From: Sphingobacteriales bacterium 50-39
Lineage (GTDB): Bacteria; Bacteroidota; Bacteroidia; Chitinophagales; Chitinophagaceae
Assembly (NCBI GenBank): GCA_001898505.1
Contig: MKTZ01000001.1
Span: 310,001 to 374,000 of the forward strand
DNA: 64,000 nucleotides
Direction of reading: 5' to 3'
Positions within the stretch are counted from its first letter, which is position 1; each line of letters opens with the position of its first letter. Positions 1 to 64,000 of this stretch are shown here, in pieces. A program made the translations under genes and the position numbers. The notes beneath the pieces are model-generated. The model searched no databases. It was given only the letters and a program-made list of their open reading frames with translations, and was not told where the DNA came from.

Positions 1-264
1 TGGTTCATTCCGATTGTAAAAACGTTTGACATGATAGCCGTCAAAACGGTCCAGACCAAAGAGGGTGGCGATCCAGATAAATCCATTTTTATCCTGAACA
101 ATATCATCCGCATCCGTATGGGATAGATCCTCATTTACTGTCAGGTGGAAAAAGCGAAAGGGGTGGGGCTGGATCGGCGGCTGGCCAGCCAGCTGTTTGG
201 TACATATAATAAACAACAATCCCCCAAGCCCTGGTCTGGCTTTAAGGAACAGTTTTCGGATCAA
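1..264 (-). CDS. Hybrid two-component system (HTCS) regulator, N-terminal fragment
   Basis: Only the first part of this gene is in the window; it runs off the left edge on the minus strand. The translation has a basic stretch, a hydrophobic segment (PGLGGLLFIICT), then a mature start reading HLTVNEDLSHTDADDIVQDK and a two-component-regulator propeller repeat (GFIWIATLFGLDRFDGY). That repeat pattern is the hallmark of the periplasmic sensor of HTCS proteins, single-chain kinase/receiver/AraC regulators that switch on PULs. It is divergent from susC, the usual arrangement. No in-frame ATG exists upstream, because a TGA follows closely. I chose TTG at 264; TTG at 285 is equally possible. The kinase and DNA-binding parts are not visible, so the family call rests on the sensor repeat and context. 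Confidence 0.7.
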   Translation of the reverse strand, partial: MIRKLFLKARPGLGGLLFIICTKQLAGQPPIQPHPFRFFHLTVNEDLSHTDADDIVQDKNGFIWIATLFGLDRFDGYHVKRFYNRNEP

Positions 265-290
265 TTGTACAAGTTTTTGGATCAATTGTA
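254..290. repeat. Direct repeat pair, 21-bp period, between HTCS and susC
   Basis: The motif GGATCAATTGTA occurs twice (258-269 and 279-290), each preceded by a T run. The spacing is 21 bp, two helical turns. It may be an operator for the PUL regulator or simply a duplicated seven-codon unit at the HTCS 5' end, depending on which TTG is the true start. Confidence 0.45.
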
Positions 291-381
291 TCTCATTGGG
301 GATTAATCAATTAAGATATTTGTGGCGTCCACTTCGCACTTTTTCCCGGTGCGTTTGCTTCACCAAAACTAATTGTATTGT

Positions 382-3300
382 ATGAAATCAGCATTTGTTT
401 TGTTCATCCTTTATCTCACGCTTGCTTGTGCCGGAAACATAGTGGCCGGCCCCCTTGGCGGGAATCATTTCGGGTATTTTCCAGACCGGATCATAAAAGG
501 CAGGGTCATCGATGAGGGCAATGGCCAACCCATTGCCGGGGCCACGGTGACTGTGAAAGGGACTACCGTCTCCGTAAGTACAGATACCAGCGGGGAGTTT
601 ACCATCCAGGCGGACAAGAATGCCATCCTTGTCATCTCCCATGTGGGCTATCTGACCATTGAAAGATCGGCCAAAAGGGCTGCCGGCGAAATCTTTCCGC
701 TGCATGCCACCATACAAAACCTGAGTGAAGTGGTTGTCGTGGGGTATGGGACCCAGAAGAAGACCAGCCTCACTGCCGCAGTCTCCTCCACAAGCCCGGA
801 GCTTTTTGCAGAAAAACCAATTGTCGACCTGACGAATGGATTGGTCGGCAGGGCGTCGGGCCTTATTATACAACAGGGATGGGCAGAGCCGGGGTTCGAC
901 GGGTCTTCGATCTATATCCGGGGTATCGGGTCTACCGGCAACACGAATCCGCTGCTGATCGTGGATGGGGTTCCCAGGGATTTCAGCCGTTTGGACCCAT
1001 CTACCATCGAGACAATCACCGTGCTGAAAGATGCCGCTGCGGTGGCTCCTTATGGTGTGGCGGGCGCCAATGGAGTTATCCTGGTGACTACCAAAAGAGG
1101 GAAGAACGGTCGTGCGACCTTCTCTTATGACGGGTATGTCAGCATACAGAACCCTACCCGTGTTCCTAAGTTCGTCAATGCCAGTGAATATGCTCTCTTG
1201 CGCAATGAAGCTGCTGCAAACGATAGTACGCCTATTCCTTTTACTGCCTCCGACATTCAGAAATTCAAAGATCACTCCGATCCGGACGGCCACTCCGATA
1301 GCCATCCGCTGAACGATATCATCATGCCCAATCGGGTATTGACTTACCATCATGTCTCCCTGTCGGGGGGCACTGACGAGTTCAAATATTTTGCCGGGCT
1401 TGCTTATACCAGTCAACAGGGTATGTGGAGCACAGACTACATCAAAAAATACAATGCCATCCTGAATCTGACGGCCAATCCGACGAAGACGACCACCGTT
1501 GGTTTCTCCCTCAACGGATACCTGGAAGACCAGCATTATCCGGCCCAGCAGGGAGCGGGTAGTATCCTGGACCTGGCCCAACGCCAGATCCCGACAATAC
1601 CGTTGTATTATAGCAACGGGTTATGGTCGGCTTACCAGGGGTATTCGCTGATCGGTATCATGTATCACAGCGGATACATTCTCAATGAGAATACCGCCCT
1701 GCTGTCCCAGTTGTCCATCGAGCAGAAACTGCCTGTGAAGGGACTGTCCCTGAAGGGGACCGTCAGTTATGACAACGGCCCTGATCCTTTGTTTGGTAAT
1801 AAATCGTCTTATAGCCGTACCTGGTCCCTGCCCATTCCGTTCTGGAATGTAGATACCACTACCCACCCGTATAACTATCAAAAGGGATATGGAGGGGTTG
1901 GCAAGCCTTCGCTATCCGAGACCTGGACCCAGAACAAAGCCATCACCTGGCAGGGTATGATCAATTATACTGCTTCTTTCGGGAGGAGCGATATCAGCGT
2001 CCTGGCGGTGGTGGAAAGCCGTAATGTCAATTACCGGACTTTCTCTGCTGGCAGGCTCAATTACAATTTGAATATCGACGAACTTAATTTTGGCGGCCCC
2101 CTGGCGACAGACGCCACCAATTCGGGTTATTCCAATGGCCAAAAGCAGATTGGATATGTCTACCGGGCCAGCTATGCGTATGATAAAAAATACCTTTTGG
2201 AAGCTTCCGGCCGGTATGATGGGAGCTACCTGTTCGGGCCGGGGCACCGATTTGGTTTTTTCCCCGCCTTCTCGGGTGGATGGAGGCTGTCCGAAGAAGC
2301 GTTTATGAAGAATGTAACATGGGTCGACAACCTGAAAATAAGAGGGTCATGGGGGCAGTCAGGCGGGTATCCCAGCGCGGGGGGCGGTATCCAAACCTAT
2401 CAGTACCTGAGCCCGTATAATGTAGTGAGTAGCTCTGCCGTGCTCAATGGTGTATCCACCCAGGGGATCCAGGAGGCGCTCCAGGGCAATCCGGATATCA
2501 CCTGGGAAAAATCCAATAAGACCAATATCGGCGTCGAGGCTGGATTCTGGAAAGGCCTTCTGGGTATCGAAGCCGATTATTTCTATGAGAAAAGGTCCAA
2601 CATGCTGGTCAGCCTCGGTAATGCGCTACCGGGTGAATACGGCATCGGTACGGGATTGACCAATGGGGGCATCATGTCGAATCATGGCATCGAGTTGACT
2701 ATTACCAGTGTTGGGAAACTATCCAAAGACGTCAGTTACGATCTCAAAGGAACCTTCACCTTCGCACGGAACAAGCTATTGAAAGTATATGAAAACTCAG
2801 CCACGTATAATAACCCCAATCGCAGGCAAACCGGCCGGGCGTTGGGTACGCAGTTCGGCCTGAAAGCGCTCGGCTATTACAGTGCTGCCGACTTCAACCC
2901 CGATGGCTCACTGAAAGGAGGTATACCCGTTCCCAGCTTTGGTCCTATACATCCCGGCGATATTAAATATGCGGATATCAGCGGTCCCGACGGCAAGCCG
3001 GATGGGAAGATAGATGCGAATGACCAGACGGCCATTGGTTATCCGTCGACGCCTGAGATCATTTTTGGACTTGAACCGCGTATTTTCTATAAGAATTTCG
3101 ATTTTGACGTACTATTCCAGGGAGCCGGCAACAGCAGCCTGTTCCTGAATAATTACTGGGTATGGCCTTTCGGTTCATCAGGGTCCGCCACCGAGCTTGC
3201 ATTTAACAATCACTGGACGCCGGATCATACCAATGCGCTCTATCCAAGGATCAGCGGGACGCCGCCCACCAACAATACACAAATGTCGAGCTGGTGGATG

Positions 3301-3525
3301 AGAAATACCACTTATGTGCGGGTCAAGAGTTTTCAATTGGGCTATCGTTTTTCCGACCGGCTGCTCCGTGGCGCCATCAAGTCTTTGCGTCTATACGTGG
3401 CTGGACAAAACCTGCTGACCTGGACGCCGAATGTGAAAGAAATGCTCGATCCCGAGAATAGCGGCGGCAACAAGGCCTATTATCAGCAGCGAGTATTCTC
3501 ATTTGGCATGAATGTGACCTTTTAA
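382..3525 (+). CDS. SusC/RagA-type TonB-linked outer membrane transporter
   Basis: This is a 1047-residue outer-membrane TonB-dependent transporter that would import oligosaccharides captured by the SusD protein. The ATG at 382 gives a signal peptide (MKSAFVLFILYLTLACAG); a TTG three codons earlier is less likely. A carboxypeptidase-D regulatory-like domain starts near residue 39 (KGRVIDEGNGQPIAGATV), followed by the typical TonB-plug entry VVVGYGTQKK around residues 117-126, the plug (IRGIGSTGN, DGVPRDF, VLKDAAAVAPYGVAGANGVI) and a long beta-barrel ending in an aromatic residue (NVTF). It has no STN domain, which fits control by the adjacent HTCS rather than by a sigma/FecR pair. The susD start follows 24 bases downstream. 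Confidence 0.95.
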   Translation: MKSAFVLFILYLTLACAGNIVAGPLGGNHFGYFPDRIIKGRVIDEGNGQPIAGATVTVKGTTVSVSTDTSGEFTIQADKNAILVISHVGYLTIERSAKRAAGEIFPLHATIQNLSEVVVVGYGTQKKTSLTAAVSSTSPELFAEKPIVDLTNGLVGRASGLIIQQGWAEPGFDGSSIYIRGIGSTGNTNPLLIVDGVPRDFSRLDPSTIETITVLKDAAAVAPYGVAGANGVILVTTKRGKNGRATFSYDGYVSIQNPTRVPKFVNASEYALLRNEAAANDSTPIPFTASDIQKFKDHSDPDGHSDSHPLNDIIMPNRVLTYHHVSLSGGTDEFKYFAGLAYTSQQGMWSTDYIKKYNAILNLTANPTKTTTVGFSLNGYLEDQHYPAQQGAGSILDLAQRQIPTIPLYYSNGLWSAYQGYSLIGIMYHSGYILNENTALLSQLSIEQKLPVKGLSLKGTVSYDNGPDPLFGNKSSYSRTWSLPIPFWNVDTTTHPYNYQKGYGGVGKPSLSETWTQNKAITWQGMINYTASFGRSDISVLAVVESRNVNYRTFSAGRLNYNLNIDELNFGGPLATDATNSGYSNGQKQIGYVYRASYAYDKKYLLEASGRYDGSYLFGPGHRFGFFPAFSGGWRLSEEAFMKNVTWVDNLKIRGSWGQSGGYPSAGGGIQTYQYLSPYNVVSSSAVLNGVSTQGIQEALQGNPDITWEKSNKTNIGVEAGFWKGLLGIEADYFYEKRSNMLVSLGNALPGEYGIGTGLTNGGIMSNHGIELTITSVGKLSKDVSYDLKGTFTFARNKLLKVYENSATYNNPNRRQTGRALGTQFGLKALGYYSAADFNPDGSLKGGIPVPSFGPIHPGDIKYADISGPDGKPDGKIDANDQTAIGYPSTPEIIFGLEPRIFYKNFDFDVLFQGAGNSSLFLNNYWVWPFGSSGSATELAFNNHWTPDHTNALYPRISGTPPTNNTQMSSWWMRNTTYVRVKSFQLGYRFSDRLLRGAIKSLRLYVAGQNLLTWTPNVKEMLDPENSGGNKAYYQQRVFSFGMNVTF

Positions 3526-3549
3526 AAGATTACCCAAAATCAACTGACA

Positions 3550-8386
<4,837 letters not shown>

Positions 8387-8392
8387 AATCGT

Positions 8393-10099
8393 ATGAGAAA
8401 GGCGATCCTGCTTTTATTCTTTTTGCTGGATATTCACTTTGTGTTTGGGCAGCCTGTGCGGACGCCCGGGCAGCCGGAGCTGGTTAAAAAGAACGGCTAT
8501 ACGCAACTGTTGGTAGATGGGAAACCTTTTGTGGCGATAGCGGGCGAATTGCATAATTCGACTTCGTCGGGGCTGGCCTATTTTTCCCAGGCAGTGAAGT
8601 ACGCCCGGTCGCTCAATATAAATACCGTGATCGCCTCCGTGTCCTGGGAGCAGTTCGAGCCTCAGGAAGGTAAGTTCGATTACTTTCTGGTAGATAATAT
8701 CATAGAAAAGGCCCGTGCAGAAAACCTGAAGCTGGTGTTGATCTGGTTTGCATCCTGGAAGAATGGCGAGTCGGCTTATGTTCCAACCTGGGTCAAGGCG
8801 GATGCGAAGCGTTTTGTATGGGTTAAAACGCGGACCGGGGCAGATGTTCATACCGTCTCGCCTTTCTGCAGGGCGGCCATGGAGGCGGATGCCAATGCCT
8901 TCTCGCGATTAATGAGACGGATCAGGGAGAAAGATATCCAGCATAATGTCATCATGATGCAGGTAGAGAATGAATCGGGGGCCTTTTCCGAGATGGACTA
9001 CAATGGGGAAGCCCTGTATAAAGATGCTGTTCCCGCGGGATTGATCCGCTATATGCGGGAGAATGAGAATATGCTCGAGCCCGCATTGCATGATGCATGG
9101 GTGAGGGGGGGACGTAAAATGGAAGGTAACTGGGCAGCTGTGTTTGGCGAAGACAATTATGATGCGCAGAATTTTTTTATGAGCTGGCAATACGCCACCT
9201 ATATCAATACGGTTTGTGCTGCGGGGAAGAAAGAGTACGATATCCCCATGTATGTCAACTGCTGGCTGGTACAACATCCGGGGGAGAAGCCGGGTGAATA
9301 TCCTAACGGAGGGCCTGTCTCCCGGGTGATGGACATATATAAAGCAGCGGCGCCGAAGATCGATTTTTGTTCACCCGACATTTATCTTAAGAACTTCCGG
9401 GAAATTTGCCGGATGTATTATCGTCCGGAAAAGAATAACCCGCTGTTCATTCCGGAATGTGAGGGAGATAATCCGGGGAAGGCGTACTATGCCATTGGAG
9501 AGTGTCGTGCCATTGGTTTTGCCCCTTTTGGAATAGAGTCGATGGCTGCCGACAGGGGCTATGCTCAAAGTTTTGCGGTGTTGGGAGAGATGATGCCATT
9601 GATACAGCAATACCAGGGTGCGGGAAAGATCAGGGGAGTCCTGAAGGAAGGCGCAAAGGATAAGGACAGTTTATCGATGGGGAAATACGAGATCGAGGTC
9701 GGGTATAAGGGCAGGGATTGCTATGGGATCATCGTACAGACAGGAGAGAATGAGTTTGTGGTCTGTGGTATAAACTTGCAGTTGAAATTCCGGATAAGGG
9801 ATGAGAGTGGGGATGGGAGTGGTGTTGCACTGGTGGGGCAGGTGCTTGAGGGGGCCATGCGACACGACAAATGGGAAACGATCCGGCTGTTGAATGGAGA
9901 TGAGTCAGGCAGCGATTACACCGCGGATATCCCCGGCAGGCATTATTATGCTGCTATTGGAAAGGATAAGTTTTCGGCGGAGCCTGCCTGGGTTTATGTT
10001 CCGGGACTGGAACAGGTGACGGAGGGTGGGATGACGAAACATCTGGTAGAGGCGCCGGGCATTTACAAAGTGTCCGTTGTGATCGCCGCAGCAAAGTGA
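8393..10099 (+). CDS. GH35/GH42-like beta-galactosidase with DUF5597-type C-terminus
   Basis: This 568-residue exported glycosidase (signal peptide MRKAILLLFFLLDIHFVFG) has a TIM barrel of the clan A type. The start VDGKPFVAIAGELHNS is typical of GH35/GH42 relatives. VENE at 191-194 gives a likely acid/base E194 (MMQVENESGAFSEMDY), and FIPECEGDN near 352-360 gives a likely nucleophile E355. The region after about residue 390 resembles the DUF5597 domain found in many Bacteroidota beta-galactosidases of this group. It begins 6 bases after the GH2 gene. Two different beta-galactosidases in one PUL suggest two galactose linkages or two positions in one glycan. Family placement between GH35 and GH42 is from memory of motifs. 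Confidence 0.82.
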   Translation: MRKAILLLFFLLDIHFVFGQPVRTPGQPELVKKNGYTQLLVDGKPFVAIAGELHNSTSSGLAYFSQAVKYARSLNINTVIASVSWEQFEPQEGKFDYFLVDNIIEKARAENLKLVLIWFASWKNGESAYVPTWVKADAKRFVWVKTRTGADVHTVSPFCRAAMEADANAFSRLMRRIREKDIQHNVIMMQVENESGAFSEMDYNGEALYKDAVPAGLIRYMRENENMLEPALHDAWVRGGRKMEGNWAAVFGEDNYDAQNFFMSWQYATYINTVCAAGKKEYDIPMYVNCWLVQHPGEKPGEYPNGGPVSRVMDIYKAAAPKIDFCSPDIYLKNFREICRMYYRPEKNNPLFIPECEGDNPGKAYYAIGECRAIGFAPFGIESMAADRGYAQSFAVLGEMMPLIQQYQGAGKIRGVLKEGAKDKDSLSMGKYEIEVGYKGRDCYGIIVQTGENEFVVCGINLQLKFRIRDESGDGSGVALVGQVLEGAMRHDKWETIRLLNGDESGSDYTADIPGRHYYAAIGKDKFSAEPAWVYVPGLEQVTEGGMTKHLVEAPGIYKVSVVIAAAK

Positions 10100-10143
10100 T
10101 ACGGTTTAAAAAAGAATCGTATCTTCAAAATCAACAATCGAAT

Positions 10144-11541
10144 ATGCTGAACAAGACCATTGGTTTACTCATCGCACTGACTGTCTCGACGATACTCACT
10201 GCACAATCCCCATCCGGTCCTCTGCCTTCTCCCCGCCAGCTTGCCTGGGCGGATAAGGAATTTTACCTCTTCACCCATTTCGGCCCCAACACCTTCACCG
10301 ACCTGGAGTGGGGCAAGGGAACGGAGAACGAGGAGATATTCAATCCCACGGAGCTGGATTGCCGGCAATGGTGTCGCATCGCAAAAGCGGCCGGCGCCAA
10401 GGGGATCATCATTACGGCCAAACACCACGATGGATTCTGCCTCTGGCCCAGCAAATATTCGAATCACACCGTTGCGCAAAGTAAATGGCGCAATGGCAAG
10501 GGAGACGTTTTGAGAGAGCTTGCCCTTGCCTGTAAGGAGTATGGCCTCGAGGTGGGCATTTACCTGTCGCCCTGGGACCGGAATCATCCCAAATACGGAA
10601 CATCGGAATACAACGAGGTATTCATCAACATGATGAAAGAAGTAGTGGCGCGTTATGGCCCGCTATTCGAGTTCTGGTGGGATGGCGCCAATGGCGAAGG
10701 TCCCAACGGCAAGAAACAGATCTATGACTGGCATCGTTTCCAGCAGACCATGCGGACGATTGCTCCCAATACCCCCATATTTAGTGACATCGGTCCGGAT
10801 ATCCGCTGGGTGGGCAATGAGAATGGAATAGCGGGCGAGACCAACTGGAACCTGCTCGATACGGCGGGGTTTTCCCGGGGCGAAGGTGCGCCGCCTACCG
10901 ACACATTGAATGCGGGTAATGTAAATGGTCATCTCTGGCTGCCCGCGGAATGTGATGTCAGCATACGGCCGGGATGGTTTTATCACGAGAGCGAGGATAC
11001 CCTTGTAAAGACCCCGGAGAAGCTATTCGATCTGTATTTGAAGTCGGTGGGGCGCGGCGCCAACCTGCTTCTCAACGTCCCTCCCGACAGAAGAGGGTTA
11101 TTCACCAGCTTCGATTCTGCTGCATTGATGGGTTTCCGGCGACGGAGAGAAGAAAGCTTCCGTTCTTCGCTGATCCATCAACGGGGGACAACCGTTACAG
11201 TGGATGGAGAAAAAAACATAGGGAATCTGTCGGACGGCAACGGTCATACCTTTATCACCCTGGGCAAGGGGAGGGATATTAATGTCGCCTTTGCTCAGCC
11301 TACTTTGCTGAACTGTGTCCTGCTACAGGAGCCTATTCAGATGGGGCAGCGGGTGAAGGGTTTTCGGATAGAGATCAAGAAAGAGGATGGCACTGTATTC
11401 GAGACCAGCGCCACCACCATCGGGCATAAGCGGATCATTACCTTCCCCGCTCAATCGGCCCGTTCGATACGGATTGTCGTCACGGATTCCAAGAGCGTTC
11501 CATTGATCGGTGATCTGGGTGTTTACCTGATCAAAATTTAG
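10144..11541 (+). CDS. GH29 alpha-L-fucosidase
   Basis: This 465-residue exported alpha-L-fucosidase (signal peptide MLNKTIGLLIALTVSTILTA) releases L-fucose from glycans. The GH29 catalytic domain is plain: FYLFTHFGPNTFTDLEWG, AKHHDGFCLWPSKYSNHTV, and FEFWWDGANGEG, in which D180 is the expected nucleophile. The C-terminal part (after about 345) is a beta-sandwich. HFGPNTFTDLEWG and WWDGANG look like the subgroup that prefers alpha-1,3/1,4-linked fucose on branched substrates; that is inference. I chose ATG 10144 because an earlier GTG overlapping the previous stop gives no signal peptide. The free fucose could feed the fucP operon at 32141. Confidence 0.92.
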   Translation: MLNKTIGLLIALTVSTILTAQSPSGPLPSPRQLAWADKEFYLFTHFGPNTFTDLEWGKGTENEEIFNPTELDCRQWCRIAKAAGAKGIIITAKHHDGFCLWPSKYSNHTVAQSKWRNGKGDVLRELALACKEYGLEVGIYLSPWDRNHPKYGTSEYNEVFINMMKEVVARYGPLFEFWWDGANGEGPNGKKQIYDWHRFQQTMRTIAPNTPIFSDIGPDIRWVGNENGIAGETNWNLLDTAGFSRGEGAPPTDTLNAGNVNGHLWLPAECDVSIRPGWFYHESEDTLVKTPEKLFDLYLKSVGRGANLLLNVPPDRRGLFTSFDSAALMGFRRRREESFRSSLIHQRGTTVTVDGEKNIGNLSDGNGHTFITLGKGRDINVAFAQPTLLNCVLLQEPIQMGQRVKGFRIEIKKEDGTVFETSATTIGHKRIITFPAQSARSIRIVVTDSKSVPLIGDLGVYLIKI

Positions 11542-11551
11542 CAGCCTTTCT

Positions 11552-12160
11552 ATGAGATCAAGCAAGAGAACCCTTTCATTAATGTTTGCCTTACTGGGGT
11601 GGTTTGCCATTATAGCGCAACTTATACTGATGTTCCAAAACACTGAAGTGTCTTTTTTAGAAACCGCCATTCGTTTTTTAAGCTTTTTTACCATCCTTAC
11701 CAATATTCTTGTAGCCCTTTTTTTTACGGTACAAGTTCCCGGAACGAAGAAATTTAATGCAGGAACGCTTACCGCTGTTGCAGTTTATATAACCATCGTA
11801 GGGCTGGTTTACCAGGTTTTGCTCAGGCATTTGTGGGCGCCTACGGGAATGCAAAAAATAGTGGATGAGCTGTTGCACGCTGTTATGCCTGTTTTAACCA
11901 TATTCTATTGGTTTTGGTACGAAGAAAAACGCAATGTTTTATACAGGCAAATAATATGGTGGCTTGTTTATCCCCTTGTTTATCTTGGTTATATTTTAAT
12001 ACGCGGACATTTTTCAGGATTTTATCCTTATCCATTTATCGATGTAGCTACTCTTGGGTTAGCTAAGGTATTGTTTAATGCTTTCTTTTTGTTTGTGCTT
12101 TTTGGCTTTATATCATTCGTGTTTGTTCTTGCGGGCAAGCAATTTAAAAAGGCCCATTGA
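11552..12160 (+). CDS. Pr6Pr-family integral membrane protein
   Basis: This 202-residue protein has about six hydrophobic membrane segments, with markers such as RFLSFFTILTNILVALFF, a conserved LRHLWAP and DELLHAVMPVLTIFYWFWY followed by YPLVYLGYILIRG. These match the Pr6Pr (FAR-17a/AIG1-like) family, whose bacterial role is unknown. It starts 10 bases after the fucosidase stop but is AT-rich with different codon use, so it is probably not a true PUL component. Its 3' end abuts, and in another frame seems to overlap, the remains of the downstream ATPase gene. Confidence 0.72.
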   Translation: MRSSKRTLSLMFALLGWFAIIAQLILMFQNTEVSFLETAIRFLSFFTILTNILVALFFTVQVPGTKKFNAGTLTAVAVYITIVGLVYQVLLRHLWAPTGMQKIVDELLHAVMPVLTIFYWFWYEEKRNVLYRQIIWWLVYPLVYLGYILIRGHFSGFYPYPFIDVATLGLAKVLFNAFFLFVLFGFISFVFVLAGKQFKKAH

Positions 12161-12170
12161 TGATCAAAGG

Positions 12171-13268
12171 ATGATCGGGATCAAGGGCCCGCGTGGTTCT
12201 GAGAAAACCACCCTTATCCTGCAATACATGAAATATGATTTGAAAGAATTGGCGCCTCGAGCTCTGTATATCACTGCTGATCATACGTGGTTTTATAGTC
12301 ACACCCTACTTGATACGGCTACGGACTGGTATAGGCAAGGAGGAAGAATATTGCTTATTGATGAAGTTCACAAATATCCTCAATGGTCAAGGGAACTTAA
12401 GAATATTTATGATGGTTTACCAGAAATGCGCGTTGTATTTTCTACCTCATCCGCCCTTGATATCTATCGGGGAGAAGCCGATTTAAGTCGCAGGGCGATC
12501 AGCTATTCGCTCGCTGGATTATCGTTCAGAGAATATCTCGCTTTTGCACAAGGCGTAACTTTTGATCCCTTAACTATAGAGGATATACGATTACACCATA
12601 GAGATTTCAGTCTGTCCGTATTGGAAAAATTACAACCGCTGCCAGCCTTCGGAAAATACCTCAAGAATGGCTACTTGCCAATCATCGCAGAAGGAGAGGC
12701 CGAGTATTTGCCAAAGCTGGAACAGGTGATCAATGCCATAGTAGATACTGATCTGGCCTACATAGCTTCCTACAACGCCGGCACAGCGGTAAAAGTAAAA
12801 AGGTTACTGGGCGTAATCGCCGAATCGGTGCCTTTCAAACCGAATATATCGGAGTTAGCCCGAAAAATAGGTATACACAGGGAAAGTGTTTATGAATATA
12901 TTTATCAATTAAGGGATGCCCGCCTGCTGAATATTCTTGCTGCTGACGGTAAAGGCATATCCAGGCTACAAAAGCCAGATAAGATTTACCTGGAGAATAC
13001 GAACCTGGCTTATGCAATACATTCCTCTCCGGATAAAGGAAATATCAGAGAAACGTTTTTACTGAATCAATTGATAAATACTGGAGCCGAAGTGTCTGCT
13101 CCCAAGATCGGAGATTTCATGTCGTCAGGCATAACAATAGAGGTCGGTGGTAAATCAAAGAATGCGGGACAGGTCAAAGAATTGGAGTCCTATCTGGTAG
13201 CTGCGGACGATATAGAAACTGGATTGGGGACAAAGGTGCCCCTTTGGCTGTTTGGGTTTCTATATTGA
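12171..13268 (+). CDS. AAA-type ATPase with DUF4143-like C-terminus, N-terminally truncated and possibly inactive
   Basis: This belongs to the ATP-binding proteins with an AAA_14 domain followed by DUF4143, whose function is unknown. Seen here: MIGIKGPRGSEKTTLILQY, RILLIDEVHKYPQWSREL (Walker B), YRGEADLSRRAISYSLAGLS and the C-terminal IEVGGKSKN...VPLWLFGFLY. The protein of 365 residues lacks about 30 residues found before the P-loop in relatives. Recognisable sequence (RPIDDQR) continues upstream of the ATG into the 3' end of the preceding gene, as if a deletion had joined the two. The P-loop reads GPRGSEKT where GxxGxGKT is expected, so the glycine before the lysine is Glu. It may be a decaying gene; the frame is still open. 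Confidence 0.75.
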   Translation: MIGIKGPRGSEKTTLILQYMKYDLKELAPRALYITADHTWFYSHTLLDTATDWYRQGGRILLIDEVHKYPQWSRELKNIYDGLPEMRVVFSTSSALDIYRGEADLSRRAISYSLAGLSFREYLAFAQGVTFDPLTIEDIRLHHRDFSLSVLEKLQPLPAFGKYLKNGYLPIIAEGEAEYLPKLEQVINAIVDTDLAYIASYNAGTAVKVKRLLGVIAESVPFKPNISELARKIGIHRESVYEYIYQLRDARLLNILAADGKGISRLQKPDKIYLENTNLAYAIHSSPDKGNIRETFLLNQLINTGAEVSAPKIGDFMSSGITIEVGGKSKNAGQVKELESYLVAADDIETGLGTKVPLWLFGFLY

Positions 13269-13278
13269 TAAAAGGAAG

Positions 13279-14250
13279 TCAGATCCCGACCATAGAATTA
13301 GAATTCGGGTCCCATACTTTCAACCGAAGGCATGCCATGATATCTAAAGGGTTCAATGTGGTTGTTTTTGCTTCCCGTAATTGCGGAATGCTGGCCATTA
13401 CTTCGGGAAGGCGGTAAAACGGAATGCGTGAATTGATATGATGAATATGATGATAGCCGATATTCGCTGTGACCCATTTCCAAAAGGGGTTCATGACCAT
13501 ATAGCTGGATGATGACATCGCTGCCGCCTCATAACACCACTCATCTTTTTCCCGGAAGGTGACCCCCGGAAAATTATGTTGCGCATAAAATAAATAGGCC
13601 CCTATCATAAAGGCCAGCATAAATGGTATCACGGCAGCCAGCAGCCAGGGGAGCCAGCCCAGGCAAACAAAGATCGATACGCTAATACCGATATGAAGGA
13701 TAAGTGCAATCAGCGAATCCCAATGACGTTTGGGCGCACAGATGAAGGAACGCACACACATGCCGTAAAGAAACATAGTGAAATACCCGAACAAAATGGT
13801 CAACGGATGCCTGATGGCCAGGTAGCTACGTTGCTCTGCTTTGGAAGATTGCAGAAACCGTTGTTTGGTCATAACAGGATATGACCCGATGCTGGCGCTG
13901 AATAATTTGCAGTTATGATTGTGATGATAATCGTGCGAGCGCTTCCATATGCTGGAAGGCGCGAGTATAAAAATGCCGTACAATTTAAAAAGAATATTTG
14001 CAGGCAAAGACCGGTGCAGAATGGTATGATGCTGATGATCGTGATAGATCACGAACATACGAACCATGGTCAGCCCGGCCCCGATACTGCAGGCAATCCG
14101 TAAGAAGATATTATTCAAAAAATAAATACCTGCAAAAAGCGCAATCAGGATCGTAAGCGTGGACAGACTGTAATACCAACTTTTCCATGTTATTTCTTTG
14201 GCGAAGGGTTTTGTTGCAAGGATCAGCACCCTGCCCGGGTTGTTTTGCAT
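13279..14250 (-). CDS. Membrane fatty acid desaturase
   Basis: This 323-residue integral membrane di-iron enzyme introduces a double bond into acyl chains. All three histidine boxes are present: HDHQHH at 70-75, HDYHHNHN at 106-113 and HHIHH at 267-271, the last followed by NSRIPFYRLPE as in delta-12/omega-3 type desaturases. Hydrophobic segments lie near 27-65 and 150-215. It starts 22 bases after the end of the acyltransferase gene, so the two are probably co-transcribed on the minus strand. Substrate and regiospecificity cannot be read directly. Carotenoid or sphingolipid modification is an alternative within the same superfamily. Confidence 0.85.
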   Translation of the reverse strand: MQNNPGRVLILATKPFAKEITWKSWYYSLSTLTILIALFAGIYFLNNIFLRIACSIGAGLTMVRMFVIYHDHQHHTILHRSLPANILFKLYGIFILAPSSIWKRSHDYHHNHNCKLFSASIGSYPVMTKQRFLQSSKAEQRSYLAIRHPLTILFGYFTMFLYGMCVRSFICAPKRHWDSLIALILHIGISVSIFVCLGWLPWLLAAVIPFMLAFMIGAYLFYAQHNFPGVTFREKDEWCYEAAAMSSSSYMVMNPFWKWVTANIGYHHIHHINSRIPFYRLPEVMASIPQLREAKTTTLNPLDIMACLRLKVWDPNSNSMVGI

Positions 14251-14272
14251 GACGAAAGGCTAAAGGGGGTTT

Positions 14273-15163
14273 TTAAATTGATTTATTTTCTGCCGGGCGT
14301 TTGTGCTTCCATCGTCTATGTGTCCAAAGCCATATTTCAGGCTGTTCCCGTATATCTTTTTCCAGTCTGGCGGTATGCAGTTCCGAAATTTTTCCATCGG
14401 CGGTATATTTAGCGTCTTCCGACAATATTTCCGCCAGTATGTCGTAATAACCTCTTTTCAATCGCTTTATTGTTATGTATACAATGGGGTAACCCATTTT
14501 TTTTGCAATTTTTTCCGTTCCCCGGAAAACGGGCGTATCCTGGTTGAGGAAGGTTGTCCAGAATGCATTATCCGGCTGTGGCGTTTGGTCGGCAATAAAT
14601 GCAGTGGTGGTGACCATTGCCTTATTTTTCACCATGTCTTTATAGGTGTCTTTCATTGCAATAAGTCCGGTCCCAAAACGCGTACGCATGCGATACATCA
14701 ATCCGTTGAAATACTTATTGCCGAACGGATGATATACCACAAACAATTTTTGATTACAAGTGAGGCTAAACGTATTACCGGCCCATTCCCAGTTGCCGTA
14801 ATGCCCCATTACGAGCATGATGCTTTTCCCTTCCCGGTGATAACGATCGAAAATATCTTTTGCAGCCGTGCTTAACGTGCAACGGTTTAACATAGTGGAA
14901 CGCCCGATCGTAAGCGTTTTAAAACTCTCAAGGAAGAGATCGCAGAGGTAATGGTAATAATTCTTGCACAATCTTTTTATTTCTGTTTCAGATTTTTCCG
15001 GGAAAGAATTGCGAAGGTTTTGCATGGCTACTTTTTTGCGATAGCCGAAAATGTAATAGAGAACAAAATAGAATCCATCACTGACCCTGTATAAGAGTGG
15101 AAAAGGTAGGAGGGAAAGCAAATAGATGAATGGTAATGAAATGTAATAGATCAGGCCTTGCAT
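14273..15163 (-). CDS. LpxL/HtrB-like lysophospholipid or lipid A acyltransferase
   Basis: This 296-residue inner-membrane acyltransferase transfers an acyl chain to lipid A or a related acceptor. An N-terminal membrane anchor (YYISLPFIYLLSLLPFPLLY) is followed by the diagnostic HX4E motif HYGNWE (H121, E126) and the conserved IADQTPQPD and PEIWLWTHRRWKHKRP segments of the LpxL/LpxM family. Start ATG 15163 is preferred because upstream codons add a non-family N-terminus. The desaturase follows 22 bases downstream. The pairing suggests joint remodelling of envelope lipids. Bacteroidota often carry several such proteins, so the acceptor is uncertain. Confidence 0.85.
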   Translation of the reverse strand: MQGLIYYISLPFIYLLSLLPFPLLYRVSDGFYFVLYYIFGYRKKVAMQNLRNSFPEKSETEIKRLCKNYYHYLCDLFLESFKTLTIGRSTMLNRCTLSTAAKDIFDRYHREGKSIMLVMGHYGNWEWAGNTFSLTCNQKLFVVYHPFGNKYFNGLMYRMRTRFGTGLIAMKDTYKDMVKNKAMVTTTAFIADQTPQPDNAFWTTFLNQDTPVFRGTEKIAKKMGYPIVYITIKRLKRGYYDILAEILSEDAKYTADGKISELHTARLEKDIREQPEIWLWTHRRWKHKRPAENKSI

Positions 15164-15335
15164 GGGGGGGCTAAGATACCTTTTAATGGCTGAAAACCAA
15201 ATAATTCTGACATTATTACAGCAAAAACTACAAAAAACCAAATTTCAGGCGGTCCTCATTCATAAAAACCAAATGAACTCGGTGGTTCGCAGGGAGCCGT
15301 AAATGTCTTATTTCAACCATTCGAGCATCGAACCC

Positions 15336-17375
15336 CTACAACATCAGCCCAAATGTCGTACGGGTGCCCTGATGGTTCTGGATCTCGAACTCCCCGTCGA
15401 TGGAGGCCATTCTTTTTTTCATGTTGTGGAGGCCGTTGCCGAACTTCCGCAGCTTTTCCATATTGATGCCGACGCCGTCGTCCTGGATCTCGATGGTCAG
15501 CTTGTCTGTGACCGTGACATTGATCTTGACCACGGAGCTTTGGGAATGCTTTAGCACGTTGTTCAGCGCTTCTTTTACGGACAAAAACATATTCCTTCTT
15601 TTTTCTCCGTTGATCTCACGATGGGGGATGGAGGAGGGCATGCTGAAGTAGCAGTCGATGGAAGTGTTCTCGAAGAACTCCACGGCATAGCTCCGGATGT
15701 AGGCGATGAGGTTCTCCACCGAATCGTTAGAACTGGTCATCGTCCAGATGATGGTGTTCATCTTATTGAGCAGCTCGTTGGCGGAGTTGGAGATCTTTTC
15801 TATTTCGGGGAGGGTCTGGTCTTTCATCCGGCTCTTTACTATCTCGCTCATCAGGCGGATGGCTGTTACGCCGGAGCCAAGCTCGTCGTGCATGTCGGCG
15901 GAGATACGATTGCGTTCGTCCTGTTTGGCGGCGAGGACGGCTACTTGCTTCTCGAGCTCCTTCCTTTCTGTCTCGAGCTTCAGCTTTTCCTCTTTCTGGA
16001 TGCTCTTGATGATCTCCATCTTATTCTTGTATGTAAGGGCGAAGAGGAAGAAGAGGAGCTCGATGGTGATGCCTACTTCATAATGAAAGAGGGCAAGGTT
16101 CAGCACGGAGACGCCTTTGACGACATGGAAGTCGGTGGCGATGATGATCTGTGATAGTATAGAGAGGCCCACGAGGCTGATATTGCCCATCACGATGTAG
16201 TTCATCAGCTGGTTGTGGTAGCCGAGGCCTTTGATAATGAAGATGAGCGAGATCGCCATCAGCACGTATTTGGTAAGGGCTTCGATGTTATTGGAGACCC
16301 GGAAATCGGGGGCGAAATAATAGGCTATGGTGTAGAGGACCGTGAGCACGCCGATGGTGCAGGCGCCCCAGAAAAGGTAGCGGTCGAGGCTCCGATAGTT
16401 CTTATGGGTCTCCAGGAATTTGCGATGGAAGACGATATAGGAAATATGGCCGAGGCAAAATATGATGTTGTCGAAATAGCCTTCGAAAAAGAAGTTGAAG
16501 GGTGTGGTGGTATTATGCAGGATGGATTTCAGGAACAGGAGGGTGCTGATACAGAAACAGTAGCCTGCATAATAGAGAAATTCAGGTTTGGCCGTCTGGA
16601 GGAATTCGCTGATGCCATAAAAGATCATCATGAGCATGATGCCTGCGAACAGGTTGGTGATGATGTCGATGTTGGTCTTGTTTTTATGATGGTAGTCGAC
16701 GCCATGAGCGATAAAGGCGTCCTTTGTCAGGCTGGGGTTGATGGAGTTGGTTGGGCTGCGTACAAAGGTCAGGACGGCATAGAAAGTGCCGGTGTCGCGG
16801 GCGTCGAGGGTGATCTTTCTGTATCCTTCGCTGTCGGGATCGTTGGGCAGGATATTCGGAACGGGGGTGATGGCCCCGGGTGCGGCGGGTTGTTCGGGAT
16901 GATCCCATTGGGTAAGATGATCCGTCCGGCGAAACAGCTGGATGGAGTCATAGTAAAAGCCGGGGCAGAAGTATACGCTTTGTGGCTGGGTGCTGCTGTT
17001 GGTGAGGGTAAATAGCAACACTGCCTTATAGTTGACCTGGTTGGGTGTGATGAAATGTTCGTATTTTTTTGTTCCCTTGATGGAATAGTCGAGGGTGGAC
17101 AGCTGATCGAGGGGAACTGTCCGCAGATGGGAAAAGCAAAGACGGGTGGTGGTGGAGATGTTATCGGCCACTCCGACCTGGGCCAGGTCGGGGATCGGCA
17201 GTCCGGCGGCTTGCCCGGAATTGGCCTTGCCGGGGTCTGGCGAAGAATGTGCCGTGTCGGGACCTGCCGAGGGGGGTGATTGGGCATGTAGTTTGCCGAC
17301 TGTCAGGAAGGCCAGGAAAGTTATGAACAATGTCTTCGAGACTGTGTATAAGTTAGTATGGTAGCGGCCTGGCAT
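15336..17375 (-). CDS. 7TMR-DISM sensor histidine kinase (HisKA_3/NarL type)
   Basis: This 679-residue sensor kinase has a signal peptide (LFITFLAFLTVGKLHAQ), a periplasmic 7TMR-DISM extracellular domain (to about residue 220), seven membrane helices (about 220-430), a coiled coil (EEKLKLETERKELEKQ) and a HisKA_3 dimerisation domain. The phosphate acceptor is H496 in ADMHDELGSG. A HATPase domain follows (EALNNVLKHSQSS, IEIQDDGVGIN, GNGLHNMKKRMASI). This kinase class pairs with LuxR-type response regulators, but none is in the window, so it is an orphan here. I chose ATG 17375 over a longer reading because it gives the signal peptide. Downstream on the same strand, after 172 bases, lie the acyltransferase and desaturase genes. 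The ligand is unknown. Confidence 0.85.
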   Translation of the reverse strand: MPGRYHTNLYTVSKTLFITFLAFLTVGKLHAQSPPSAGPDTAHSSPDPGKANSGQAAGLPIPDLAQVGVADNISTTTRLCFSHLRTVPLDQLSTLDYSIKGTKKYEHFITPNQVNYKAVLLFTLTNSSTQPQSVYFCPGFYYDSIQLFRRTDHLTQWDHPEQPAAPGAITPVPNILPNDPDSEGYRKITLDARDTGTFYAVLTFVRSPTNSINPSLTKDAFIAHGVDYHHKNKTNIDIITNLFAGIMLMMIFYGISEFLQTAKPEFLYYAGYCFCISTLLFLKSILHNTTTPFNFFFEGYFDNIIFCLGHISYIVFHRKFLETHKNYRSLDRYLFWGACTIGVLTVLYTIAYYFAPDFRVSNNIEALTKYVLMAISLIFIIKGLGYHNQLMNYIVMGNISLVGLSILSQIIIATDFHVVKGVSVLNLALFHYEVGITIELLFFLFALTYKNKMEIIKSIQKEEKLKLETERKELEKQVAVLAAKQDERNRISADMHDELGSGVTAIRLMSEIVKSRMKDQTLPEIEKISNSANELLNKMNTIIWTMTSSNDSVENLIAYIRSYAVEFFENTSIDCYFSMPSSIPHREINGEKRRNMFLSVKEALNNVLKHSQSSVVKINVTVTDKLTIEIQDDGVGINMEKLRKFGNGLHNMKKRMASIDGEFEIQNHQGTRTTFGLML

Positions 17376-17437
17376 GTATTGGATAAGCTGTTTTTTAAAG
17401 ATAAAGTAAAAGTAAATAAATATAATATTGTCTCTAT

Positions 17438-17445
17438 TATCTTTG
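17438..17445 (+). promoter_or_regulatory. Bacteroidota -7 promoter element of ftsK, leaderless geometry
   Basis: TATCTTTG matches the TAnnTTTG consensus and ends five bases before the ftsK ATG. Transcription would start at or next to the A of the start codon, giving a leaderless mRNA. No well-spaced -33 element is visible. Confidence 0.45.
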
Positions 17446-17450
17446 TATTC

Positions 17451-20039
17451 ATGGCAAACCGACTGAAGTCCAAGAAGAGCCAGGCCTCGGAAAAGCTGAA
17501 ACCTGAAAAGGATCCTCAGGTGACAGTCAAACAGATCGTCAAAGATGAGCGTACCCATAAGATCACGGGGGCTGTCTTTCTGTTGCTAGCCGTCTTCCTT
17601 TTTATAGCGTTCACATCCTATTTATTCACCTGGAAAGAGGACCAGGACAAGGTGTTCCATGGGGCCCGGATCCTGCTGCCTTCATCGGATGTGAAGGTGT
17701 CCAATCTGCTGGGCAATCTTGGCGCGCTGATAGCGCATCAATTCTTTTATAAGGGTTTTGGAGTGGCGTCCTATCTATTCTGCTCTTTCTTCTTTATAGT
17801 GGGGGTGAACCTACTCTTCGCCCGCAAGGTATTTTCCATCAAAAGAAACCTACGGTATGTCATCGCCGGGCTCGTGTATTTCTCGGTGGCACTGGCTTTT
17901 TTCACGCGGGGTAATGGTTTCCCCTGGGGCGGCGCCGTAGGGGATATGATCAGCGACTGGCTGGTGAAGTTCCTGGGCTGGGTGGGAACGGCGGCTGTGT
18001 TGCTGGTAGCGGGACTGGCTTATTTTATCTGGAGATTCAACCCGGTGTTCAAGATGCCCGCCCTACCGGTGAGGGAGCGGAAGCCTGCCCTTGCGGAAGT
18101 GGAAGAGGAAGAAGAGGAGGAAAAGCTACCCGTGCCGCCTGTAAAGGGTGGGGCCCGGCTGTTCGTGGATGAGGGCTTTAGCAGCATGAAGGGGAATGTG
18201 CTGAAAGAAGAGGGAGGTGTTGTGGCTATCGCGCCCGAGGAGGATGAGGAGATGCTGAAATTGGAGCTGGTTGAAAGGGCTAATGATGGTCCTTCGGACG
18301 AGGAGCCGCCTTTTGAAGTGACGCCTGTTGTGGAGGAAGAAGAAGAGGAGCCGGAAGTGCTGGAGGAGATACCGCCGCTGGTGCTGCCTCCTGTGGTCCC
18401 GCCTGTGACGTCTCCTGTGAAGGGGAAGCAGGCCGTTGCACCCGAGCTGGAACTGGAGATCAAGGGACCTGAGACTAATCAAGTGGGTGAAGGTGCGGAG
18501 GGTACAGGGGTAGAAGAGGCGGCCAGCGGGCTACCATTACCGGACTATGAGCCTACGCTGGACCTGCGGGATTATAAGTACCCCTCCCTGGAACTGCTGG
18601 AAGCGCATGGCAGCGAAAAGATCGTGCAGGATGCCTCGGAACTGGAGACCAACAAGAACCAGATCATCAATACGCTGAAGAATTACGATATCTCTATTTC
18701 CAAGATCAGTGCGACGGTGGGTCCGACCGTGACCTTGTACGAGATCGTGCCGGCGGCGGGGGTGCGTATCTCCCGGATCAAGAACCTGGAGGATGATATT
18801 GCGCTGAGCCTGGCGGCGCTGGGGATAAGGATCATTGCGCCTATACCCGGCAAGGGTACGATAGGGATCGAGGTGCCGAATGTGAAGAAAACGGTGGTCA
18901 GTATGCGCACTTTGCTGTCATCGGATAAATTCCAGCACAGCAATTTCAGTCTGCCGATAGCCATCGGTAAAAAAATAGACAATGAGAATTTTATCGTGGA
19001 CCTGGCTTCGATGCCGCACTTGTTGATGGCGGGGGCTACGGGGCAGGGGAAATCGGTGGGGCTGAATGCTATCCTGGTGTCCCTGCTGTACAAGAAACAT
19101 CCTTCCCAGCTGAAGCTGATACTGGTGGACCCGAAGAAGGTGGAGCTGAGCATTTACCGGACGATTGAGAAGCATTTCCTGGCCAAGCTGCCGGGTGAAG
19201 AGGAGGCGATCATTACGGATACGAAGAAAGTGATCCATACTTTGAATGCCTTGTGTATCGAGATGGACAACCGGTACGACCTGTTGAAGGAGGCGAATGC
19301 CCGCAATATCAAGGAGTACAATGAGAAGTTCATCAAACGGAGGCTGAATCCCCAGAAGGGGCATCAGTATCTGCCTTTTATGGTGCTGGTGGTGGATGAG
19401 TTTGCGGACCTGATCATGACGGCGGGCAAGGAGGTTGAAATGCCGATTGCGCGGCTGGCGCAGCTGGCGCGTGCGGTGGGGATACACCTGATCATTGCCA
19501 CGCAGCGTCCTTCGGTCAATATCATTACAGGAACGATCAAGGCGAACTTCCCGGCCCGTATCGGGTTCAAGGTATCTTCGAAGATCGACAGCCGTACGAT
19601 ACTGGATGCGGGTGGAGCTGACCAGCTGATCGGCAAGGGGGACATGCTGATTTCCTACAATGGGGAGATCACCCGTCTACAGTGCGCTTTTGTGGATACG
19701 CCGGAAGTGGAAGCCATCACCGAGTTCATCGGTGAGCAGCGGGGGTATCCGGAGGCATATAAATTGCCGGAGTATGTGGATGAGAAGGATGCGGAGGCCA
19801 GGGAGCTGGATCTGGGTGACAGGGACCCGTTGTTCGAAGAGGCGGCCCGTCTGATCGTACAGAATCAAATAGGATCAACTTCCCTTATACAGCGCAGGAT
19901 GAAGCTGGGATATAACCGGGCAGGCAGGCTGATGGATCAGCTGGAGGCGGCGGGAGTAGTGGGGCCGGGGATGGGCAGCAAGCCGCGGGATGTACTGATC
20001 AAGAGTGAAATGGAGCTGGATCAATACCTCCATCCATAG
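17451..20039 (+). CDS. ftsK: FtsK/SpoIIIE DNA translocase
   Basis: This 862-residue septal DNA pump clears chromosome termini from the division site and activates XerCD recombination. It has an N-terminal domain with about four membrane helices (about 35-210) and an acidic linker rich in Glu and Pro (about 215-365). The motor follows, with Walker A GATGQGKS at 528-535 and Walker B LVVDEFADLIM (D649). The C-terminal winged-helix gamma domain (EEAARLIVQNQIGSTSLIQR, GRLMDQLEAAGVVGP) reads KOPS sequences. I chose ATG 17451 because earlier in-frame starts overlap the divergent kinase gene's upstream region and add no family sequence. The next gene is lolA-like, 185 bases on. Length and domain order are normal for Bacteroidota FtsK. 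Confidence 0.97.
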   Translation: MANRLKSKKSQASEKLKPEKDPQVTVKQIVKDERTHKITGAVFLLLAVFLFIAFTSYLFTWKEDQDKVFHGARILLPSSDVKVSNLLGNLGALIAHQFFYKGFGVASYLFCSFFFIVGVNLLFARKVFSIKRNLRYVIAGLVYFSVALAFFTRGNGFPWGGAVGDMISDWLVKFLGWVGTAAVLLVAGLAYFIWRFNPVFKMPALPVRERKPALAEVEEEEEEEKLPVPPVKGGARLFVDEGFSSMKGNVLKEEGGVVAIAPEEDEEMLKLELVERANDGPSDEEPPFEVTPVVEEEEEEPEVLEEIPPLVLPPVVPPVTSPVKGKQAVAPELELEIKGPETNQVGEGAEGTGVEEAASGLPLPDYEPTLDLRDYKYPSLELLEAHGSEKIVQDASELETNKNQIINTLKNYDISISKISATVGPTVTLYEIVPAAGVRISRIKNLEDDIALSLAALGIRIIAPIPGKGTIGIEVPNVKKTVVSMRTLLSSDKFQHSNFSLPIAIGKKIDNENFIVDLASMPHLLMAGATGQGKSVGLNAILVSLLYKKHPSQLKLILVDPKKVELSIYRTIEKHFLAKLPGEEEAIITDTKKVIHTLNALCIEMDNRYDLLKEANARNIKEYNEKFIKRRLNPQKGHQYLPFMVLVVDEFADLIMTAGKEVEMPIARLAQLARAVGIHLIIATQRPSVNIITGTIKANFPARIGFKVSSKIDSRTILDAGGADQLIGKGDMLISYNGEITRLQCAFVDTPEVEAITEFIGEQRGYPEAYKLPEYVDEKDAEARELDLGDRDPLFEEAARLIVQNQIGSTSLIQRRMKLGYNRAGRLMDQLEAAGVVGPGMGSKPRDVLIKSEMELDQYLHP

Positions 20040-20112
20040 GCCCGCAGGTCAAGTTTAACGCGTGTTTAATGATATTTAGCCGATAAGTTCAAACTCATTG
20101 CTGGTTTTCAGG

Positions 20113-20120
20113 TATATTTG
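20113..20120 (+). promoter_or_regulatory. Candidate -7 promoter element upstream of the lolA-like gene
   Basis: TATATTTG fits TAnnTTTG and lies about 105 bases before the start codon. A hairpin follows at 20136-20154 (GGCTGC, loop GGG, GCAGCC plus two flanking pairs) inside the predicted leader. No -33 partner at the usual distance was found, so this is tentative. Confidence 0.35.
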
Positions 20121-20224
20121 CGCCCTTAATAAATGCGGGCTGCGGGGCAGCCTGTTTAAACTTGCCGGTCGGGATCCGATCGAAGTTTTACAGAGGATAA
20201 AATGAAACAAATATGCGACTGACT

Positions 20225-20896
20225 ATGAATATCAAGAGGATCGTTGTATGTGGGTTGTTATCAGGCTTCTATCTTATAGGGCAGGCTCAGAACAACAGTT
20301 TGGGGAAGAATGACCCTGATGCGAAGAAGGTGTTGGATGGATTGAGCGCCAAGCTGAAATCCTATAAGGCAGTGCAATCCAACTTCACGCTGAAGGTGGA
20401 GGATTCCAAGGGGAAGCTGCAGGGGAGCAAGAGCGGCGTGGTATACGTAAAAGGTAATAAATATCATATCAGCGTGACTGGGCAGGAAGTGTATTGTGAC
20501 GGGAAGGATGTCTGGACCTATGATAAGTCTACCAATGAGGTGACGATCACGAAGGTGGATCCTGCCACGCAAACGATCAGTCCGGAGAAGTTCTTCACGG
20601 ATTTTTATGACAAGGATTTTCTTTACAAGCTGAATGGGGAGGCCAAGGTGGATGGCCGTGTGGTGCAGGAGGTGGAGCTGACGCCAGTGGATAAGACGAA
20701 GTCTTTTTTCAAAGCCTTGTTATATGTGGATAAGGCGAAGCATACGCTGGCGAGCATCAAATGGTTTGACAAGAGCGGTAACCACTATACATTAAATACG
20801 AGCAAGCTCAATGGGAATGCGCCTTTGACGGATGCGCAGCTGGCCTTTAATAAGGCTAAGTATCCGGGCGTTGAGGAAGTAGACCTTCGGAATTAG
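20225..20896 (+). CDS. lolA: LolA-like outer membrane lipoprotein carrier protein
   Basis: This protein of 223 residues has a signal peptide (MNIKRIVVCGLLSGFYLIGQAQ). The LolA fold fits the pattern KKVLDGLSAKLKSYKAVQSNF near the N-terminus, VYVKGNKYHIS, QEVYCDGKDVWTYDKSTNEV and the C-terminal PGVEEVDLR. LolA carries lipoproteins across the periplasm. Bacteroidota place a LolA-like gene after ftsK very often, so context supports the call. An ATG four codons earlier (20213) is possible, but 20225 gives the cleaner signal peptide. A six-codon reading from the ATG at 20202 ends just before the start and is probably meaningless. Confidence 0.88.
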   Translation: MNIKRIVVCGLLSGFYLIGQAQNNSLGKNDPDAKKVLDGLSAKLKSYKAVQSNFTLKVEDSKGKLQGSKSGVVYVKGNKYHISVTGQEVYCDGKDVWTYDKSTNEVTITKVDPATQTISPEKFFTDFYDKDFLYKLNGEAKVDGRVVQEVELTPVDKTKSFFKALLYVDKAKHTLASIKWFDKSGNHYTLNTSKLNGNAPLTDAQLAFNKAKYPGVEEVDLRN

Positions 20897-20929
20897 TCCG
20901 TAGCCGGACGGGCGATAAGGGCAGGCTGA

Positions 20930-21487
20930 TTAGCTGCCCCAACGGAAGGTGGAGATGTCCAGACCGGCGAGATCGAGGGCCCTGTCTACTACGGTGGCGG
21001 CTACTTCTTCGATGGTAGTGGGTTTGCTGTAGAAGGAGGGGGTGGCGGGGCAGATGATGCCACCGGCGAGGGTCAGGGTCTCCATATTACGGATGTGTAC
21101 CAGATTGTAAGGTGTATCCCGCACCACACAGATCAATTTTCTTCTTTCTTTAAGGATGACGTCGGCGGCCCTTGTAATGAGGTCGGAGGATACGCCTGTG
21201 GCTATGCGTCCCAATGTGCCCATGGAGCAGGGGACGATGATCATGGTATTGTATTTTCCGGAGCCGGAGGCAAAGGGCGCGGTAAAATCCTTTTGTGAGA
21301 AAAAGGGAAGATCATACTTCACATAGTCTTCATTGTCGAGTTCGGTCCTCCAGACTTCTTTTGCATTTTCGGTCATTACGACTGCCAGGGACTGCCATTG
21401 ATCTTTGAGGGCTATGAGCTTGTTGAGCAATAGCCGGGCGTAGATGGATCCGCTGGCGCCTGTTACGGCAACGACAATTTTGTGCAT
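20930..21487 (-). CDS. ubiX: UbiX-family flavin prenyltransferase
   Basis: This 185-residue protein builds prenylated FMN, the cofactor of UbiD-type decarboxylases. It opens with the Rossmann-like VVAVTGASGSIYARLLL, then has PCSMGTLGRIATGVSSDLIT and ADVILKERRKLICVVRDTPY, all diagnostic of UbiX/Pad1. Length is typical. No ubiD gene is in the window, so the partner must lie elsewhere; in Bacteroidota it often serves menaquinone or aromatic acid metabolism. It is convergent with the lolA-like gene and divergent from the thioredoxin-fold gene. Confidence 0.93.
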   Translation of the reverse strand: MHKIVVAVTGASGSIYARLLLNKLIALKDQWQSLAVVMTENAKEVWRTELDNEDYVKYDLPFFSQKDFTAPFASGSGKYNTMIIVPCSMGTLGRIATGVSSDLITRAADVILKERRKLICVVRDTPYNLVHIRNMETLTLAGGIICPATPSFYSKPTTIEEVAATVVDRALDLAGLDISTFRWGS

Positions 21488-21539
21488 CTGAATACGTTAA
21501 GGTTATGGGACTGGCCGCGTTAGCCGGTCATTCCGGGAA

Positions 21540-21547
21540 CAAAAATA
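21540..21547 (-). promoter_or_regulatory. Candidate -7 promoter element of ubiX
   Basis: Read on the minus strand the eight bases are TATTTTTG, matching TAnnTTTG, about 50 bases before the ubiX start. A -33 partner is not clear. Confidence 0.35.
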
Positions 21548-21583
21548 AGGCGCAGGCGTTTAATAACATGTAAAGACCCTTTA

Positions 21584-22192
21584 ATGAATAAATTGAAAAC
21601 ATATTTCGGAGGAGTGACCCTGGGGCTGGCGGTCCTGGCGACGGGGCTGTGGGCCTGGAGGCCTTTGACGGGCGGGGAGCGGGTGAGCGGGGCTGTTGCC
21701 GGGGCGGTGAAATCGCCCGTACGGCCTGCCGAGTGGACTCGTGAGAACCTAAGCTGGATGAGCATCGATGAGGTGGCGGGCAAGCTACAAAAGGAGCAGC
21801 GACCCATCCTGATCGACCTGTACACGACCTGGTGCGGGTGGTGCAAGGAGATGGATAAGAAGACCTATTCCAACAAGCAGGTGGCTCAATATCTACAGGA
21901 TAAGTTCTATCCGGTGAAGGTGGATGCGGAGACGCATACGACGATCAATTGGAATGGCAGGACTTACCAGTTCAATCCCAACTACCGCAGTAATGAATTC
22001 GCCCTTTATCTGACCCATGGAAGGCTGGAATTCCCTACGACCATAATCATTCCTCCGGGTGGGGAGCCACAGGCCATACCGGGCTATCTGGAGCCGAAGG
22101 AGCTCGAGCTGCTGGTAAAATATTTTGGGGAAGGGAAGTTCGGGAAAGTGTCCTTTGACGACTATCAGAAGGGGTTTAAGCCGTCCTGGTAG
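21584..22192 (+). CDS. Exported thioredoxin-fold protein with CGWC active site
   Basis: This 202-residue protein has an N-terminal hydrophobic segment (GGVTLGLAVLATGLWAW) that anchors or exports it. A thioredoxin fold follows, with active-site C84-G-W-C87 in DLYTTWCGWCKEMDKKTYS and a cis-proline region FPTTIIIPPGGEPQ. It resembles the SoxW/thiol:disulfide interchange and DUF255-like proteins common in Bacteroidota, in which the line QYLQDKFYPVKVDAE is typical. It probably acts in periplasmic disulfide chemistry; the substrate is unknown. It stands alone between ubiX and the convergent serine palmitoyltransferase. Confidence 0.85.
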   Translation: MNKLKTYFGGVTLGLAVLATGLWAWRPLTGGERVSGAVAGAVKSPVRPAEWTRENLSWMSIDEVAGKLQKEQRPILIDLYTTWCGWCKEMDKKTYSNKQVAQYLQDKFYPVKVDAETHTTINWNGRTYQFNPNYRSNEFALYLTHGRLEFPTTIIIPPGGEPQAIPGYLEPKELELLVKYFGEGKFGKVSFDDYQKGFKPSW

Positions 22193-22369
22193 GTCTAAGG
22201 GGCGGAAGGAGTTTAGAGGGGCTGGGCGCTATAACGGTTTAGCTACAAAGGGTCAGGTGAATGCTTATAAAGGATCAATCGATTACAATTTACTTGACGT
22301 GGATCAATTTCCCGGTAATTGGGTAAAAAAAAGTACCGGGTAGCAACCCCCATTTCAGCGTGAACGTCT

Positions 22370-22451
22370 TATATTTGTTTTTTCATAGGATAAGGTTTAA
22401 TGGTTAATGGTATTTGATTAGTGCAGCCCCGCGTAAGCGGGGCTTTTTTTT
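22370..22451 (+). ncRNA. Candidate small RNA of about 70 nucleotides
   Basis: A TATATTTG -7 element at 22370-22377 predicts a transcript starting near 22384 and ending in the terminator at 22426-22451. No open reading frame of note lies between them. No known RNA family was recognised and no -33 element is obvious. The alternative is that this is only a distant terminator of the thioredoxin-fold gene. Confidence 0.35.
22426..22451 (+). terminator. Rho-independent terminator, plus strand
   Basis: A seven-pair perfect GC stem (GCCCCGC, loop GTAA, GCGGGGC) is followed by eight T residues. Confidence 0.85.
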
Positions 22452-22467
22452 GCCCTTTTGGCAAGCG

Positions 22468-22506
22468 GGGAACCCTAATTTTCTAAGGGAACCCTCAGTT
22501 TTCTAA
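22468..22506. repeat. Two-copy degenerate tandem repeat
   Basis: Two head-to-tail units, GGGAACCCTAATTTTCTAA (22468-22486) and GGGAACCCTCAGTTTTCTAA (22487-22506), sit between two terminators. Each begins with the small palindrome GGGAACCC-like core. Function unknown. Confidence 0.6.
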
Positions 22507-22520
22507 GTGAAATCACTAAT

Positions 22521-22553
22521 AAAAAAAGCCCTGGTAACTTGTATACCAGGGCT
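22521..22553 (-). terminator. Rho-independent terminator of the serine palmitoyltransferase gene
   Basis: On the minus strand a ten-pair stem (AGCCCTGGTA with TACCAGGGCT, seven-base loop) is followed by a run of T residues. It lies about 25 bases after the stop codon at 22579. Confidence 0.88.
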
Positions 22554-22578
22554 ATGGGGACAATGTCTTTTATAAATG

Positions 22579-23835
22579 TTATGCTTGCGCCATATCAGGG
22601 ATCGCCTCTACCTTATAATCACCGGCATCCAGCTTCTTCTTTGTTTCGCGGAAAGCTTGCAGCGTGAGCTCGATGTCCTCGTCGGTGTGGACGGAGGTGG
22701 GTACGAGGCGGTAGATGATATGTCCCTTGGGGATTACGGGATATACCACGATGGAACAGAAAATATTATAGTTCTCCCGCAGGTCCATGACCATGGCGGT
22801 GGCTTCGGGAACGTCGCCTTTCATATAGACGGGGGTAACGCAGGAATTGGTGCTACCGATGTCGAAACCGCTGTCCTTCAACCCTTTTTGTAATTTATTC
22901 ACTACGTTCCACAGTTTCTTGCGGAGTTCGGGCATGGTCTTGAGCATTTCCAGCCTCTTGAGGTTGCCGATGGTAATGGGCATGGGCAAGCTCTTGGCGA
23001 AGATCTGGCTGCGGGTGTTATAGCGAATGTAATCGATGATAGCCCTGTCGCCGGCCATGAAGGCGCCGATGGAGGCCATGGATTTTGCAAAGGTCGAGAA
23101 ATAGAGGTCGATCTGGTCCTGTACGCCCTGCTCTTCGCCGGCGCCGGCGCCGGTTTTTCCCAGGGTGCCGAAACCATGGGCATCGTCAACGAGGAAGCGG
23201 AATTCATATTTCTTTTTTAGATCGACGATCTCCTTTAGCTTGCCCTGATCGCCGGCCATGCCGAAGACGCCTTCGGAAATGACGAGGATACCCCCCTGAT
23301 TTTGTTTTTCGATGAGGGTGGTGGCGCGCTGAAGCTGTTTTTCGCAGTCCTCGATATCATTGTGTTTAAAAACAAAGCGATGTCCGGGGTGGAGGCGGAG
23401 TCCGTCGATGATGCAGGCGTGGCTTTCGGCGTCGTAGACGATGACGTCGTGGCGGCCGCAGATGGCGTCGATGGCGCTCATTATCCCCTGGTACCCATAA
23501 TTGAAGAGGGTGGCGTCTTCTTTCCCTTCAAACTCGGCCAGCTCTTTTTCCAATTGTTCGTGATAGTTGCTGTTGCCACTCATCATACGGGCACCCATAG
23601 GCGCGGCCATGCCAAACCGGGCGGCTGCTTCTGCGTCGACCTTGCGGATATCGGGATGATTGGCCAGGCCAAGGTAGTTATTCAGGCTCCAAACGATCTT
23701 TTCTTTTCCACGGAAGATCATTCTGCTACCAATCTCTCCTTCCAGCTTGGGGAATGCGAAATATCCATGTGCTCTCTGCCGATGTTGGCCAATGGGGCCA
23801 TTGTGCTTCACTAACTTATCGAAGATATCTGCCAT
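22579..23835 (-). CDS. spt: Serine palmitoyltransferase-type alpha-oxoamine synthase
   Basis: This 418-residue PLP enzyme condenses an amino acid with an acyl-CoA. In Bacteroidota the closest group is serine palmitoyltransferase, which makes 3-ketosphinganine for sphingolipids. Seen: SLNNYLGLANHP, PMGARMMSGNSNYHEQLE, the PLP-ring Asp/His motif LVDDAHGFGTLGKTG (217-220 DDAH), and the Schiff-base lysine K251 in FSTFAKSMASIGAF. The AKSMASIG form, where 2-amino-3-ketobutyrate ligase has a GKALGG form, favours the sphingolipid branch. Kbl or BioF are the alternatives. It is a single gene with its own promoter and terminator. Confidence 0.82.
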   Translation of the reverse strand: MADIFDKLVKHNGPIGQHRQRAHGYFAFPKLEGEIGSRMIFRGKEKIVWSLNNYLGLANHPDIRKVDAEAAARFGMAAPMGARMMSGNSNYHEQLEKELAEFEGKEDATLFNYGYQGIMSAIDAICGRHDVIVYDAESHACIIDGLRLHPGHRFVFKHNDIEDCEKQLQRATTLIEKQNQGGILVISEGVFGMAGDQGKLKEIVDLKKKYEFRFLVDDAHGFGTLGKTGAGAGEEQGVQDQIDLYFSTFAKSMASIGAFMAGDRAIIDYIRYNTRSQIFAKSLPMPITIGNLKRLEMLKTMPELRKKLWNVVNKLQKGLKDSGFDIGSTNSCVTPVYMKGDVPEATAMVMDLRENYNIFCSIVVYPVIPKGHIIYRLVPTSVHTDEDIELTLQAFRETKKKLDAGDYKVEAIPDMAQA

Positions 23836-23868
23836 ATTATGGATTTATTAAGTTTCTGCGCGCTGCCG

Positions 23869-23876
23869 CAAATTTA
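23869..23876 (-). promoter_or_regulatory. Candidate -7 promoter element of the serine palmitoyltransferase gene
   Basis: TAAATTTG on the minus strand matches TAnnTTTG and lies about 33 bases before the start codon. No clear -33 element at 19-20 bases was found. Confidence 0.45.
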
Positions 23877-23970
23877 AAGCATTTGGGCGTACGAAGAACT
23901 GCATTAGTGCAACTCCTGTAGAAGGGGGCCTCATTAACCAGCTTTTAATGCTGAAATCGGCTATATCCTA

Positions 23971-23978
23971 TACATTTG
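23971..23978 (+). promoter_or_regulatory. Candidate -7 promoter element of the PafA-like phosphatase gene
   Basis: TACATTTG matches TAnnTTTG and lies 33 bases before the ATG at 24012, a short leader of about 27 bases. This also argues against the in-frame start at 23976, which would fall within the promoter. Confidence 0.45.
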
Positions 23979-24011
23979 CGTGCCGACTGGAGCGGCATCA
24001 AAACTTATTAC

Positions 24012-25676
24012 ATGCATCGCAGAAATCTATTGTTATTTGCCCTTCTTTTTTCTTTTACTTATTCCTTTGCCCAGACCAGCATGACGCCTATGCAAAATCC
24101 CGGCCTGGCAAGACCCAAACTGGTAGTGGGTATTGTCGTGGATCAGATGCGGTGGGATTATCTGTACCGGTATTACAACAGATATGGCAAGGATGGTTTT
24201 CGCCGGCTGATGGGAGAAGGTTTTTCCTGTGACAATACATTGATCAATTACCTGCCTTCTTTTACGGCGGTGGGGCATACTTGTGTCTTTACGGGGTCGG
24301 TGCCTGCCTTGTCGGGGATCTCGGGCAATGAGTGGATCGAGCAGCTGTCGGGGAAGATGGTGTATTGTACGGATGACAGTACGGTAAGTACGGTGGGGGC
24401 GGACAATGCTTCGGGGAAGATGTCTCCTCGCAATCTGCTGGTGTCCACCGTAACGGACGAGCTGCGGATGGCAACGAACTTTCAATCGAAAGTAGTAGGG
24501 GTGTCCCTAAAGGACAGGGCCTCTATTCTGCCGGCCGGGCACGCGGCAAACGCTGCCTTTTGGCTGGATGATGCGACGGGGAATTTTGTGACGAGCACCT
24601 ATTACATGCAGCAGCTGCCGGCCTGGGTGGATGCGTACAACAAGACCCGTCCTATCGAGCAACTGATAAAAAATGGATGGACAACCCTGTATCCCATCGA
24701 CACGTACAAGAACAGCGACGAAGACGACCAGTCGTATGAGGGAAAATATTCCGGAGAGACGAGAAGTGTCTTTCCGCATGCGGTGGGGGAAAGCTATAAA
24801 AAGAGCAAGGGTGTATTCCGTTCCACGCCATTTGGCAATACCCTGACACTGGACTTCGCCCGTCAGGCTGTCGAGGGATATCGGCTGGGGAGCGGACCGG
24901 CGACGGACTTCCTCACCATAAACTGTGCATCAACGGACTACGTGGGGCATATGTTCGGGCCCAACTCCATCGAGGTGGAGGATACCTATCTGCGGCTGGA
25001 CCAGGACCTGGGAAAATTGTTCATATACCTGGACAGCAAGCTGGGTAAGGGGCAATACACCGTGTTCCTTACGGCGGATCATGGCGCGGCGCATGCGATA
25101 GGCTATATGCAGAAACATGAGATCCCGGCTGACTTTTGGGATAGCCGTCCGCTGGTGGATTCGTTGAACAGGATACTGGCGGCGAAGTATGGGGCGGAAA
25201 AGCTGATCCGCAGCGGGCTGAACTACCAGCTGAATTTCGATCTGGGCAAGATCGACGCCCTGAAGCTGGACCTGGGCGAGATCAAAAAAATATCTATAGC
25301 ATGGCTGGAGCGTCAACCGGGCATAAACTATGCGGTGGATGTGGCGAAGATTGGGGAAGCTCCTGTGCCTGAGCCATTGAAGTCAATGATTATCAATGGG
25401 TATAATTATAAGCGAAGCGGGGCCGTGCAGATAGTGTTGGCGGCTGGCTGGTTCGAAGGATATGGGAAGACGGGGACGACGCACGGGACCTGGAATCCTT
25501 ATGATACCCATATCCCCCTGTTGTTCATGGGTTGGGGGATAAAGGCGGGGCATACGAATGCGGATGTCCATATGACGGATATTGCGCCTACGGTGGCAGC
25601 TCTTTTGCATATTCAAATGCCAAATGGGGCGGTGGGGAAGCCTATCAGGGAAGTGATGGAAGCGGCCGGACGGTAA
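24012..25676 (+). CDS. pafA: PafA-like periplasmic alkaline phosphatase
   Basis: This 554-residue secreted phosphatase of the alkaline phosphatase superfamily resembles the calcium-independent PafA enzymes of Bacteroidota. The signal peptide is LLLFALLFSFTYSFAQ. Key motifs are the metal-binding VVDQMRWDYLYRYYNRYG (D44), the nucleophile T85 in LPSFTAVGHTCVFTGS, TDYVGHMFGPNS and TADHGAAHAIGYMQKHE. The C-terminus TDIAPTVAALLHIQMPNG carries the last conserved segment. It releases phosphate from a broad set of phosphomonoesters in the periplasm. It is a single gene, divergent from serine palmitoyltransferase, and followed by a hairpin region. Confidence 0.92.
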   Translation: MHRRNLLLFALLFSFTYSFAQTSMTPMQNPGLARPKLVVGIVVDQMRWDYLYRYYNRYGKDGFRRLMGEGFSCDNTLINYLPSFTAVGHTCVFTGSVPALSGISGNEWIEQLSGKMVYCTDDSTVSTVGADNASGKMSPRNLLVSTVTDELRMATNFQSKVVGVSLKDRASILPAGHAANAAFWLDDATGNFVTSTYYMQQLPAWVDAYNKTRPIEQLIKNGWTTLYPIDTYKNSDEDDQSYEGKYSGETRSVFPHAVGESYKKSKGVFRSTPFGNTLTLDFARQAVEGYRLGSGPATDFLTINCASTDYVGHMFGPNSIEVEDTYLRLDQDLGKLFIYLDSKLGKGQYTVFLTADHGAAHAIGYMQKHEIPADFWDSRPLVDSLNRILAAKYGAEKLIRSGLNYQLNFDLGKIDALKLDLGEIKKISIAWLERQPGINYAVDVAKIGEAPVPEPLKSMIINGYNYKRSGAVQIVLAAGWFEGYGKTGTTHGTWNPYDTHIPLLFMGWGIKAGHTNADVHMTDIAPTVAALLHIQMPNGAVGKPIREVMEAAGR

Positions 25677-25737
25677 GGGGTTGAGCCGGCCAGTCGATAA
25701 GTTGTTGGGAGATAGCTTGTTAGATATATACTGCTTG

Positions 25738-25780
25738 CGGCCCTTCGGGCCGTGGAAGTCCGGATTTTTTTTCGGACTTT
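25738..25780 (+). terminator. Probable terminator hairpins after the phosphatase gene
   Basis: A CGGCCC-TTC-GGGCCG hairpin (25738-25752) is followed directly by a second one, AAGTCCG with CGGACTT (25756-25779), whose loop holds eight T residues. Either hairpin could end transcription from the phosphatase gene 60 bases upstream. The second is symmetric enough to work in both directions. Confidence 0.6.
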
Positions 25781-25941
25781 TGCATTTGGGCCAGACGACG
25801 GGCGGAGACCCTGGCCGGCAGGCAGGAGGCGTTCGACGGAGCACCGGTCAAGTGGCTGGGGACGACGAGTTTTTCCGGATGTCGTAAGCGGGGATAAAAC
25901 CCTATGGTCCATATTTTGTTCTTAATCTAAAGTTGAACACT

Positions 25942-26268
25942 ATGATCACAGTATCACCAGAAGCAAAGGAGTATATCATCAACCTGATGGCCGAGCAGCA
26001 TGCTGCTCCTGAGACGTTTGTGCGGGTAGGCGTGAAGAGCGGTGGATGTTCCGGTCTGGAATACCAGATGGATTTCGACACGATTTCCAAGGAAGGGGAC
26101 CAGGTCTTCGAGGATAAGGGGGTAAGGGTGGTAGTGGATATGAAAAGCCTGTTATACCTGTACGGAACCGAGCTGGATTATTCGGGCGGACTCAATGGGA
26201 AGGGGTTGGTATTTAAAAACCCGAATGCGTCCAGAACCTGCAGCTGCGGCGAAAGCTTTTCCGTATAG
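25942..26268 (+). CDS. sufA: A-type iron-sulfur carrier (SufA/IscA family)
   Basis: This 108-residue A-type carrier accepts Fe-S clusters and delivers them to apo-proteins. The three conserved cysteines are C36 in [12 protein letters not shown] and C100/C102 in [16 protein letters not shown] 25942 is preferred to a TTG three codons earlier. It is the first gene of the suf cluster, 131 bases before sufB. That gap may hold its own promoter or a second one; no clear TAnnTTTG element was seen. Confidence 0.93.
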
Positions 26269-26399
26269 CGAAAGGGAAAAGCGCCTGTATTGAAGTATCT
26301 TGCAGCCTAATTGGGCGAATTGAGGTCTTAGATACCATAAAGCGAGGTCTGAGGCGCCGAAATAAAGGTCCCAGATATCATAATAGCGGAAAATATAAT

Positions 26400-27845
26400 A
26401 TGCCAAACGACAACGAAATAATTGACAATATAGCGAACAAGGAATACGAGTTCGGTTTCGTCACGGACATCGAGATGGATATCCTGCCTGCCGGCCTCAA
26501 TGAGAATACGATCCGCTATATCTCCGAGAAGAAGAAGGAGCCGGAGTGGTTGCTGAACTGGCGGCTGAAGGGGTTCCAGGCTTTTCAGAAGCAAAAGCTC
26601 CCGGAATGGCAGAATTTTCAGCTTCCTCCCATCGACTTCCAGAAGATATCTTACTATGCCGCGCCTCGTAATAAAAAGAAATACAACAGTCTGGACGAAG
26701 TAGATCCGGAGCTGCTCGCCACTTTCGAGAAGCTGGGCATTCCTTTGTCGGAGCAAAAGGCGCTGACGGGGGTTGCGGTGGATGCGGTATTCGACAGCAT
26801 CTCCATTGCCACGACCTATAAGGATAAGCTGAAGGAGTTGGGTATCATATTCTGCTCGTTTGGAGAGGCTGTTCAGGAGCATCCGGAGTTGGTACAGAAA
26901 TACGTGGGCTCGGTGGTGCCGCACTCTGATAATATCTTCGCGGCACTCAACGCGTCTGTTTTTTCGGATGGGTCCTTTGTTTACATTCCCAAGGGGGTAC
27001 GTTGTCCCATGGAATTGTCTACTTATTTCCGGATCAATACGGAGAATACGGGTCAGTTCGAGCGGACGCTGATCATTGCGGATGAAGGCAGCTATGTGAG
27101 CTACCTGGAAGGATGTACGGCGCCGATGCGGGATGAGAATCAGCTGCACGCGGCGGTAGTGGAGCTGGTGGCGCTGGAAAATGCGGAGATAAAATATTCC
27201 ACTGTACAGAACTGGTATCCTGGCGACAAGGACGGGAAGGGTGGTATCTACAACTTCGTTACCAAACGGGGTATCTGCAAGGGCGCGAATGCCAAGATAT
27301 CCTGGACGCAGGTGGAGACGGGTTCTGCCATCACCTGGAAATATCCCAGTGTGATCCTGCAGGGAGACAATTCCACGGGTGAGTTCTATTCTGTAGCGGT
27401 GACCCGTAACCGTCAGATCGCGGACACGGGTACGAAGATGTATCATATAGGACGCAATACCCGCAGCCGGATCATTTCCAAGGGTATCTCGGCCGGGCAT
27501 GGCAATAACAGCTATCGCGGATTGGTTCAGATAGGCCCCAAGGCGGATCAGGCCAGGAATTTTACGCAATGCGACTCCCTGCTGATAGGTGATCAATGCG
27601 GAGCGCATACTTTCCCCTACATCGAGTCGAAGAACAATACGGCTACGGTGGAGCATGAGGCTACCACCTCCAAGATAGGCGAGGATCAGATCTTCTATCT
27701 CAATCAACGGGGTATCGATTCGGAGAAGGCGGTGGCGCTGATCATCAATGGGTATGCGAAGGAAGTGTTGAACCAGCTGCCCATGGAGTTTGCGGTAGAG
27801 GCGCAGAAGCTGCTTTCTATTACGCTGGAAGGAAGTGTCGGATAA
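26400..27845 (+). CDS. sufB: Fe-S scaffold protein SufB
   Basis: This 481-residue core scaffold works with SufC and SufD to assemble clusters. It begins with the usual [19 protein letters not shown] and [12 protein letters not shown], and continues with the beta-helix domain. Conserved segments are [55 protein letters not shown] and [20 protein letters not shown], ending in the [20 protein letters not shown] motif. Length is normal. It is followed by sufC after 27 bases. Confidence 0.97.
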
Positions 27846-27872
27846 CAAAGACTATATACAACAAATAAGAAA

Positions 27873-28640
27873 ATGCTGACGATTAAAAATTTACATGCTG
27901 AAGTTGAGGAGAAGCAGATACTGAAGGGGATCAACCTGTCGGTGAATGCGGGAGAGGTCCATGCCATCATGGGGCCTAACGGATCCGGAAAGAGCTCGCT
28001 GGCTTCGGTGCTGGCGGGTCGGGAGAATTATCAGGTCACCCAGGGGGAGGTCTTCTTTTCAGGGTTGAACTTACTGGATATGAGTCCTGAGGTCCGTGCC
28101 AGAGAGGGTTTGTTCCTTGCTTTTCAATACCCGATAGAAATACCGGGTGTCAGCAATATCAATTTCTTAAAGACGGCCCTGGCTGAGATAAGGGCGCATA
28201 AGGGGCTGCCGCCCCTGGATGCCAAGGAGTTCCTGCGGCTGTCGAGGGAAAAACAAAAGCTGGTGGAGTTCGATGCACAGCTGGTGAACCGCAGCCTCAA
28301 TGAAGGTTTTTCCGGTGGAGAGAAAAAGAGAAATGAAATATTCCAGCTGGCCATGCTGGAGCCGAAGCTGTCTATTCTCGATGAGACGGACAGCGGACTG
28401 GATATCGACGCGCTGCGGATCGTCTCCAAGGGCGTGAACAAGCTGCGCAGCGAGAACAATGCCTTTATCATCATCACACACTACCAGCGACTGCTGGAAT
28501 ATATCGTTCCGGATTTTGTACACGTGCTTTATGACGGCAGGATTGTAAAATCGGGTACGAAAGAGCTGGCCCTGGAACTGGAAGAAAAGGGATATGACTG
28601 GCTCAAAGAAGAAGCCAGGGAAAAAGCTACTACTATTTAA
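27873..28640 (+). CDS. sufC: Fe-S assembly ATPase SufC
   Basis: This 255-residue cytosolic ABC-type ATPase drives the SufBC2D scaffold. Walker A is GPNGSGKSS (34-42), the Q-loop is LAFQYPIEIPGV, the signature is FSGGEKKRNEI (from 146), and Walker B is LSILDETDSGLDID (D170, E171). The TDSGLD form rather than PTxGLD is typical of SufC. The sufD start lies only a few bases after its stop. Confidence 0.97.
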   Translation: MLTIKNLHAEVEEKQILKGINLSVNAGEVHAIMGPNGSGKSSLASVLAGRENYQVTQGEVFFSGLNLLDMSPEVRAREGLFLAFQYPIEIPGVSNINFLKTALAEIRAHKGLPPLDAKEFLRLSREKQKLVEFDAQLVNRSLNEGFSGGEKKRNEIFQLAMLEPKLSILDETDSGLDIDALRIVSKGVNKLRSENNAFIIITHYQRLLEYIVPDFVHVLYDGRIVKSGTKELALELEEKGYDWLKEEAREKATTI

Positions 28641-28643
28641 TCA

Positions 28644-29993
28644 ATGATCATGACACCATCACCGTCTATACCCTTGTTCGAAGAGGTCGTGAACGGATTC
28701 AATAAATTATCGGTATCCGGCGGGACAAAGAAAGAGAGCAGCGACCTGCGTCGTACGCGGCAATCTGCCTTCGAGAAGTTCCGTTCATTGGGAGGTTTCC
28801 CTTCCATCCGGAATGAGGATTGGAGATATACCAACCTGGCGAGGTTCTTAAAGGATGAATTTACCATCGAAGGATGGGGGGGGCCGGAGACGCCTGCTCC
28901 GGATGCATCGCTGGTAGAAAAAGCCCATATCGCGGGGCTGGACTGTTACCAGATCGTATTAGTCAATGGTTCCTGGGATGGAACTGTCACGGGCGGCGAG
29001 CTGCCCAAAGGCATACAGCTGTTGAAAGTAGCGGATGCCCGTCAGGACCCGGCATTATCGGTGTACTTCGAAAAGCAAGCGGGTTGGAATGAGCATTTCG
29101 CCAACCTGAATGCGGCGTTGTTTACTGACGGGATCTTTGTAAGAGTGGAAGCAGGTGTTGTTATAGAGAAGCCACTCCATATCATTCATATTTATACTTC
29201 GGAGAACAACCTGCTGGTGCAGCCCCGGAATGTATGGGTGATCAATAAGAATGCGGAGCTGTCGGCCATCGAGTCGGTGGTTTCGGGAGGAAGTGAGGGG
29301 GGGATCATCTGGGTCAATAGTCTTTCGGATGTCCTTGTACATGCGGATGCGCGATTCCATCACACGATGCTCCAAACGGCCGGCACGGGTGTGCGGCTTG
29401 TGCAACAGACGAGTGTGCGGCAGCATCGCCAGAGCCTGTATAATAACTTCACTTTTACGCTTCCCGGTGCAGAACTGGTGCGGAATGATCTGCAGACCAG
29501 ACTCGAGGAAGATCATACGGAAACTCATTTGTACGGCCTGTATCTTACGACGGGGAACCAGCTGGTGGACAATCATACACTGGTGGACCATCAAAAGCCC
29601 CACTGTTTCAGCAATGAGCTGTATAAGGGGGTGTTGCTGGGGCAATCCACGGGGGTATTCAATGGAAAGGTGTATGTACACCAGGAAGCGCAAAAGACAA
29701 ATGCCTTTCAACAAAACAATAACCTGGTGATCAGTCCCAAGGCTACCATCGACAGCAAGCCGCAGCTGGAGATCTTTGCGGACGACGTAAAGTGCAGCCA
29801 TGGCTCTACCGTGGGCCAGTTCAGCGAGGAGGCCTTGTTCTATCTCCGGGCGCGCGGTATCGGGGAAGAGGCGGCAAAGGGTCTTCTTATCAATGCTTTC
29901 GCCTTCGACGTGACGGAGAAGATCCGTATCCCCGAGGTAGAGACACATGTCAATGAACTGATAAGCCTCCATATACCTACTAATCATGCATGA
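28644..29993 (+). CDS. sufD: Fe-S scaffold protein SufD
   Basis: This 447-449-residue SufB paralogue completes the SufBC2D complex. The N-terminal helical part includes NEDWRYTNLARFLKDEF, which is diagnostic. The beta-helix part has GVVIEKPLHIIHIYTSEN and TETHLYGLYLTTGNQLVDNH, and the C-terminal region has KCSHGSTVGQFSEEALFYLR. Two ATGs, at 28644 and 28650, are equally good. It overlaps sufS by 8 bases, indicating translational coupling. Confidence 0.95.
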   Translation: MIMTPSPSIPLFEEVVNGFNKLSVSGGTKKESSDLRRTRQSAFEKFRSLGGFPSIRNEDWRYTNLARFLKDEFTIEGWGGPETPAPDASLVEKAHIAGLDCYQIVLVNGSWDGTVTGGELPKGIQLLKVADARQDPALSVYFEKQAGWNEHFANLNAALFTDGIFVRVEAGVVIEKPLHIIHIYTSENNLLVQPRNVWVINKNAELSAIESVVSGGSEGGIIWVNSLSDVLVHADARFHHTMLQTAGTGVRLVQQTSVRQHRQSLYNNFTFTLPGAELVRNDLQTRLEEDHTETHLYGLYLTTGNQLVDNHTLVDHQKPHCFSNELYKGVLLGQSTGVFNGKVYVHQEAQKTNAFQQNNNLVISPKATIDSKPQLEIFADDVKCSHGSTVGQFSEEALFYLRARGIGEEAAKGLLINAFAFDVTEKIRIPEVETHVNELISLHIPTNHA

Positions 29994-31236
29994 TTCAGTA
30001 ACGATAAAGGATAGTAATGTGCTGGATGTCGAGAAGGTCCGGAAGGATTTTCCTATCCTGAGCACGCTGGTATTCGGCCATCCGCTGGTGTACCTGGATA
30101 ATGCGGCTACTACGCAGAAGCCGGAGGCAGTGCTGAATGCCATGGATGAATACTATCACACGATCAACAGCAATGTGCATCGGGGCGTGCATCATCTGAG
30201 CCAGCTGGCTACGGATGCCTATGAGCTGGCGCGTAAGAAGATCGCGGAGTACATTGGGGCAAGGCATGCGCATGAGATCATTTATACCCGTGGTACGACG
30301 GAGTCGATCAACATGGTAGCGGCTATTTTTGCCAAGCGCTATTTAAAAGCGGGTGACAGTGTGCTGGTGTCGGGTATGGAGCATCACTCCAATATCGTAC
30401 CCTGGCAGATGGCCTGTGAGGAAAGGGGCGCTACCGTGAAAGTGATACCCATCGATGGGAACGGAGAACTGGTGCTGGATGGATTGGATAAGCTGCTGTC
30501 GGAAGGGGTGAAGCTGGTGTCGGTGAATTATGTATCGAATGCCCTGGGGACGATCAATCCTGTGCGGGATATCATCCGGGCGGCGCACCGGCATGGCATT
30601 CCTGTGCTGCTGGATGCGGCCCAGGCGGTGCAGCATATGGAAGTGGATGTACAGGAGCTGGATGTAGACTTTCTCGCCTTCTCCAGCCACAAGATATATG
30701 GGCCTACGGGTTTTGGCGTGTTGTATGGGAAGGAAAAGTGGCTGAATGAGCTGCCTCCTTATCAAGGTGGCGGGGAGATGATCAAGACCGTGACCTTTGA
30801 GAAGACTACGTATAATGACCTGCCGTACAAGTTCGAGGCGGGGACGCCGGATATAGCGGGCGCTATTGGCCTGGGGGCGGCATTGGATTATATACAGACA
30901 TTGGGTTTGCCTGCCATCCGTCAGGCGGAACATAACCTGATGGCTTATGCGCTGGATGCCTTACACGAGATAGAGGGCTTGCGGATGATCGGCAGCTCTG
31001 TCAACCGGGCGGGAGTATTGTCGTTCTTAGTAGGGGACATACATCCTTTCGACCTGGGTGAGATACTGGATAAGCAGGGTATTGCGGTACGTACGGGACA
31101 TCACTGCGCACAGCCGATCATGGACCTGTATTGTATTCCCGGTACGGTGCGGGCGTCGCTGGCATTCTATAATACTCCGGCGGAGATCGACCGTTTGACG
31201 GCGGGGATACGGAAAGCGATGAAATTGCTGAAATGA
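29986..31236 (+). CDS. sufS: SufS-type cysteine desulfurase
   Basis: This 416-residue PLP enzyme takes sulfur from cysteine and passes it to SufE. Motifs are YLDNAATTQKPEAVL, TRGTTESINMVA, the PLP lysine K236 in FSSHKIYGPTGFGVLYG and the catalytic C374 in RTGHHCAQPIM, the short-loop form of group II (SufS) enzymes. It lies between sufD and sufE, with a four-base ATGA overlap to sufE. Confidence 0.97.
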   Translation: MHDSVTIKDSNVLDVEKVRKDFPILSTLVFGHPLVYLDNAATTQKPEAVLNAMDEYYHTINSNVHRGVHHLSQLATDAYELARKKIAEYIGARHAHEIIYTRGTTESINMVAAIFAKRYLKAGDSVLVSGMEHHSNIVPWQMACEERGATVKVIPIDGNGELVLDGLDKLLSEGVKLVSVNYVSNALGTINPVRDIIRAAHRHGIPVLLDAAQAVQHMEVDVQELDVDFLAFSSHKIYGPTGFGVLYGKEKWLNELPPYQGGGEMIKTVTFEKTTYNDLPYKFEAGTPDIAGAIGLGAALDYIQTLGLPAIRQAEHNLMAYALDALHEIEGLRMIGSSVNRAGVLSFLVGDIHPFDLGEILDKQGIAVRTGHHCAQPIMDLYCIPGTVRASLAFYNTPAEIDRLTAGIRKAMKLLK

Positions 31237-31661
31237 CTATTAAAGAACAACAGGACGAGATCATCGGGGATTTTGAATTCTTAGGGAACTGGGATGACAA
31301 ATATGAATACATTATCCAATTAGGCAAAGAGCTTGCCCCGATGGATCCGAAATATAAGATTGACGAGAACCTGATCAGGGGATGTCAGTCGAGGGTATGG
31401 ATGCATCCGGACTACAAGGATGGATCGATCACTTTCACCGCTGACAGCGATGCTGTCATTACGAAAGGGCTGGTTAGCCTGGTCATCAACGTGTTGTCGG
31501 GGCACACTCCCAAAGAGATCATAGATGCGGACCTTTATTTTATCGATGCCATCGGACTTAGCAGTCATCTTTCCCCCACACGCAGCAATGGTCTTTTGTC
31601 GATGGTGAAACAAATCAAGCTCTATGCTTTGGCATTCCAAGCAAAATCTCTGCAGTCATGA
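31233..31661 (+). CDS. sufE: SufE-type sulfur transfer protein
   Basis: This 142-residue protein accepts persulfide sulfur from SufS. The acceptor is C51 in ENLIRGCQSRVWMHP, the characteristic SufE motif, and IGLSSHLSPTRSNGLLSMVKQIK closes the domain as expected. It overlaps both neighbours by four bases (ATGA at each end), so translation of sufS-sufE-sufT is coupled. Confidence 0.95.
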   Translation: MTIKEQQDEIIGDFEFLGNWDDKYEYIIQLGKELAPMDPKYKIDENLIRGCQSRVWMHPDYKDGSITFTADSDAVITKGLVSLVINVLSGHTPKEIIDADLYFIDAIGLSSHLSPTRSNGLLSMVKQIKLYALAFQAKSLQS

Positions 31662-31972
31662 GTGAAACAACCACATTGCGGGATCTGATAGAAGGGGTCT
31701 TACGTACGGTGTACGATCCGGAGATACCTGTGAATATATATGATCTCGGTCTCGTATACGAAGTCAACGTCGGCGACCGGGGAGAGGTAAAGATCACTAT
31801 GACGCTGACGGCGCCTGCCTGTCCAGCTGCGGGAGAGATCATCCACGATGTGCAGCAAAAAGTAGAGGCCATCGAAGGGGTCATCGACTGTCATGTCCAA
31901 TTAACCTTCGACCCACCCTGGAACAAGGACATGATGAGTGAAGAGGCGAAGCTCGAGCTTGGGTTCCTTTAA
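31658..31972 (+). CDS. sufT: SufT/MIP18-family (DUF59) Fe-S assembly factor
   Basis: This 104-residue DUF59 protein is of the kind found at the end of suf operons, where it aids Fe-S maturation. The motif DPEIPVNIYDLGLVYEV and the cysteine segment LTAPACPAAGEII are typical, and the C-terminus VQLTFDPPWNKDMMSEEAK matches the family. It is the last gene of the suf operon; a 168-base AT-rich gap precedes fucP. Confidence 0.92.
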   Translation: MSETTTLRDLIEGVLRTVYDPEIPVNIYDLGLVYEVNVGDRGEVKITMTLTAPACPAAGEIIHDVQQKVEAIEGVIDCHVQLTFDPPWNKDMMSEEAKLELGFL

Positions 31973-32140
31973 ATGGTGCGGAAACGATTGCGTATTTTAT
32001 TCATGTAAATAGGGGTACATGGGCTATATTGTGTTAAAATAACTTAATAATCAGATAAAATATTTAGTTATTTCTCCGGGTGAATGCACTTTCTTTGAAC
32101 CTATTTTTATTATTAGCTAACGTTGCTTAATCGTCCGGAC

Positions 32141-33424
32141 ATGTCAAAAAACAAATTGCTGGTTCCATTTATCCTGGTGACTTCTTTGTTCTTCTTATGG
32201 GCCTTTCTCCACAACCTGAATCCCATCCTGATCCCTCACCTTAGGAAAGCGTGTCAACTGAATGATACTCAGTCTTCTCTGGTGGATTTTCCCATTTATC
32301 TCGCGTATTGCCTGGCCGCTATTCCGGCGGGGTTGTTTATGCATAAATATGGGTATAAAAAGGGGATCATTCTGGGGCTGATAATGTTTTCCTTTGGAGC
32401 GGTGCTTTTTACTTTCGCCGCCTCGGAGCGGAATTTCATCTATTTCCTGGTGGCGTTGTTCGTACAGGGTAGCGGGGCTGCCTTTCTGGAGACGGTGGCC
32501 AACCCTTATATGGCCAATCTGGGTGATCCGGCCCATTCGGAGCAACGGCTGAACTTTGCCCAGTCTTTTAACGGACTCGGAGCGATGGTGGCGCCCCTGG
32601 TAGGCGCCCAGTTCATTTTATCGGGTATCGAGCATACGCCGGCGGAACTGGATGCCATGAAGGCGAATGGAACGCTGAATGCTTATTTGCAGTCGGAGGC
32701 TGATCTGATCAAGATGCCTTATTATGTAATAGCTGCGGTAGTGCTATTGGTGGCGCTGCTGTTCGTATTCAACAAGATACCTGAGATAAAGGAGCCGGAT
32801 GCAGAATTGGATGCACCAGTGGGCGCACATGGGCATACGGTGGGTACGAAGTTCTCTTTTAACGTGTTCCGGTTCAGCCATCTGAGGTGGGCCATCCTGG
32901 GCATTTTCTTTTATGTGGGGTCTCAGGTGGCAGTAGGGAGCTTCTTTATCAGGTTCTCCCGATTTGTCGCGGATATTCCGGAGAAAGAGGCGGGAAGGAT
33001 GTTTACGGGTGCGATGGTGGGCTTTATGGCGGGAAGGTTCCTGGGGACCTTCTTTATGAAATATATCAAGCCGGCGAAGCTGCTGTCCCTGTATGCGGCG
33101 ATCAATATACTGCTGCTGACGGTGGCTATACTTACGAAAGGGCATATTGCCGTCTATTGCGTGATGGCGACACCTTTCTTTATGTCCATTCAATTCCCAA
33201 CCATATTTGCACTGGGTATCAAGGACCTGGGTGAAGAGACCAAGATGGCGTCCTCCTTCCTGGTGATGGCTATCATCGGGGGAGCCGTTGCGCCGCTGGC
33301 GATGGGCGCGATCTCGGATGCAACACATAGTATACAGATCGCCTATATTGTACCATTGATCTGCTTTGCCTACATATTATTCTATGGGCTGAGCGGGCAT
33401 AAAATAAAACCTGTCAAATCATGA
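32141..33424 (+). CDS. fucP: L-fucose:proton symporter of the FucP family
   Basis: This 427-residue transporter of the major facilitator superfamily has about 12 membrane helices and imports L-fucose, and often L-galactose and D-arabinose, with protons. It starts SKNKLLVPFILVTSLFFLWAF. GSGAAFLETVANPYMANLG holds the conserved acidic residue E117 in the LETxANPY motif of FucP/GluP, with FNGLGAMVAPLVGAQFIL after it. ATG 32141 is used; the TTG six codons earlier is less likely. It is the first gene of an eleven-gene cluster. The 168-base upstream gap should hold the promoter, but no clear TAnnTTTG element was identified. It overlaps the mutarotase gene by four bases. Confidence 0.9.
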   Translation: MSKNKLLVPFILVTSLFFLWAFLHNLNPILIPHLRKACQLNDTQSSLVDFPIYLAYCLAAIPAGLFMHKYGYKKGIILGLIMFSFGAVLFTFAASERNFIYFLVALFVQGSGAAFLETVANPYMANLGDPAHSEQRLNFAQSFNGLGAMVAPLVGAQFILSGIEHTPAELDAMKANGTLNAYLQSEADLIKMPYYVIAAVVLLVALLFVFNKIPEIKEPDAELDAPVGAHGHTVGTKFSFNVFRFSHLRWAILGIFFYVGSQVAVGSFFIRFSRFVADIPEKEAGRMFTGAMVGFMAGRFLGTFFMKYIKPAKLLSLYAAINILLLTVAILTKGHIAVYCVMATPFFMSIQFPTIFALGIKDLGEETKMASSFLVMAIIGGAVAPLAMGAISDATHSIQIAYIVPLICFAYILFYGLSGHKIKPVKS

Positions 33425-33759
33425 GATACTGTCTGGCATTGGACCTGAAAAAAGACGCGGCGCTGATCGCGGAATATGAGCAATGGCACCGGGATATATG
33501 GCCGGAGATCAAAAAGAGCATTTGGGATGGAGACGTTACGGATATGGAGATCTACCGGCTGGAAGACCGTCTGTTCATGATCATGGAGACGGGTGAAGGG
33601 TTTAGTTTTGAGAAGAAGGGAGCGATGGATGCGGCCAATCCCGTGGTGCAGAAATGGGAGGAGCTGATGTGGAAATATCAGTCTGCTGTACCGGGTGGCA
33701 AGGCGGGGGAGAAGTGGCGACTGATGACAAAGATATTTTCATTAAACGACTCAAAATAA
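33421..33759 (+). CDS. L-rhamnose/L-fucose mutarotase family protein
   Basis: This 112-residue ferredoxin-fold mutarotase (RhaM/DUF718 family) interconverts sugar anomers for the next enzyme. Typical features are the N-terminal RYCLALDLKKD, the catalytic-site HRDIWPEIKKSIWDGDVTDMEI and the C-terminal KWRLMTKIFSLND. In this setting the substrate is probably L-fucose or L-galactose. Its ATG overlaps the fucP stop (ATGA), so it is translationally coupled. Confidence 0.85.
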   Translation: MRYCLALDLKKDAALIAEYEQWHRDIWPEIKKSIWDGDVTDMEIYRLEDRLFMIMETGEGFSFEKKGAMDAANPVVQKWEELMWKYQSAVPGGKAGEKWRLMTKIFSLNDSK

Positions 33760-33764
33760 TCAGC

Positions 33765-34529
33765 ATGTTCAGCTTAAAAGAAAAGAATGCCGTCATCACC
33801 GGCGCGGGCAGCGGGATTGGCAAGGCGGTGGCCCTGCTCCTGGCGGGGCAGGGGGCGAGGGTATATGCAGTGGACCTTAACGAAGGACAGGCATTGGAAA
33901 CAGTAAAGGAGATCGAGGCGGTGGGCGGATCGGCTTCTGCGCATGCGGCGGACGTATCCAAACAGGAAGAGGTTGTGAGGGTTTTTGCGGCGGTGCCGAA
34001 GGTGGATATTGTCGTGAACAGTGCGGGCGTATCGCATGTGGGGACGGTGGAGACCACTTCGGAAGCAGACTTTGACCGACTGTACAACGTCAATGTAAAG
34101 GGTGTATACAATTCGCTGTATGCGGCGGTGCCTTTGATGAAGAAGAGCGGCGGCGGGGTCATTGTCAATATGTCGTCCATTGCCGCACTGGTAGGTATTC
34201 CGGACAGATTCGCCTACTCCATGACTAAGGGGGCGGTGACGGCCATGACCCTTTCGGTAGCGAAGGATTATATCAAAGACGGCATTCGCTGCAACTGTAT
34301 CTCTCCTGCGCGGGTCCATACACCTTTTGTGGATGGGTTTCTAAAGAAGAACTATCCGGGGAAGGAGCAAGAGATGTTCGAGAAACTGTCGAAGACGCAG
34401 CCTATAGGACGGATGGCAAAGCCGGAAGAGATTGCGGGGCTGATCCTTTACCTATGCAGTGACGAGGCGGCCTTTATTACGGGCTGTGATTATCCCATCG
34501 ACGGGGGATTTGTAAAATTGAATAATTAA
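33765..34529 (+). CDS. SDR oxidoreductase, probable 2-keto-3-deoxy-L-fuconate dehydrogenase
   Basis: This 254-residue classical short-chain dehydrogenase has the cofactor motif TGAGSGIG at 12-19 and NSAGVS in place of NNAG. The intact catalytic set is S137/S138, Y151 and K155 in FAYSMTKGAV. ISPARVHTPFVDGFL and DYPIDGGFV resemble the KDF dehydrogenases of the oxidative L-fucose route, which make 2,4-diketo-3-deoxy-L-fuconate. Position next to the FAH-family hydrolase, the following enzyme of that route, supports this. ATG 33765 lies five bases after the mutarotase stop. Exact substrate is inferred. Confidence 0.75.
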   Translation: MFSLKEKNAVITGAGSGIGKAVALLLAGQGARVYAVDLNEGQALETVKEIEAVGGSASAHAADVSKQEEVVRVFAAVPKVDIVVNSAGVSHVGTVETTSEADFDRLYNVNVKGVYNSLYAAVPLMKKSGGGVIVNMSSIAALVGIPDRFAYSMTKGAVTAMTLSVAKDYIKDGIRCNCISPARVHTPFVDGFLKKNYPGKEQEMFEKLSKTQPIGRMAKPEEIAGLILYLCSDEAAFITGCDYPIDGGFVKLNN

Positions 34530-34569
34530 AAACTGAAGGCCCGGGGTGGGCCGGTATAAACTCAACTAT

Positions 34570-35427
34570 ATGAAGCTGATACGACATGGCGTACTGAATA
34601 AGGAGAAAACGGGGGTGGTGATCGATGGCAAGCACTACGACACTTCTGCCTTTGGTGAAGATTATAATGAACAATTCTTCGAGTCGGGGGGACTGGAGAG
34701 GCTGAAGACATTTGTGGACAAGAACAAGGGTTCGTTGCCTGCCCTCGCTGAAGGAGTCCGGCTGGGGTCGCCGATAGCCCGTCCTTCGAAGATAGTTTGT
34801 ATCGGCCTTAATTACGCAGATCATGCAAGGGAGACGGGCGCTACGCCTCCTCCGGAACCGGTGATATTTTTGAAATCGACGACGGCGCTGGTCGGCCCTT
34901 ACGATGATATTATCATTCCTCGAGGCTCCAAAAAAACGGACTGGGAAGTAGAGCTGGCTGTAGTCATTGGCAAAAAGGCGAGCTATGTCACGGAGGCTGA
35001 GGCGCTGAACTATGTAGCGGGGTATTGTCTGCATAACGATGTATCGGAGCGGGAATTTCAGATCGAGCGCAGCGGGACCTGGGACAAGGGGAAGGGTTGT
35101 GATACGTTTGCGCCGCTGGGGCCTATGCTGGTGACGCCGGATGAAGCGGGGGATATCGACAAATTGCGGTTATGGCTTACCGTGAATGGAAGGAAGATGC
35201 AGGATGGAACCACTGCCAATTTTATATTCCGTGTGCCCTTTATCATTTCCTATGTGAGCCAGTTCATGACCCTGCTGCCCGGGGATGTTATTTCAACCGG
35301 TACGCCCGCAGGAGTTGGCATGGGACTGAACCCGCAAACTTATCTGAAGGCGGGAGATGTGGTTGAGCTGGGTATCGACGGACTTGGAGTATCAAGGCAA
35401 AATGTAAAAGCATATGCTGGATCGTAG
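34570..35427 (+). CDS. Fumarylacetoacetate hydrolase family protein, probable 2,4-diketo-3-deoxy-L-fuconate hydrolase
   Basis: This 285-residue FAH-family enzyme should cut a 2,4-diketo acid into pyruvate and a hydroxy acid. Visible motifs are KIVCIGLNYADHARETG, FLKSTTALVGP and the metal ligands in DWEVELAVVIG. GYCLHNDVSEREFQ and RSGTWDKGKGCDTFAPLGP are the pattern of the L-fuconate and L-rhamnonate pathway hydrolases, and the family's GDVISTGTPAGVGMG closes the domain. In this operon it would act after the SDR at 33765, giving pyruvate and L-lactate from fucose. It overlaps the next gene by 14 bases. The alternative is generic ureidoglycolate lyase-like annotation, which the context argues against. 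Confidence 0.82.
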   Translation: MKLIRHGVLNKEKTGVVIDGKHYDTSAFGEDYNEQFFESGGLERLKTFVDKNKGSLPALAEGVRLGSPIARPSKIVCIGLNYADHARETGATPPPEPVIFLKSTTALVGPYDDIIIPRGSKKTDWEVELAVVIGKKASYVTEAEALNYVAGYCLHNDVSEREFQIERSGTWDKGKGCDTFAPLGPMLVTPDEAGDIDKLRLWLTVNGRKMQDGTTANFIFRVPFIISYVSQFMTLLPGDVISTGTPAGVGMGLNPQTYLKAGDVVELGIDGLGVSRQNVKAYAGS

Positions 35428-36277
35428 CCCAACTATCGATGCGCACCCAACCATCGATGCGCATCAACATTTCTGGAAATATGACCCCTTCCAGCATGCG
35501 TGGATCAATAACGACATGCGGGTGATACAAAGGGATTTTTTGCCAGGGGATCTGCTGCCTGTGCTACGGGCGACCGGTGTAGATGGTTCTGTGCTGGTGC
35601 AGGTGGATCAGACGGATGAGGAGAATGAGCTCATGCTGGAACATGCGGGTAAGCATGATTTTATCAAGGGTGTCGTGGGCTGGGTGGACCTTCAAAACCC
35701 TGCTGTGGAGGAGCGATTGGCTTTTTACAAGAGGCATCCCATGATGAAAGGGTTCCGGCATATCCTGCAGGGCGAGAAGGACAGGGCGTTGATGTTGAAG
35801 CCGGCCTTTAAGAGGGGGATTGGATTGTTGCAGAAATTTGGCTATACGTACGACATACTTATTTTTCCCGATCAACTGGGTTATTCGCTGGACTTTACGG
35901 CGAGCTTTCCGGACCAGCCATTTGTGATCGACCATGTGGCGAAACCATACATTAAAGACAAGCGATTGACGAGCGAGTGGGAGGCGGCGATACGGGCGGT
36001 GGCGGCTAGGGAGAATGTCTATTGTAAGATCTCGGGTATGGTGACGGAGGCGGACTGGAAGAGCTGGAAGGCGGAAGAGCTGCATCCCTATATCGACACC
36101 GTGGTGGAGGCTTTTGGCATTCGGCGGGTTATGTATGGCTCCGACTGGCCGGTGTGTCTGGTGGCGGCAAGTTACGAGCAGTGGTATGGGTTGATGAAGG
36201 ATTATTTTTCCAAATTTTCGAAGGATGAGCAGGCGGCTGTTTTTGGTGGCAATGCCAGGAAATTCTACAACCTTTAA
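35414..36277 (+). CDS. Amidohydrolase-2 family lactonase, probable L-fucono/L-galactono-lactonase
   Basis: This 287-residue metal-dependent hydrolase of the amidohydrolase superfamily has metal ligands H17 and H19 in IDAHQHFWKYDP, VVGWVDLQNP, KGFRHILQGE, the PFVIDHVAKPYIK segment and the final RRVMYGSDWPVCLV with its catalytic Asp. L-fucono-1,5-lactonases and L-rhamnono-lactonases belong to this group, and the operon favours that role, opening the lactone made by the L-fucose dehydrogenase. The N-terminus carries a tandem duplication (PTIDAH twice, 35429-35464), so the HxH ligand pair is formed only from the second copy. It starts inside the FAH gene. Confidence 0.82.
   Translation: MLDRSPTIDAHPTIDAHQHFWKYDPFQHAWINNDMRVIQRDFLPGDLLPVLRATGVDGSVLVQVDQTDEENELMLEHAGKHDFIKGVVGWVDLQNPAVEERLAFYKRHPMMKGFRHILQGEKDRALMLKPAFKRGIGLLQKFGYTYDILIFPDQLGYSLDFTASFPDQPFVIDHVAKPYIKDKRLTSEWEAAIRAVAARENVYCKISGMVTEADWKSWKAEELHPYIDTVVEAFGIRRVMYGSDWPVCLVAASYEQWYGLMKDYFSKFSKDEQAAVFGGNARKFYNL
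35429..35464 (+). repeat. 18-bp tandem duplication at the lactonase 5' end
   Basis: CCAACTATCGATGCGCAC (35429-35446) is followed at once by CCAACCATCGATGCGCAT (35447-35464), differing at two third positions. It encodes PTIDAH twice. Confidence 0.9.
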
Positions 36278-36286
36278 AAATGTAAT

Positions 36287-37075
36287 ATGGATCTATTGTT
36301 AAAAGATAAAGTGATCATCGTATCCGGCGGCGCCAAGGGTATTGGAGAGGGGATCTCGAAGGTGCTGGCGGCGGAGGGGGCTATTCCCTTTATTATTGGG
36401 CGGAATGAGGAGGACAACAAGGCGACTGTGGCTGCCATCGAGGCGGCAGGCGGGCGGGCGTATCAATGCGTCGCGGAGTTGACGAAGCCGGAGGAATGCG
36501 AGAAGGCCGTGAAGGTCGTGCTGGAAAAGACGGGACGGATCGACGGGTTGGTGAACAATGCGGGGGTGAATGATGGGGTTGGCCTGGCGTCCGGGAACTA
36601 TAAAGCATTTTTGGAGTCCTTGCATAAGAATGTGGTACATTATTATTTGTTAGCGCACTATTCACTGCCGGCGCTGCGGAAATCAAAGGGGGCTATTGTG
36701 AACATCAGCTCGAAGACGGCCGAGACCGGTCAGGGAAATACTTCGGGCTATGCTGCTGCCAATGGCGGGCGTAATGCGTTGACGAGGGAGTGGGCGGTGG
36801 AGTTATTAAATGACGGGATACGCGTGAACGCGATCATCGTGGCGGAGTGCTGGACGCCGTTGTATGAGAGATGGATCAAGACACTGGACGATCCGGAAGA
36901 GAAATTGAAGTCCATCGTGGCGAAGATACCGCTGGAGAACAGGATGACGACGTCGGAGGAAATTGCGAATATGACGGCTTTTCTTTTGTCGTCGAGGTCG
37001 AGTCATACGACGGGACAGTTGATACATGTGGATGGGGGGTATGTGCATTTGGACCGGGCATTGTCGAAGACATAG
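36287..37075 (+). CDS. SDR oxidoreductase, probable L-fucose (L-galactose) dehydrogenase, with Asn at the catalytic Lys position
   Basis: This 262-residue short-chain dehydrogenase has the cofactor motif SGGAKGIG at 13-20, NNAG at 90-93 and S141/S142. TSGYAAANGGRNALTREWA follows; here Y155 is present but the position normally filled by Lys in YxxxK is N159. The late segment NAIIVAECWTPLYERWI resembles L-fucose dehydrogenases, whose versions read NAxxPAExxTPLYxxWI. It would oxidise L-fucose, and probably L-galactose, to the lactone used by the upstream lactonase. It starts nine bases after that gene. The missing lysine is clear in the DNA (AAT) and needs explaining; an annotation as inactive is possible. 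Confidence 0.72.
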   Translation: MDLLLKDKVIIVSGGAKGIGEGISKVLAAEGAIPFIIGRNEEDNKATVAAIEAAGGRAYQCVAELTKPEECEKAVKVVLEKTGRIDGLVNNAGVNDGVGLASGNYKAFLESLHKNVVHYYLLAHYSLPALRKSKGAIVNISSKTAETGQGNTSGYAAANGGRNALTREWAVELLNDGIRVNAIIVAECWTPLYERWIKTLDDPEEKLKSIVAKIPLENRMTTSEEIANMTAFLLSSRSSHTTGQLIHVDGGYVHLDRALSKT

Positions 37076-37099
37076 GATTTGGCGGGCAAAAAAGAAAAA

Positions 37100-38116
37100 A
37101 TGAGAACATTGGTTTGTATAAGACCGGGGGAGTTCGAGTACCGGGAGATGGATGCGCCTTTGGCAGGGCCGGGCTGTTCCATTATAAAAATACGGCGGAT
37201 AGGTATTTGTGGGACGGACCTTCATGCCTATGAGGGGACACAGCCATATTTTGAATATCCCCGCATACTGGGGCATGAGCTGGCGGGAGACCTGGTGGAT
37301 ATGGATCAGGCTCATGGATTCGCGATCGGGGATGCGGTGACGATAATACCCTATTTCAGTTGTGGTCATTGTATTGCATGTAGGAACGGAAAGCCGAACT
37401 GCTGTGTTTCTATTAAAGTTTGCGGGGTGCATATCGATGGGGGCATGGTGGAATATCTTTCTGTCCCTTCATCGTCGCTGGCGCCTGGCGAGGGGTTGAG
37501 CTATGATCAGCTGGCGTTGGTAGAGCCATTGGCGATAGGGGCGCATGCCGTTCGGCGGGCTGCGGTGCAGCCGGATGAATTTGTACTGGTGGTGGGAGCG
37601 GGGCCCATAGGGCTGGGAGTAATGGAGTCGGCGCGCATTGCCGGCGGGCAGGTGATCGCGATGGATATCAACGAGACGCGGCTGGGCTTCTGCCGGGACA
37701 GGCTGCATTTGCTGCATACGGTGAATGCGGCAGAAGGGGACGTTATGGAGAAGCTGCGTCATATTACCCGTGGAGATATGCCGACGGTGGTGATCGATGC
37801 CACGGGCAGCCGGAAGGCGATCCTCGATGCCTTTTTCTATATGGCGCATGGAGGGCGATATGTGCTGGTGGGATTGCAGAAGGGGACGATCGAATTCAGC
37901 CATCCGGAGTTCCATAAGCGGGAGGCAACGTTGATGAGCAGCCGAAATGCTACGCGCGAGGATTTTGTTTTTGTTATGGATTCCATGAAAAAAGGGTTGA
38001 TCGACCCTACGACCTATATTACGCATCGGGTGGGGTTTGATCGGGTGAAAGAGGAGTTTGCGGGATGGCTGGACCCGGCGAGGGGGGTGATCAAGGCGAT
38101 GGTGGAAATGAAATAA
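37100..38116 (+). CDS. Zinc-dependent dehydrogenase similar to L-galactonate 5-dehydrogenase (LgoD)
   Basis: This 338-residue medium-chain dehydrogenase has catalytic zinc ligands C37 (GICGTDLHAYEG) and H59/E60 (ILGHELAG). Its structural zinc cysteines are C88, C91, C94 and C102 (SCGHCIACRNGKPNCC), and its Rossmann motif is VVGAGPIGLG. From memory, E. coli LgoD (YjjN) shares much of this line, including IPY-AC--C-AC--G--NCC, GVH-DGG-EYLSVP, HAVRRAA and FS-PEFHK-E-T-M-SRNAT-EDF. LgoD oxidises L-galactonate to D-tagaturonate, the substrate of the tagaturonate reductase at 39836, so the neighbours fit. ATG 37100 is chosen over a TTG seven codons earlier. L-fuconate is another possible substrate. 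Confidence 0.75.
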   Translation: MRTLVCIRPGEFEYREMDAPLAGPGCSIIKIRRIGICGTDLHAYEGTQPYFEYPRILGHELAGDLVDMDQAHGFAIGDAVTIIPYFSCGHCIACRNGKPNCCVSIKVCGVHIDGGMVEYLSVPSSSLAPGEGLSYDQLALVEPLAIGAHAVRRAAVQPDEFVLVVGAGPIGLGVMESARIAGGQVIAMDINETRLGFCRDRLHLLHTVNAAEGDVMEKLRHITRGDMPTVVIDATGSRKAILDAFFYMAHGGRYVLVGLQKGTIEFSHPEFHKREATLMSSRNATREDFVFVMDSMKKGLIDPTTYITHRVGFDRVKEEFAGWLDPARGVIKAMVEMK

Positions 38117-38117
38117 A

Positions 38118-39173
38118 ATGAGCAAAAAAGTTTTATCATTTGGAGAGTTGTTATTGCGGATATGCCCGGATGGGGATGGCTTGTGGTTAAAAGAAAACAC
38201 GTTGTCCTGCTACGTGGGTGGGGCGGAGGCCAATGTGGCTACGGCCCTGGCTTTGTGGGGGATACCATCGGCCTACTTTACTGTGCTGCCGGAAAACCTT
38301 ATGGGGCGTCAGCTGGCGGACTATCTGGGAGAGCGGGGCATCGATACTTCACGAATTCTCTACCAGGGTGCGCGTCTGGGTCTTTATTTCCTTCCCAAGG
38401 GAAAGGACCTTAAGAATGCGGGGGTGATCTATGACAGGGGTCATTCGTCTTTTTCGGACCTGCAGCCGGGCAGCATCGACTGGGACAAGGTTTTTTACGA
38501 TGTGACATGGTTGCATTTCAGCGCCATATCCCCTGCCCTCAACAGCCGGGTGGCTCTTGTATGTGAGGAGGCGCTACGTGCGGCGTCCGATAAAAATATC
38601 ACCATCTCCGTTGACCTTAATTACCGGGCCAAGCTATGGCAGTATGGGTGTGAGCCTGCGGAGGTCATGCCGGGGCTGGTGGAATATTGCGACCTGGTGA
38701 TGGGGAACCTGTGGGCCGCGGAAAAAATGCTGGGCATACCGGTGAGCAGCTCCATTACGGAGAACAGTGGGAAAGAAGAATATCTGGCGCACGCGGAGAA
38801 GACGAGCAGGGAGATCATGCGTCGATGGTCAAAGACGAAGATGGTGGCCAACACATTCCGATTTGACAAGGTGGATGTGGGAGCGCGGCCGGATGGTGCG
38901 GGTGGTATGGGCATCCGGTATTATACGGCCCTTTATGCGGGTGGGAAGCTATATCAGTCGAAGGAATACCTGGCCGACAGGATCGTGGACAAGGTAGGCA
39001 GCGGGGATTGTTTTATGGCCGGCCTGATCTATGGTCAATATAGCGGCGCCGGTTACCAGGATACATTGGAATTTGCCACGGCTGCTGCCTATCAAAAGCT
39101 TTTTATCTCCAATGATGCCACGAACCAGCGTGTGGAGGAAATACAAAAATTTATGCAATCATATGAGCGATAA
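38118..39173 (+). CDS. kdgK: PfkB-family sugar kinase, probable 2-keto-3-deoxygluconate kinase
   Basis: This 351-residue ribokinase-family enzyme has VLSFGELLLRICPDGDG at the start, substrate-contact segment YVGGAEANVATALALWG, VDLNYRAKLW, and the catalytic DKVGSGDCFMAGLIYG with its general-base Asp. KDG kinases share the SFGE(L/I)LLR and GGAExNVA motifs. It would phosphorylate 2-keto-3-deoxy-D-gluconate made by the altronate dehydratase downstream, giving KDPG for the adjacent aldolase. It is next to kdpg aldolase (11-base overlap) and two bases after the dehydrogenase. Confidence 0.88.
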   Translation: MSKKVLSFGELLLRICPDGDGLWLKENTLSCYVGGAEANVATALALWGIPSAYFTVLPENLMGRQLADYLGERGIDTSRILYQGARLGLYFLPKGKDLKNAGVIYDRGHSSFSDLQPGSIDWDKVFYDVTWLHFSAISPALNSRVALVCEEALRAASDKNITISVDLNYRAKLWQYGCEPAEVMPGLVEYCDLVMGNLWAAEKMLGIPVSSSITENSGKEEYLAHAEKTSREIMRRWSKTKMVANTFRFDKVDVGARPDGAGGMGIRYYTALYAGGKLYQSKEYLADRIVDKVGSGDCFMAGLIYGQYSGAGYQDTLEFATAAAYQKLFISNDATNQRVEEIQKFMQSYER

Positions 39174-39831
39174 AAAAAATATTCTTCAGAGCATATTGGA
39201 TCAGGGGATGTTGCCTTTGTTCTACTGGGACAGTGCGGAGGTCAGCATAGAAGTGACGCGTGTGCTGTACAAGGCGGGTGTGCGTGCATTGGAGTATACC
39301 AACCGGGGCAAGGCTGCGCTGGAGAATTTCCGGGCCATGAAGAAGACATTTGCTGCGGAGGCGCCTGATCTTTATCTCGGTATCGGGACGATCAAGACGG
39401 CGGATGAGGCAAAGGCTTTTATCGAGGCGGGAGCGGATTTTATCGTGGCGCCTATCGTCAATCCAGAGGTGGCGGCGGTGGCTGCCAAGACGGATATGTT
39501 GTGGATACCGGGTTGTATGACGCCTACGGAGATACACCAGGCGCAGCAATTGCAGGCGGCGGTGATCAAGATATTCCCTGCCAATGTCCTTGGTCCGGAG
39601 TTTGTCGGCTCCATCCGGGAGCTGTTCCCGGGCCAGCTGTTTATTCCCACGGGTGGTGTGGAACTGAACAAGGCCAATATCGATGCCTGGTTCAAGGCGG
39701 GTGTCTGTGCGGTGGGTATGGGCAGCAAGCTGATCAGCAAGGACATCCTGAAGAACAAACAATACGATGTTTTATACAAGCATACGGTGACCGCCCTGGA
39801 GTTGGTCAGCGAAGTCGTCAATGAAAAGTAG
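39163..39831 (+). CDS. eda: KDPG/KHG aldolase
   Basis: This 222-residue class I aldolase cleaves 2-keto-3-deoxy-6-phosphogluconate into pyruvate and glyceraldehyde-3-phosphate. Motifs are RALEYTNRGKAAL (E44, R48), GIGTIKTADEAKAFIEAGA, WIPGCMTPTEI and the Schiff-base lysine K136 in VIKIFPANVLGPEF. The family phosphate-site segment IPTGGVELNKANIDAWFKAG follows. It begins inside the kdgK 3' end, indicating coupling. Length and motifs are normal. Confidence 0.92.
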   Translation: MSDKKNILQSILDQGMLPLFYWDSAEVSIEVTRVLYKAGVRALEYTNRGKAALENFRAMKKTFAAEAPDLYLGIGTIKTADEAKAFIEAGADFIVAPIVNPEVAAVAAKTDMLWIPGCMTPTEIHQAQQLQAAVIKIFPANVLGPEFVGSIRELFPGQLFIPTGGVELNKANIDAWFKAGVCAVGMGSKLISKDILKNKQYDVLYKHTVTALELVSEVVNEK

Positions 39832-39835
39832 TCAT

Positions 39836-41311
39836 ATGAATCTATCGAGAAAGAATTTAGCGGTGATCCCTTCCGGGGGTGTTGTAAAACCGGAGGAACG
39901 GATATTCGGGCTGCCGGAGAAGGTTTTGCAATTCGGGACGGGGGTACTGTTAAGAGGGCTGCCGGATTATTTTATCGACAAGGCCAATCGGCAGGGAGTA
40001 TTCAATGGCAGGGTGGTGGTGGTGAAATCCACGGATGCGGGTGATTCGTCCGCCTTTGACAGCCAGGATGGTTTGTATACATTGTGTGTGCGGGGGATCG
40101 AAGGGGGGAAGACAATAGCGGAGAATATCATCAACAGCTCCATCAGCCGGGTGTTGTCCGCGAAAAGCCAGTGGAAGGATATCCTGCAATGCGCTCATAA
40201 TCCCGTCCTGCAGGTGATCATATCCAATACGACGGAAGTGGGCATTCGGCTGGTGGAAGAAGATATCCGCCAGGAGCCGCCGGCCTCTTTTCCGGGGAAG
40301 CTGCTTGCCTTTTTGTACGAGCGCTATAAGTTCTGCGGCGGCAGTAAGGAGGGGGGAATGGTGATCGTGCCTACGGAACTGATCGTGGACAATGGGAAGA
40401 AGCTGGCTGCCATCGTGCGGGAACTGGCTGCATTTAACAAGTTGGAGGGTGCGTTTGTGGAATGGCTGACGGGGGCCTGCCGTTGGTGCAGCTCGCTGGT
40501 AGACAGGATCGTACCGGGCAAGCCGGGTGGGGCCAGCTTACAACAATTACAAGAGGAACTGGGTTATACTGATGAACTGCTGTCCATCTCGGAGGTGTAC
40601 CGGCTGTGGGCTATCGAAGGAGATGAGAAGGTGCAGTCGGTGTTGTCTTTCGCGGCGGCGGATGCGGGTGTGATCATCAAGCCGGATATAGAGATCTACC
40701 GGGAGCTGAAGCTGCGGATGCTGAACGGCACGCATACATTGAGCTGCGGACTGGCTTATCTGGCGGGCTTCGTCACGGTGAAGAATGCGATGGATGACGC
40801 CGGATTTGCGGCCTTTGTATCGGACCTGATGTTGAAGGAGATCGCGCCGGCTATACCTTATGCGATATCTGCCGAGCAATCCCGGGAGTTCGGTCTGCAG
40901 GTGCTGGACAGGTTCCGCAACCCGCACCTTCAGCATCAATGGATCAGCATCACGATGCAGTATTCTTCGAAGATGAAGATGCGTAATATACCGGTGCTTT
41001 TGCAGCATTATCGGCGGCATGATTCTCCGCCTGTGCTGTTTGCACTGGGCTTTGCGGCCTATCTGCTCTTTATGAAGGGCGGGGATTACAAGGTGAATGA
41101 CGACAAGGCGGAATATTTTGCCAGCCTGTGGAAGCAGTCCGGACCGGACGAGGTGGCAGATAGAGTCCTTTCTGATGCGTCGCTCTGGGATACCGATCTG
41201 TCGGTGTTGCCCGGATTTGCCGCGGCTGTCAAGGAAGACCTGCATGCATTGATCAATAAAGGGGCTTTGTCGAAACTGGCCCAATTTGGAAAAATAAAAA
41301 GCGTATTATGA
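39836..41311 (+). CDS. uxaB: Tagaturonate reductase (altronate oxidoreductase)
   Basis: This 491-residue NADH-dependent enzyme of the mannitol dehydrogenase superfamily reduces D-tagaturonate to D-altronate. Typical segments are EKVLQFGTGVLLRGLPDYF near the N-terminus, QVIISNTTEVGIRL, the IVPTELIVDNG segment and CSSLVDRIVPG. The long-chain dehydrogenase catalytic part KLRMLNGTHTLSCGLAYLAG has the essential Lys. ATG 39836 is preferred; ATG 39821 overlaps the eda stop. It shares an ATGA overlap with the altronate dehydratase. Fructuronate reductase is the nearest alternative, but the partner is altronate dehydratase, not mannonate dehydratase. Confidence 0.88.
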   Translation: MNLSRKNLAVIPSGGVVKPEERIFGLPEKVLQFGTGVLLRGLPDYFIDKANRQGVFNGRVVVVKSTDAGDSSAFDSQDGLYTLCVRGIEGGKTIAENIINSSISRVLSAKSQWKDILQCAHNPVLQVIISNTTEVGIRLVEEDIRQEPPASFPGKLLAFLYERYKFCGGSKEGGMVIVPTELIVDNGKKLAAIVRELAAFNKLEGAFVEWLTGACRWCSSLVDRIVPGKPGGASLQQLQEELGYTDELLSISEVYRLWAIEGDEKVQSVLSFAAADAGVIIKPDIEIYRELKLRMLNGTHTLSCGLAYLAGFVTVKNAMDDAGFAAFVSDLMLKEIAPAIPYAISAEQSREFGLQVLDRFRNPHLQHQWISITMQYSSKMKMRNIPVLLQHYRRHDSPPVLFALGFAAYLLFMKGGDYKVNDDKAEYFASLWKQSGPDEVADRVLSDASLWDTDLSVLPGFAAAVKEDLHALINKGALSKLAQFGKIKSVL

Positions 41312-42966
41312 ATACACAGCAAATTATCCTGAAAGTTCATCCGAACGACAACGTACTGGTGGCATTGGCCAATCTTTTAAAGGATGAGAAGGTAGTTTTT
41401 GAGGGGAAGGAGTATACAATGGAAGAAACAGTAAAAGCCAAACATAAGTTCGCCACGGTGGACCTGGCGCCGGGGGACAGCATCATCATGTATGGGGTGC
41501 TGGTGGGCAAGGCGCAGCAGCCTATCAAAAAAGGCGGGCTGATCAGCACAACCAATGTGAAGCATGCCGCCAACGATTTTAATGTCGGGGAGCGTCATAC
41601 GCAATGGGTGAAGCCGGACATATCGGCCTTTAAGGGCAAGACCTTTAATGGCTATCACCGGGCGGACGGCAGTGTGGGAACGGCCAACTATTGGGTGGTG
41701 ATCCCCATGGTATTTTGTGAGAACAGGAACCTGGATGTGCTGCAGCAGGCGTTGGTAACAGACCTGGGTTATGGCAGGAACAGGAGCTACCAGGTGCAGT
41801 CGCAGCAATTGATCGAATTGTATAAGACGGGGAAGAGCGTGGAAGAGATATTGCAAGCGGACCTGCAGGCTGATTATGGGAAGTATGCTTCGCAGCGTTT
41901 GTTTCCCAATGTAGATGGGATCAAGTTCCTTACACATGATGGCGGATGCGGCGGTACGCGGCAGGATGCGCAGGCATTGTGCGGATTGCTGGCGGGATAT
42001 GTTACCCATCCGAATGTGGCTGGCGCCACTGTGCTGAGCCTGGGGTGCCAGAATGCGCAGGTGAGCATGCTGGAGGAAGAGATAAAAAAGAGAAGCCCGC
42101 AGTTCTCCAAACCTCTTTATATATTGGAGCAGCAGAAAATTGGGAAGGAATCGGCGCTTTTATCGGAGGCGATCAAGCAAACTTTTGCGGGATTGATACT
42201 GGCCAACCAACAGGGGAGGCAGCCGGCTCCGCTGAGCAAGCTGTGTATCGGACTGGAATGTGGCGGCTCGGATGGCTTTTCGGGTATCTCTGCCAATCCG
42301 GCGATAGGCTATACCTCCGACCTGCTGGTAGCGATGGGGGGGAGTGTCATCCTTTCGGAGTTTCCCGAGCTATGCGGCGTGGAACAAAATTTAAGCGACC
42401 GGTGTGTAGACGTGGCTACGGCAGAACGATTCTCTCACCTTATGCGAACATATAATGACCGTGCCAAGGCGGTGGGTTCGGGTTTTGATATGAATCCTTC
42501 CCCGGGCAATATCCGGGATGGGCTTATCACGGATGCCATCAAGTCGGCGGGGGCTGCCAAGAAGGGTGGGACTTCGCCTGTGACGGCTGTGCTGGATTAT
42601 CCGGAAAAAGTGACGCAGCCCGGATTGAATTTGTTGTGTACGCCGGGTAATGATGTGGAATCGACTACGGCGGAGGTGGCTTCGGGGGCTACGGTTGTCC
42701 TGTTCACTACGGGGCTGGGGACGCCTACGGGGAATCCTATTGCGCCGGTGGTGAAGATCGCGACGAATACGCCACTATATGAAAGGATGCAGGATATCAT
42801 CGACATCAATACCGGAACGATCATCGAGGGTAAGGAGACGATAGAGCAGGCGGGTGGAAGGATATTGGATTATGTGATCGGGGTGGCGAGCGGTGAGATC
42901 GAGGTAGCGGCGGTGCGGCATGTACAAGACGATTTTATCCCGTGGAAGAGGGGAGTGAGCTTATAA
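41308..42966 (+). CDS. uxaA: Altronate dehydratase family protein (UxaA), possibly also L-fuconate dehydratase
   Basis: This 552-residue protein has an N-terminal SAF domain (about 10-90, KVHPNDNVLVALANLL ... PGDSIIMYGVLVGKA) joined to the UxaA catalytic domain. Motifs are FLTHDGGCGGTRQDAQALCG, LSLGCQNAQVSMLEEEI, GLECGGSDGFSGISANPAIG and LLCTPGNDVESTTAEVASGA. The conserved cysteines suggest an iron or Fe-S site. It removes water from D-altronate to give 2-keto-3-deoxy-D-gluconate. It is the only dehydratase in the cluster, and the L-fucose route also needs one, so a double role is plausible (see findings). It is the last gene of the operon. It is somewhat longer than E. coli UxaA. Confidence 0.88.
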   Translation: MNTQQIILKVHPNDNVLVALANLLKDEKVVFEGKEYTMEETVKAKHKFATVDLAPGDSIIMYGVLVGKAQQPIKKGGLISTTNVKHAANDFNVGERHTQWVKPDISAFKGKTFNGYHRADGSVGTANYWVVIPMVFCENRNLDVLQQALVTDLGYGRNRSYQVQSQQLIELYKTGKSVEEILQADLQADYGKYASQRLFPNVDGIKFLTHDGGCGGTRQDAQALCGLLAGYVTHPNVAGATVLSLGCQNAQVSMLEEEIKKRSPQFSKPLYILEQQKIGKESALLSEAIKQTFAGLILANQQGRQPAPLSKLCIGLECGGSDGFSGISANPAIGYTSDLLVAMGGSVILSEFPELCGVEQNLSDRCVDVATAERFSHLMRTYNDRAKAVGSGFDMNPSPGNIRDGLITDAIKSAGAAKKGGTSPVTAVLDYPEKVTQPGLNLLCTPGNDVESTTAEVASGATVVLFTTGLGTPTGNPIAPVVKIATNTPLYERMQDIIDINTGTIIEGKETIEQAGGRILDYVIGVASGEIEVAAVRHVQDDFIPWKRGVSL

Positions 42967-43119
42967 GGGGTTTATTCCGATCGTAAACTCTCGATGGGGT
43001 TTGAGCGCGCCGTCCTTATTGCACGGGAGCTCACGGTTATGCTGTCTGATTGTTCAATAAAACGGGCGAATAGTATGCCATAGAGCTATGTCTTTATCAA
43101 TCAAATTGATAGAGGGATT

Positions 43120-43581
43120 CTATTCTTTTGTATTGCCCGGTTTTGATACATTTACTGTATGATCCGGGCTGGTTGTTTTTGCCACTTGTGTGTAAGGGTC
43201 GTCCCCGGAGAGCAAGGTCTTCTTTTCCTTGTGAAAATGATGGATGGATTTTAAACATTGCAGGAACAGCCATCGAAAAAAGAACCCCAGCGCTCCGCAT
43301 GTCGCTGATAAGCACATCCTGGATACCAGCAACGGGAACCAATCCATAAAGACATAACCTTTTACGGGGTTTTTGAGTTCCATGACGAGTATCGACAGTA
43401 TTGTAATGGTGGAGATAAACAGCGCAGCGGCGAGAATGGAGCTGCCGATCATTATTTTATTCAATACTGCAATTTGTTTATCCAATGCAGCAGTTTGTCC
43501 TTCTATTCTATCGGACCCCTTTTCATTCCCCATGTTGTGTGGAGAATAATTCAATTGCGCTATAAAGGAAGATTTTCTCAT
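43120..43581 (-). CDS. Small membrane protein of unknown function
   Basis: This protein of up to 153 residues is not recognised. It shows two hydrophobic segments (IGSSILAAALFISTITILSI, about 45-65, and LVSRMCLSATCGALGFFFRW, about 85-105) and a charged tail, KSIHHFHKEKKTLLSGDDPY. A heptad-like stretch QTAALDKQIAVLNKI precedes the first segment. The first ATG (43581) gives a soluble leader; a start at 43533 (MGNEKG) is equally possible. It lies alone between the uxaA operon and a SusCD region, with no nearby partner on its strand. Confidence 0.5.
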   Translation of the reverse strand: MRKSSFIAQLNYSPHNMGNEKGSDRIEGQTAALDKQIAVLNKIMIGSSILAAALFISTITILSILVMELKNPVKGYVFMDWFPLLVSRMCLSATCGALGFFFRWLFLQCLKSIHHFHKEKKTLLSGDDPYTQVAKTTSPDHTVNVSKPGNTKE

Positions 43582-43857
43582 ACCTCAAGGTGCATTCGTC
43601 TCCTGCGAAGTTAATGCAGTGTCCGAATGGAGCATTTAATTTTTACACGTTGGTCTATATCGTTTGACTGGTGAAAATCATTACATCCGTCTAATAGTTT
43701 ATTGAAGTCTTACTTCCTTTTTTTGTAATTGTTAAATTTATTTTATCTGCGCTGAACCTCCCCAACTACTTACGGGTCCGTCTCCCCCTGAAAGGTGTAT
43801 TATTCATCAAACCTTAAAGTTTTTATTGCTTTTTGATCAACAAAAGCATTGTAAATC

Positions 43858-44271
43858 ATGAAACACTTATCCATGATCAGTCTGATCACGTGTCTGGCAT
43901 TTACTCCTGCCGGCAAACAATCCTCTCTCCCTGTCGAGCATCCTTCTTCGGTGATCTCTTTCCAGCAGTCCTCTTTGGTCCAGCATTCTTCCGTTGCGCC
44001 AGACTGCAACCAGACTGCGGTGAACTGGGTGGAAGCCAATGATCTGTCTGCAGCGGATATGCAGACGATATACTATTGGTTCCTTTACCCGGATGAAATT
44101 TATTGGGATCACAAGTCGTTGAACGACGAGATCAATGAGATGTGGATGTATTATGGTGCGCCTGTGGATACCCGGCCGACAGGAGGATCAATCCTAATCG
44201 ACCGGGGTTATCTGAGCAGCGTATACCCACATATCACGTATGCCTTTCAGTATTTGTATGTGCATTTCTGA
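43858..44271 (+). CDS. Small secreted protein of unknown function
   Basis: This 137-residue protein is not recognised. It has a signal-peptide-like start (MKHLSMISLITCLAFTPAG), a Ser/Gln-rich region to about residue 45, and a Tyr/Trp-rich part with one Cys (IYYWFLYPDEIYWDHKSLN and EMWMYYGAPVDT). It ends two bases from the convergent SusD gene stop. Its reading frame has ordinary codon use for this window, so it is likely real. No function is suggested. Confidence 0.45.
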   Translation: MKHLSMISLITCLAFTPAGKQSSLPVEHPSSVISFQQSSLVQHSSVAPDCNQTAVNWVEANDLSAADMQTIYYWFLYPDEIYWDHKSLNDEINEMWMYYGAPVDTRPTGGSILIDRGYLSSVYPHITYAFQYLYVHF

Positions 44272-44273
44272 GG

Positions 44274-45656
44274 TCAGTAACCAGGATTTTGTATCAGATT
44301 AGGGTTACTTTCCAATTGGCTAAAGGGGATGGGGTATAATGCCTTGAATGGCTCCCATCTCACCTTTTCTTTGCCAAGTACGGTGTCGATGAGCCCCGTT
44401 CGTTTCAGGTCCAGCCATCGGTGTCCACATTCTGCGAAAAGTTCTACCTGGCGTTCGTGCCAGATGGCAGGTATGATATCTGCAGATGCATCGATCTTGT
44501 TAAGCCCTGCCCGTTGTCGAACGATATTCAGGTCAGCGGCGGCGCCGGTGGCGTTGTTCTGCATGATCCTTGCTTCTGCGCGGATCAGGTACTGTTCGGC
44601 GAGACGTAGGATGACGTCGCACTCCAATCCGGCAGGCTTGTTCGAAGCCTGCCGGTATTTAAATGGATAAAACAGCTGATGGTCATTAGTAGACAGCCAG
44701 TGTGTGAAGCGCTGGTCACCTGGTTCGAAACCGTTCAGCAGCCATTGCGTTAGACAATATACAGGTCGAGCTCCCGGTCGGGGGATGAAGAAGCTGCCTT
44801 CGGCTGAATTTGTATTCTCATGTACAGGCTGTAGTTGCCAGATGATCTCGGGGCTGGCTGTTGAAAAAGTCTTATCCAGATCAGTGGACAATGTATAGGA
44901 GGGGTCTTCGATCAGAGTGGTAGCTGCCTCTTCTGCCGAGGTCCAATCTTTCAAATAACAATATACTCTTGCCAACAGGGCTGTGGCTGTTGCCCGGTTG
45001 GGCCGTGTACGTGTCTGAATGCCTTCGGCGTCCCCGACATAATGGGGAGAGAGTAACTGTTGTGCATCGAGCAGGTCCATTTTTACTGAACTGTAAATGA
45101 TCTCTTTAGGAGTCTGAGCTTGTGTCGCGGTGACCTGAAAATCCGGACTAAGGATCAGGGGGATGTTCCCATAGAGATTTATGAGACAAAAGTAGGTGAG
45201 CGCACGTACGAATTTTGCTTCTCCTATCAGTTGTCTTTTGGTGCTGTCATCGATGCCCCTTGAAAGGGGAGCATTTTCGATGATCGCATTGGCCTGATAA
45301 ATCCAGTTAAAGGCGGAACCGTAGAAGCCGGAGACGACGTAGTTCTGGCTGTTAAGGGTATTATTGGTAAATGGGTCTTCGGCTGTCGACGGCTGTGTTC
45401 TGAGCAATTCATCTGCACTAAGCCCTTCAAACAAGCTCATGCCTCCGTTGAGCAGGCTCCATTTGGTGTCCATTATCGAAATATAGATGCCCTTTATGGT
45501 CTTTGTAGCATTGACAGAATTGGAGAATGCCTGCTGGGCCGTTATGTCATTTTGAGGCGGCGGGACTTCCGTGAACTTTTTGCAGCTGGTAGAGGTAATG
45601 GCACAGGCCGTTAGAACGATGAACCAAAAAAATGATAAAATATGTCTGATGAGCAT
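44274..45656 (-). CDS. SusD/RagB-type surface lipoprotein
   Basis: This 460-residue partner of the SusC-like transporter follows it by 9 bases. The signal peptide ends in a lipobox (ITSTSC, Cys25) and the mature start is CKKFTEVPPPQNDITAQQAF. SusD hallmarks are IGEAKFVRALTYFCLINLYG, LARVYCYLKDWTSAEEAATT, LRLAEQYLIRAEARI, and the C-terminal WHERQVELFAECGHRWLDLKR with YPIPFSQLESNPNLIQNPGY. It is shorter than the first SusD of the window. There are no enzyme genes next to it, so the ligand is unknown. Confidence 0.93.
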   Translation of the reverse strand: MLIRHILSFFWFIVLTACAITSTSCKKFTEVPPPQNDITAQQAFSNSVNATKTIKGIYISIMDTKWSLLNGGMSLFEGLSADELLRTQPSTAEDPFTNNTLNSQNYVVSGFYGSAFNWIYQANAIIENAPLSRGIDDSTKRQLIGEAKFVRALTYFCLINLYGNIPLILSPDFQVTATQAQTPKEIIYSSVKMDLLDAQQLLSPHYVGDAEGIQTRTRPNRATATALLARVYCYLKDWTSAEEAATTLIEDPSYTLSTDLDKTFSTASPEIIWQLQPVHENTNSAEGSFFIPRPGARPVYCLTQWLLNGFEPGDQRFTHWLSTNDHQLFYPFKYRQASNKPAGLECDVILRLAEQYLIRAEARIMQNNATGAAADLNIVRQRAGLNKIDASADIIPAIWHERQVELFAECGHRWLDLKRTGLIDTVLGKEKVRWEPFKALYPIPFSQLESNPNLIQNPGY

Positions 45657-45665
45657 AATAGTTTT

Positions 45666-48600
45666 TTAAACATTGATTTTAAATCCGATGACGAAAGTTC
45701 TTACAGGAGGTAGTATGCTAAAGCTTTGTGTTTCGGGGTCGGAGAAAGGGAAGCTGGTGATAGTCAGGATATTTTGACCCTGAAGAAAGGCGATGCCCTC
45801 TTTGAGGTGGCATTTTTTTATGAAGTGGCTGTCTAATTTGTAACCGATGGAGAGACTTTTCAGCCGGATGAAGGAAGCGTCTCTTATCCGGGCGTTGGAT
45901 ATGACGAGGTCGGCAGCGCGTTCGGCAGCTTCGGGATCGGGTATTGCCGTAACTTTCTGGAACAATGCTTTTTCACCCGGGTGACGCCAGTATTGAAGAA
46001 ATTGAACGGGGAAATTGCCCTGGCTATAATTCCCTGGCATGCCGGGTAAATTCTGGCGCAACATCTCTATCAAAGGGTTGATGCCATTCTGTTGTCTGAA
46101 CTCCCAGAAAAATGCGAGCTCCCATTTTTTATAAGAAAGGATGTTATCCAAACCACCATAGCAACGCATGTCGAGATTGCCTCCCGGAATAACATCATTT
46201 TTATCCAGTACAGCGTTGCTGTCTTTATGCAAAAAAGTGTAGAGGCCTGTCTGCGGATCTACTCCTTTATACCCATAAACGATCTGCTCGCTGAGGGACT
46301 TCCCCTCCCGATAGGTTTGGTCATAAGTGGAGTTCTTCAACCCCTGAAAGGAGAGGAGCTTATTCTCGGGTATGGTAAGCACCAGGGAGGAGCTCCAATG
46401 GAAATTGGGAGAAGAGACATTGATCGACCTTATGCTACATTCGAGCCCTTTATTCAGGATAACGACTCGCTGATTGGCGGGCTGGCCGGGGAGCCCTGCT
46501 TGTGATGCGAGTGATTCGGTAATAACTTCATTGTCTGTCCAGGCGCGGTATGCAGCAGCCGAGAGCGTAAATCTATTTTGCCATAATCCCAGATCGAAAC
46601 CCAACTCTGCCTTATGGTTGACTTCCCAGGATAGGTTGGGATTGTAAAAACTGGCAGGTACGAGACCCTGTGAACCCTGATAGCCCAGTGCTGCAGAAGT
46701 GGGTGTATACAGCGCCGCAAATCTATAATCGCCAATCTGGTCGTTGCCGGTGGTGCCATAGCTGATGCGCAATTTCCCGAAGCTAAGCCAATGGGGCCAT
46801 GTAACGAAGCTTTCGCCGATGAAGTTCCAGGCTGCGCCGATGGCTCCGAATGTCCCATGTTGTCTGCCCGGTCCAAACCGGCTGGAGGCATCCCTTCTTC
46901 CAGAGGCGGTAAGAATATAGCGATCGAGCAGGTTATATTCTATCCTTGCCAGGAGCGCCTCGTATCTATAGACGACCCTGTTGAACGCAGCCTGTGTTTG
47001 CCAGGGATCCCCCGAGGACGGAGGCTGCAGCTCGTCATAATTCCCGATGGTCAACGACATGGCGCTCTTTATTTCCTGCTGTCGCGTGGCGCCGACGAGC
47101 ATGTCTATTTTGCTTCTGCCAAAAAGTTTTGAGTAATTGGCCGTGATATCGACAATAGCGCTGGTGTATTTGTTTTTGACCCAGTAATAGGTGCCTGTGG
47201 GCATCAGCAAGGGGTCTTGTGCTGCTGCTGGCAGCCAGCTCTCTTCTTCCACAGCACCCCAGCTGCAGCCAATGATGCCATTGAGCTTAAGGCCTTTAAG
47301 AGGCTCGTATCCTGCCCCGGCATGTGCGAGCCAATTGCCGATGCCAGCTTTGTATTGGTTCAGCTGGACTGCTGTGAAATCTAAAAAAGGTGCATTATTG
47401 TCCCACCAGCTATATACTCCATCCTTAAAGGTGGAGGCTGGCGTATTGGGGGCCATCTGTATATAGGTGCTGAGATCGATGGCAGGGAGGCGGTTGTCTT
47501 CCCGGCTGTAATTGCCGGAGATTTGCAACCGGAGCTTTTTATTGGGTGATTCGTATGCGTATTTGCCATAGACTATGGCACGGCCGTCAAACTGGCGGCC
47601 CGGCACTACGGCGGACTCCCTGTGGTAGTTGCCGTCGACAAACCAGTTGTGGGTGGTATTTCCCCCGGAAAAATCGATGCTATGATCGTTGACAAAACCT
47701 GTGCCGCCCATGATCGTATTCCTATAGTTGTGGCTTACGGTAGTGTCCCATGCAGATTCAGGAATGGTATATTGGTTGGGGGTAAGACCGTCATTGAGGA
47801 TGGCGTCCCTGCGCATGGACAGATATTGTTCAGTATTCATGAGCTGGCCACGCCCGATGGACTTTGTTATGCCTGCATAGGTGTGGAAGGAGAGCTGAGG
47901 CTTGCCGGGCACCCCTTTTTTTAGTGTGATCAAAATTGCTCCGTTGGCGCCCCTGCTGCCATAGATGGCGGTGGCGGCCGCATCTTTGAGTATCTCGATA
48001 TTGGCAATATTGTCCGGGTTAATGCCGTTCAGTGTACCAGGACCGGAGGGGCCCAGTACAGCCCCTGAAGCTATAGGACTGAGAATGCCTCCTGATAAGA
48101 TGACGCCATCAACGATGATCAAAGGTTGTTTACCGTTGTCGATGGAGGATTGCCCCCGTAACAGGAAATTATAGCTGCTACCCGGATAGCCGCTGATCTG
48201 CTGTATTGTCAGACCCGGTACGCGGCCTTCCAGTGCCGCCAGCACATTACCTACAGGCTGCTGCTGAAAAACAGAGCCCTTCACTTCGAAGGACGAGCCG
48301 GTGTTCAATCGAGGGGTGGTGGTACCGTATGCTCTGACTATATGTTCGTCCATGGATATAGAGTACATCTGGAGCGTCGTCGTGCGTTTCTCCCTATTGT
48401 CCAATCTTTCAGTTATAGGCAAATAACCTGTACATGATACTACCACTTCAGATTTGTATGCGGTTACAAAAATGCAGAACCTTCCATTGATATCGGTGAT
48501 CGCTCCTTTGCCTGTAAGGGGGATAATCACGGAGACATTTGGGAGCGGAGCGCCTTCGGCGTTAATGACCGTGCCTTTTAAAGGACTGAATACGGATGTG

Positions 48601-48920
48601 CCATTTGACGCGGTACTAAAGACGGAAAAAGAGTTGTCACCTTTTTTATAGCTGAATTCAAGACCGCCGAGGCATGTGCTCAATGCCTTCTCTACAGAGA
48701 CATGTTTAAGGTCGAGGCTGATGTTCGGCGCATGTTCAAAAACTTCCGTCCGAAAGGCAATCGTAAAACCTCCCTGCCGTTCAATGTCCCGTAAAACCGT
48801 TGGAATAGGCGCATCCGCGAAGTGTAATGTAACGTTCTGGGCGAAGCTGGCGGTGCATGTGATCAGGAAAATAATAAGGTACGTAAGGCGAATGCACCTC
48901 ACTGATAAGAAGGATTTCAT
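45666..48920 (-). CDS. SusC-like TonB-dependent transporter with N-terminal STN domain
   Basis: This 1084-residue outer-membrane transporter has a signal peptide (LTYLIIFLITCTASFAQ), then an STN (secretin/TonB short N-terminal) domain NVTLHFADAPIPTVLRDIER to about residue 105. A carboxypeptidase-D-like domain (GTVINAEGAPLPNVSVIIP), the plug (ILKDAAATAIYGSRGANGAI) and the barrel follow. An STN domain in a TonB transporter contacts FecR and signals to an ECF sigma factor, and both genes lie just upstream. I chose ATG 48920 as it gives the signal peptide. The usual VVVGYG string is altered (HIVRAYGTTTPRLNTG). Confidence 0.95.
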   Translation of the reverse strand: MKSFLSVRCIRLTYLIIFLITCTASFAQNVTLHFADAPIPTVLRDIERQGGFTIAFRTEVFEHAPNISLDLKHVSVEKALSTCLGGLEFSYKKGDNSFSVFSTASNGTSVFSPLKGTVINAEGAPLPNVSVIIPLTGKGAITDINGRFCIFVTAYKSEVVVSCTGYLPITERLDNREKRTTTLQMYSISMDEHIVRAYGTTTPRLNTGSSFEVKGSVFQQQPVGNVLAALEGRVPGLTIQQISGYPGSSYNFLLRGQSSIDNGKQPLIIVDGVILSGGILSPIASGAVLGPSGPGTLNGINPDNIANIEILKDAAATAIYGSRGANGAILITLKKGVPGKPQLSFHTYAGITKSIGRGQLMNTEQYLSMRRDAILNDGLTPNQYTIPESAWDTTVSHNYRNTIMGGTGFVNDHSIDFSGGNTTHNWFVDGNYHRESAVVPGRQFDGRAIVYGKYAYESPNKKLRLQISGNYSREDNRLPAIDLSTYIQMAPNTPASTFKDGVYSWWDNNAPFLDFTAVQLNQYKAGIGNWLAHAGAGYEPLKGLKLNGIIGCSWGAVEEESWLPAAAQDPLLMPTGTYYWVKNKYTSAIVDITANYSKLFGRSKIDMLVGATRQQEIKSAMSLTIGNYDELQPPSSGDPWQTQAAFNRVVYRYEALLARIEYNLLDRYILTASGRRDASSRFGPGRQHGTFGAIGAAWNFIGESFVTWPHWLSFGKLRISYGTTGNDQIGDYRFAALYTPTSAALGYQGSQGLVPASFYNPNLSWEVNHKAELGFDLGLWQNRFTLSAAAYRAWTDNEVITESLASQAGLPGQPANQRVVILNKGLECSIRSINVSSPNFHWSSSLVLTIPENKLLSFQGLKNSTYDQTYREGKSLSEQIVYGYKGVDPQTGLYTFLHKDSNAVLDKNDVIPGGNLDMRCYGGLDNILSYKKWELAFFWEFRQQNGINPLIEMLRQNLPGMPGNYSQGNFPVQFLQYWRHPGEKALFQKVTAIPDPEAAERAADLVISNARIRDASFIRLKSLSIGYKLDSHFIKKCHLKEGIAFLQGQNILTITSFPFSDPETQSFSILPPVRTFVIGFKINV

Positions 48921-49060
48921 AATAGTTTGAAATTTGGGTTGAAAAATAGCAGGGAATTGGATCAAAACCTCTGATAGGATGGTTCGATATAAGGAAGAAA
49001 GGTTGGATGGGTTCTGAAACCCGCAATCTAATAGTTTGGTTTGATGGGAAGGGTATTTAG

Positions 49061-50308
49061 CTAACGATCAGTCTTGTCAGACACAATGATGACGCTGTCG
49101 CCTTGATTGTACAGGTGGATGTCGTCTTTGGTATCGTTGATCAGACCTAATGTTTTATCAAGCGTATTGCTTAGGGGAAAGTCGCCATTTACCAATGTTT
49201 TTTGTACATGGACCTTGTATACTACTCTTACAAGATATCGTCGCGAGATCATGCGCAATGCATCCTTCAAGTCTGTATTCACAAATTGGAAATGCGGTCG
49301 TTGGTCCTGCCAGGCCATGATATTCCGCACATCTACGTCTGTAAGATAAAAGCTCCGGATATGGCCCTTTTCTATACGGGCTTGCCGGAAATGCTGCGTG
49401 TCGAGTATGAACGACTCTGATGCGCTGGCCACTTTGACAGCGCCATTCGAAAGGGTGATCTCGGTGATGGAGTCGTCACTGTAGGCTGTCACATTGAAGC
49501 CTGTGCCAAGCGCTTCGATACGGGTGCCATTGGCATTTACTATAAAAGGACGACCAGGGTCGCGGTGGACCTCGAAGCTGGCCTGGCCCTTAAGATCGAT
49601 GATCCGGGGGGCGCCATGCGGCGTTACGGAATACTGAAGCCTGGATGCAGGTGCAAGGGATGTCCAGGTGCCATCGGGGAGCTGAATATGCAAAGGCAGT
49701 CTGCCGCCGGTGGTGATCTCGTGGCAGGCATTAGGATATTGGCTTGTCCCGGTGTAAAGAAGCGTGTCGTTGCTTCTTTTTTCCACAGTCAGGGCATCGT
49801 TTATATCTATTCTACCAGATCTTGCGGAGTCCAGGACGATGGTGCTGCTATCGGGGAGGGTTAGATACGCTGTGGCATTATCAGCTCCCCTCTGCCTTGC
49901 CGGCGCCTGCTGCCTGACTAGTTGTGGTGTAAGATTTGGGTCCTTTGACGAGTGATGTTTTATATAAAGACCTCCCAGGATAACGACCCCGGTGATGCCG
50001 GCAGCAATAGCCAGGTATCTTCTTTTTCGAGTGGGTACGATGGGCGCCGGATTGTTATCCATTCTGGCCCGGGAGATCCTGTTCATTAGCTGCTGCTTGA
50101 GCTTTTCCATTGGCAGCTCCTCTGTCAGCTGAAGCTGTTCATGGACCCAGGCGGGGTTTGCGAATTGCTCGGGCAGCGCATCGTGGTATACGGAGCGAGA
50201 CCGTAATTCCTGAAACTGCAATTTTTCTTTTTCGCTGAGGGTTTCTTCCCAGACATACTTCATGATCAGTATGCCATCGTCTTTTATATTGTCTTCCATA
50301 TTGGGCAT
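49061..50308 (-). CDS. FecR-family anti-sigma factor
   Basis: This 415-residue inner-membrane signalling protein has a cytosolic N-terminal part with helices, a membrane helix (RRYLAIAAGITGVVILGGLYI, about 95-115), and a periplasmic FecR domain. The FecR domain has LPDGTWTSLAPASRLQY and VNANGTRIEALGTGFNV, a phrase found in all FecR proteins. A DUF4974-type C-terminal STN-contact domain (FQFVNTDLKDALRMISRRYL ... KTLGLINDTKD) follows. It should bind the sigma factor encoded immediately upstream and be released when the STN domain of the SusC protein senses substrate. The order sigma, FecR, SusC, SusD is canonical. Confidence 0.93.
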   Translation of the reverse strand: MPNMEDNIKDDGILIMKYVWEETLSEKEKLQFQELRSRSVYHDALPEQFANPAWVHEQLQLTEELPMEKLKQQLMNRISRARMDNNPAPIVPTRKRRYLAIAAGITGVVILGGLYIKHHSSKDPNLTPQLVRQQAPARQRGADNATAYLTLPDSSTIVLDSARSGRIDINDALTVEKRSNDTLLYTGTSQYPNACHEITTGGRLPLHIQLPDGTWTSLAPASRLQYSVTPHGAPRIIDLKGQASFEVHRDPGRPFIVNANGTRIEALGTGFNVTAYSDDSITEITLSNGAVKVASASESFILDTQHFRQARIEKGHIRSFYLTDVDVRNIMAWQDQRPHFQFVNTDLKDALRMISRRYLVRVVYKVHVQKTLVNGDFPLSNTLDKTLGLINDTKDDIHLYNQGDSVIIVSDKTDR

Positions 50309-50341
50309 ATATGGTTAGTACGGAAAAAGGACTTCGTTTGG

Positions 50342-51007
50342 CTATTGCTCCCTCAAAAAATTAAATATTTTTTTTGCACCTATTGAAAAAGCGCCGATAA
50401 CGTGTTGTTTTTCATATATAAATGGCGACATGAACAAAAAAAGGATCGCTAGCTCTCCATTCTTGAAAGCCTTCAGAAACTTTTTTCTCAGTGTCTTTAT
50501 CTGATTGTTTACCGTATTGACGGACGTCCCATGCAGCTGAGCGATCTCGCCGGCGTTGAATCCATACAAACAGTATCTGGCTACGGCCCGTTCTTTTTGG
50601 GGGAGGGATGTTAGAAATGCATTGAGCGAATCCAGTAAATCACTGCTGATCTGATGGGCATCGAGAAAGTGAAGATGGTCCAGTGGCGGCATATCGGGAG
50701 GAATGCTTTGGTATTTCCTCATCCGGCACCAGTCGATGAAACCATTGCGGGCTACGTGATAGAGGAAGTTTCTTATATGTGCGGGCGCCTCTATCCGGTC
50801 ACGGCTTTGCCATAATTTGAAGAAGGCATCTAAGAGGACTTCTTCCGCATCTTCCTTTGGCATACCCATCCCCTTTAGTAAATAACGGAGTAAACCTTTG
50901 CTATATGTTTCAAAATAACCGTCGAAGGCTTTTTCTTTACCCTTCTTGAAATCATCGAATTGATCTCCAGGGCCATAATATTGACCAAGGCTGCTATCAG
51001 ATGCCAT
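50342..51007 (-). CDS. ECF RNA polymerase sigma factor, FecI-like
   Basis: This 221-residue sigma factor directs transcription of the SusCD genes downstream. Region 2 contains AFDGYFETYSKGLLRYLL and EDAEEVLLDAFFKLWQSRDRI; region 4 has LPQKERAVARYCLYGFNAGE and the helix-turn-helix GTSVNTVNNQIKTLRKKF. Start ATG 51007 is preferred to an earlier one that adds a non-family tail. A TTG-N20-TGTTTTTG string at 51031-51061 on the minus strand could be its housekeeping promoter. It is followed by FecR after 33 bases. A hydrophobic extra C-terminal tail (about 195-221) with LAILFLFMSPFIYEKQ is a little unusual for the family. Confidence 0.93.
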   Translation of the reverse strand: MASDSSLGQYYGPGDQFDDFKKGKEKAFDGYFETYSKGLLRYLLKGMGMPKEDAEEVLLDAFFKLWQSRDRIEAPAHIRNFLYHVARNGFIDWCRMRKYQSIPPDMPPLDHLHFLDAHQISSDLLDSLNAFLTSLPQKERAVARYCLYGFNAGEIAQLHGTSVNTVNNQIKTLRKKFLKAFKNGELAILFLFMSPFIYEKQHVIGAFSIGAKKIFNFLREQ

Positions 51008-51016
51008 TTTTTGGTG

Positions 51017-51134
51017 TTTGGTTTGGGGCGCAAAAACAATACTTTGCCAGCGATATGGCAATAGCGTTTAAAAGTGTCGTTGTTCTGATGTGAATCTTGT
51101 GCCTAAGGAAAATCAAAATTAGGCATCTTTTTTT
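51017..51134 (+). ncRNA. Candidate plus-strand small RNA with promoter and terminator
   Basis: A TTTG at 51017-51020 is separated by exactly 19 bases from TACTTTG (51040-51046), one base short of the TAnnTTTG consensus. A transcript from about 51053 would reach a terminator at 51100-51134 (TGCCTAA, 12-base loop, TTAGGCA, then a T run). No plus-strand gene lies nearby for this terminator to serve. No RNA family was recognised. Confidence 0.35.
51100..51134 (+). terminator. Rho-independent terminator-like hairpin, plus strand
   Basis: A seven-pair stem (TGCCTAA/TTAGGCA) with a 12-base A-rich loop is followed by TC and then seven T residues. It reads only on the plus strand, where no upstream protein gene exists. 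Confidence 0.6.
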
Positions 51135-51249
51135 ATTTGTCTATGGCGAGTGGAAAAAGATAGACAAAAGTCGATATTGGCAGGGACCAAAACCCTTTTA
51201 TTGTTGGATGAATCAGCGCTATACATGGATGTCCTGTTACCGGCAGGGG

Positions 51250-52374
51250 TCAAGCCGTCTTGCGATAGTTCAGGATGGCCCATGTATTCAGCACCAGGCC
51301 AATAACGAACATGGCTCCCAGTTCGTAGGTGATGTCGGAGAGACCGCTGCCTTTCAATACTACCATGCGCATGATCTTTATGAAATGGCTGGGCGGGAAG
51401 GTCTGAACGATGGCCTGGGCCCAGCCGGGCATGCTGTCGACGGCGGTAAAGGCTCCGCTCATCATATTAAAAATGTTGATGAAGAAGAAGGAGAGGGACA
51501 TGGCCTGCATCTGTGTGCCGGAATAGGTGGCCAGGAGCAGCCCGAGGCCCAGCATGGCAAATAAATAATCTACCAATGAGAGATACATTACCCCGAGATT
51601 GCCCACGGGGACGATACCATAGAATATCCATCCTACCAGCAGACCGAGTGAAAAGATGATGATGCCCAACACGAGGAAGGGTATCATCTTGCCTGTGATG
51701 AATATATATTTTTTTATGGGGGTGACATTGATCTGTTCGATGGTGCCGCTCTCCTTCTCCTGGACGATGTTAAAGGCTGTCTGCATGGATGCCATGGCTG
51801 TTACGAGGGTGACAAGGATGGCCGGTACGATGTACAGGTGGAAGTTCATGAAGGGGTTGTACCAATTCGAAGAGGCGATGCTGATCTGCGGGGCGTCCTG
51901 GATAGAGACCGTAGCGGATGTATGCCAGTCCTGTCGTATCTCCTGGTTGTAGTCCTGAACGATGCTGCTGAGGTAGGCCCCGCCGAGGTTGGCCTTGGTG
52001 CCTTCGATGGCGTTGATGGCCACATAGAGCTTTTGCGTATTCTCCCGGACCAGGTCCCTTTCGAAGTGAGCGGGTATTTGGAGGACGAGGTCTGCCCTGT
52101 CCTGCTCCACCATGGAGAGAGCTGCTTTATAGGAACCTGTATAGCCTGTGAGCTTGAAATAGCCGGAGGATGTGATCTTGCCTATCAGGCGTTGAGAGGC
52201 GGTGGAATGGTCGTTGTCCACGACGGCTATCGAGATATTTTTTACAGAATAGTCGGCCGCCAGGGGGAGCAGTATGAGCTGGATGACGGGTGCAATGATC
52301 AGCATGCGGACGATGCCTTTGTTGCGGAGTATCTGTCTGAATTCTTTTTCCAACAGGAATATAAGCGTCTTCAT
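51250..52374 (-). CDS. ABC-2 type transport permease (YbhR-like)
   Basis: This 374-residue inner-membrane permease has a signal-anchor helix (NKGIVRMLIIAPVIQLILLPL), a large periplasmic loop of about 150 residues and five further helices. The conserved motif NPFMNFHLYIVPAILVTLVT and the EKESGTIEQINVTPIKKYIF segment are typical of ABC-2 permeases of the YbhR/YbhS, YhhJ type. The pair with the gene upstream forms the membrane part of a drug or ion exporter. It is the last gene of the operon, 19 bases after its partner. Confidence 0.88.
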   Translation of the reverse strand: MKTLIFLLEKEFRQILRNKGIVRMLIIAPVIQLILLPLAADYSVKNISIAVVDNDHSTASQRLIGKITSSGYFKLTGYTGSYKAALSMVEQDRADLVLQIPAHFERDLVRENTQKLYVAINAIEGTKANLGGAYLSSIVQDYNQEIRQDWHTSATVSIQDAPQISIASSNWYNPFMNFHLYIVPAILVTLVTAMASMQTAFNIVQEKESGTIEQINVTPIKKYIFITGKMIPFLVLGIIIFSLGLLVGWIFYGIVPVGNLGVMYLSLVDYLFAMLGLGLLLATYSGTQMQAMSLSFFFINIFNMMSGAFTAVDSMPGWAQAIVQTFPPSHFIKIMRMVVLKGSGLSDITYELGAMFVIGLVLNTWAILNYRKTA

Positions 52375-52393
52375 CAGAAGGTTGTTTTTGTTG

Positions 52394-53500
52394 TTATTGC
52401 AATCTGATCTTAAATCTTCTAAGGCTGATGGCGAACAATGCCAGACACATACCGGCCAGGATCAGGGTCTCTTTCCATACGGCGCCGAAGCCCATGCCTT
52501 TTAGCATCACTCTTTTTACGATGATGAAATACCACCGGGAGGGTACGAGGTTGGCGAGCACCTGCATGGGCCAGGGCATGTTCTCGATGGGGAAGAGGAA
52601 GCCGGTGAGCAGCATGGTTGGCAACATCATGCCCATCAGGGAGGCCATCATGGCGGACTGTTGTGTTTTGGCGTTGATGGATAACAGCAGCCCTATTGAA
52701 AGGGAGGTAAGGATGAACAGGATGCTGCAGAATATCAGCAGGAGGGTGCTGCCTTTGACATGCAGGTCAAGGAAGAGTGCGCTGAGCACGAGGATGACAA
52801 ACAAGTTTACGACGGAGATGAGGAGGTTGGGGGTGAGCTTGGATATAATGATATAAATGGGTTTGAATGGGGAGACAAGGAGTATCTCCATGGTGCCGAG
52901 TTCTTTTTCTTTTACGATGGCTACCGAGGTCATCATGGTGCAAACAAGCATGAGCACGAGGGCCATTACGCCTGGTACGAAGTTGGGGGCGCCTTTCAGC
53001 TCGGGGTTGTACAGCATTTGTACTTCGGGGAGGATCTGTAGGGGCTGTCCCGTGCTGAGCTCGGATTGGGTATTGAAGTCTCCGACGATGCGGGTGATAT
53101 AATTGGTAATGGTAGTAGCAAGGTTGGGGTCGGAGGCGTCGGCTATGACCTGGATGGTGGCTTTGCCCGTGTGGGTGAGGTCGGTGGAAAAATTGGCAGG
53201 GAAGATGACGGCCATCCGTATGTCCCCTTTTTTAAAGGCGGCGTCTATCTGCTGTGCGCTGTTGAGATTGCGCTGGATATTGAAATAGCTGCTGGAGGAG
53301 ATCTTATCGATGAGCTGGGTGGTGACGGGGTCTTTGGAGTAGTCGGTGACGGCTATGCGGGAGTTCTTTACCTCATTGGATAAGGCAAAGCCGAAAAGGA
53401 CGATCTGGGCGATGGGGAGGCCGAAGAGCATCAGGAGGGTCTTCCTGTCGCGGAAGACGTGGAGGAATTCTTTTCGGATGAATGTGAGGAGCTGCTTCAT
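52394..53500 (-). CDS. ABC-2 type transport permease (YbhS-like)
   Basis: This 368-residue paralogue of the next gene has an N-terminal helix (RKTLLMLFGLPIAQIVLFGFA), a long periplasmic region (about 45-170), and a C-terminal helical half with NFVPGVMALVLMLVCTMMTS. VKEKELGTMEILLVSPFKP, diagnostic of this permease family, follows. It acts with the other permease and the two ATPases. It starts 69 bases after the ATPase gene. Confidence 0.88.
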   Translation of the reverse strand: MKQLLTFIRKEFLHVFRDRKTLLMLFGLPIAQIVLFGFALSNEVKNSRIAVTDYSKDPVTTQLIDKISSSSYFNIQRNLNSAQQIDAAFKKGDIRMAVIFPANFSTDLTHTGKATIQVIADASDPNLATTITNYITRIVGDFNTQSELSTGQPLQILPEVQMLYNPELKGAPNFVPGVMALVLMLVCTMMTSVAIVKEKELGTMEILLVSPFKPIYIIISKLTPNLLISVVNLFVILVLSALFLDLHVKGSTLLLIFCSILFILTSLSIGLLLSINAKTQQSAMMASLMGMMLPTMLLTGFLFPIENMPWPMQVLANLVPSRWYFIIVKRVMLKGMGFGAVWKETLILAGMCLALFAISLRRFKIRLQ

Positions 53501-53569
53501 GATTTATGTTTTAGCTTTCGGGCCGGTGAATCCTTTGACGGGCCGGTAATCCTTTTTGATGGCGGGTCG

Positions 53570-54325
53570 TCAATCCGCCTTGCGGGTGGCTTTACGGGCC
53601 AGCTCGTAGAAGACGTCCTCCATATTGTCGCGACCAAATTGTTGTTTGAGCCGTGTGGGGCTATCGAGGGCGGCGACGACGCCATCGACCATGATGGAGA
53701 CCCGGTTGCAATATTCGGCCTCGTCCATATAGTGGGTGGTAACGAATACGGTGACGCCTCTGTCTGATGCGTGATAGATAAGGTCCCAGAACTGCCTCCG
53801 TGTGACAGGGTCCACTCCTCCGGTGGGTTCATCCAAAAAAACGATGTCGGGGTCGTGGACGATGGAGACGGAAAAAGAAAGTTTCTGTTTCCATCCGAGG
53901 GGGAGCTCGCTGACGAGCGTCTTTGCTTCCTTCTCCAGCTGCAGCTCTTTGAGGAGCTGGGCCGTCTTTTCTTTTATCGCGGGGCGGCTCATGCCATAGA
54001 TGCCTGCGTAGAAGCGGATGTTCTCCGCGACCGTGAGGTCGTCGTAGAGGGAGAATTTCTGGCTCATGTACCCGATGCTCCGTTTGATCTTTTCCGTCTG
54101 GGTGTACACGTCGTAGCCGGCGATGGTGGCTTTGCCGGAGCTGGGTTTCAGGAGTCCGCAAAGCATGCGCATGGCCGTGGTCTTACCCGCGCCGTTGGCT
54201 CCCAGGAAGCCGAATATCTCTCCTTTGGCGACCTGGAAGGTGAGTTCGTTGGCGGCTATGAACTGTCCGAAGCGTTTTGTGAGCTTGTCGGTGGTGATGA
54301 CGGGCGCCGAGGTGGTGGATGACAT
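53570..54325 (-). CDS. ABC transporter ATPase, second YbhF-like half
   Basis: This 251-residue ATP-binding subunit has Walker A GANGAGKTT (42-50), Q-loop MSQKFSLYDDLTVAEN and Walker B DIVFLDEPTGGVDP. The signature is the unusual LPLGWKQKLS in place of LSGGQ; the same form is known in one half of E. coli YbhF/YhiH-type ATPases. Together with the gene at 54329 it would equal a two-domain YbhF that is here split into two genes. The start is three bases after the other ATPase stop, so the two are coupled. Confidence 0.9.
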   Translation of the reverse strand: MSSTTSAPVITTDKLTKRFGQFIAANELTFQVAKGEIFGFLGANGAGKTTAMRMLCGLLKPSSGKATIAGYDVYTQTEKIKRSIGYMSQKFSLYDDLTVAENIRFYAGIYGMSRPAIKEKTAQLLKELQLEKEAKTLVSELPLGWKQKLSFSVSIVHDPDIVFLDEPTGGVDPVTRRQFWDLIYHASDRGVTVFVTTHYMDEAEYCNRVSIMVDGVVAALDSPTRLKQQFGRDNMEDVFYELARKATRKAD

Positions 54326-54328
54326 GGT

Positions 54329-55300
54329 TTAATTTTTTAGCAGGTGGATGAAGCAGTCTTCGATGGTGGGGCCGGTCTTTTCGACAGTGGCGTCGGGGTG
54401 GTTGCGCGCCTGTAGATATTGCAGGAGAGCCTGCGGCTCGCCGGGGGAGCCTGTGGCAGCGCCAGACGGGGCGTTAGACCCGGATGGCGCGTCCTTGAAT
54501 GTGACGTGGAGCGAGTCGCCGAAGGCAAAGCAGGTAGCTGTGCCGGGGAAGCTCCTTACATCCTGGAGCAACCGGTGGGTATCCGATGCGTGGACGGCGT
54601 ACAACTGACCCGGGAAGGAGCGTACGATGTTGTCCGGCTTGTCGATGGAGAGGATATCTCCTTTTTGTATCAGCGCGATGCGATCGCAGAGGTTGGCCTC
54701 GTCCATGTATGGCGTAGAGACGAGGATGGTGATCCCTTCCTGTCTGAGCTTTTTCAGCATGGCCCAGAACTCCTTGCGGGAGACCACATCGACGCCGGTG
54801 GTTGGTTCGTCTAAAAAGAGGACAGAGGGCTTATGTATCAACGCACAGGACAAAGCCAATTTTTGTTTCATGCCACCCGATAGTTTTCCTGCCCTTCTGT
54901 CCTTGAACGGTTCTATTTGCTGGTATATATCCTTTATAAGATCGTAATTCTCTTTTATGGTGGTGCCAAAGACCGTGGCGAAGAAGTTGAGGTTCTCTTC
55001 CACGGTGAGGTCCTGGTAGAGGCTGAACCGGCCGGGCATGTAGCCAACGCGGTTGCGTATCTGCTGATAGTCTTTTCGTATGTCGTAATTGTCGACCGTG
55101 GCCTCGCCTTCGTCGGGGAGGATGAGGGTGGTAAGTGTGCGGAACAAGGAAGTCTTGCCTGCGCCGTCGGGGCCGATGAGGCCAAAGAGCTCTCCTTTGT
55201 CTACGTTGAAGGAGATGCCGTTCAGGGCTTTGACCTGGCCGTCGGTCTTCCTGCCGGTGCCGCCGGGATAGGTTTTCTTTATGTTGGAGAGACTGATCAT
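54329..55300 (-). CDS. ABC transporter ATPase, first YbhF-like half
   Basis: This 323-residue ATP-binding subunit has Walker A GPDGAGKTS (43-51), MPGRFSLYQDLTVEEN in the Q-loop region, a standard signature KLSGGMKQKLALSC and Walker B VLFLDEPTTGVDV. GPDGAGKTS with Asp in the P-loop is typical for the first half of YbhF-like proteins. A C-terminal extension (about 235-323) has a Pro/Ser/Gly-rich linker (APSGSNAPSGAATGSPGEPQ) before IEDCFIHLL. It lies 27 bases after the HlyD gene. Confidence 0.9.
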   Translation of the reverse strand: MISLSNIKKTYPGGTGRKTDGQVKALNGISFNVDKGELFGLIGPDGAGKTSLFRTLTTLILPDEGEATVDNYDIRKDYQQIRNRVGYMPGRFSLYQDLTVEENLNFFATVFGTTIKENYDLIKDIYQQIEPFKDRRAGKLSGGMKQKLALSCALIHKPSVLFLDEPTTGVDVVSRKEFWAMLKKLRQEGITILVSTPYMDEANLCDRIALIQKGDILSIDKPDNIVRSFPGQLYAVHASDTHRLLQDVRSFPGTATCFAFGDSLHVTFKDAPSGSNAPSGAATGSPGEPQALLQYLQARNHPDATVEKTGPTIEDCFIHLLKN

Positions 55301-55327
55301 TTTACAAATTGTTGATCGGAGTTAAGA

Positions 55328-56263
55328 CTAGAATTTTACTTCGCCGTACATGCCTATTTTCAGCAGTCCGTCATTCTTTACTCTTATTTTGATGGCGTAC
55401 ACGAGATTGGCCCGTTCGTCCTTTGTCTGGATGGTCTTGGGGGTGAACTCGGATTTGTCGGAGATCCAGTATACCTGGCCGGGATATTGGCGGAAATTCT
55501 TTGCGCCATCATCGGTGTAGACCTTTGCTGTCTGGCCCAGGCGGATGGCGGTGAGCTGGGAGCCTGTGACATAGGCGCGGAGGTTGAGGGTGTCGAGGTT
55601 GGCTATCTTATAGAGTGCCTTGCCGGTGGTGGTCATTTCGCCCTCCAGGGCATATTTTGTCAGGACCGTGCCGGTGATGGGGTTGATGACGCGGCCTTTG
55701 TCGATCTGGTCCTGGTAGAGTGCGGCGGACTTTTCCATGGGGTCCTGTTCGCTGTAGATGGTCCTGTTCTGGGTAGCGATGTTGGAGTTGTCGAGCGCTA
55801 TCTGCTGACGGGATACGGCTATTTGTTTTTGGAGCTGATCGATCTGGGAGTTGATGTCATCCAGCTGTTTTTGTGTAGCTGCGTCTGCCTTGAGGAGATT
55901 CTCCGTGCGGGTCTTTTCTCTTTGTTGCTGCGCCAGCTGGGCCTCCTGGACTGCCAGTTGTTTTTTTACCAGCTCGATCTGGGGCATTGGGTTGGTTGTC
56001 TTTTGGCTCAGGGCTCTTATACTGGCCTGGACCTGTTCCTTTTGCAAAATAATATTGCTGATGTCGATGTTGCCGGCGATGGCGCCCTTGCGCAGGGTAT
56101 CTCCTTCATGGATCGGGAAGGAGAGGAGTTTCCCGTTCTGCTCGGCGGATACGATGACCTCGTCGGATTCGAATACTCCGGAGGCGTCGGTATCGGGCGC
56201 GTTGTCCTTACAGGAAGCTGCCAGGAGGGTGAGAAGGAGGAGCGGAAAGGATAACTTTTTCAT
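55328..56263 (-). CDS. HlyD-family periplasmic adaptor lipoprotein (YbhG-like)
   Basis: This 311-residue membrane-fusion protein connects the inner-membrane ABC pump to TolC. The signal peptide has a lipobox (LLAASC, Cys18). The biotinyl-lipoyl-like half GVFESDEVIVSAEQNGKLLS and GAIAGNIDISN is followed by a long coiled coil (about 75-170, rich in Gln and Lys), then VINPITGTVLTKYALEGEMT and a beta-barrel domain with LRAYVTGSQLTAIRLGQTAKV. It lies between TolC and the first ATPase. Length and layout match YbhG. Confidence 0.9.
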   Translation of the reverse strand: MKKLSFPLLLLTLLAASCKDNAPDTDASGVFESDEVIVSAEQNGKLLSFPIHEGDTLRKGAIAGNIDISNIILQKEQVQASIRALSQKTTNPMPQIELVKKQLAVQEAQLAQQQREKTRTENLLKADAATQKQLDDINSQIDQLQKQIAVSRQQIALDNSNIATQNRTIYSEQDPMEKSAALYQDQIDKGRVINPITGTVLTKYALEGEMTTTGKALYKIANLDTLNLRAYVTGSQLTAIRLGQTAKVYTDDGAKNFRQYPGQVYWISDKSEFTPKTIQTKDERANLVYAIKIRVKNDGLLKIGMYGEVKF

Positions 56264-56295
56264 TTATACATTATTTAAAGTAGGTGAATTATATT

Positions 56296-57576
56296 TTAGT
56301 TGCCGGCTGTAGTCTTATGATTATACTGGGACAGCAGGAGTTGTATCTCATGCAGGTTGCGATCCTGGCGGGCCAGGGCTTCGGCGTTGATATCGAGCAG
56401 GTAGTCATTGGCCGTGATCACGCCATTCTGCAGTTGTACGGCGGAGGTCTGCTTGATGGAATCGCGGAGATTGACGATCTCGTTGTCTGACTGAATGAGC
56501 TGCTGATACCGGACGATGTCGGCATTTTGCTGCCGGAGGGTAATGGATGTATTGAAAAGGAAGGTATTGCGTTGGGCGAGTACCATCTCCTGGTTGTTCC
56601 TATTGATCAGTTTATCCTTATGATACGTATATAGTCCTCCGAAATTCCAAGAGAGGCGGAGTCCTGTCAAGTAATAACTGGACAGCTGGGTGGAGAGGAA
56701 ATTGACGGGATTGGGCTTACCCAGGCCGCCCTGGAAGAAGGCGTTGAGCTGGGGATAGTTGGTGATACGGGTGAGGCGTTGCTGTTCGATGTATGACTGT
56801 GTCTGCAGGTCATAGCCTTTCAGTTCGGGACGGTTGATGCTATCGGTGAGGGCAGGCGGGGTGGGAGTCTCGAAAGAGGTATTTTCGTCGATGTCCTTAT
56901 TCAGGAAAAGGGCGAGCATATCGATGTAGGACTTGCGGGTGGCCTTGAGGTCGATGTCATGTTGTCTATTGGTCAGCAGCTCTGCCTGGAGCTTGTTGAG
57001 GCTGCTTTTGAAATCCGTACCATTATTGATGGCGGCCTGTACTTTCGCGATGCCTGTCCGGATGTCCTGGGCGGAGAGGTCGTTTTGTTTCAGCTGGCCG
57101 TCGATGAGGAGGATGCCGAAGAAGAGCTGGTTGATCCTGTCCTTGAGCTTGTAGAGTTCGGTATTGAGGTTTTCCTGCTGTATCTGTGCGTCGGTGGCGC
57201 TGATGGTCCTTTTCTGCTGGTTGATGCCAAAGTCGGTGAGTGTTTGGGATACCTCTCCGTAGAGCTTGTATTGATCCTTAGGTACGGTGGGTATGTTGAG
57301 GTTTGAACCGCCGATGGGTGGCAGGGATATCTTTGTCACGTCGGACTGATAGGTGGCGGTACCATTGACCGTGAACTGGGGGAAGATGCCTTTACGGATG
57401 TTGTCGATGTTGTATTCTTTTGTCTTGTCGATGAGGGCCCGCTGGCGGGTGAGGGGATAATTGGCCTCCGCCAGCTGGTAGCATTGCTCCAGGGTAATGG
57501 GCTGCTGCTGTGCATGCGCTTTTCCCAGAGGAAGGAGCAGTAGCAGGAGTACCGCGAGCTTTTCAACTGTAATCAT
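56296..57576 (-). CDS. TolC-family outer membrane efflux protein
   Basis: This 426-residue outer-membrane channel subunit has a signal peptide (KLAVLLLLLLPLGKAHAQ) and the two repeats of the OEP family. ITLEQCYQLAEANYPLTRQR starts the first, then long helices with coiled-coil character (INQQKRTISATDAQIQQENL, ALIDKTKEYNIDNIRKGIFP). RITNYPQLNAFFQGGLGKPN and LTGLRLSWNFGG mark the second repeat's beta strands. It provides the exit duct for the ABC pump encoded next. Its promoter region contains a palindrome like the one in front of tetR. Confidence 0.9.
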   Translation of the reverse strand: MITVEKLAVLLLLLLPLGKAHAQQQPITLEQCYQLAEANYPLTRQRALIDKTKEYNIDNIRKGIFPQFTVNGTATYQSDVTKISLPPIGGSNLNIPTVPKDQYKLYGEVSQTLTDFGINQQKRTISATDAQIQQENLNTELYKLKDRINQLFFGILLIDGQLKQNDLSAQDIRTGIAKVQAAINNGTDFKSSLNKLQAELLTNRQHDIDLKATRKSYIDMLALFLNKDIDENTSFETPTPPALTDSINRPELKGYDLQTQSYIEQQRLTRITNYPQLNAFFQGGLGKPNPVNFLSTQLSSYYLTGLRLSWNFGGLYTYHKDKLINRNNQEMVLAQRNTFLFNTSITLRQQNADIVRYQQLIQSDNEIVNLRDSIKQTSAVQLQNGVITANDYLLDINAEALARQDRNLHEIQLLLSQYNHKTTAGN

Positions 57577-57593
57577 TTTCTTATTTTTTTGTT

Positions 57594-57609
57594 TTAATCA
57601 TTTGATTAA
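57594..57609. promoter_or_regulatory. Palindromic operator candidate in front of the efflux operon
   Basis: TTAATCA-TT-TGATTAA is a perfect 16-base inverted repeat in the 57-base gap between the tetR stop and the tolC start. It is nearly the same as the palindrome upstream of tetR at 58448-58465, which makes it a good candidate TetR-binding site. Confidence 0.65.
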
Positions 57610-57633
57610 TAATGAGGCAAAAAAATACCCTGG

Positions 57634-58392
57634 TCACCGCGCCCTGTCGAGGGGGGATTTTGCATGCATAATAGCATTGATCCATATGGGTACGAGCTGT
57701 TTTCTCTCTTCCATAAAGGCGCGGAACTGCTGATCATCTGTGCTGGTGACCCGTTGCAGGAGAGGGCGTCCGATGAAGGGGAATACGGTGAGCCCGATGA
57801 GATTGGCTATAAAATGGAAGGGGTCGATGGGGGTGATCCTGCCCTGGCGACCGGCTTCCTGGATCTGGCGGAACATATGCGCCCGCAGCGGGGCTACCTC
57901 TTCATTGATCTGTTGGGCGATCTTGGACGTATTGCCTCTTATCTCGTTGATGATGAATATAGGGAGGTCGGGATTATTATTAAGGAAGTCTATATAGGCC
58001 GTGACGATGCGCTGGATCTTTTGTTCCATGGTGGTGGCGCCGTCCAGGAGATGGATAGAGATGCCTTTGATGAACTGGCGGAAGTTGTCGATCATGACGA
58101 TGTCGAACAATTTCTCTTTACTCCGGAAATAGTAGTTGAGCAGGGCGAGGTTGATGCCTGCCTCGTTGGCTATGTCGCGGGTGCGGGTGGCGGCGAAGCC
58201 ATTTTGGGTAAAGAGCTTTTTGGCGGCCTGCATGATCTTTTCCTCTGTGGAAAGACTGTCCCGGGAGGGGGTATCCTTCGGGGAGACAGCCCGGCGCTGA
58301 CCGGTGTTGCGGGTGGCTTTGGCGGAATGGGGACCTTTGGAGGGGTGGGCCTGACGCTGCTTTGTGCGGGATGAACGGGATGCTTTTGCCAC
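57634..58392 (-). CDS. TetR-family transcriptional regulator of the efflux operon (CecR-like)
   Basis: This 252-residue regulator has a Lys/Arg/Ser-rich N-terminal tail of about 45 residues. The TetR DNA-binding domain follows (EEKIMQAAKKLFTQNGFAAT, TRTRDIANEAGINLALLNYY, then FRSKEKLFDIV) and then a ligand domain (YIDFLNNNPDLPIFIINEIR). E. coli CecR (YbiH) controls ybhGFSR, and here the same kind of regulator precedes the same set of genes. It likely represses itself and the tolC-hlyD-ABC genes through the palindromes. The basic tail is longer than usual for the family. Confidence 0.88.
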   Translation of the reverse strand: MAKASRSSRTKQRQAHPSKGPHSAKATRNTGQRRAVSPKDTPSRDSLSTEEKIMQAAKKLFTQNGFAATRTRDIANEAGINLALLNYYFRSKEKLFDIVMIDNFRQFIKGISIHLLDGATTMEQKIQRIVTAYIDFLNNNPDLPIFIINEIRGNTSKIAQQINEEVAPLRAHMFRQIQEAGRQGRITPIDPFHFIANLIGLTVFPFIGRPLLQRVTSTDDQQFRAFMEERKQLVPIWINAIMHAKSPLDRAR

Positions 58393-58413
58393 TGTGTCGA
58401 GGTTTATTCAGGA

Positions 58414-58444
58414 CAAAGGTAGAGCGATTTTCTATTTAAACAAA
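58414..58444 (-). promoter_or_regulatory. Promoter of tetR, with matching -33 and -7 elements
   Basis: On the minus strand TTTG (58441-58444) is followed after exactly 19 bases by TACCTTTG (58414-58421), the Bacteroidota TTTG-N19-TAnnTTTG consensus. The transcript would begin about 15 bases before the start codon at 58392. Confidence 0.7.
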
Positions 58445-58447
58445 TTT

Positions 58448-58465
58448 TTTAATCAAATGATTAAA
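58448..58465. promoter_or_regulatory. Palindromic operator candidate upstream of tetR
   Basis: TTTAATCA-AA-TGATTAAA is a perfect 18-base inverted repeat ending four bases upstream of the tetR -33 element. It shares the AATCAnnTGATT core with the palindrome before tolC, so autoregulation is likely. Confidence 0.65.
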
Positions 58466-58482
58466 TTACGATTTATAACGGT

Positions 58483-59415
58483 TTATTGTGATAGCAGCCA
58501 TTTTATTACAGCCTCCGGGTCGGCGATACTCCAGGAATGAGGATGCCGGGTATGCCCCGGCTCCCGAAAACCCTTACCGATCGTTGTCACTAAAATTGCC
58601 TTCGCATTTCCTAACTTCTGCAACTCGTTGACCATGGCCGCCTGGTCCCGGATATTGATAAACTCATAATCGTACCCTCTTTGGCTCATCCACCATTGAA
58701 TATCCGGCTCAGAGATCAGCATAAGGGGAGTGTTGATCAGGTTTTTGACCGCCCTTTGTGTCGTATCCGAAAATGAATAAGGCGAGCCGTCATAAAAATT
58801 CTCAATGGCTGTTTGTGGAGTTCCATGCATTTCTTTTTCGATCCGGCCCAGCATATATGGAACTTCCTCATTGACCTTCCCCGGCGCCGACAGCCGGACC
58901 ACGCGTTTGGCGGCGTTGAAAAAGCGAGCCCAGTCAAGGGGCGGATCAACGGCAAATACCGCTTTGGGTTTTATCCGATATTTGTCTCTAACCGCAAGCT
59001 CGGCGTACTTGACAACACAGGTCCCTCCGATGGAGAACCCGCCTATATAAAAGTCCTTCCCTTGCAATTTGTATTTGTCCGATACCATTTCGATCATGCT
59101 TTTTAGAGACTGCTGGGAGGCATTATCCGATCCAAAATATAGGGGTCCTGTTTTTAAGACGGGGGCGATGACCAGGATGCCTTGCTTAGCTGCCAAAATG
59201 GGGAGTTGGGTTTCAAACAGGAGGCCATTTGGGGAGCCGCCGCCGAAACCATCCAATAAAAATAAGAATGCTTTGATGGGCTTATTTTCAGGTATGACAG
59301 CCATGTACATATTGGCCGTGCTGTCTTTTGGGTTCAGATAAGTAGTTTCCAATTTTTGCCCCACTGAGACAACTGCAATAAGTATAGCAAAGACGACCCC
59401 TGTTATTTTTTTCAT
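58483..59415 (-). CDS. Secreted alpha/beta hydrolase-fold protein
   Basis: This 310-residue exported protein (signal peptide MKKITGVVFAILIAVVSVGQ) fits the alpha/beta hydrolase fold. KAFLFLLDGFGGGSPNG forms the oxyanion region, DFYIGGFSIGGTCVVKYAE is the nucleophile elbow with S128, and HPHSWSIADPEAVIKWLLSQ ends in a candidate catalytic His. An Asp in the strand region PPLDWARFF or EPDIQWW is the likely third residue. The substrate is unknown; an esterase or peptidase is possible. It ends 90 bases after the start of tetR, with the tetR promoter in between. Confidence 0.65.
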   Translation of the reverse strand: MKKITGVVFAILIAVVSVGQKLETTYLNPKDSTANMYMAVIPENKPIKAFLFLLDGFGGGSPNGLLFETQLPILAAKQGILVIAPVLKTGPLYFGSDNASQQSLKSMIEMVSDKYKLQGKDFYIGGFSIGGTCVVKYAELAVRDKYRIKPKAVFAVDPPLDWARFFNAAKRVVRLSAPGKVNEEVPYMLGRIEKEMHGTPQTAIENFYDGSPYSFSDTTQRAVKNLINTPLMLISEPDIQWWMSQRGYDYEFINIRDQAAMVNELQKLGNAKAILVTTIGKGFREPGHTRHPHSWSIADPEAVIKWLLSQ

Positions 59416-59470
59416 GACATAAGGCTTTTCCCGGCCAGCTTGTAAGTTACGATATTGCTCTCAAAGCAGT

Positions 59471-59839
59471 TTATGGTCGTTGGGCCGCCAACTCTTCCAT
59501 CTCCTGGTCTGTGAATATCCGGCTGTGAATAAGAAAACGGACGCCAAGCGGTATTTCGAGGGAGAAGCTGCTACCGCGGCCGGGGGTGGTGTCGAGCGTC
59601 AATTGCGTGTGCTGCCAGTATTCGAACTGGTCCCTGCTCATATAAAAGGGGCAGTCATGGATGATGCCGAGGAGCACGTCGCTGTCGCCAGTCCTGAACT
59701 CGTCCTGCCGGAAGCACATAGGTTGAGAGCCATCGCAGCAACCGCCGCTGAGGTGGAACATGAGGGGGCCATGTGTTTGCCGTAATGTATCGATCAGCTG
59801 TATTGCTTTGCCGGTGGCGAGGATGCGTGGAGGTGTCAT
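59471..59839 (-). CDS. DUF779 protein linked to aldehyde dehydrogenase
   Basis: This 122-residue protein of the DUF779 family has MFHLSGGCCDGSQPMCF, GIIHDCPFYMSRDQFEYW and RGSSFSLEIPLGVRFLIHSR, with conserved cysteines that may bind metal. DUF779 genes commonly follow AcoD/AdhB-type aldehyde dehydrogenase genes; the function is not known. Here the aldehyde dehydrogenase is 90 bases upstream on the same strand, with a terminator-like hairpin between the two. Confidence 0.85.
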   Translation of the reverse strand: MTPPRILATGKAIQLIDTLRQTHGPLMFHLSGGCCDGSQPMCFRQDEFRTGDSDVLLGIIHDCPFYMSRDQFEYWQHTQLTLDTTPGRGSSFSLEIPLGVRFLIHSRIFTDQEMEELAAQRP

Positions 59840-59871
59840 GACTGTAAAAATGATGGGGCTGGCGGCCCGTG

Positions 59872-59912
59872 AATAATAAAAGGCCCGGCGGCTTGCTAAC
59901 GCCGGGGCCTTT
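59872..59912 (-). terminator. Hairpin with T-rich tail between aldehyde dehydrogenase and DUF779 genes
   Basis: On the minus strand AAAGGCCCCGGCG and CGCCGGGCCTTT pair with one bulged base around a nine-base loop, and TTTTATTATT follows. It may end most transcripts of the dehydrogenase gene and lower expression of DUF779. Confidence 0.65.
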
Positions 59913-59929
59913 GTCGGGGATGAATGGTC

Positions 59930-61465
59930 TTAGAAGAAGCCGAGCTTAGTCTTACTATAGGAAATGAGCATATTTTTTGTTTGTCGGTAATGGTTCAGCA
60001 TCATCTTATGTGTCTCTCTGCCAAATCCTGATTTTTTATATCCGCCGAAAGGGGCATGGGCGGGATAAGCGTGATAGCAATTCACCCAGACGCGGCCGGC
60101 CTGGATAGCTCGTGGTACCTGGTAGAGCTGATGTGCGTCCCGGGTCCAAACTCCTGCGCCCAGGCCGTATAGTGTGTCGTTGGCGATGTCGATGGCTTCT
60201 TCGGTGGAGTTGAACGTGGTGACGCAGCTGACCGGTCCGAATATTTCTTCCTGGAATATCCTCATTTTGTTGTTGCCTTTGAACAGGGTTGGTTTTATAT
60301 AGTAGCCGTGTTCGAGGCCGCTGTTCTGGTGATAGGCTTCTCCGCCGCAGAGGACTTTTGCTCCTTCCTGCCGGCCTATGTCCAGGTAGCTAAGTATCTT
60401 GTTATACTGATCTTCCGAGGCCTGGGCTCCCATCATTACCGTCTTGTCCAGGGGGTTGCCCATTTTAATGGCTTTGGTCCGGCGGATGACCCTGTCCATA
60501 AAGGGTTCATAGATACGCTCGTCTACGAGGATACGGCTGGGGCAGGTGCAGACCTCGCCCTGATTGAGCGCAAACATGACAGCGCCTTCTACCGCCTTGT
60601 CGAGAAATTCGTCGTCGGCGTCCATGACGGATGCGAAGAAGATATTGGGGCTTTTGCCGCCCAGCTCCATGGTAACGGGGATCAGGTTTTCGGAAGCATA
60701 TTGCATGATAAGGCGGCCCGTGGTAGTCTCACCTGTAAAAGCTACTTTCTGTACCCTGGGGGAAGATGCCAGGGGCTTGCCTGCTTCCGGACCAAAGCCT
60801 GTGACGATGTTCAATACTCCCGGGGGGAGGAGGTGGCCTACGAGCTCCATCAGGCACATGATGCTGGTGGGTGTCTGTTCGGCGGGCTTGACGACGACGC
60901 AGCAGCCGGCTGCGAGGGCTGGGGCCATTTTCCAGGTGGCCATCAACAAGGGGAAGTTCCAGGGGATGATTTGTCCGACCACTCCGATGGGTTCGTGCAG
61001 ATTGATACTGACGGTGGTCTCATCATGCTCGCTTATGGTTCCTTCTTCACTCCGTATGACCCCGGCAAAGTACCGGAAATGATCTATCACCAGGGGCAGG
61101 TCAGCAGCCAGCGTCTCCCGGATGGCCTTCCCATTGTCGACGGTCTCGACGGCGGCGAGATAAGGCAGATTATCTTCGACGACCTGTGCTATTTTCAATA
61201 ATACATTGCTTCTGTAGGCGGCGCTGGTCCTGCTCCAGGCCGGGAATGCGGTGTGGGCGGCGTCCAGGGCTTTTTCGATGTCGCGGGCGTTGCCGCGGGC
61301 GGCTTGTGTAAAGGGTTTCCCATCGATGGGGGAGATATTATCGAAATATTCTCCGCTGTCGGGCTGGACCCATTGTCCGCCTATGTAGTGATCGTATCTT
61401 TTTTTGAATTTGGGCCGGGCCACCACGTCAGATTTTGGGGCGGCGGCAGGTGCTGAAGTACTCAT
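59930..61465 (-). CDS. NAD-dependent aldehyde dehydrogenase (AcoD/AdhB type)
   Basis: This 511-residue cytosolic enzyme oxidises aldehydes such as acetaldehyde. The general base E267 is in [11 protein letters not shown] and the nucleophile C306 in [11 protein letters not shown], whose CTC form is typical of the AcoD/AdhB group. Other motifs are [20 protein letters not shown] (cofactor), FTGETTTGR, and the C-terminal [23 protein letters not shown] 61465 is preferred, since the earlier reading overlaps the upstream control region. It is followed by DUF779 and is divergent from an araC gene that may control both. Confidence 0.92.
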
Positions 61466-61661
61466 GGCAAGAATTATTTTTTTCGTGAAGTAATTACCGG
61501 CCCTGGGGCCGATGGGGCTTTGACCGGATGATGGGGCTAATTTGCCACACAAAGCCGGGGGAATCGTTAAACTTTGTACTTATTTATAGCACAATTGTAC
61601 CTGTCTTTTTTGCTGTAAGGGAAATTTTGCTAAAATTGCCAATGTATAAAGAGTGACGGTG

Positions 61662-62594
61662 ATGCCTGCCAAAAAGTACCTACGTGATATTACGCTGACG
61701 CATCCGAAATTTCTCCAGACGCTGGTAGAGAACCGTCGTATTTTCAATCTTCGCAACTGTGAACTGAATGTATTTGAAAGCTATAAGGAGGCCTATCGGG
61801 TGCCATTGACCTTTAGCGACCTTGTCATTACCAGTATGGTGAGGGGGAAGAAGGTGATGCATTTGCCGGGAAGGGAGGCTTTCGACTATCTGCCCGGGGA
61901 GACTGTGATCGTTCCGGCAGGGGAGACGATGATCATCGACTTCCCCGAAGCGGCGTCTGTGAACCCGACGCAATGTATCGCATTGGCGGTGGATGAGCAT
62001 TATATCCATGATACATTGCATTATCTCGACGAATATTATAACAGCGCCATGGACGAGCCCAATCAGTGGAAACTGGAGCTGTCCCAATATCATCTGAATA
62101 ATGATACGGTGCTTGCAGAGCTGATCAACCGTCTGATAAGGATCTGCAGCGGTACGGATGTGGTGAAGAATGTTTACGCAGACCTGAACCTGAAAGAGCT
62201 GCTCATCAGGATAATTCAGTCGCAGCATCTGCAGCGGCTGCCACAGGAGAGCGAGCGGAACAGCAATGGGAGCCGTATACACTTCGTGTTGCACTATATC
62301 CATGAGCATCTCACCGAAAGGATACCGGTGGACCTGCTGAGTAGAAAAGCGTATTTAAGCCGGAATATATTTTTTAAATGGTTCAAGGAGCAGTTTGGCA
62401 TCACGCCGCTGGAATATATCAACAGGGAAAGGATACGGATGGCCAAGCAGCTGTTGTCGGATGAAAGGCTGTCCATTGCGGATGTGGGTTTTCAATGCGG
62501 CTTCAATGATGTGAATTATTTTGTGCGGCTGTTCAGGAAGTCGGAGGGTGTTACGCCGGGCGCCTATCAGGAGATGTGCAGCAGGAATGATTGA
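61662..62594 (+). CDS. AraC-family transcriptional regulator
   Basis: This 310-residue regulator has an N-terminal effector domain resembling AraC_N (about 20-110, GREAFDYLPGETVIVPAGE) and a C-terminal double helix-turn-helix. The latter begins at VDLLSRKAYLSRNIFFKWFK and continues with FGITPLEYINRERIRMAKQL and the second helix pair SIADVGFQCGFNDVNYFVRL. It is divergent from the aldehyde dehydrogenase gene across 196 bases and probably controls it. ATG 61662 follows GTG candidates three codons upstream. The gene ends seven bases from the convergent hybrid kinase. Confidence 0.85.
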   Translation: MPAKKYLRDITLTHPKFLQTLVENRRIFNLRNCELNVFESYKEAYRVPLTFSDLVITSMVRGKKVMHLPGREAFDYLPGETVIVPAGETMIIDFPEAASVNPTQCIALAVDEHYIHDTLHYLDEYYNSAMDEPNQWKLELSQYHLNNDTVLAELINRLIRICSGTDVVKNVYADLNLKELLIRIIQSQHLQRLPQESERNSNGSRIHFVLHYIHEHLTERIPVDLLSRKAYLSRNIFFKWFKEQFGITPLEYINRERIRMAKQLLSDERLSIADVGFQCGFNDVNYFVRLFRKSEGVTPGAYQEMCSRND

Positions 62595-62601
62595 GGAAAG
62601 A

Positions 62602-64000
62602 TCAGCCGTAGCTTAGCAGGACGGCGATCCTTTTGTATAGATCGGCAAATTCAAAGGGTTTTGTCATGTATTCATTCATACCGGACCGGAGACATTGAAG
62701 ATGCTCCCCTGCCATGGCGGTAGCGGTCATGGCAATGATGGGAGTGGACATCTGCAGGTCTTTTCGTATATATTCCGTCGTCTCGTAGCCATCCATTACG
62801 GGCATCTGAAGGTCCATAATAATAAGATCGAAGGTCTGATCGTCCCTCAGGTAGTCGATGGCCTGTGCGCCATTATTGGCCACCTGTACGGTGCCTCCCG
62901 CCCTGGTCAGCACATAGTCGATGAGGCGCTGGTTGATCTCGTTGTCCTCGGCGACCAGAAAGCGGCGGCCAGTCAGCAGATTGCTATAATCGTGTATGTG
63001 GACGGGGGCGGGGGATGGTTCCAATGCGGGCCTGTCGTTGTATGAATAAGGCAGGTGGAAGCTGAAGGTGGACCCGGCGCCACGTGTGCTGGTGGCTGTT
63101 ATATCTCCTCCCTGCAGGTGTAATAATTGTTTGCAGATGGCGAGGCCCAGCCCTGTGCCTCCATAGCGATGATTGCCTCCTTCGCCTGCCTGGGAGAAGC
63201 TTTCGAATATATAGGGAAGGCTGTCGGCGGCAATGCCGATGCCGGTATCTGCAACAGTGAAAAATAAAGTGGCCTCCCGTTCCGTCCTCTTCTGCACGTC
63301 CACCTTGATCTGTATATGGCCCTGTTCGGTGAATTTAATCGCATTGCCAAGGAGATTGATAAGTACCTGGTTGAGCCGATAGGGGTCGCCGGTGAGACGG
63401 GCGGGGATATCGGAGGACAGCTCGATGTTGAGGCGTAATCCTTTCTTCTTTATCCTGTGTTCGAAGATGGAGGAGATGTTGTTCAGGATTTCCCTGAGAC
63501 TAAATTCTATTTTTTCGATGTTGAGCTTGCCTGCTTTTATTTTCGAGAAGTCGAGGATATCGTTGATGATGACGAGGAGATTGTTGGAGGAGCTCTTTAT
63601 GGTGCCGGCGAGCTCCTGCTGCTTCTGCGACAGGGGTGTATCGAGGAGGAGATCGGTCATGCCTTTGATGCCATTCATGGGAGTACGTATCTCGTGGCTC
63701 ATGTTGGCGAGGAACTGCTCCTGCATTTGCCTGGCGGCCTGCGCTTCGAGGATGGCCTTTTCCAGGTGTTTCTGTATCTTTTTACGGCGGGTGATATCGT
63801 TATTGAGCTGGAAAAGGATGACCAGGACGAACAGAGCAGCACCGACCCGGCCGCCAATGAGGAGGTAGGCTGTCTTTTGACGCATGACCTGATTCTGACT
63901 AATGCGGGTGTTAAGCAGGTCCTTTTCTTCCTTTAACATGGATGCCAGCAGGGTGAGCGTGGCGGGCTTGTCGATAGTGGGTTGCTTCAGGTAGCGCTTC
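62602..64000 (-). CDS. Hybrid sensor histidine kinase, 3' part
   Basis: The 5' end lies beyond the right edge: the frame stays open to 64000, through KRYLKQPTIDKPATLTLL. Upstream of a membrane helix (TAYLLIGGRVGAALFVLVIL) this sequence looks like the end of a periplasmic CHASE3-like sensor. Then come a HisKA domain (phosphate acceptor His at 63694-63696 in ANMSHEIRTPMNG), HATPase (INLLGNAIKFTEQG, VADTGIGI, GGTGLGLAICKQLL) and a C-terminal receiver (LVAEDNEINQ, phospho-Asp in LIIMDLQMPVMDG, MTATAM, KPFEF). The final protein probably passes phosphate to another regulator; no partner is in the window. Confidence 0.88.
   Translation of the reverse strand, partial: KRYLKQPTIDKPATLTLLASMLKEEKDLLNTRISQNQVMRQKTAYLLIGGRVGAALFVLVILFQLNNDITRRKKIQKHLEKAILEAQAARQMQEQFLANMSHEIRTPMNGIKGMTDLLLDTPLSQKQQELAGTIKSSSNNLLVIINDILDFSKIKAGKLNIEKIEFSLREILNNISSIFEHRIKKKGLRLNIELSSDIPARLTGDPYRLNQVLINLLGNAIKFTEQGHIQIKVDVQKRTEREATLFFTVADTGIGIAADSLPYIFESFSQAGEGGNHRYGGTGLGLAICKQLLHLQGGDITATSTRGAGSTFSFHLPYSYNDRPALEPSPAPVHIHDYSNLLTGRRFLVAEDNEINQRLIDYVLTRAGGTVQVANNGAQAIDYLRDDQTFDLIIMDLQMPVMDGYETTEYIRKDLQMSTPIIAMTATAMAGEHLQCLRSGMNEYMTKPFEFADLYKRIAVLLSYG

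Follow-up and report, generated by a model that had tools for sequence, protein, structure and literature searches.

A UxaA-type dehydratase in a composite L-fucose/L-galactose operon: most likely an altronate dehydratase, with L-fuconate as a possible second substrate

The operon and its terminal gene

In the window (the whole stretch of 64,000 nucleotides analysed here, from Sphingobacteriales bacterium 50-39), an operon of 11 genes at 32123-42966 unites an L-fucose route with an L-galactose route, and its final gene encodes a UxaA-type dehydratase (Table 1). The UxaB, aldolase and kinase genes lie directly upstream of this gene, and its start codon overlaps the stop codon of UxaB (ATGA). 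The mutarotase frame was too short to enter the initial ORF list; the FAH and aldolase frames, as listed, open at 34546 and 39031, and the later starts were used for both. NF053535, which matched the FAH protein, is the model of the L-rhamnonate counterpart of the hydrolase. UxaC is encoded elsewhere in the genome, outside the operon.

Table 1. Genes of the composite operon
Product	Coordinates	Strand	Basis
FucP-type L-fucose:H+ symporter	32123..33424	+	TIGR00885 359 bits, cut-off 280
rhaM-family sugar mutarotase, 112 aa	33421..33759	+	PF05336 107 bits
SDR, probable 2-keto-3-deoxy-L-fuconate 4-dehydrogenase	33765..34529	+	PF13561; role inferred from FAH pairing
FAH-family protein, probable 2,4-diketo-3-deoxy-L-fuconate hydrolase	34564..35427	+	PF01557; NF053535 E 2.7e-103, below cut-off
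Amidohydrolase, probable L-fucono/L-galactono-lactonase	35414..36277	+	PF04909; NF052480 E 4.2e-83, below cut-off
L-fucose (perhaps also L-galactose) 1-dehydrogenase (FucDH)	36287..37075	+	NF052481 416 bits, cut-off 300
Zn-dependent dehydrogenase, probable L-galactonate 5-dehydrogenase (LgoD/LguD-like)	37079..38116	+	top NCBIfam match NF007489/PRK10083 (E 1.5e-57), under its cut-off; role from context
PfkB-family kinase, probable KDG kinase	38118..39173	+	PF00294 above cut-off; KDG/KDGal kinase models below cut-off
KDPG/KHG-family aldolase	39163..39831	+	PF01081 above cut-off; TIGR01182 142.6 bits, cut-off 156
UxaB, tagaturonate reductase	39821..41311	+	NF002969 559 bits, cut-off 359
UxaA-type D-altronate dehydratase, 552 aa	41308..42966	+	family domains, UxaB neighbour, Asn249

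The final gene had been described in an earlier note as encoding a UxaA-type dehydratase of 552 residues; the reading frame is open and the family assignment was borne out. The SAF, GD_AH_second and GD_AH_C domains were all found above the Pfam cut-offs, the protein is the sole match to PF04295 in the genome (7.9 Mb, 27 contigs, listed as 100% complete), and its nearest solved structure is galactarate dehydratase (6u7l, E 3.7e-71), while the GarD equivalog TIGR03248 scored 285.3 bits against a cut-off of 730.85. Cys137, Cys214, Cys247 and Cys318 were invariant across the 69 UxaA rows aligned, out of 76 in all (L046 and six outgroup rows were left out); Cys214 and Cys247 align with Cys182 and Cys218 of GarD, and the four are probably the conserved cysteines published for the superfamily. 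In the structure model (mean pLDDT 72, pTM 0.74, several loops weak), residues 247-249 lie just past the strand 237-244. The protein has the domain set, the four cysteines and the operon partners (UxaB, kinase and aldolase) of an altronate dehydratase, and an ordinary enzyme of this kind, encoded in an operon that combines fucose and L-galactose routes, is what it most likely is. Its homologue in Flavitalea sp. BT771 is 93% identical.

An enolase-type gene on another contig

The earlier note had stated that no enolase-superfamily fuconate dehydratase was present. This holds for the window, which contains none of the nine PF13378 places of the genome, but not for the genome as a whole, since a FucD/ENOSF1-like gene is located on another contig (G000:C25:459613-460839; the C25 enolase). 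Its product matched human ENOSF1 (4a35) at E 1.8e-108 and the L-fuconate dehydratase of X. campestris (2hne) at E 8.8e-101, and kept all nine catalytic residues checked (Lys-x-Lys, Asp, Asn, Glu, Glu, Asp, His, Glu), at positions which we take to be numbered as in X. campestris FucD. It is 42.7% identical to that protein and belongs to a distinct subgroup, whereas in L110 and L118 the enolases encoded next to genes for SDR, FAH and lactonase reach 56-57%. The C25 gene is preceded by an alpha-L-fucosidase gene (PF01120, 281 bits) and followed by a transporter-mutarotase fusion and an SDR with HSD17B14 as best solved relative; FucDH, lactonase, FAH and KDF-SDR had no match in its 18-kb locus (L016) or in eight fetched loci of its nearer relatives. 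Because a FucD-like gene is present elsewhere in the genome, L-fuconate dehydratase is not clearly missing, and the reading that the genome has no candidate for the fuconate step was dropped. A fucose-induced gene of this kind was what the earlier note had named as counter-evidence; of its two parts, the existence of the gene is what we found.

FAH hydrolase was detected in all 23 genomes of the family that have the enolase versus 92 of the 171 that lack it (p 3.9e-6, not corrected for kinship). We observed no avoidance of the enolase where FAH adjoins UxaA, an arrangement seen in 6 of 23 genomes with and 26 of 87 without it (p 0.80).

Residue 249 and gene context

Relatives repeatedly pair a UxaA-type enzyme with fucose genes, and one residue in particular follows this context. 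Residue 249 was His in 9 of the 13 fucose-operon UxaA proteins (15 of 17 in the named set) and Asn in 37 of the 41 hexuronate-like ones (47 of 47), "hexuronate-like" (U) being a label assigned by rule and not proof of hexuronate use; the window protein has Asn249. Three of the four U rows with His249 are L060, L061 and L062, which received the label through their kinase and aldolase despite having a lactonase and fucP and lacking UxaB, and L042 was labelled U though it carries FucDH and fucP as well. His249 is a statistical marker identified in this analysis, absent from 6 of the 30 fucose-context copies. Raw Fisher tests of residue 249 against context gave 6.8e-5 and 8.5e-13, values that are overstated given the tree-corrected comparison, where only four independent contrasts remained, on average 3.2 of them in the same direction and never one opposite (p 0.125-1). 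Residues 394, 486 and 502 lean by context too, less cleanly than 249; here the window protein combines fucose-like Thr486 with hexuronate-like Asp394.

In the UxaA tree, for which L074 and L076 were used in forms about 60 residues short, at least four changes of context label were forced. The window protein grouped with a same-genus composite (support 98) and then with three L-galactose loci (91); along the tree path the rows nearest to it, after L059, were L061, L060 and L062. Sixty genomes are FAH-positive and enolase-negative with a single UxaA, and Asn249 was present in 17 of the 19 whose UxaA sequence was compared, so that Asn249 is compatible with a fuconate role. We defined the fucose-operon (L-fuconate) type of UxaA by adjacent SDR and FAH genes, no UxaB, His249 and a genome without the enolase. 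The window protein falls outside this type: it shares its operon with SDR and FAH but with UxaB too, has Asn249, and the genome holds the C25 enolase. Within the family, Asn or His at residue 249 offers a one-residue prediction to separate altronate from fuconate dehydratases.

The fuconate step and its counterparts in known systems

The explanation we prefer, at about an even chance, is that UxaA is the altronate dehydratase of the composite operon and that L-fuconate is handled mainly by the C25 enolase, with UxaA perhaps adding some fuconate activity; for the protein itself, the best reading is altronate first, fuconate possibly second. FucP, the mutarotase, FucDH and the lactonase would bring L-fucose and L-galactose to L-fuconate and L-galactonate. 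The Zn-dependent dehydrogenase would oxidise L-galactonate to D-tagaturonate, which UxaB would reduce to D-altronate and UxaA would dehydrate to KDG, to be phosphorylated by the kinase and then cleaved by the aldolase; D-galacturonate would enter through UxaC. L-Fuconate would be dehydrated mainly by the ENOSF1/FucD-like enolase of the fucosidase locus, and the product would return to the SDR and FAH of the operon. Gene order, families, gene presence and residues in this model are observations; every substrate and flux we infer.

The earlier note had suggested that one UxaA could act on both acids, giving KDG from D-altronate and 2-keto-3-deoxy-L-fuconate from L-fuconate; on this reading, the enzyme would be genuinely dual and the enolase would be spare or serve another acid. 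We regard this as a serious possibility, somewhat short of even. D-Altronate, L-galactonate and L-fuconate have identical configuration at C2-C4, and this stereochemical premise of the note is textbook chemistry. PMC6336799 argues likewise for D-arabinonate, D-altronate and L-galactonate, and reports for a D-arabinonate dehydratase of the UxaA family 12% activity on D-altronate, 5.6% on L-fuconate and 2.4% on L-galactonate; in the same text, however, kcat/Km on D-altronate is ~6,700-fold below that on D-arabinonate, so such a side activity need not be physiological. In favour of a dual role, UxaA is close-packed in one operon with SDR and FAH, and UxaA-type proteins occupy the L-fuconate dehydratase slot in fucose operons of other Bacteroidota, among them Mucilaginibacter and Pedobacter. 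The first set includes 11 pure fucose loci; UxaA was the sole dehydratase matched in them, and their genomes all lack a fuconate dehydratase of the enolase type, although among the named genomes a single one of the fucose type, L183, carries the enolase as well. Likewise, 87 of the 115 FAH-positive genomes of the family have UxaA and no enolase. The same-genus genome G256 has the same order of ten large genes, a single UxaA at 86% identity and no enolase of the FucD/ENOSF1 type at E 1e-60, but it also has a second IlvD/EDD protein. The enolase was found in only one of eight genomes with other composite gene orders, which also favours a dual role. Against it speak the enolase in this genome, its occurrence in four of five genomes with the window's order (three of four with the window's own set aside, and all three named genomes), and the lack of the His249 that most fucose-operon copies have.

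More tentatively, the altronate dehydratase of Bacteroidota may be an ancestral altronate/L-fuconate generalist. As a single-copy enzyme it would retain Asn249 and work in both pathways, while duplicated copies entering a fucose operon would repeatedly specialise on L-fuconate through an Asn-to-His change two residues past a conserved cysteine; the window operon would be the generalist state fused with the L-galactose route. If this were true, the L-fuconate dehydratase that many Bacteroidota seem to lack would be present but annotated as altronate dehydratase.

It is very improbable that neither enzyme is involved, with L-fuconate left to another sugar-acid dehydratase (e.g. the second IlvD/EDD protein present here, as in G256) or the L-fucose branch non-functional and the operon for L-galactose only. 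Five FAH-positive genomes of the family lack both UxaA and the enolase (E 1e-60), so some other solution may exist; however, the second IlvD/EDD gene has no fucose-gene match within ~7 kb on either side, IlvD/EDD matched only once in nine of the 12 genomes checked among those that carry pure fucose loci (more often in G106, G381 and G337), and IlvD/EDD enzymes generally prefer the opposite C2 configuration. From neighbourhood and genome counts, IlvD/EDD was held unlikely as the fuconate dehydratase, and against a non-functional branch, SDR and FAH are kept at 72-92% identity in the four other genomes with the window's gene order. The analysis corrects the call of a missing enzyme for the fuconate step and names a second candidate for the same step in one genome.

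Compared with known systems, the window protein shares its domains, four cysteines, UxaB partner and place after tagaturonate reductase with E. coli UxaA and Luteolibacter LguB (UxaA/GarD superfamily, COG2721), the latter described in PMC12632266 as D-altronate dehydratase of an L-glucose/L-galactose route; unlike them, it is encoded together with the SDR and FAH of L-fucose breakdown in one operon. The reaction proposed for the C25 gene is that of its relatives X. campestris FucD (XCC4069) and human ENOSF1, whose catalytic residues it keeps; they belong to a different protein family from UxaA, and the enolase gene lies outside the window. UxaA-type action on L-fuconate is already published for other phyla. 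H. huttiense C785_RS13685 (by assay) and the dehydratases of P. mimosarum and C. jejuni (Cj0482/Cj0483; both by context) are of the same family as the window protein, and the SDR and FAH gene context of such D-arabinonate/L-fuconate dehydratases recurs among its relatives. The H. huttiense enzyme prefers D-arabinonate, and a UxaB partner together with Asn249 sets the window protein apart; the P. mimosarum (heteromeric) and C. jejuni enzymes are encoded by split genes, unlike the window gene. Finally, the composite L-fucose/L-galactonate loci of Halomonas (PMC5507952) differ in their TRAP transporter and phylum, but as in the window, fucose/fuconate genes there adjoin lgoD, uxaA and either uxaB or uxaF, and Halomonas HL-93 reportedly has a complete fucose pathway at such a locus.

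The dehydratase and its operon

The window UxaA is an intact open reading frame of 552 residues, assigned by its Pfam domains to the UxaA/GarD superfamily, and the sole PF04295 match in the genome (G000). It was matched by galactarate dehydratase 6u7l (E 3.7e-71) and fell below the galactarate-dehydratase equivalog cut-off (285 vs 731 bits). Within the operon, intergenic gaps were at most about 35 bases, with ATGA overlaps at fucP/mutarotase and UxaB/UxaA. The nearest model for the Zn-dependent dehydrogenase was PRK10083, of the LgoD family, with a score below the cut-off. Compared with the L-galactose routes described for Luteolibacter and, by citation, Phocaeicola vulgatus (PMC12632266), we read the operon as an L-galactose route, running through galactonate, tagaturonate and altronate to KDG, that is combined with a route-III L-fucose pathway, the first steps being common to both. 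The window protein is best read as the D-altronate dehydratase of this operon. A UxaC gene is located elsewhere on the same contig, so D-galacturonate may enter via UxaC and feed the same UxaA.

Two large open reading frames, by eye resembling a SusD/SusC-type pair, lie just past the operon. A second FAH-family hydrolase gene in the genome is 53% identical to the operon copy, and no match to other fucose genes was found around it. At locus L022, the gene downstream of the second IlvD/EDD dehydratase gene encodes a membrane protein resembling, by eye, a gluconate-type permease.

Coordinates of the operon, the enolase locus and associated features
Feature	Location	Strand	Content
Operon	window 32123-42966	+	fucP, rhaM-type mutarotase, SDR, FAH-family hydrolase, amidohydrolase lactonase, L-fucose dehydrogenase, Zn-dependent dehydrogenase, PfkB kinase, KDPG-type aldolase, UxaB, UxaA
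rhaM-type mutarotase gene	window 33421-33759	+	second gene of operon
UxaA	window 41308-42966	+	dehydratase
Putative SusD/SusC-type pair	window 44274-48965	-	
Fucosidase-enolase locus	G000:C25:458339-463690 (L016:8340-13691)		alpha-L-fucosidase (PF01120), enolase, sodium symporter fused to rhaM mutarotase domain, SDR
Enolase candidate	G000:C25:459613-460839		FucD/ENOSF1-like
Second FAH-family gene	G000:C1:477385-478218		
Second IlvD/EDD gene and membrane protein	L022:7902-10941		
UxaA frame of MAG SZAS-43	L139:10001-11647		in-frame stop
Isomerase-like ORF	L029:749-2512		587 residues

An enolase candidate for L-fuconate dehydration

The earlier note regarded L-fuconate dehydratase as missing and proposed that UxaA doubles in this role. 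The absence holds for the window, as none of the nine PF13378 places in the genome lies inside it, but not for the genome, where a FucD/ENOSF1-like enolase is encoded on contig C25. Because this candidate exists, the claim that UxaA fills a missing step in this genome is weakened. The enolase matched human ENOSF1 (E 1.8e-108) and the X. campestris L-fuconate dehydratase (E 8.8e-101, identity 42.7%), and retained all nine positions taken as catalytic in the latter.

In eight loci with nearer relatives of the C25 enolase (L109 and L111-L117, identity 63-79%), an SDR2 match was present near the enolase in all eight and a GH29 match in six, while L-fucose dehydrogenase, lactonase, FAH (probable 2,4-diketo-3-deoxy-L-fuconate hydrolase) and the probable 2-keto-3-deoxy-L-fuconate 4-dehydrogenase were found near it in none. 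The enolases of L110 and L118, loci with SDR, FAH and lactonase, showed 56-57% identity with the X. campestris enzyme, against only 40-41% with the C25 enolase; thus L-fuconate is the probable rather than proven substrate of the latter. In the family sample (n=194, kinship not corrected), FAH was present in 23/23 enolase-positive vs 92/171 other genomes.

The best solved relative of the SDR in the C25 locus was human HSD17B14. HSD17B14 and ENOSF1 are reported as the two identified mammalian L-fucose breakdown enzymes (PMC13406643; PMC11293516), and this one bacterial locus joins relatives of both.

Ten large operon genes occur in the window's order in the same-genus genome G256, which has a single UxaA copy (86%) and in which the enolase was not found. 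The same ten genes are present in Flavitalea sp. BT771, a Chitinophagaceae MAG and MAG SZAS-43 (UxaA 93, 93 and 89%), all three with the enolase (87, 88 and 76% identity). The enolase was thus present in four of five genomes with this gene order, the window's included, and in one of the eight family genomes with composite loci (fucose plus L-galactose genes) in other orders, G271 alone. Among named genomes queried, 7/10 had a match. In MAG SZAS-43, the UxaA reading frame has an in-frame stop at codon 28 of the L139 stretch, reflecting either an assembly error or a broken gene.

UxaA in fucose operons of other Bacteroidota

At E 1e-60, UxaA was found in 33/227 class-level genomes (in six of the 33, a match of 38-41% over part of the length only) and the enolase in 3/227; at least 127/194 family genomes had UxaA. 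We scored by their neighbours 76 UxaA loci: the window, 35 other places of the class-level search and 40 of the higher-ranking places among the family matches listed, some of these 40 picked as second copies or as same genus. Eleven were pure fucose loci (SDR and FAH, no UxaB), 7 composite, 3 L-galactose, 44 hexuronate-like (a rule-based label) and 11 other. The pure fucose loci gave no match at E 1e-8 to the FucD-like enolase, seven enolase paralogues of G000 or two IlvD/EDD queries, the dehydratase search consisting of these queries and ORF lists being inspected for 10 of the 11; nor was the enolase found at E 1e-60 in any of their genomes (8 class-level, 3 family).

In a quick-method phylogeny of these 76 proteins, the fucose label required six changes, at least four of them forced by well-supported branches, so the UxaA role in fucose operons is recurrent rather than confined to one clade. 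The window UxaA joined the same-genus composite locus L059 (support 98) and then three L-galactose loci (91, less firm). Next nearest by tree path were L061, L060 and L062, where a UxaA with His at residue 249 adjoins kinase, aldolase, lactonase and fucP and UxaB is absent; these enzymes perhaps dehydrate L-galactonate or L-fuconate directly, feeding the kinase and aldolase. At L029, an ORF resembling L-fucose isomerase by eye lies beside a UxaA-type oxidative fucose operon, which suggests two fucose routes in one locus.

Residue 249 and a possible second activity

Residue 249 lies two positions after Cys247, an invariant residue that corresponds to GarD Cys218 in the alignment; the window UxaA has Asn249. 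In the discovery set, which included five later-added loci (two with provisional labels) and left out six outgroup rows, His/Asn counts were 9/4 for fucose, 3/7 for composite, 0/3 for L-galactose, 4/37 for hexuronate-like and 2/5 (plus one Lys) for other loci. In the named-genome set (best 80 of 588 loci), they were 15/2 for fucose, 9/3 for other, and Asn throughout for hexuronate-like (47 of 47), composite (3) and L-galactose (1). The two sets are not independent, as some genomes seem to recur (L070/L145 and L078/L160 lie on contigs of equal length), although no compared strings were identical. The family table held 34 genomes with more than one UxaA copy; the comparison of two copies covered nine, of which eight had one His and one Asn (exception, G213). 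After tree correction only four independent contrasts were left, so we treat residue 249 as a lead to a context marker.

UxaA was present in 110/115 FAH-positive family genomes. Sixty family genomes with FAH and one UxaA copy lacked the enolase, and 17 of the 19 UxaA copies examined among them had Asn249. In the fucose modules of several of these genomes (e.g. L128 of G287, L130 of G244) a dehydratase gene was not found; if those modules function, either the Asn249 UxaA acts on L-fuconate or another enzyme does. Neither UxaA nor the enolase was found at E 1e-60 in 5/115 FAH-positive family genomes. SDR/FAH modules in genomes without either were seen at L122 (G313, where the contig stops just upstream of the SDR), L123 (G336), L124 (G352), L125 (G399) and L119 (G341). 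The window UxaA may have a second activity, on L-fuconate.

Among titles and abstract openings, with most subscription papers outside the scope, there was no account of UxaA in the fuconate slot for Bacteroidota and no residue 249 marker. A D-arabinonate dehydratase of the UxaA family is reported to act to a lesser degree on D-altronate (12%), L-fuconate (5.6%) and L-galactonate (2.4%), in a paper that also infers a UxaA-type L-fuconate dehydratase from context in P. mimosarum (PMC6336799); Cj0482/Cj0483 of C. jejuni were proposed for L-fuconate dehydration, Cj0483 being not essential for L-fucose use in a knockout (PMC9100392); and composite L-fucose/L-galactonate loci were described in Halomonas (PMC5507952). 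The principle of UxaA-type action on L-fuconate is therefore already in print.
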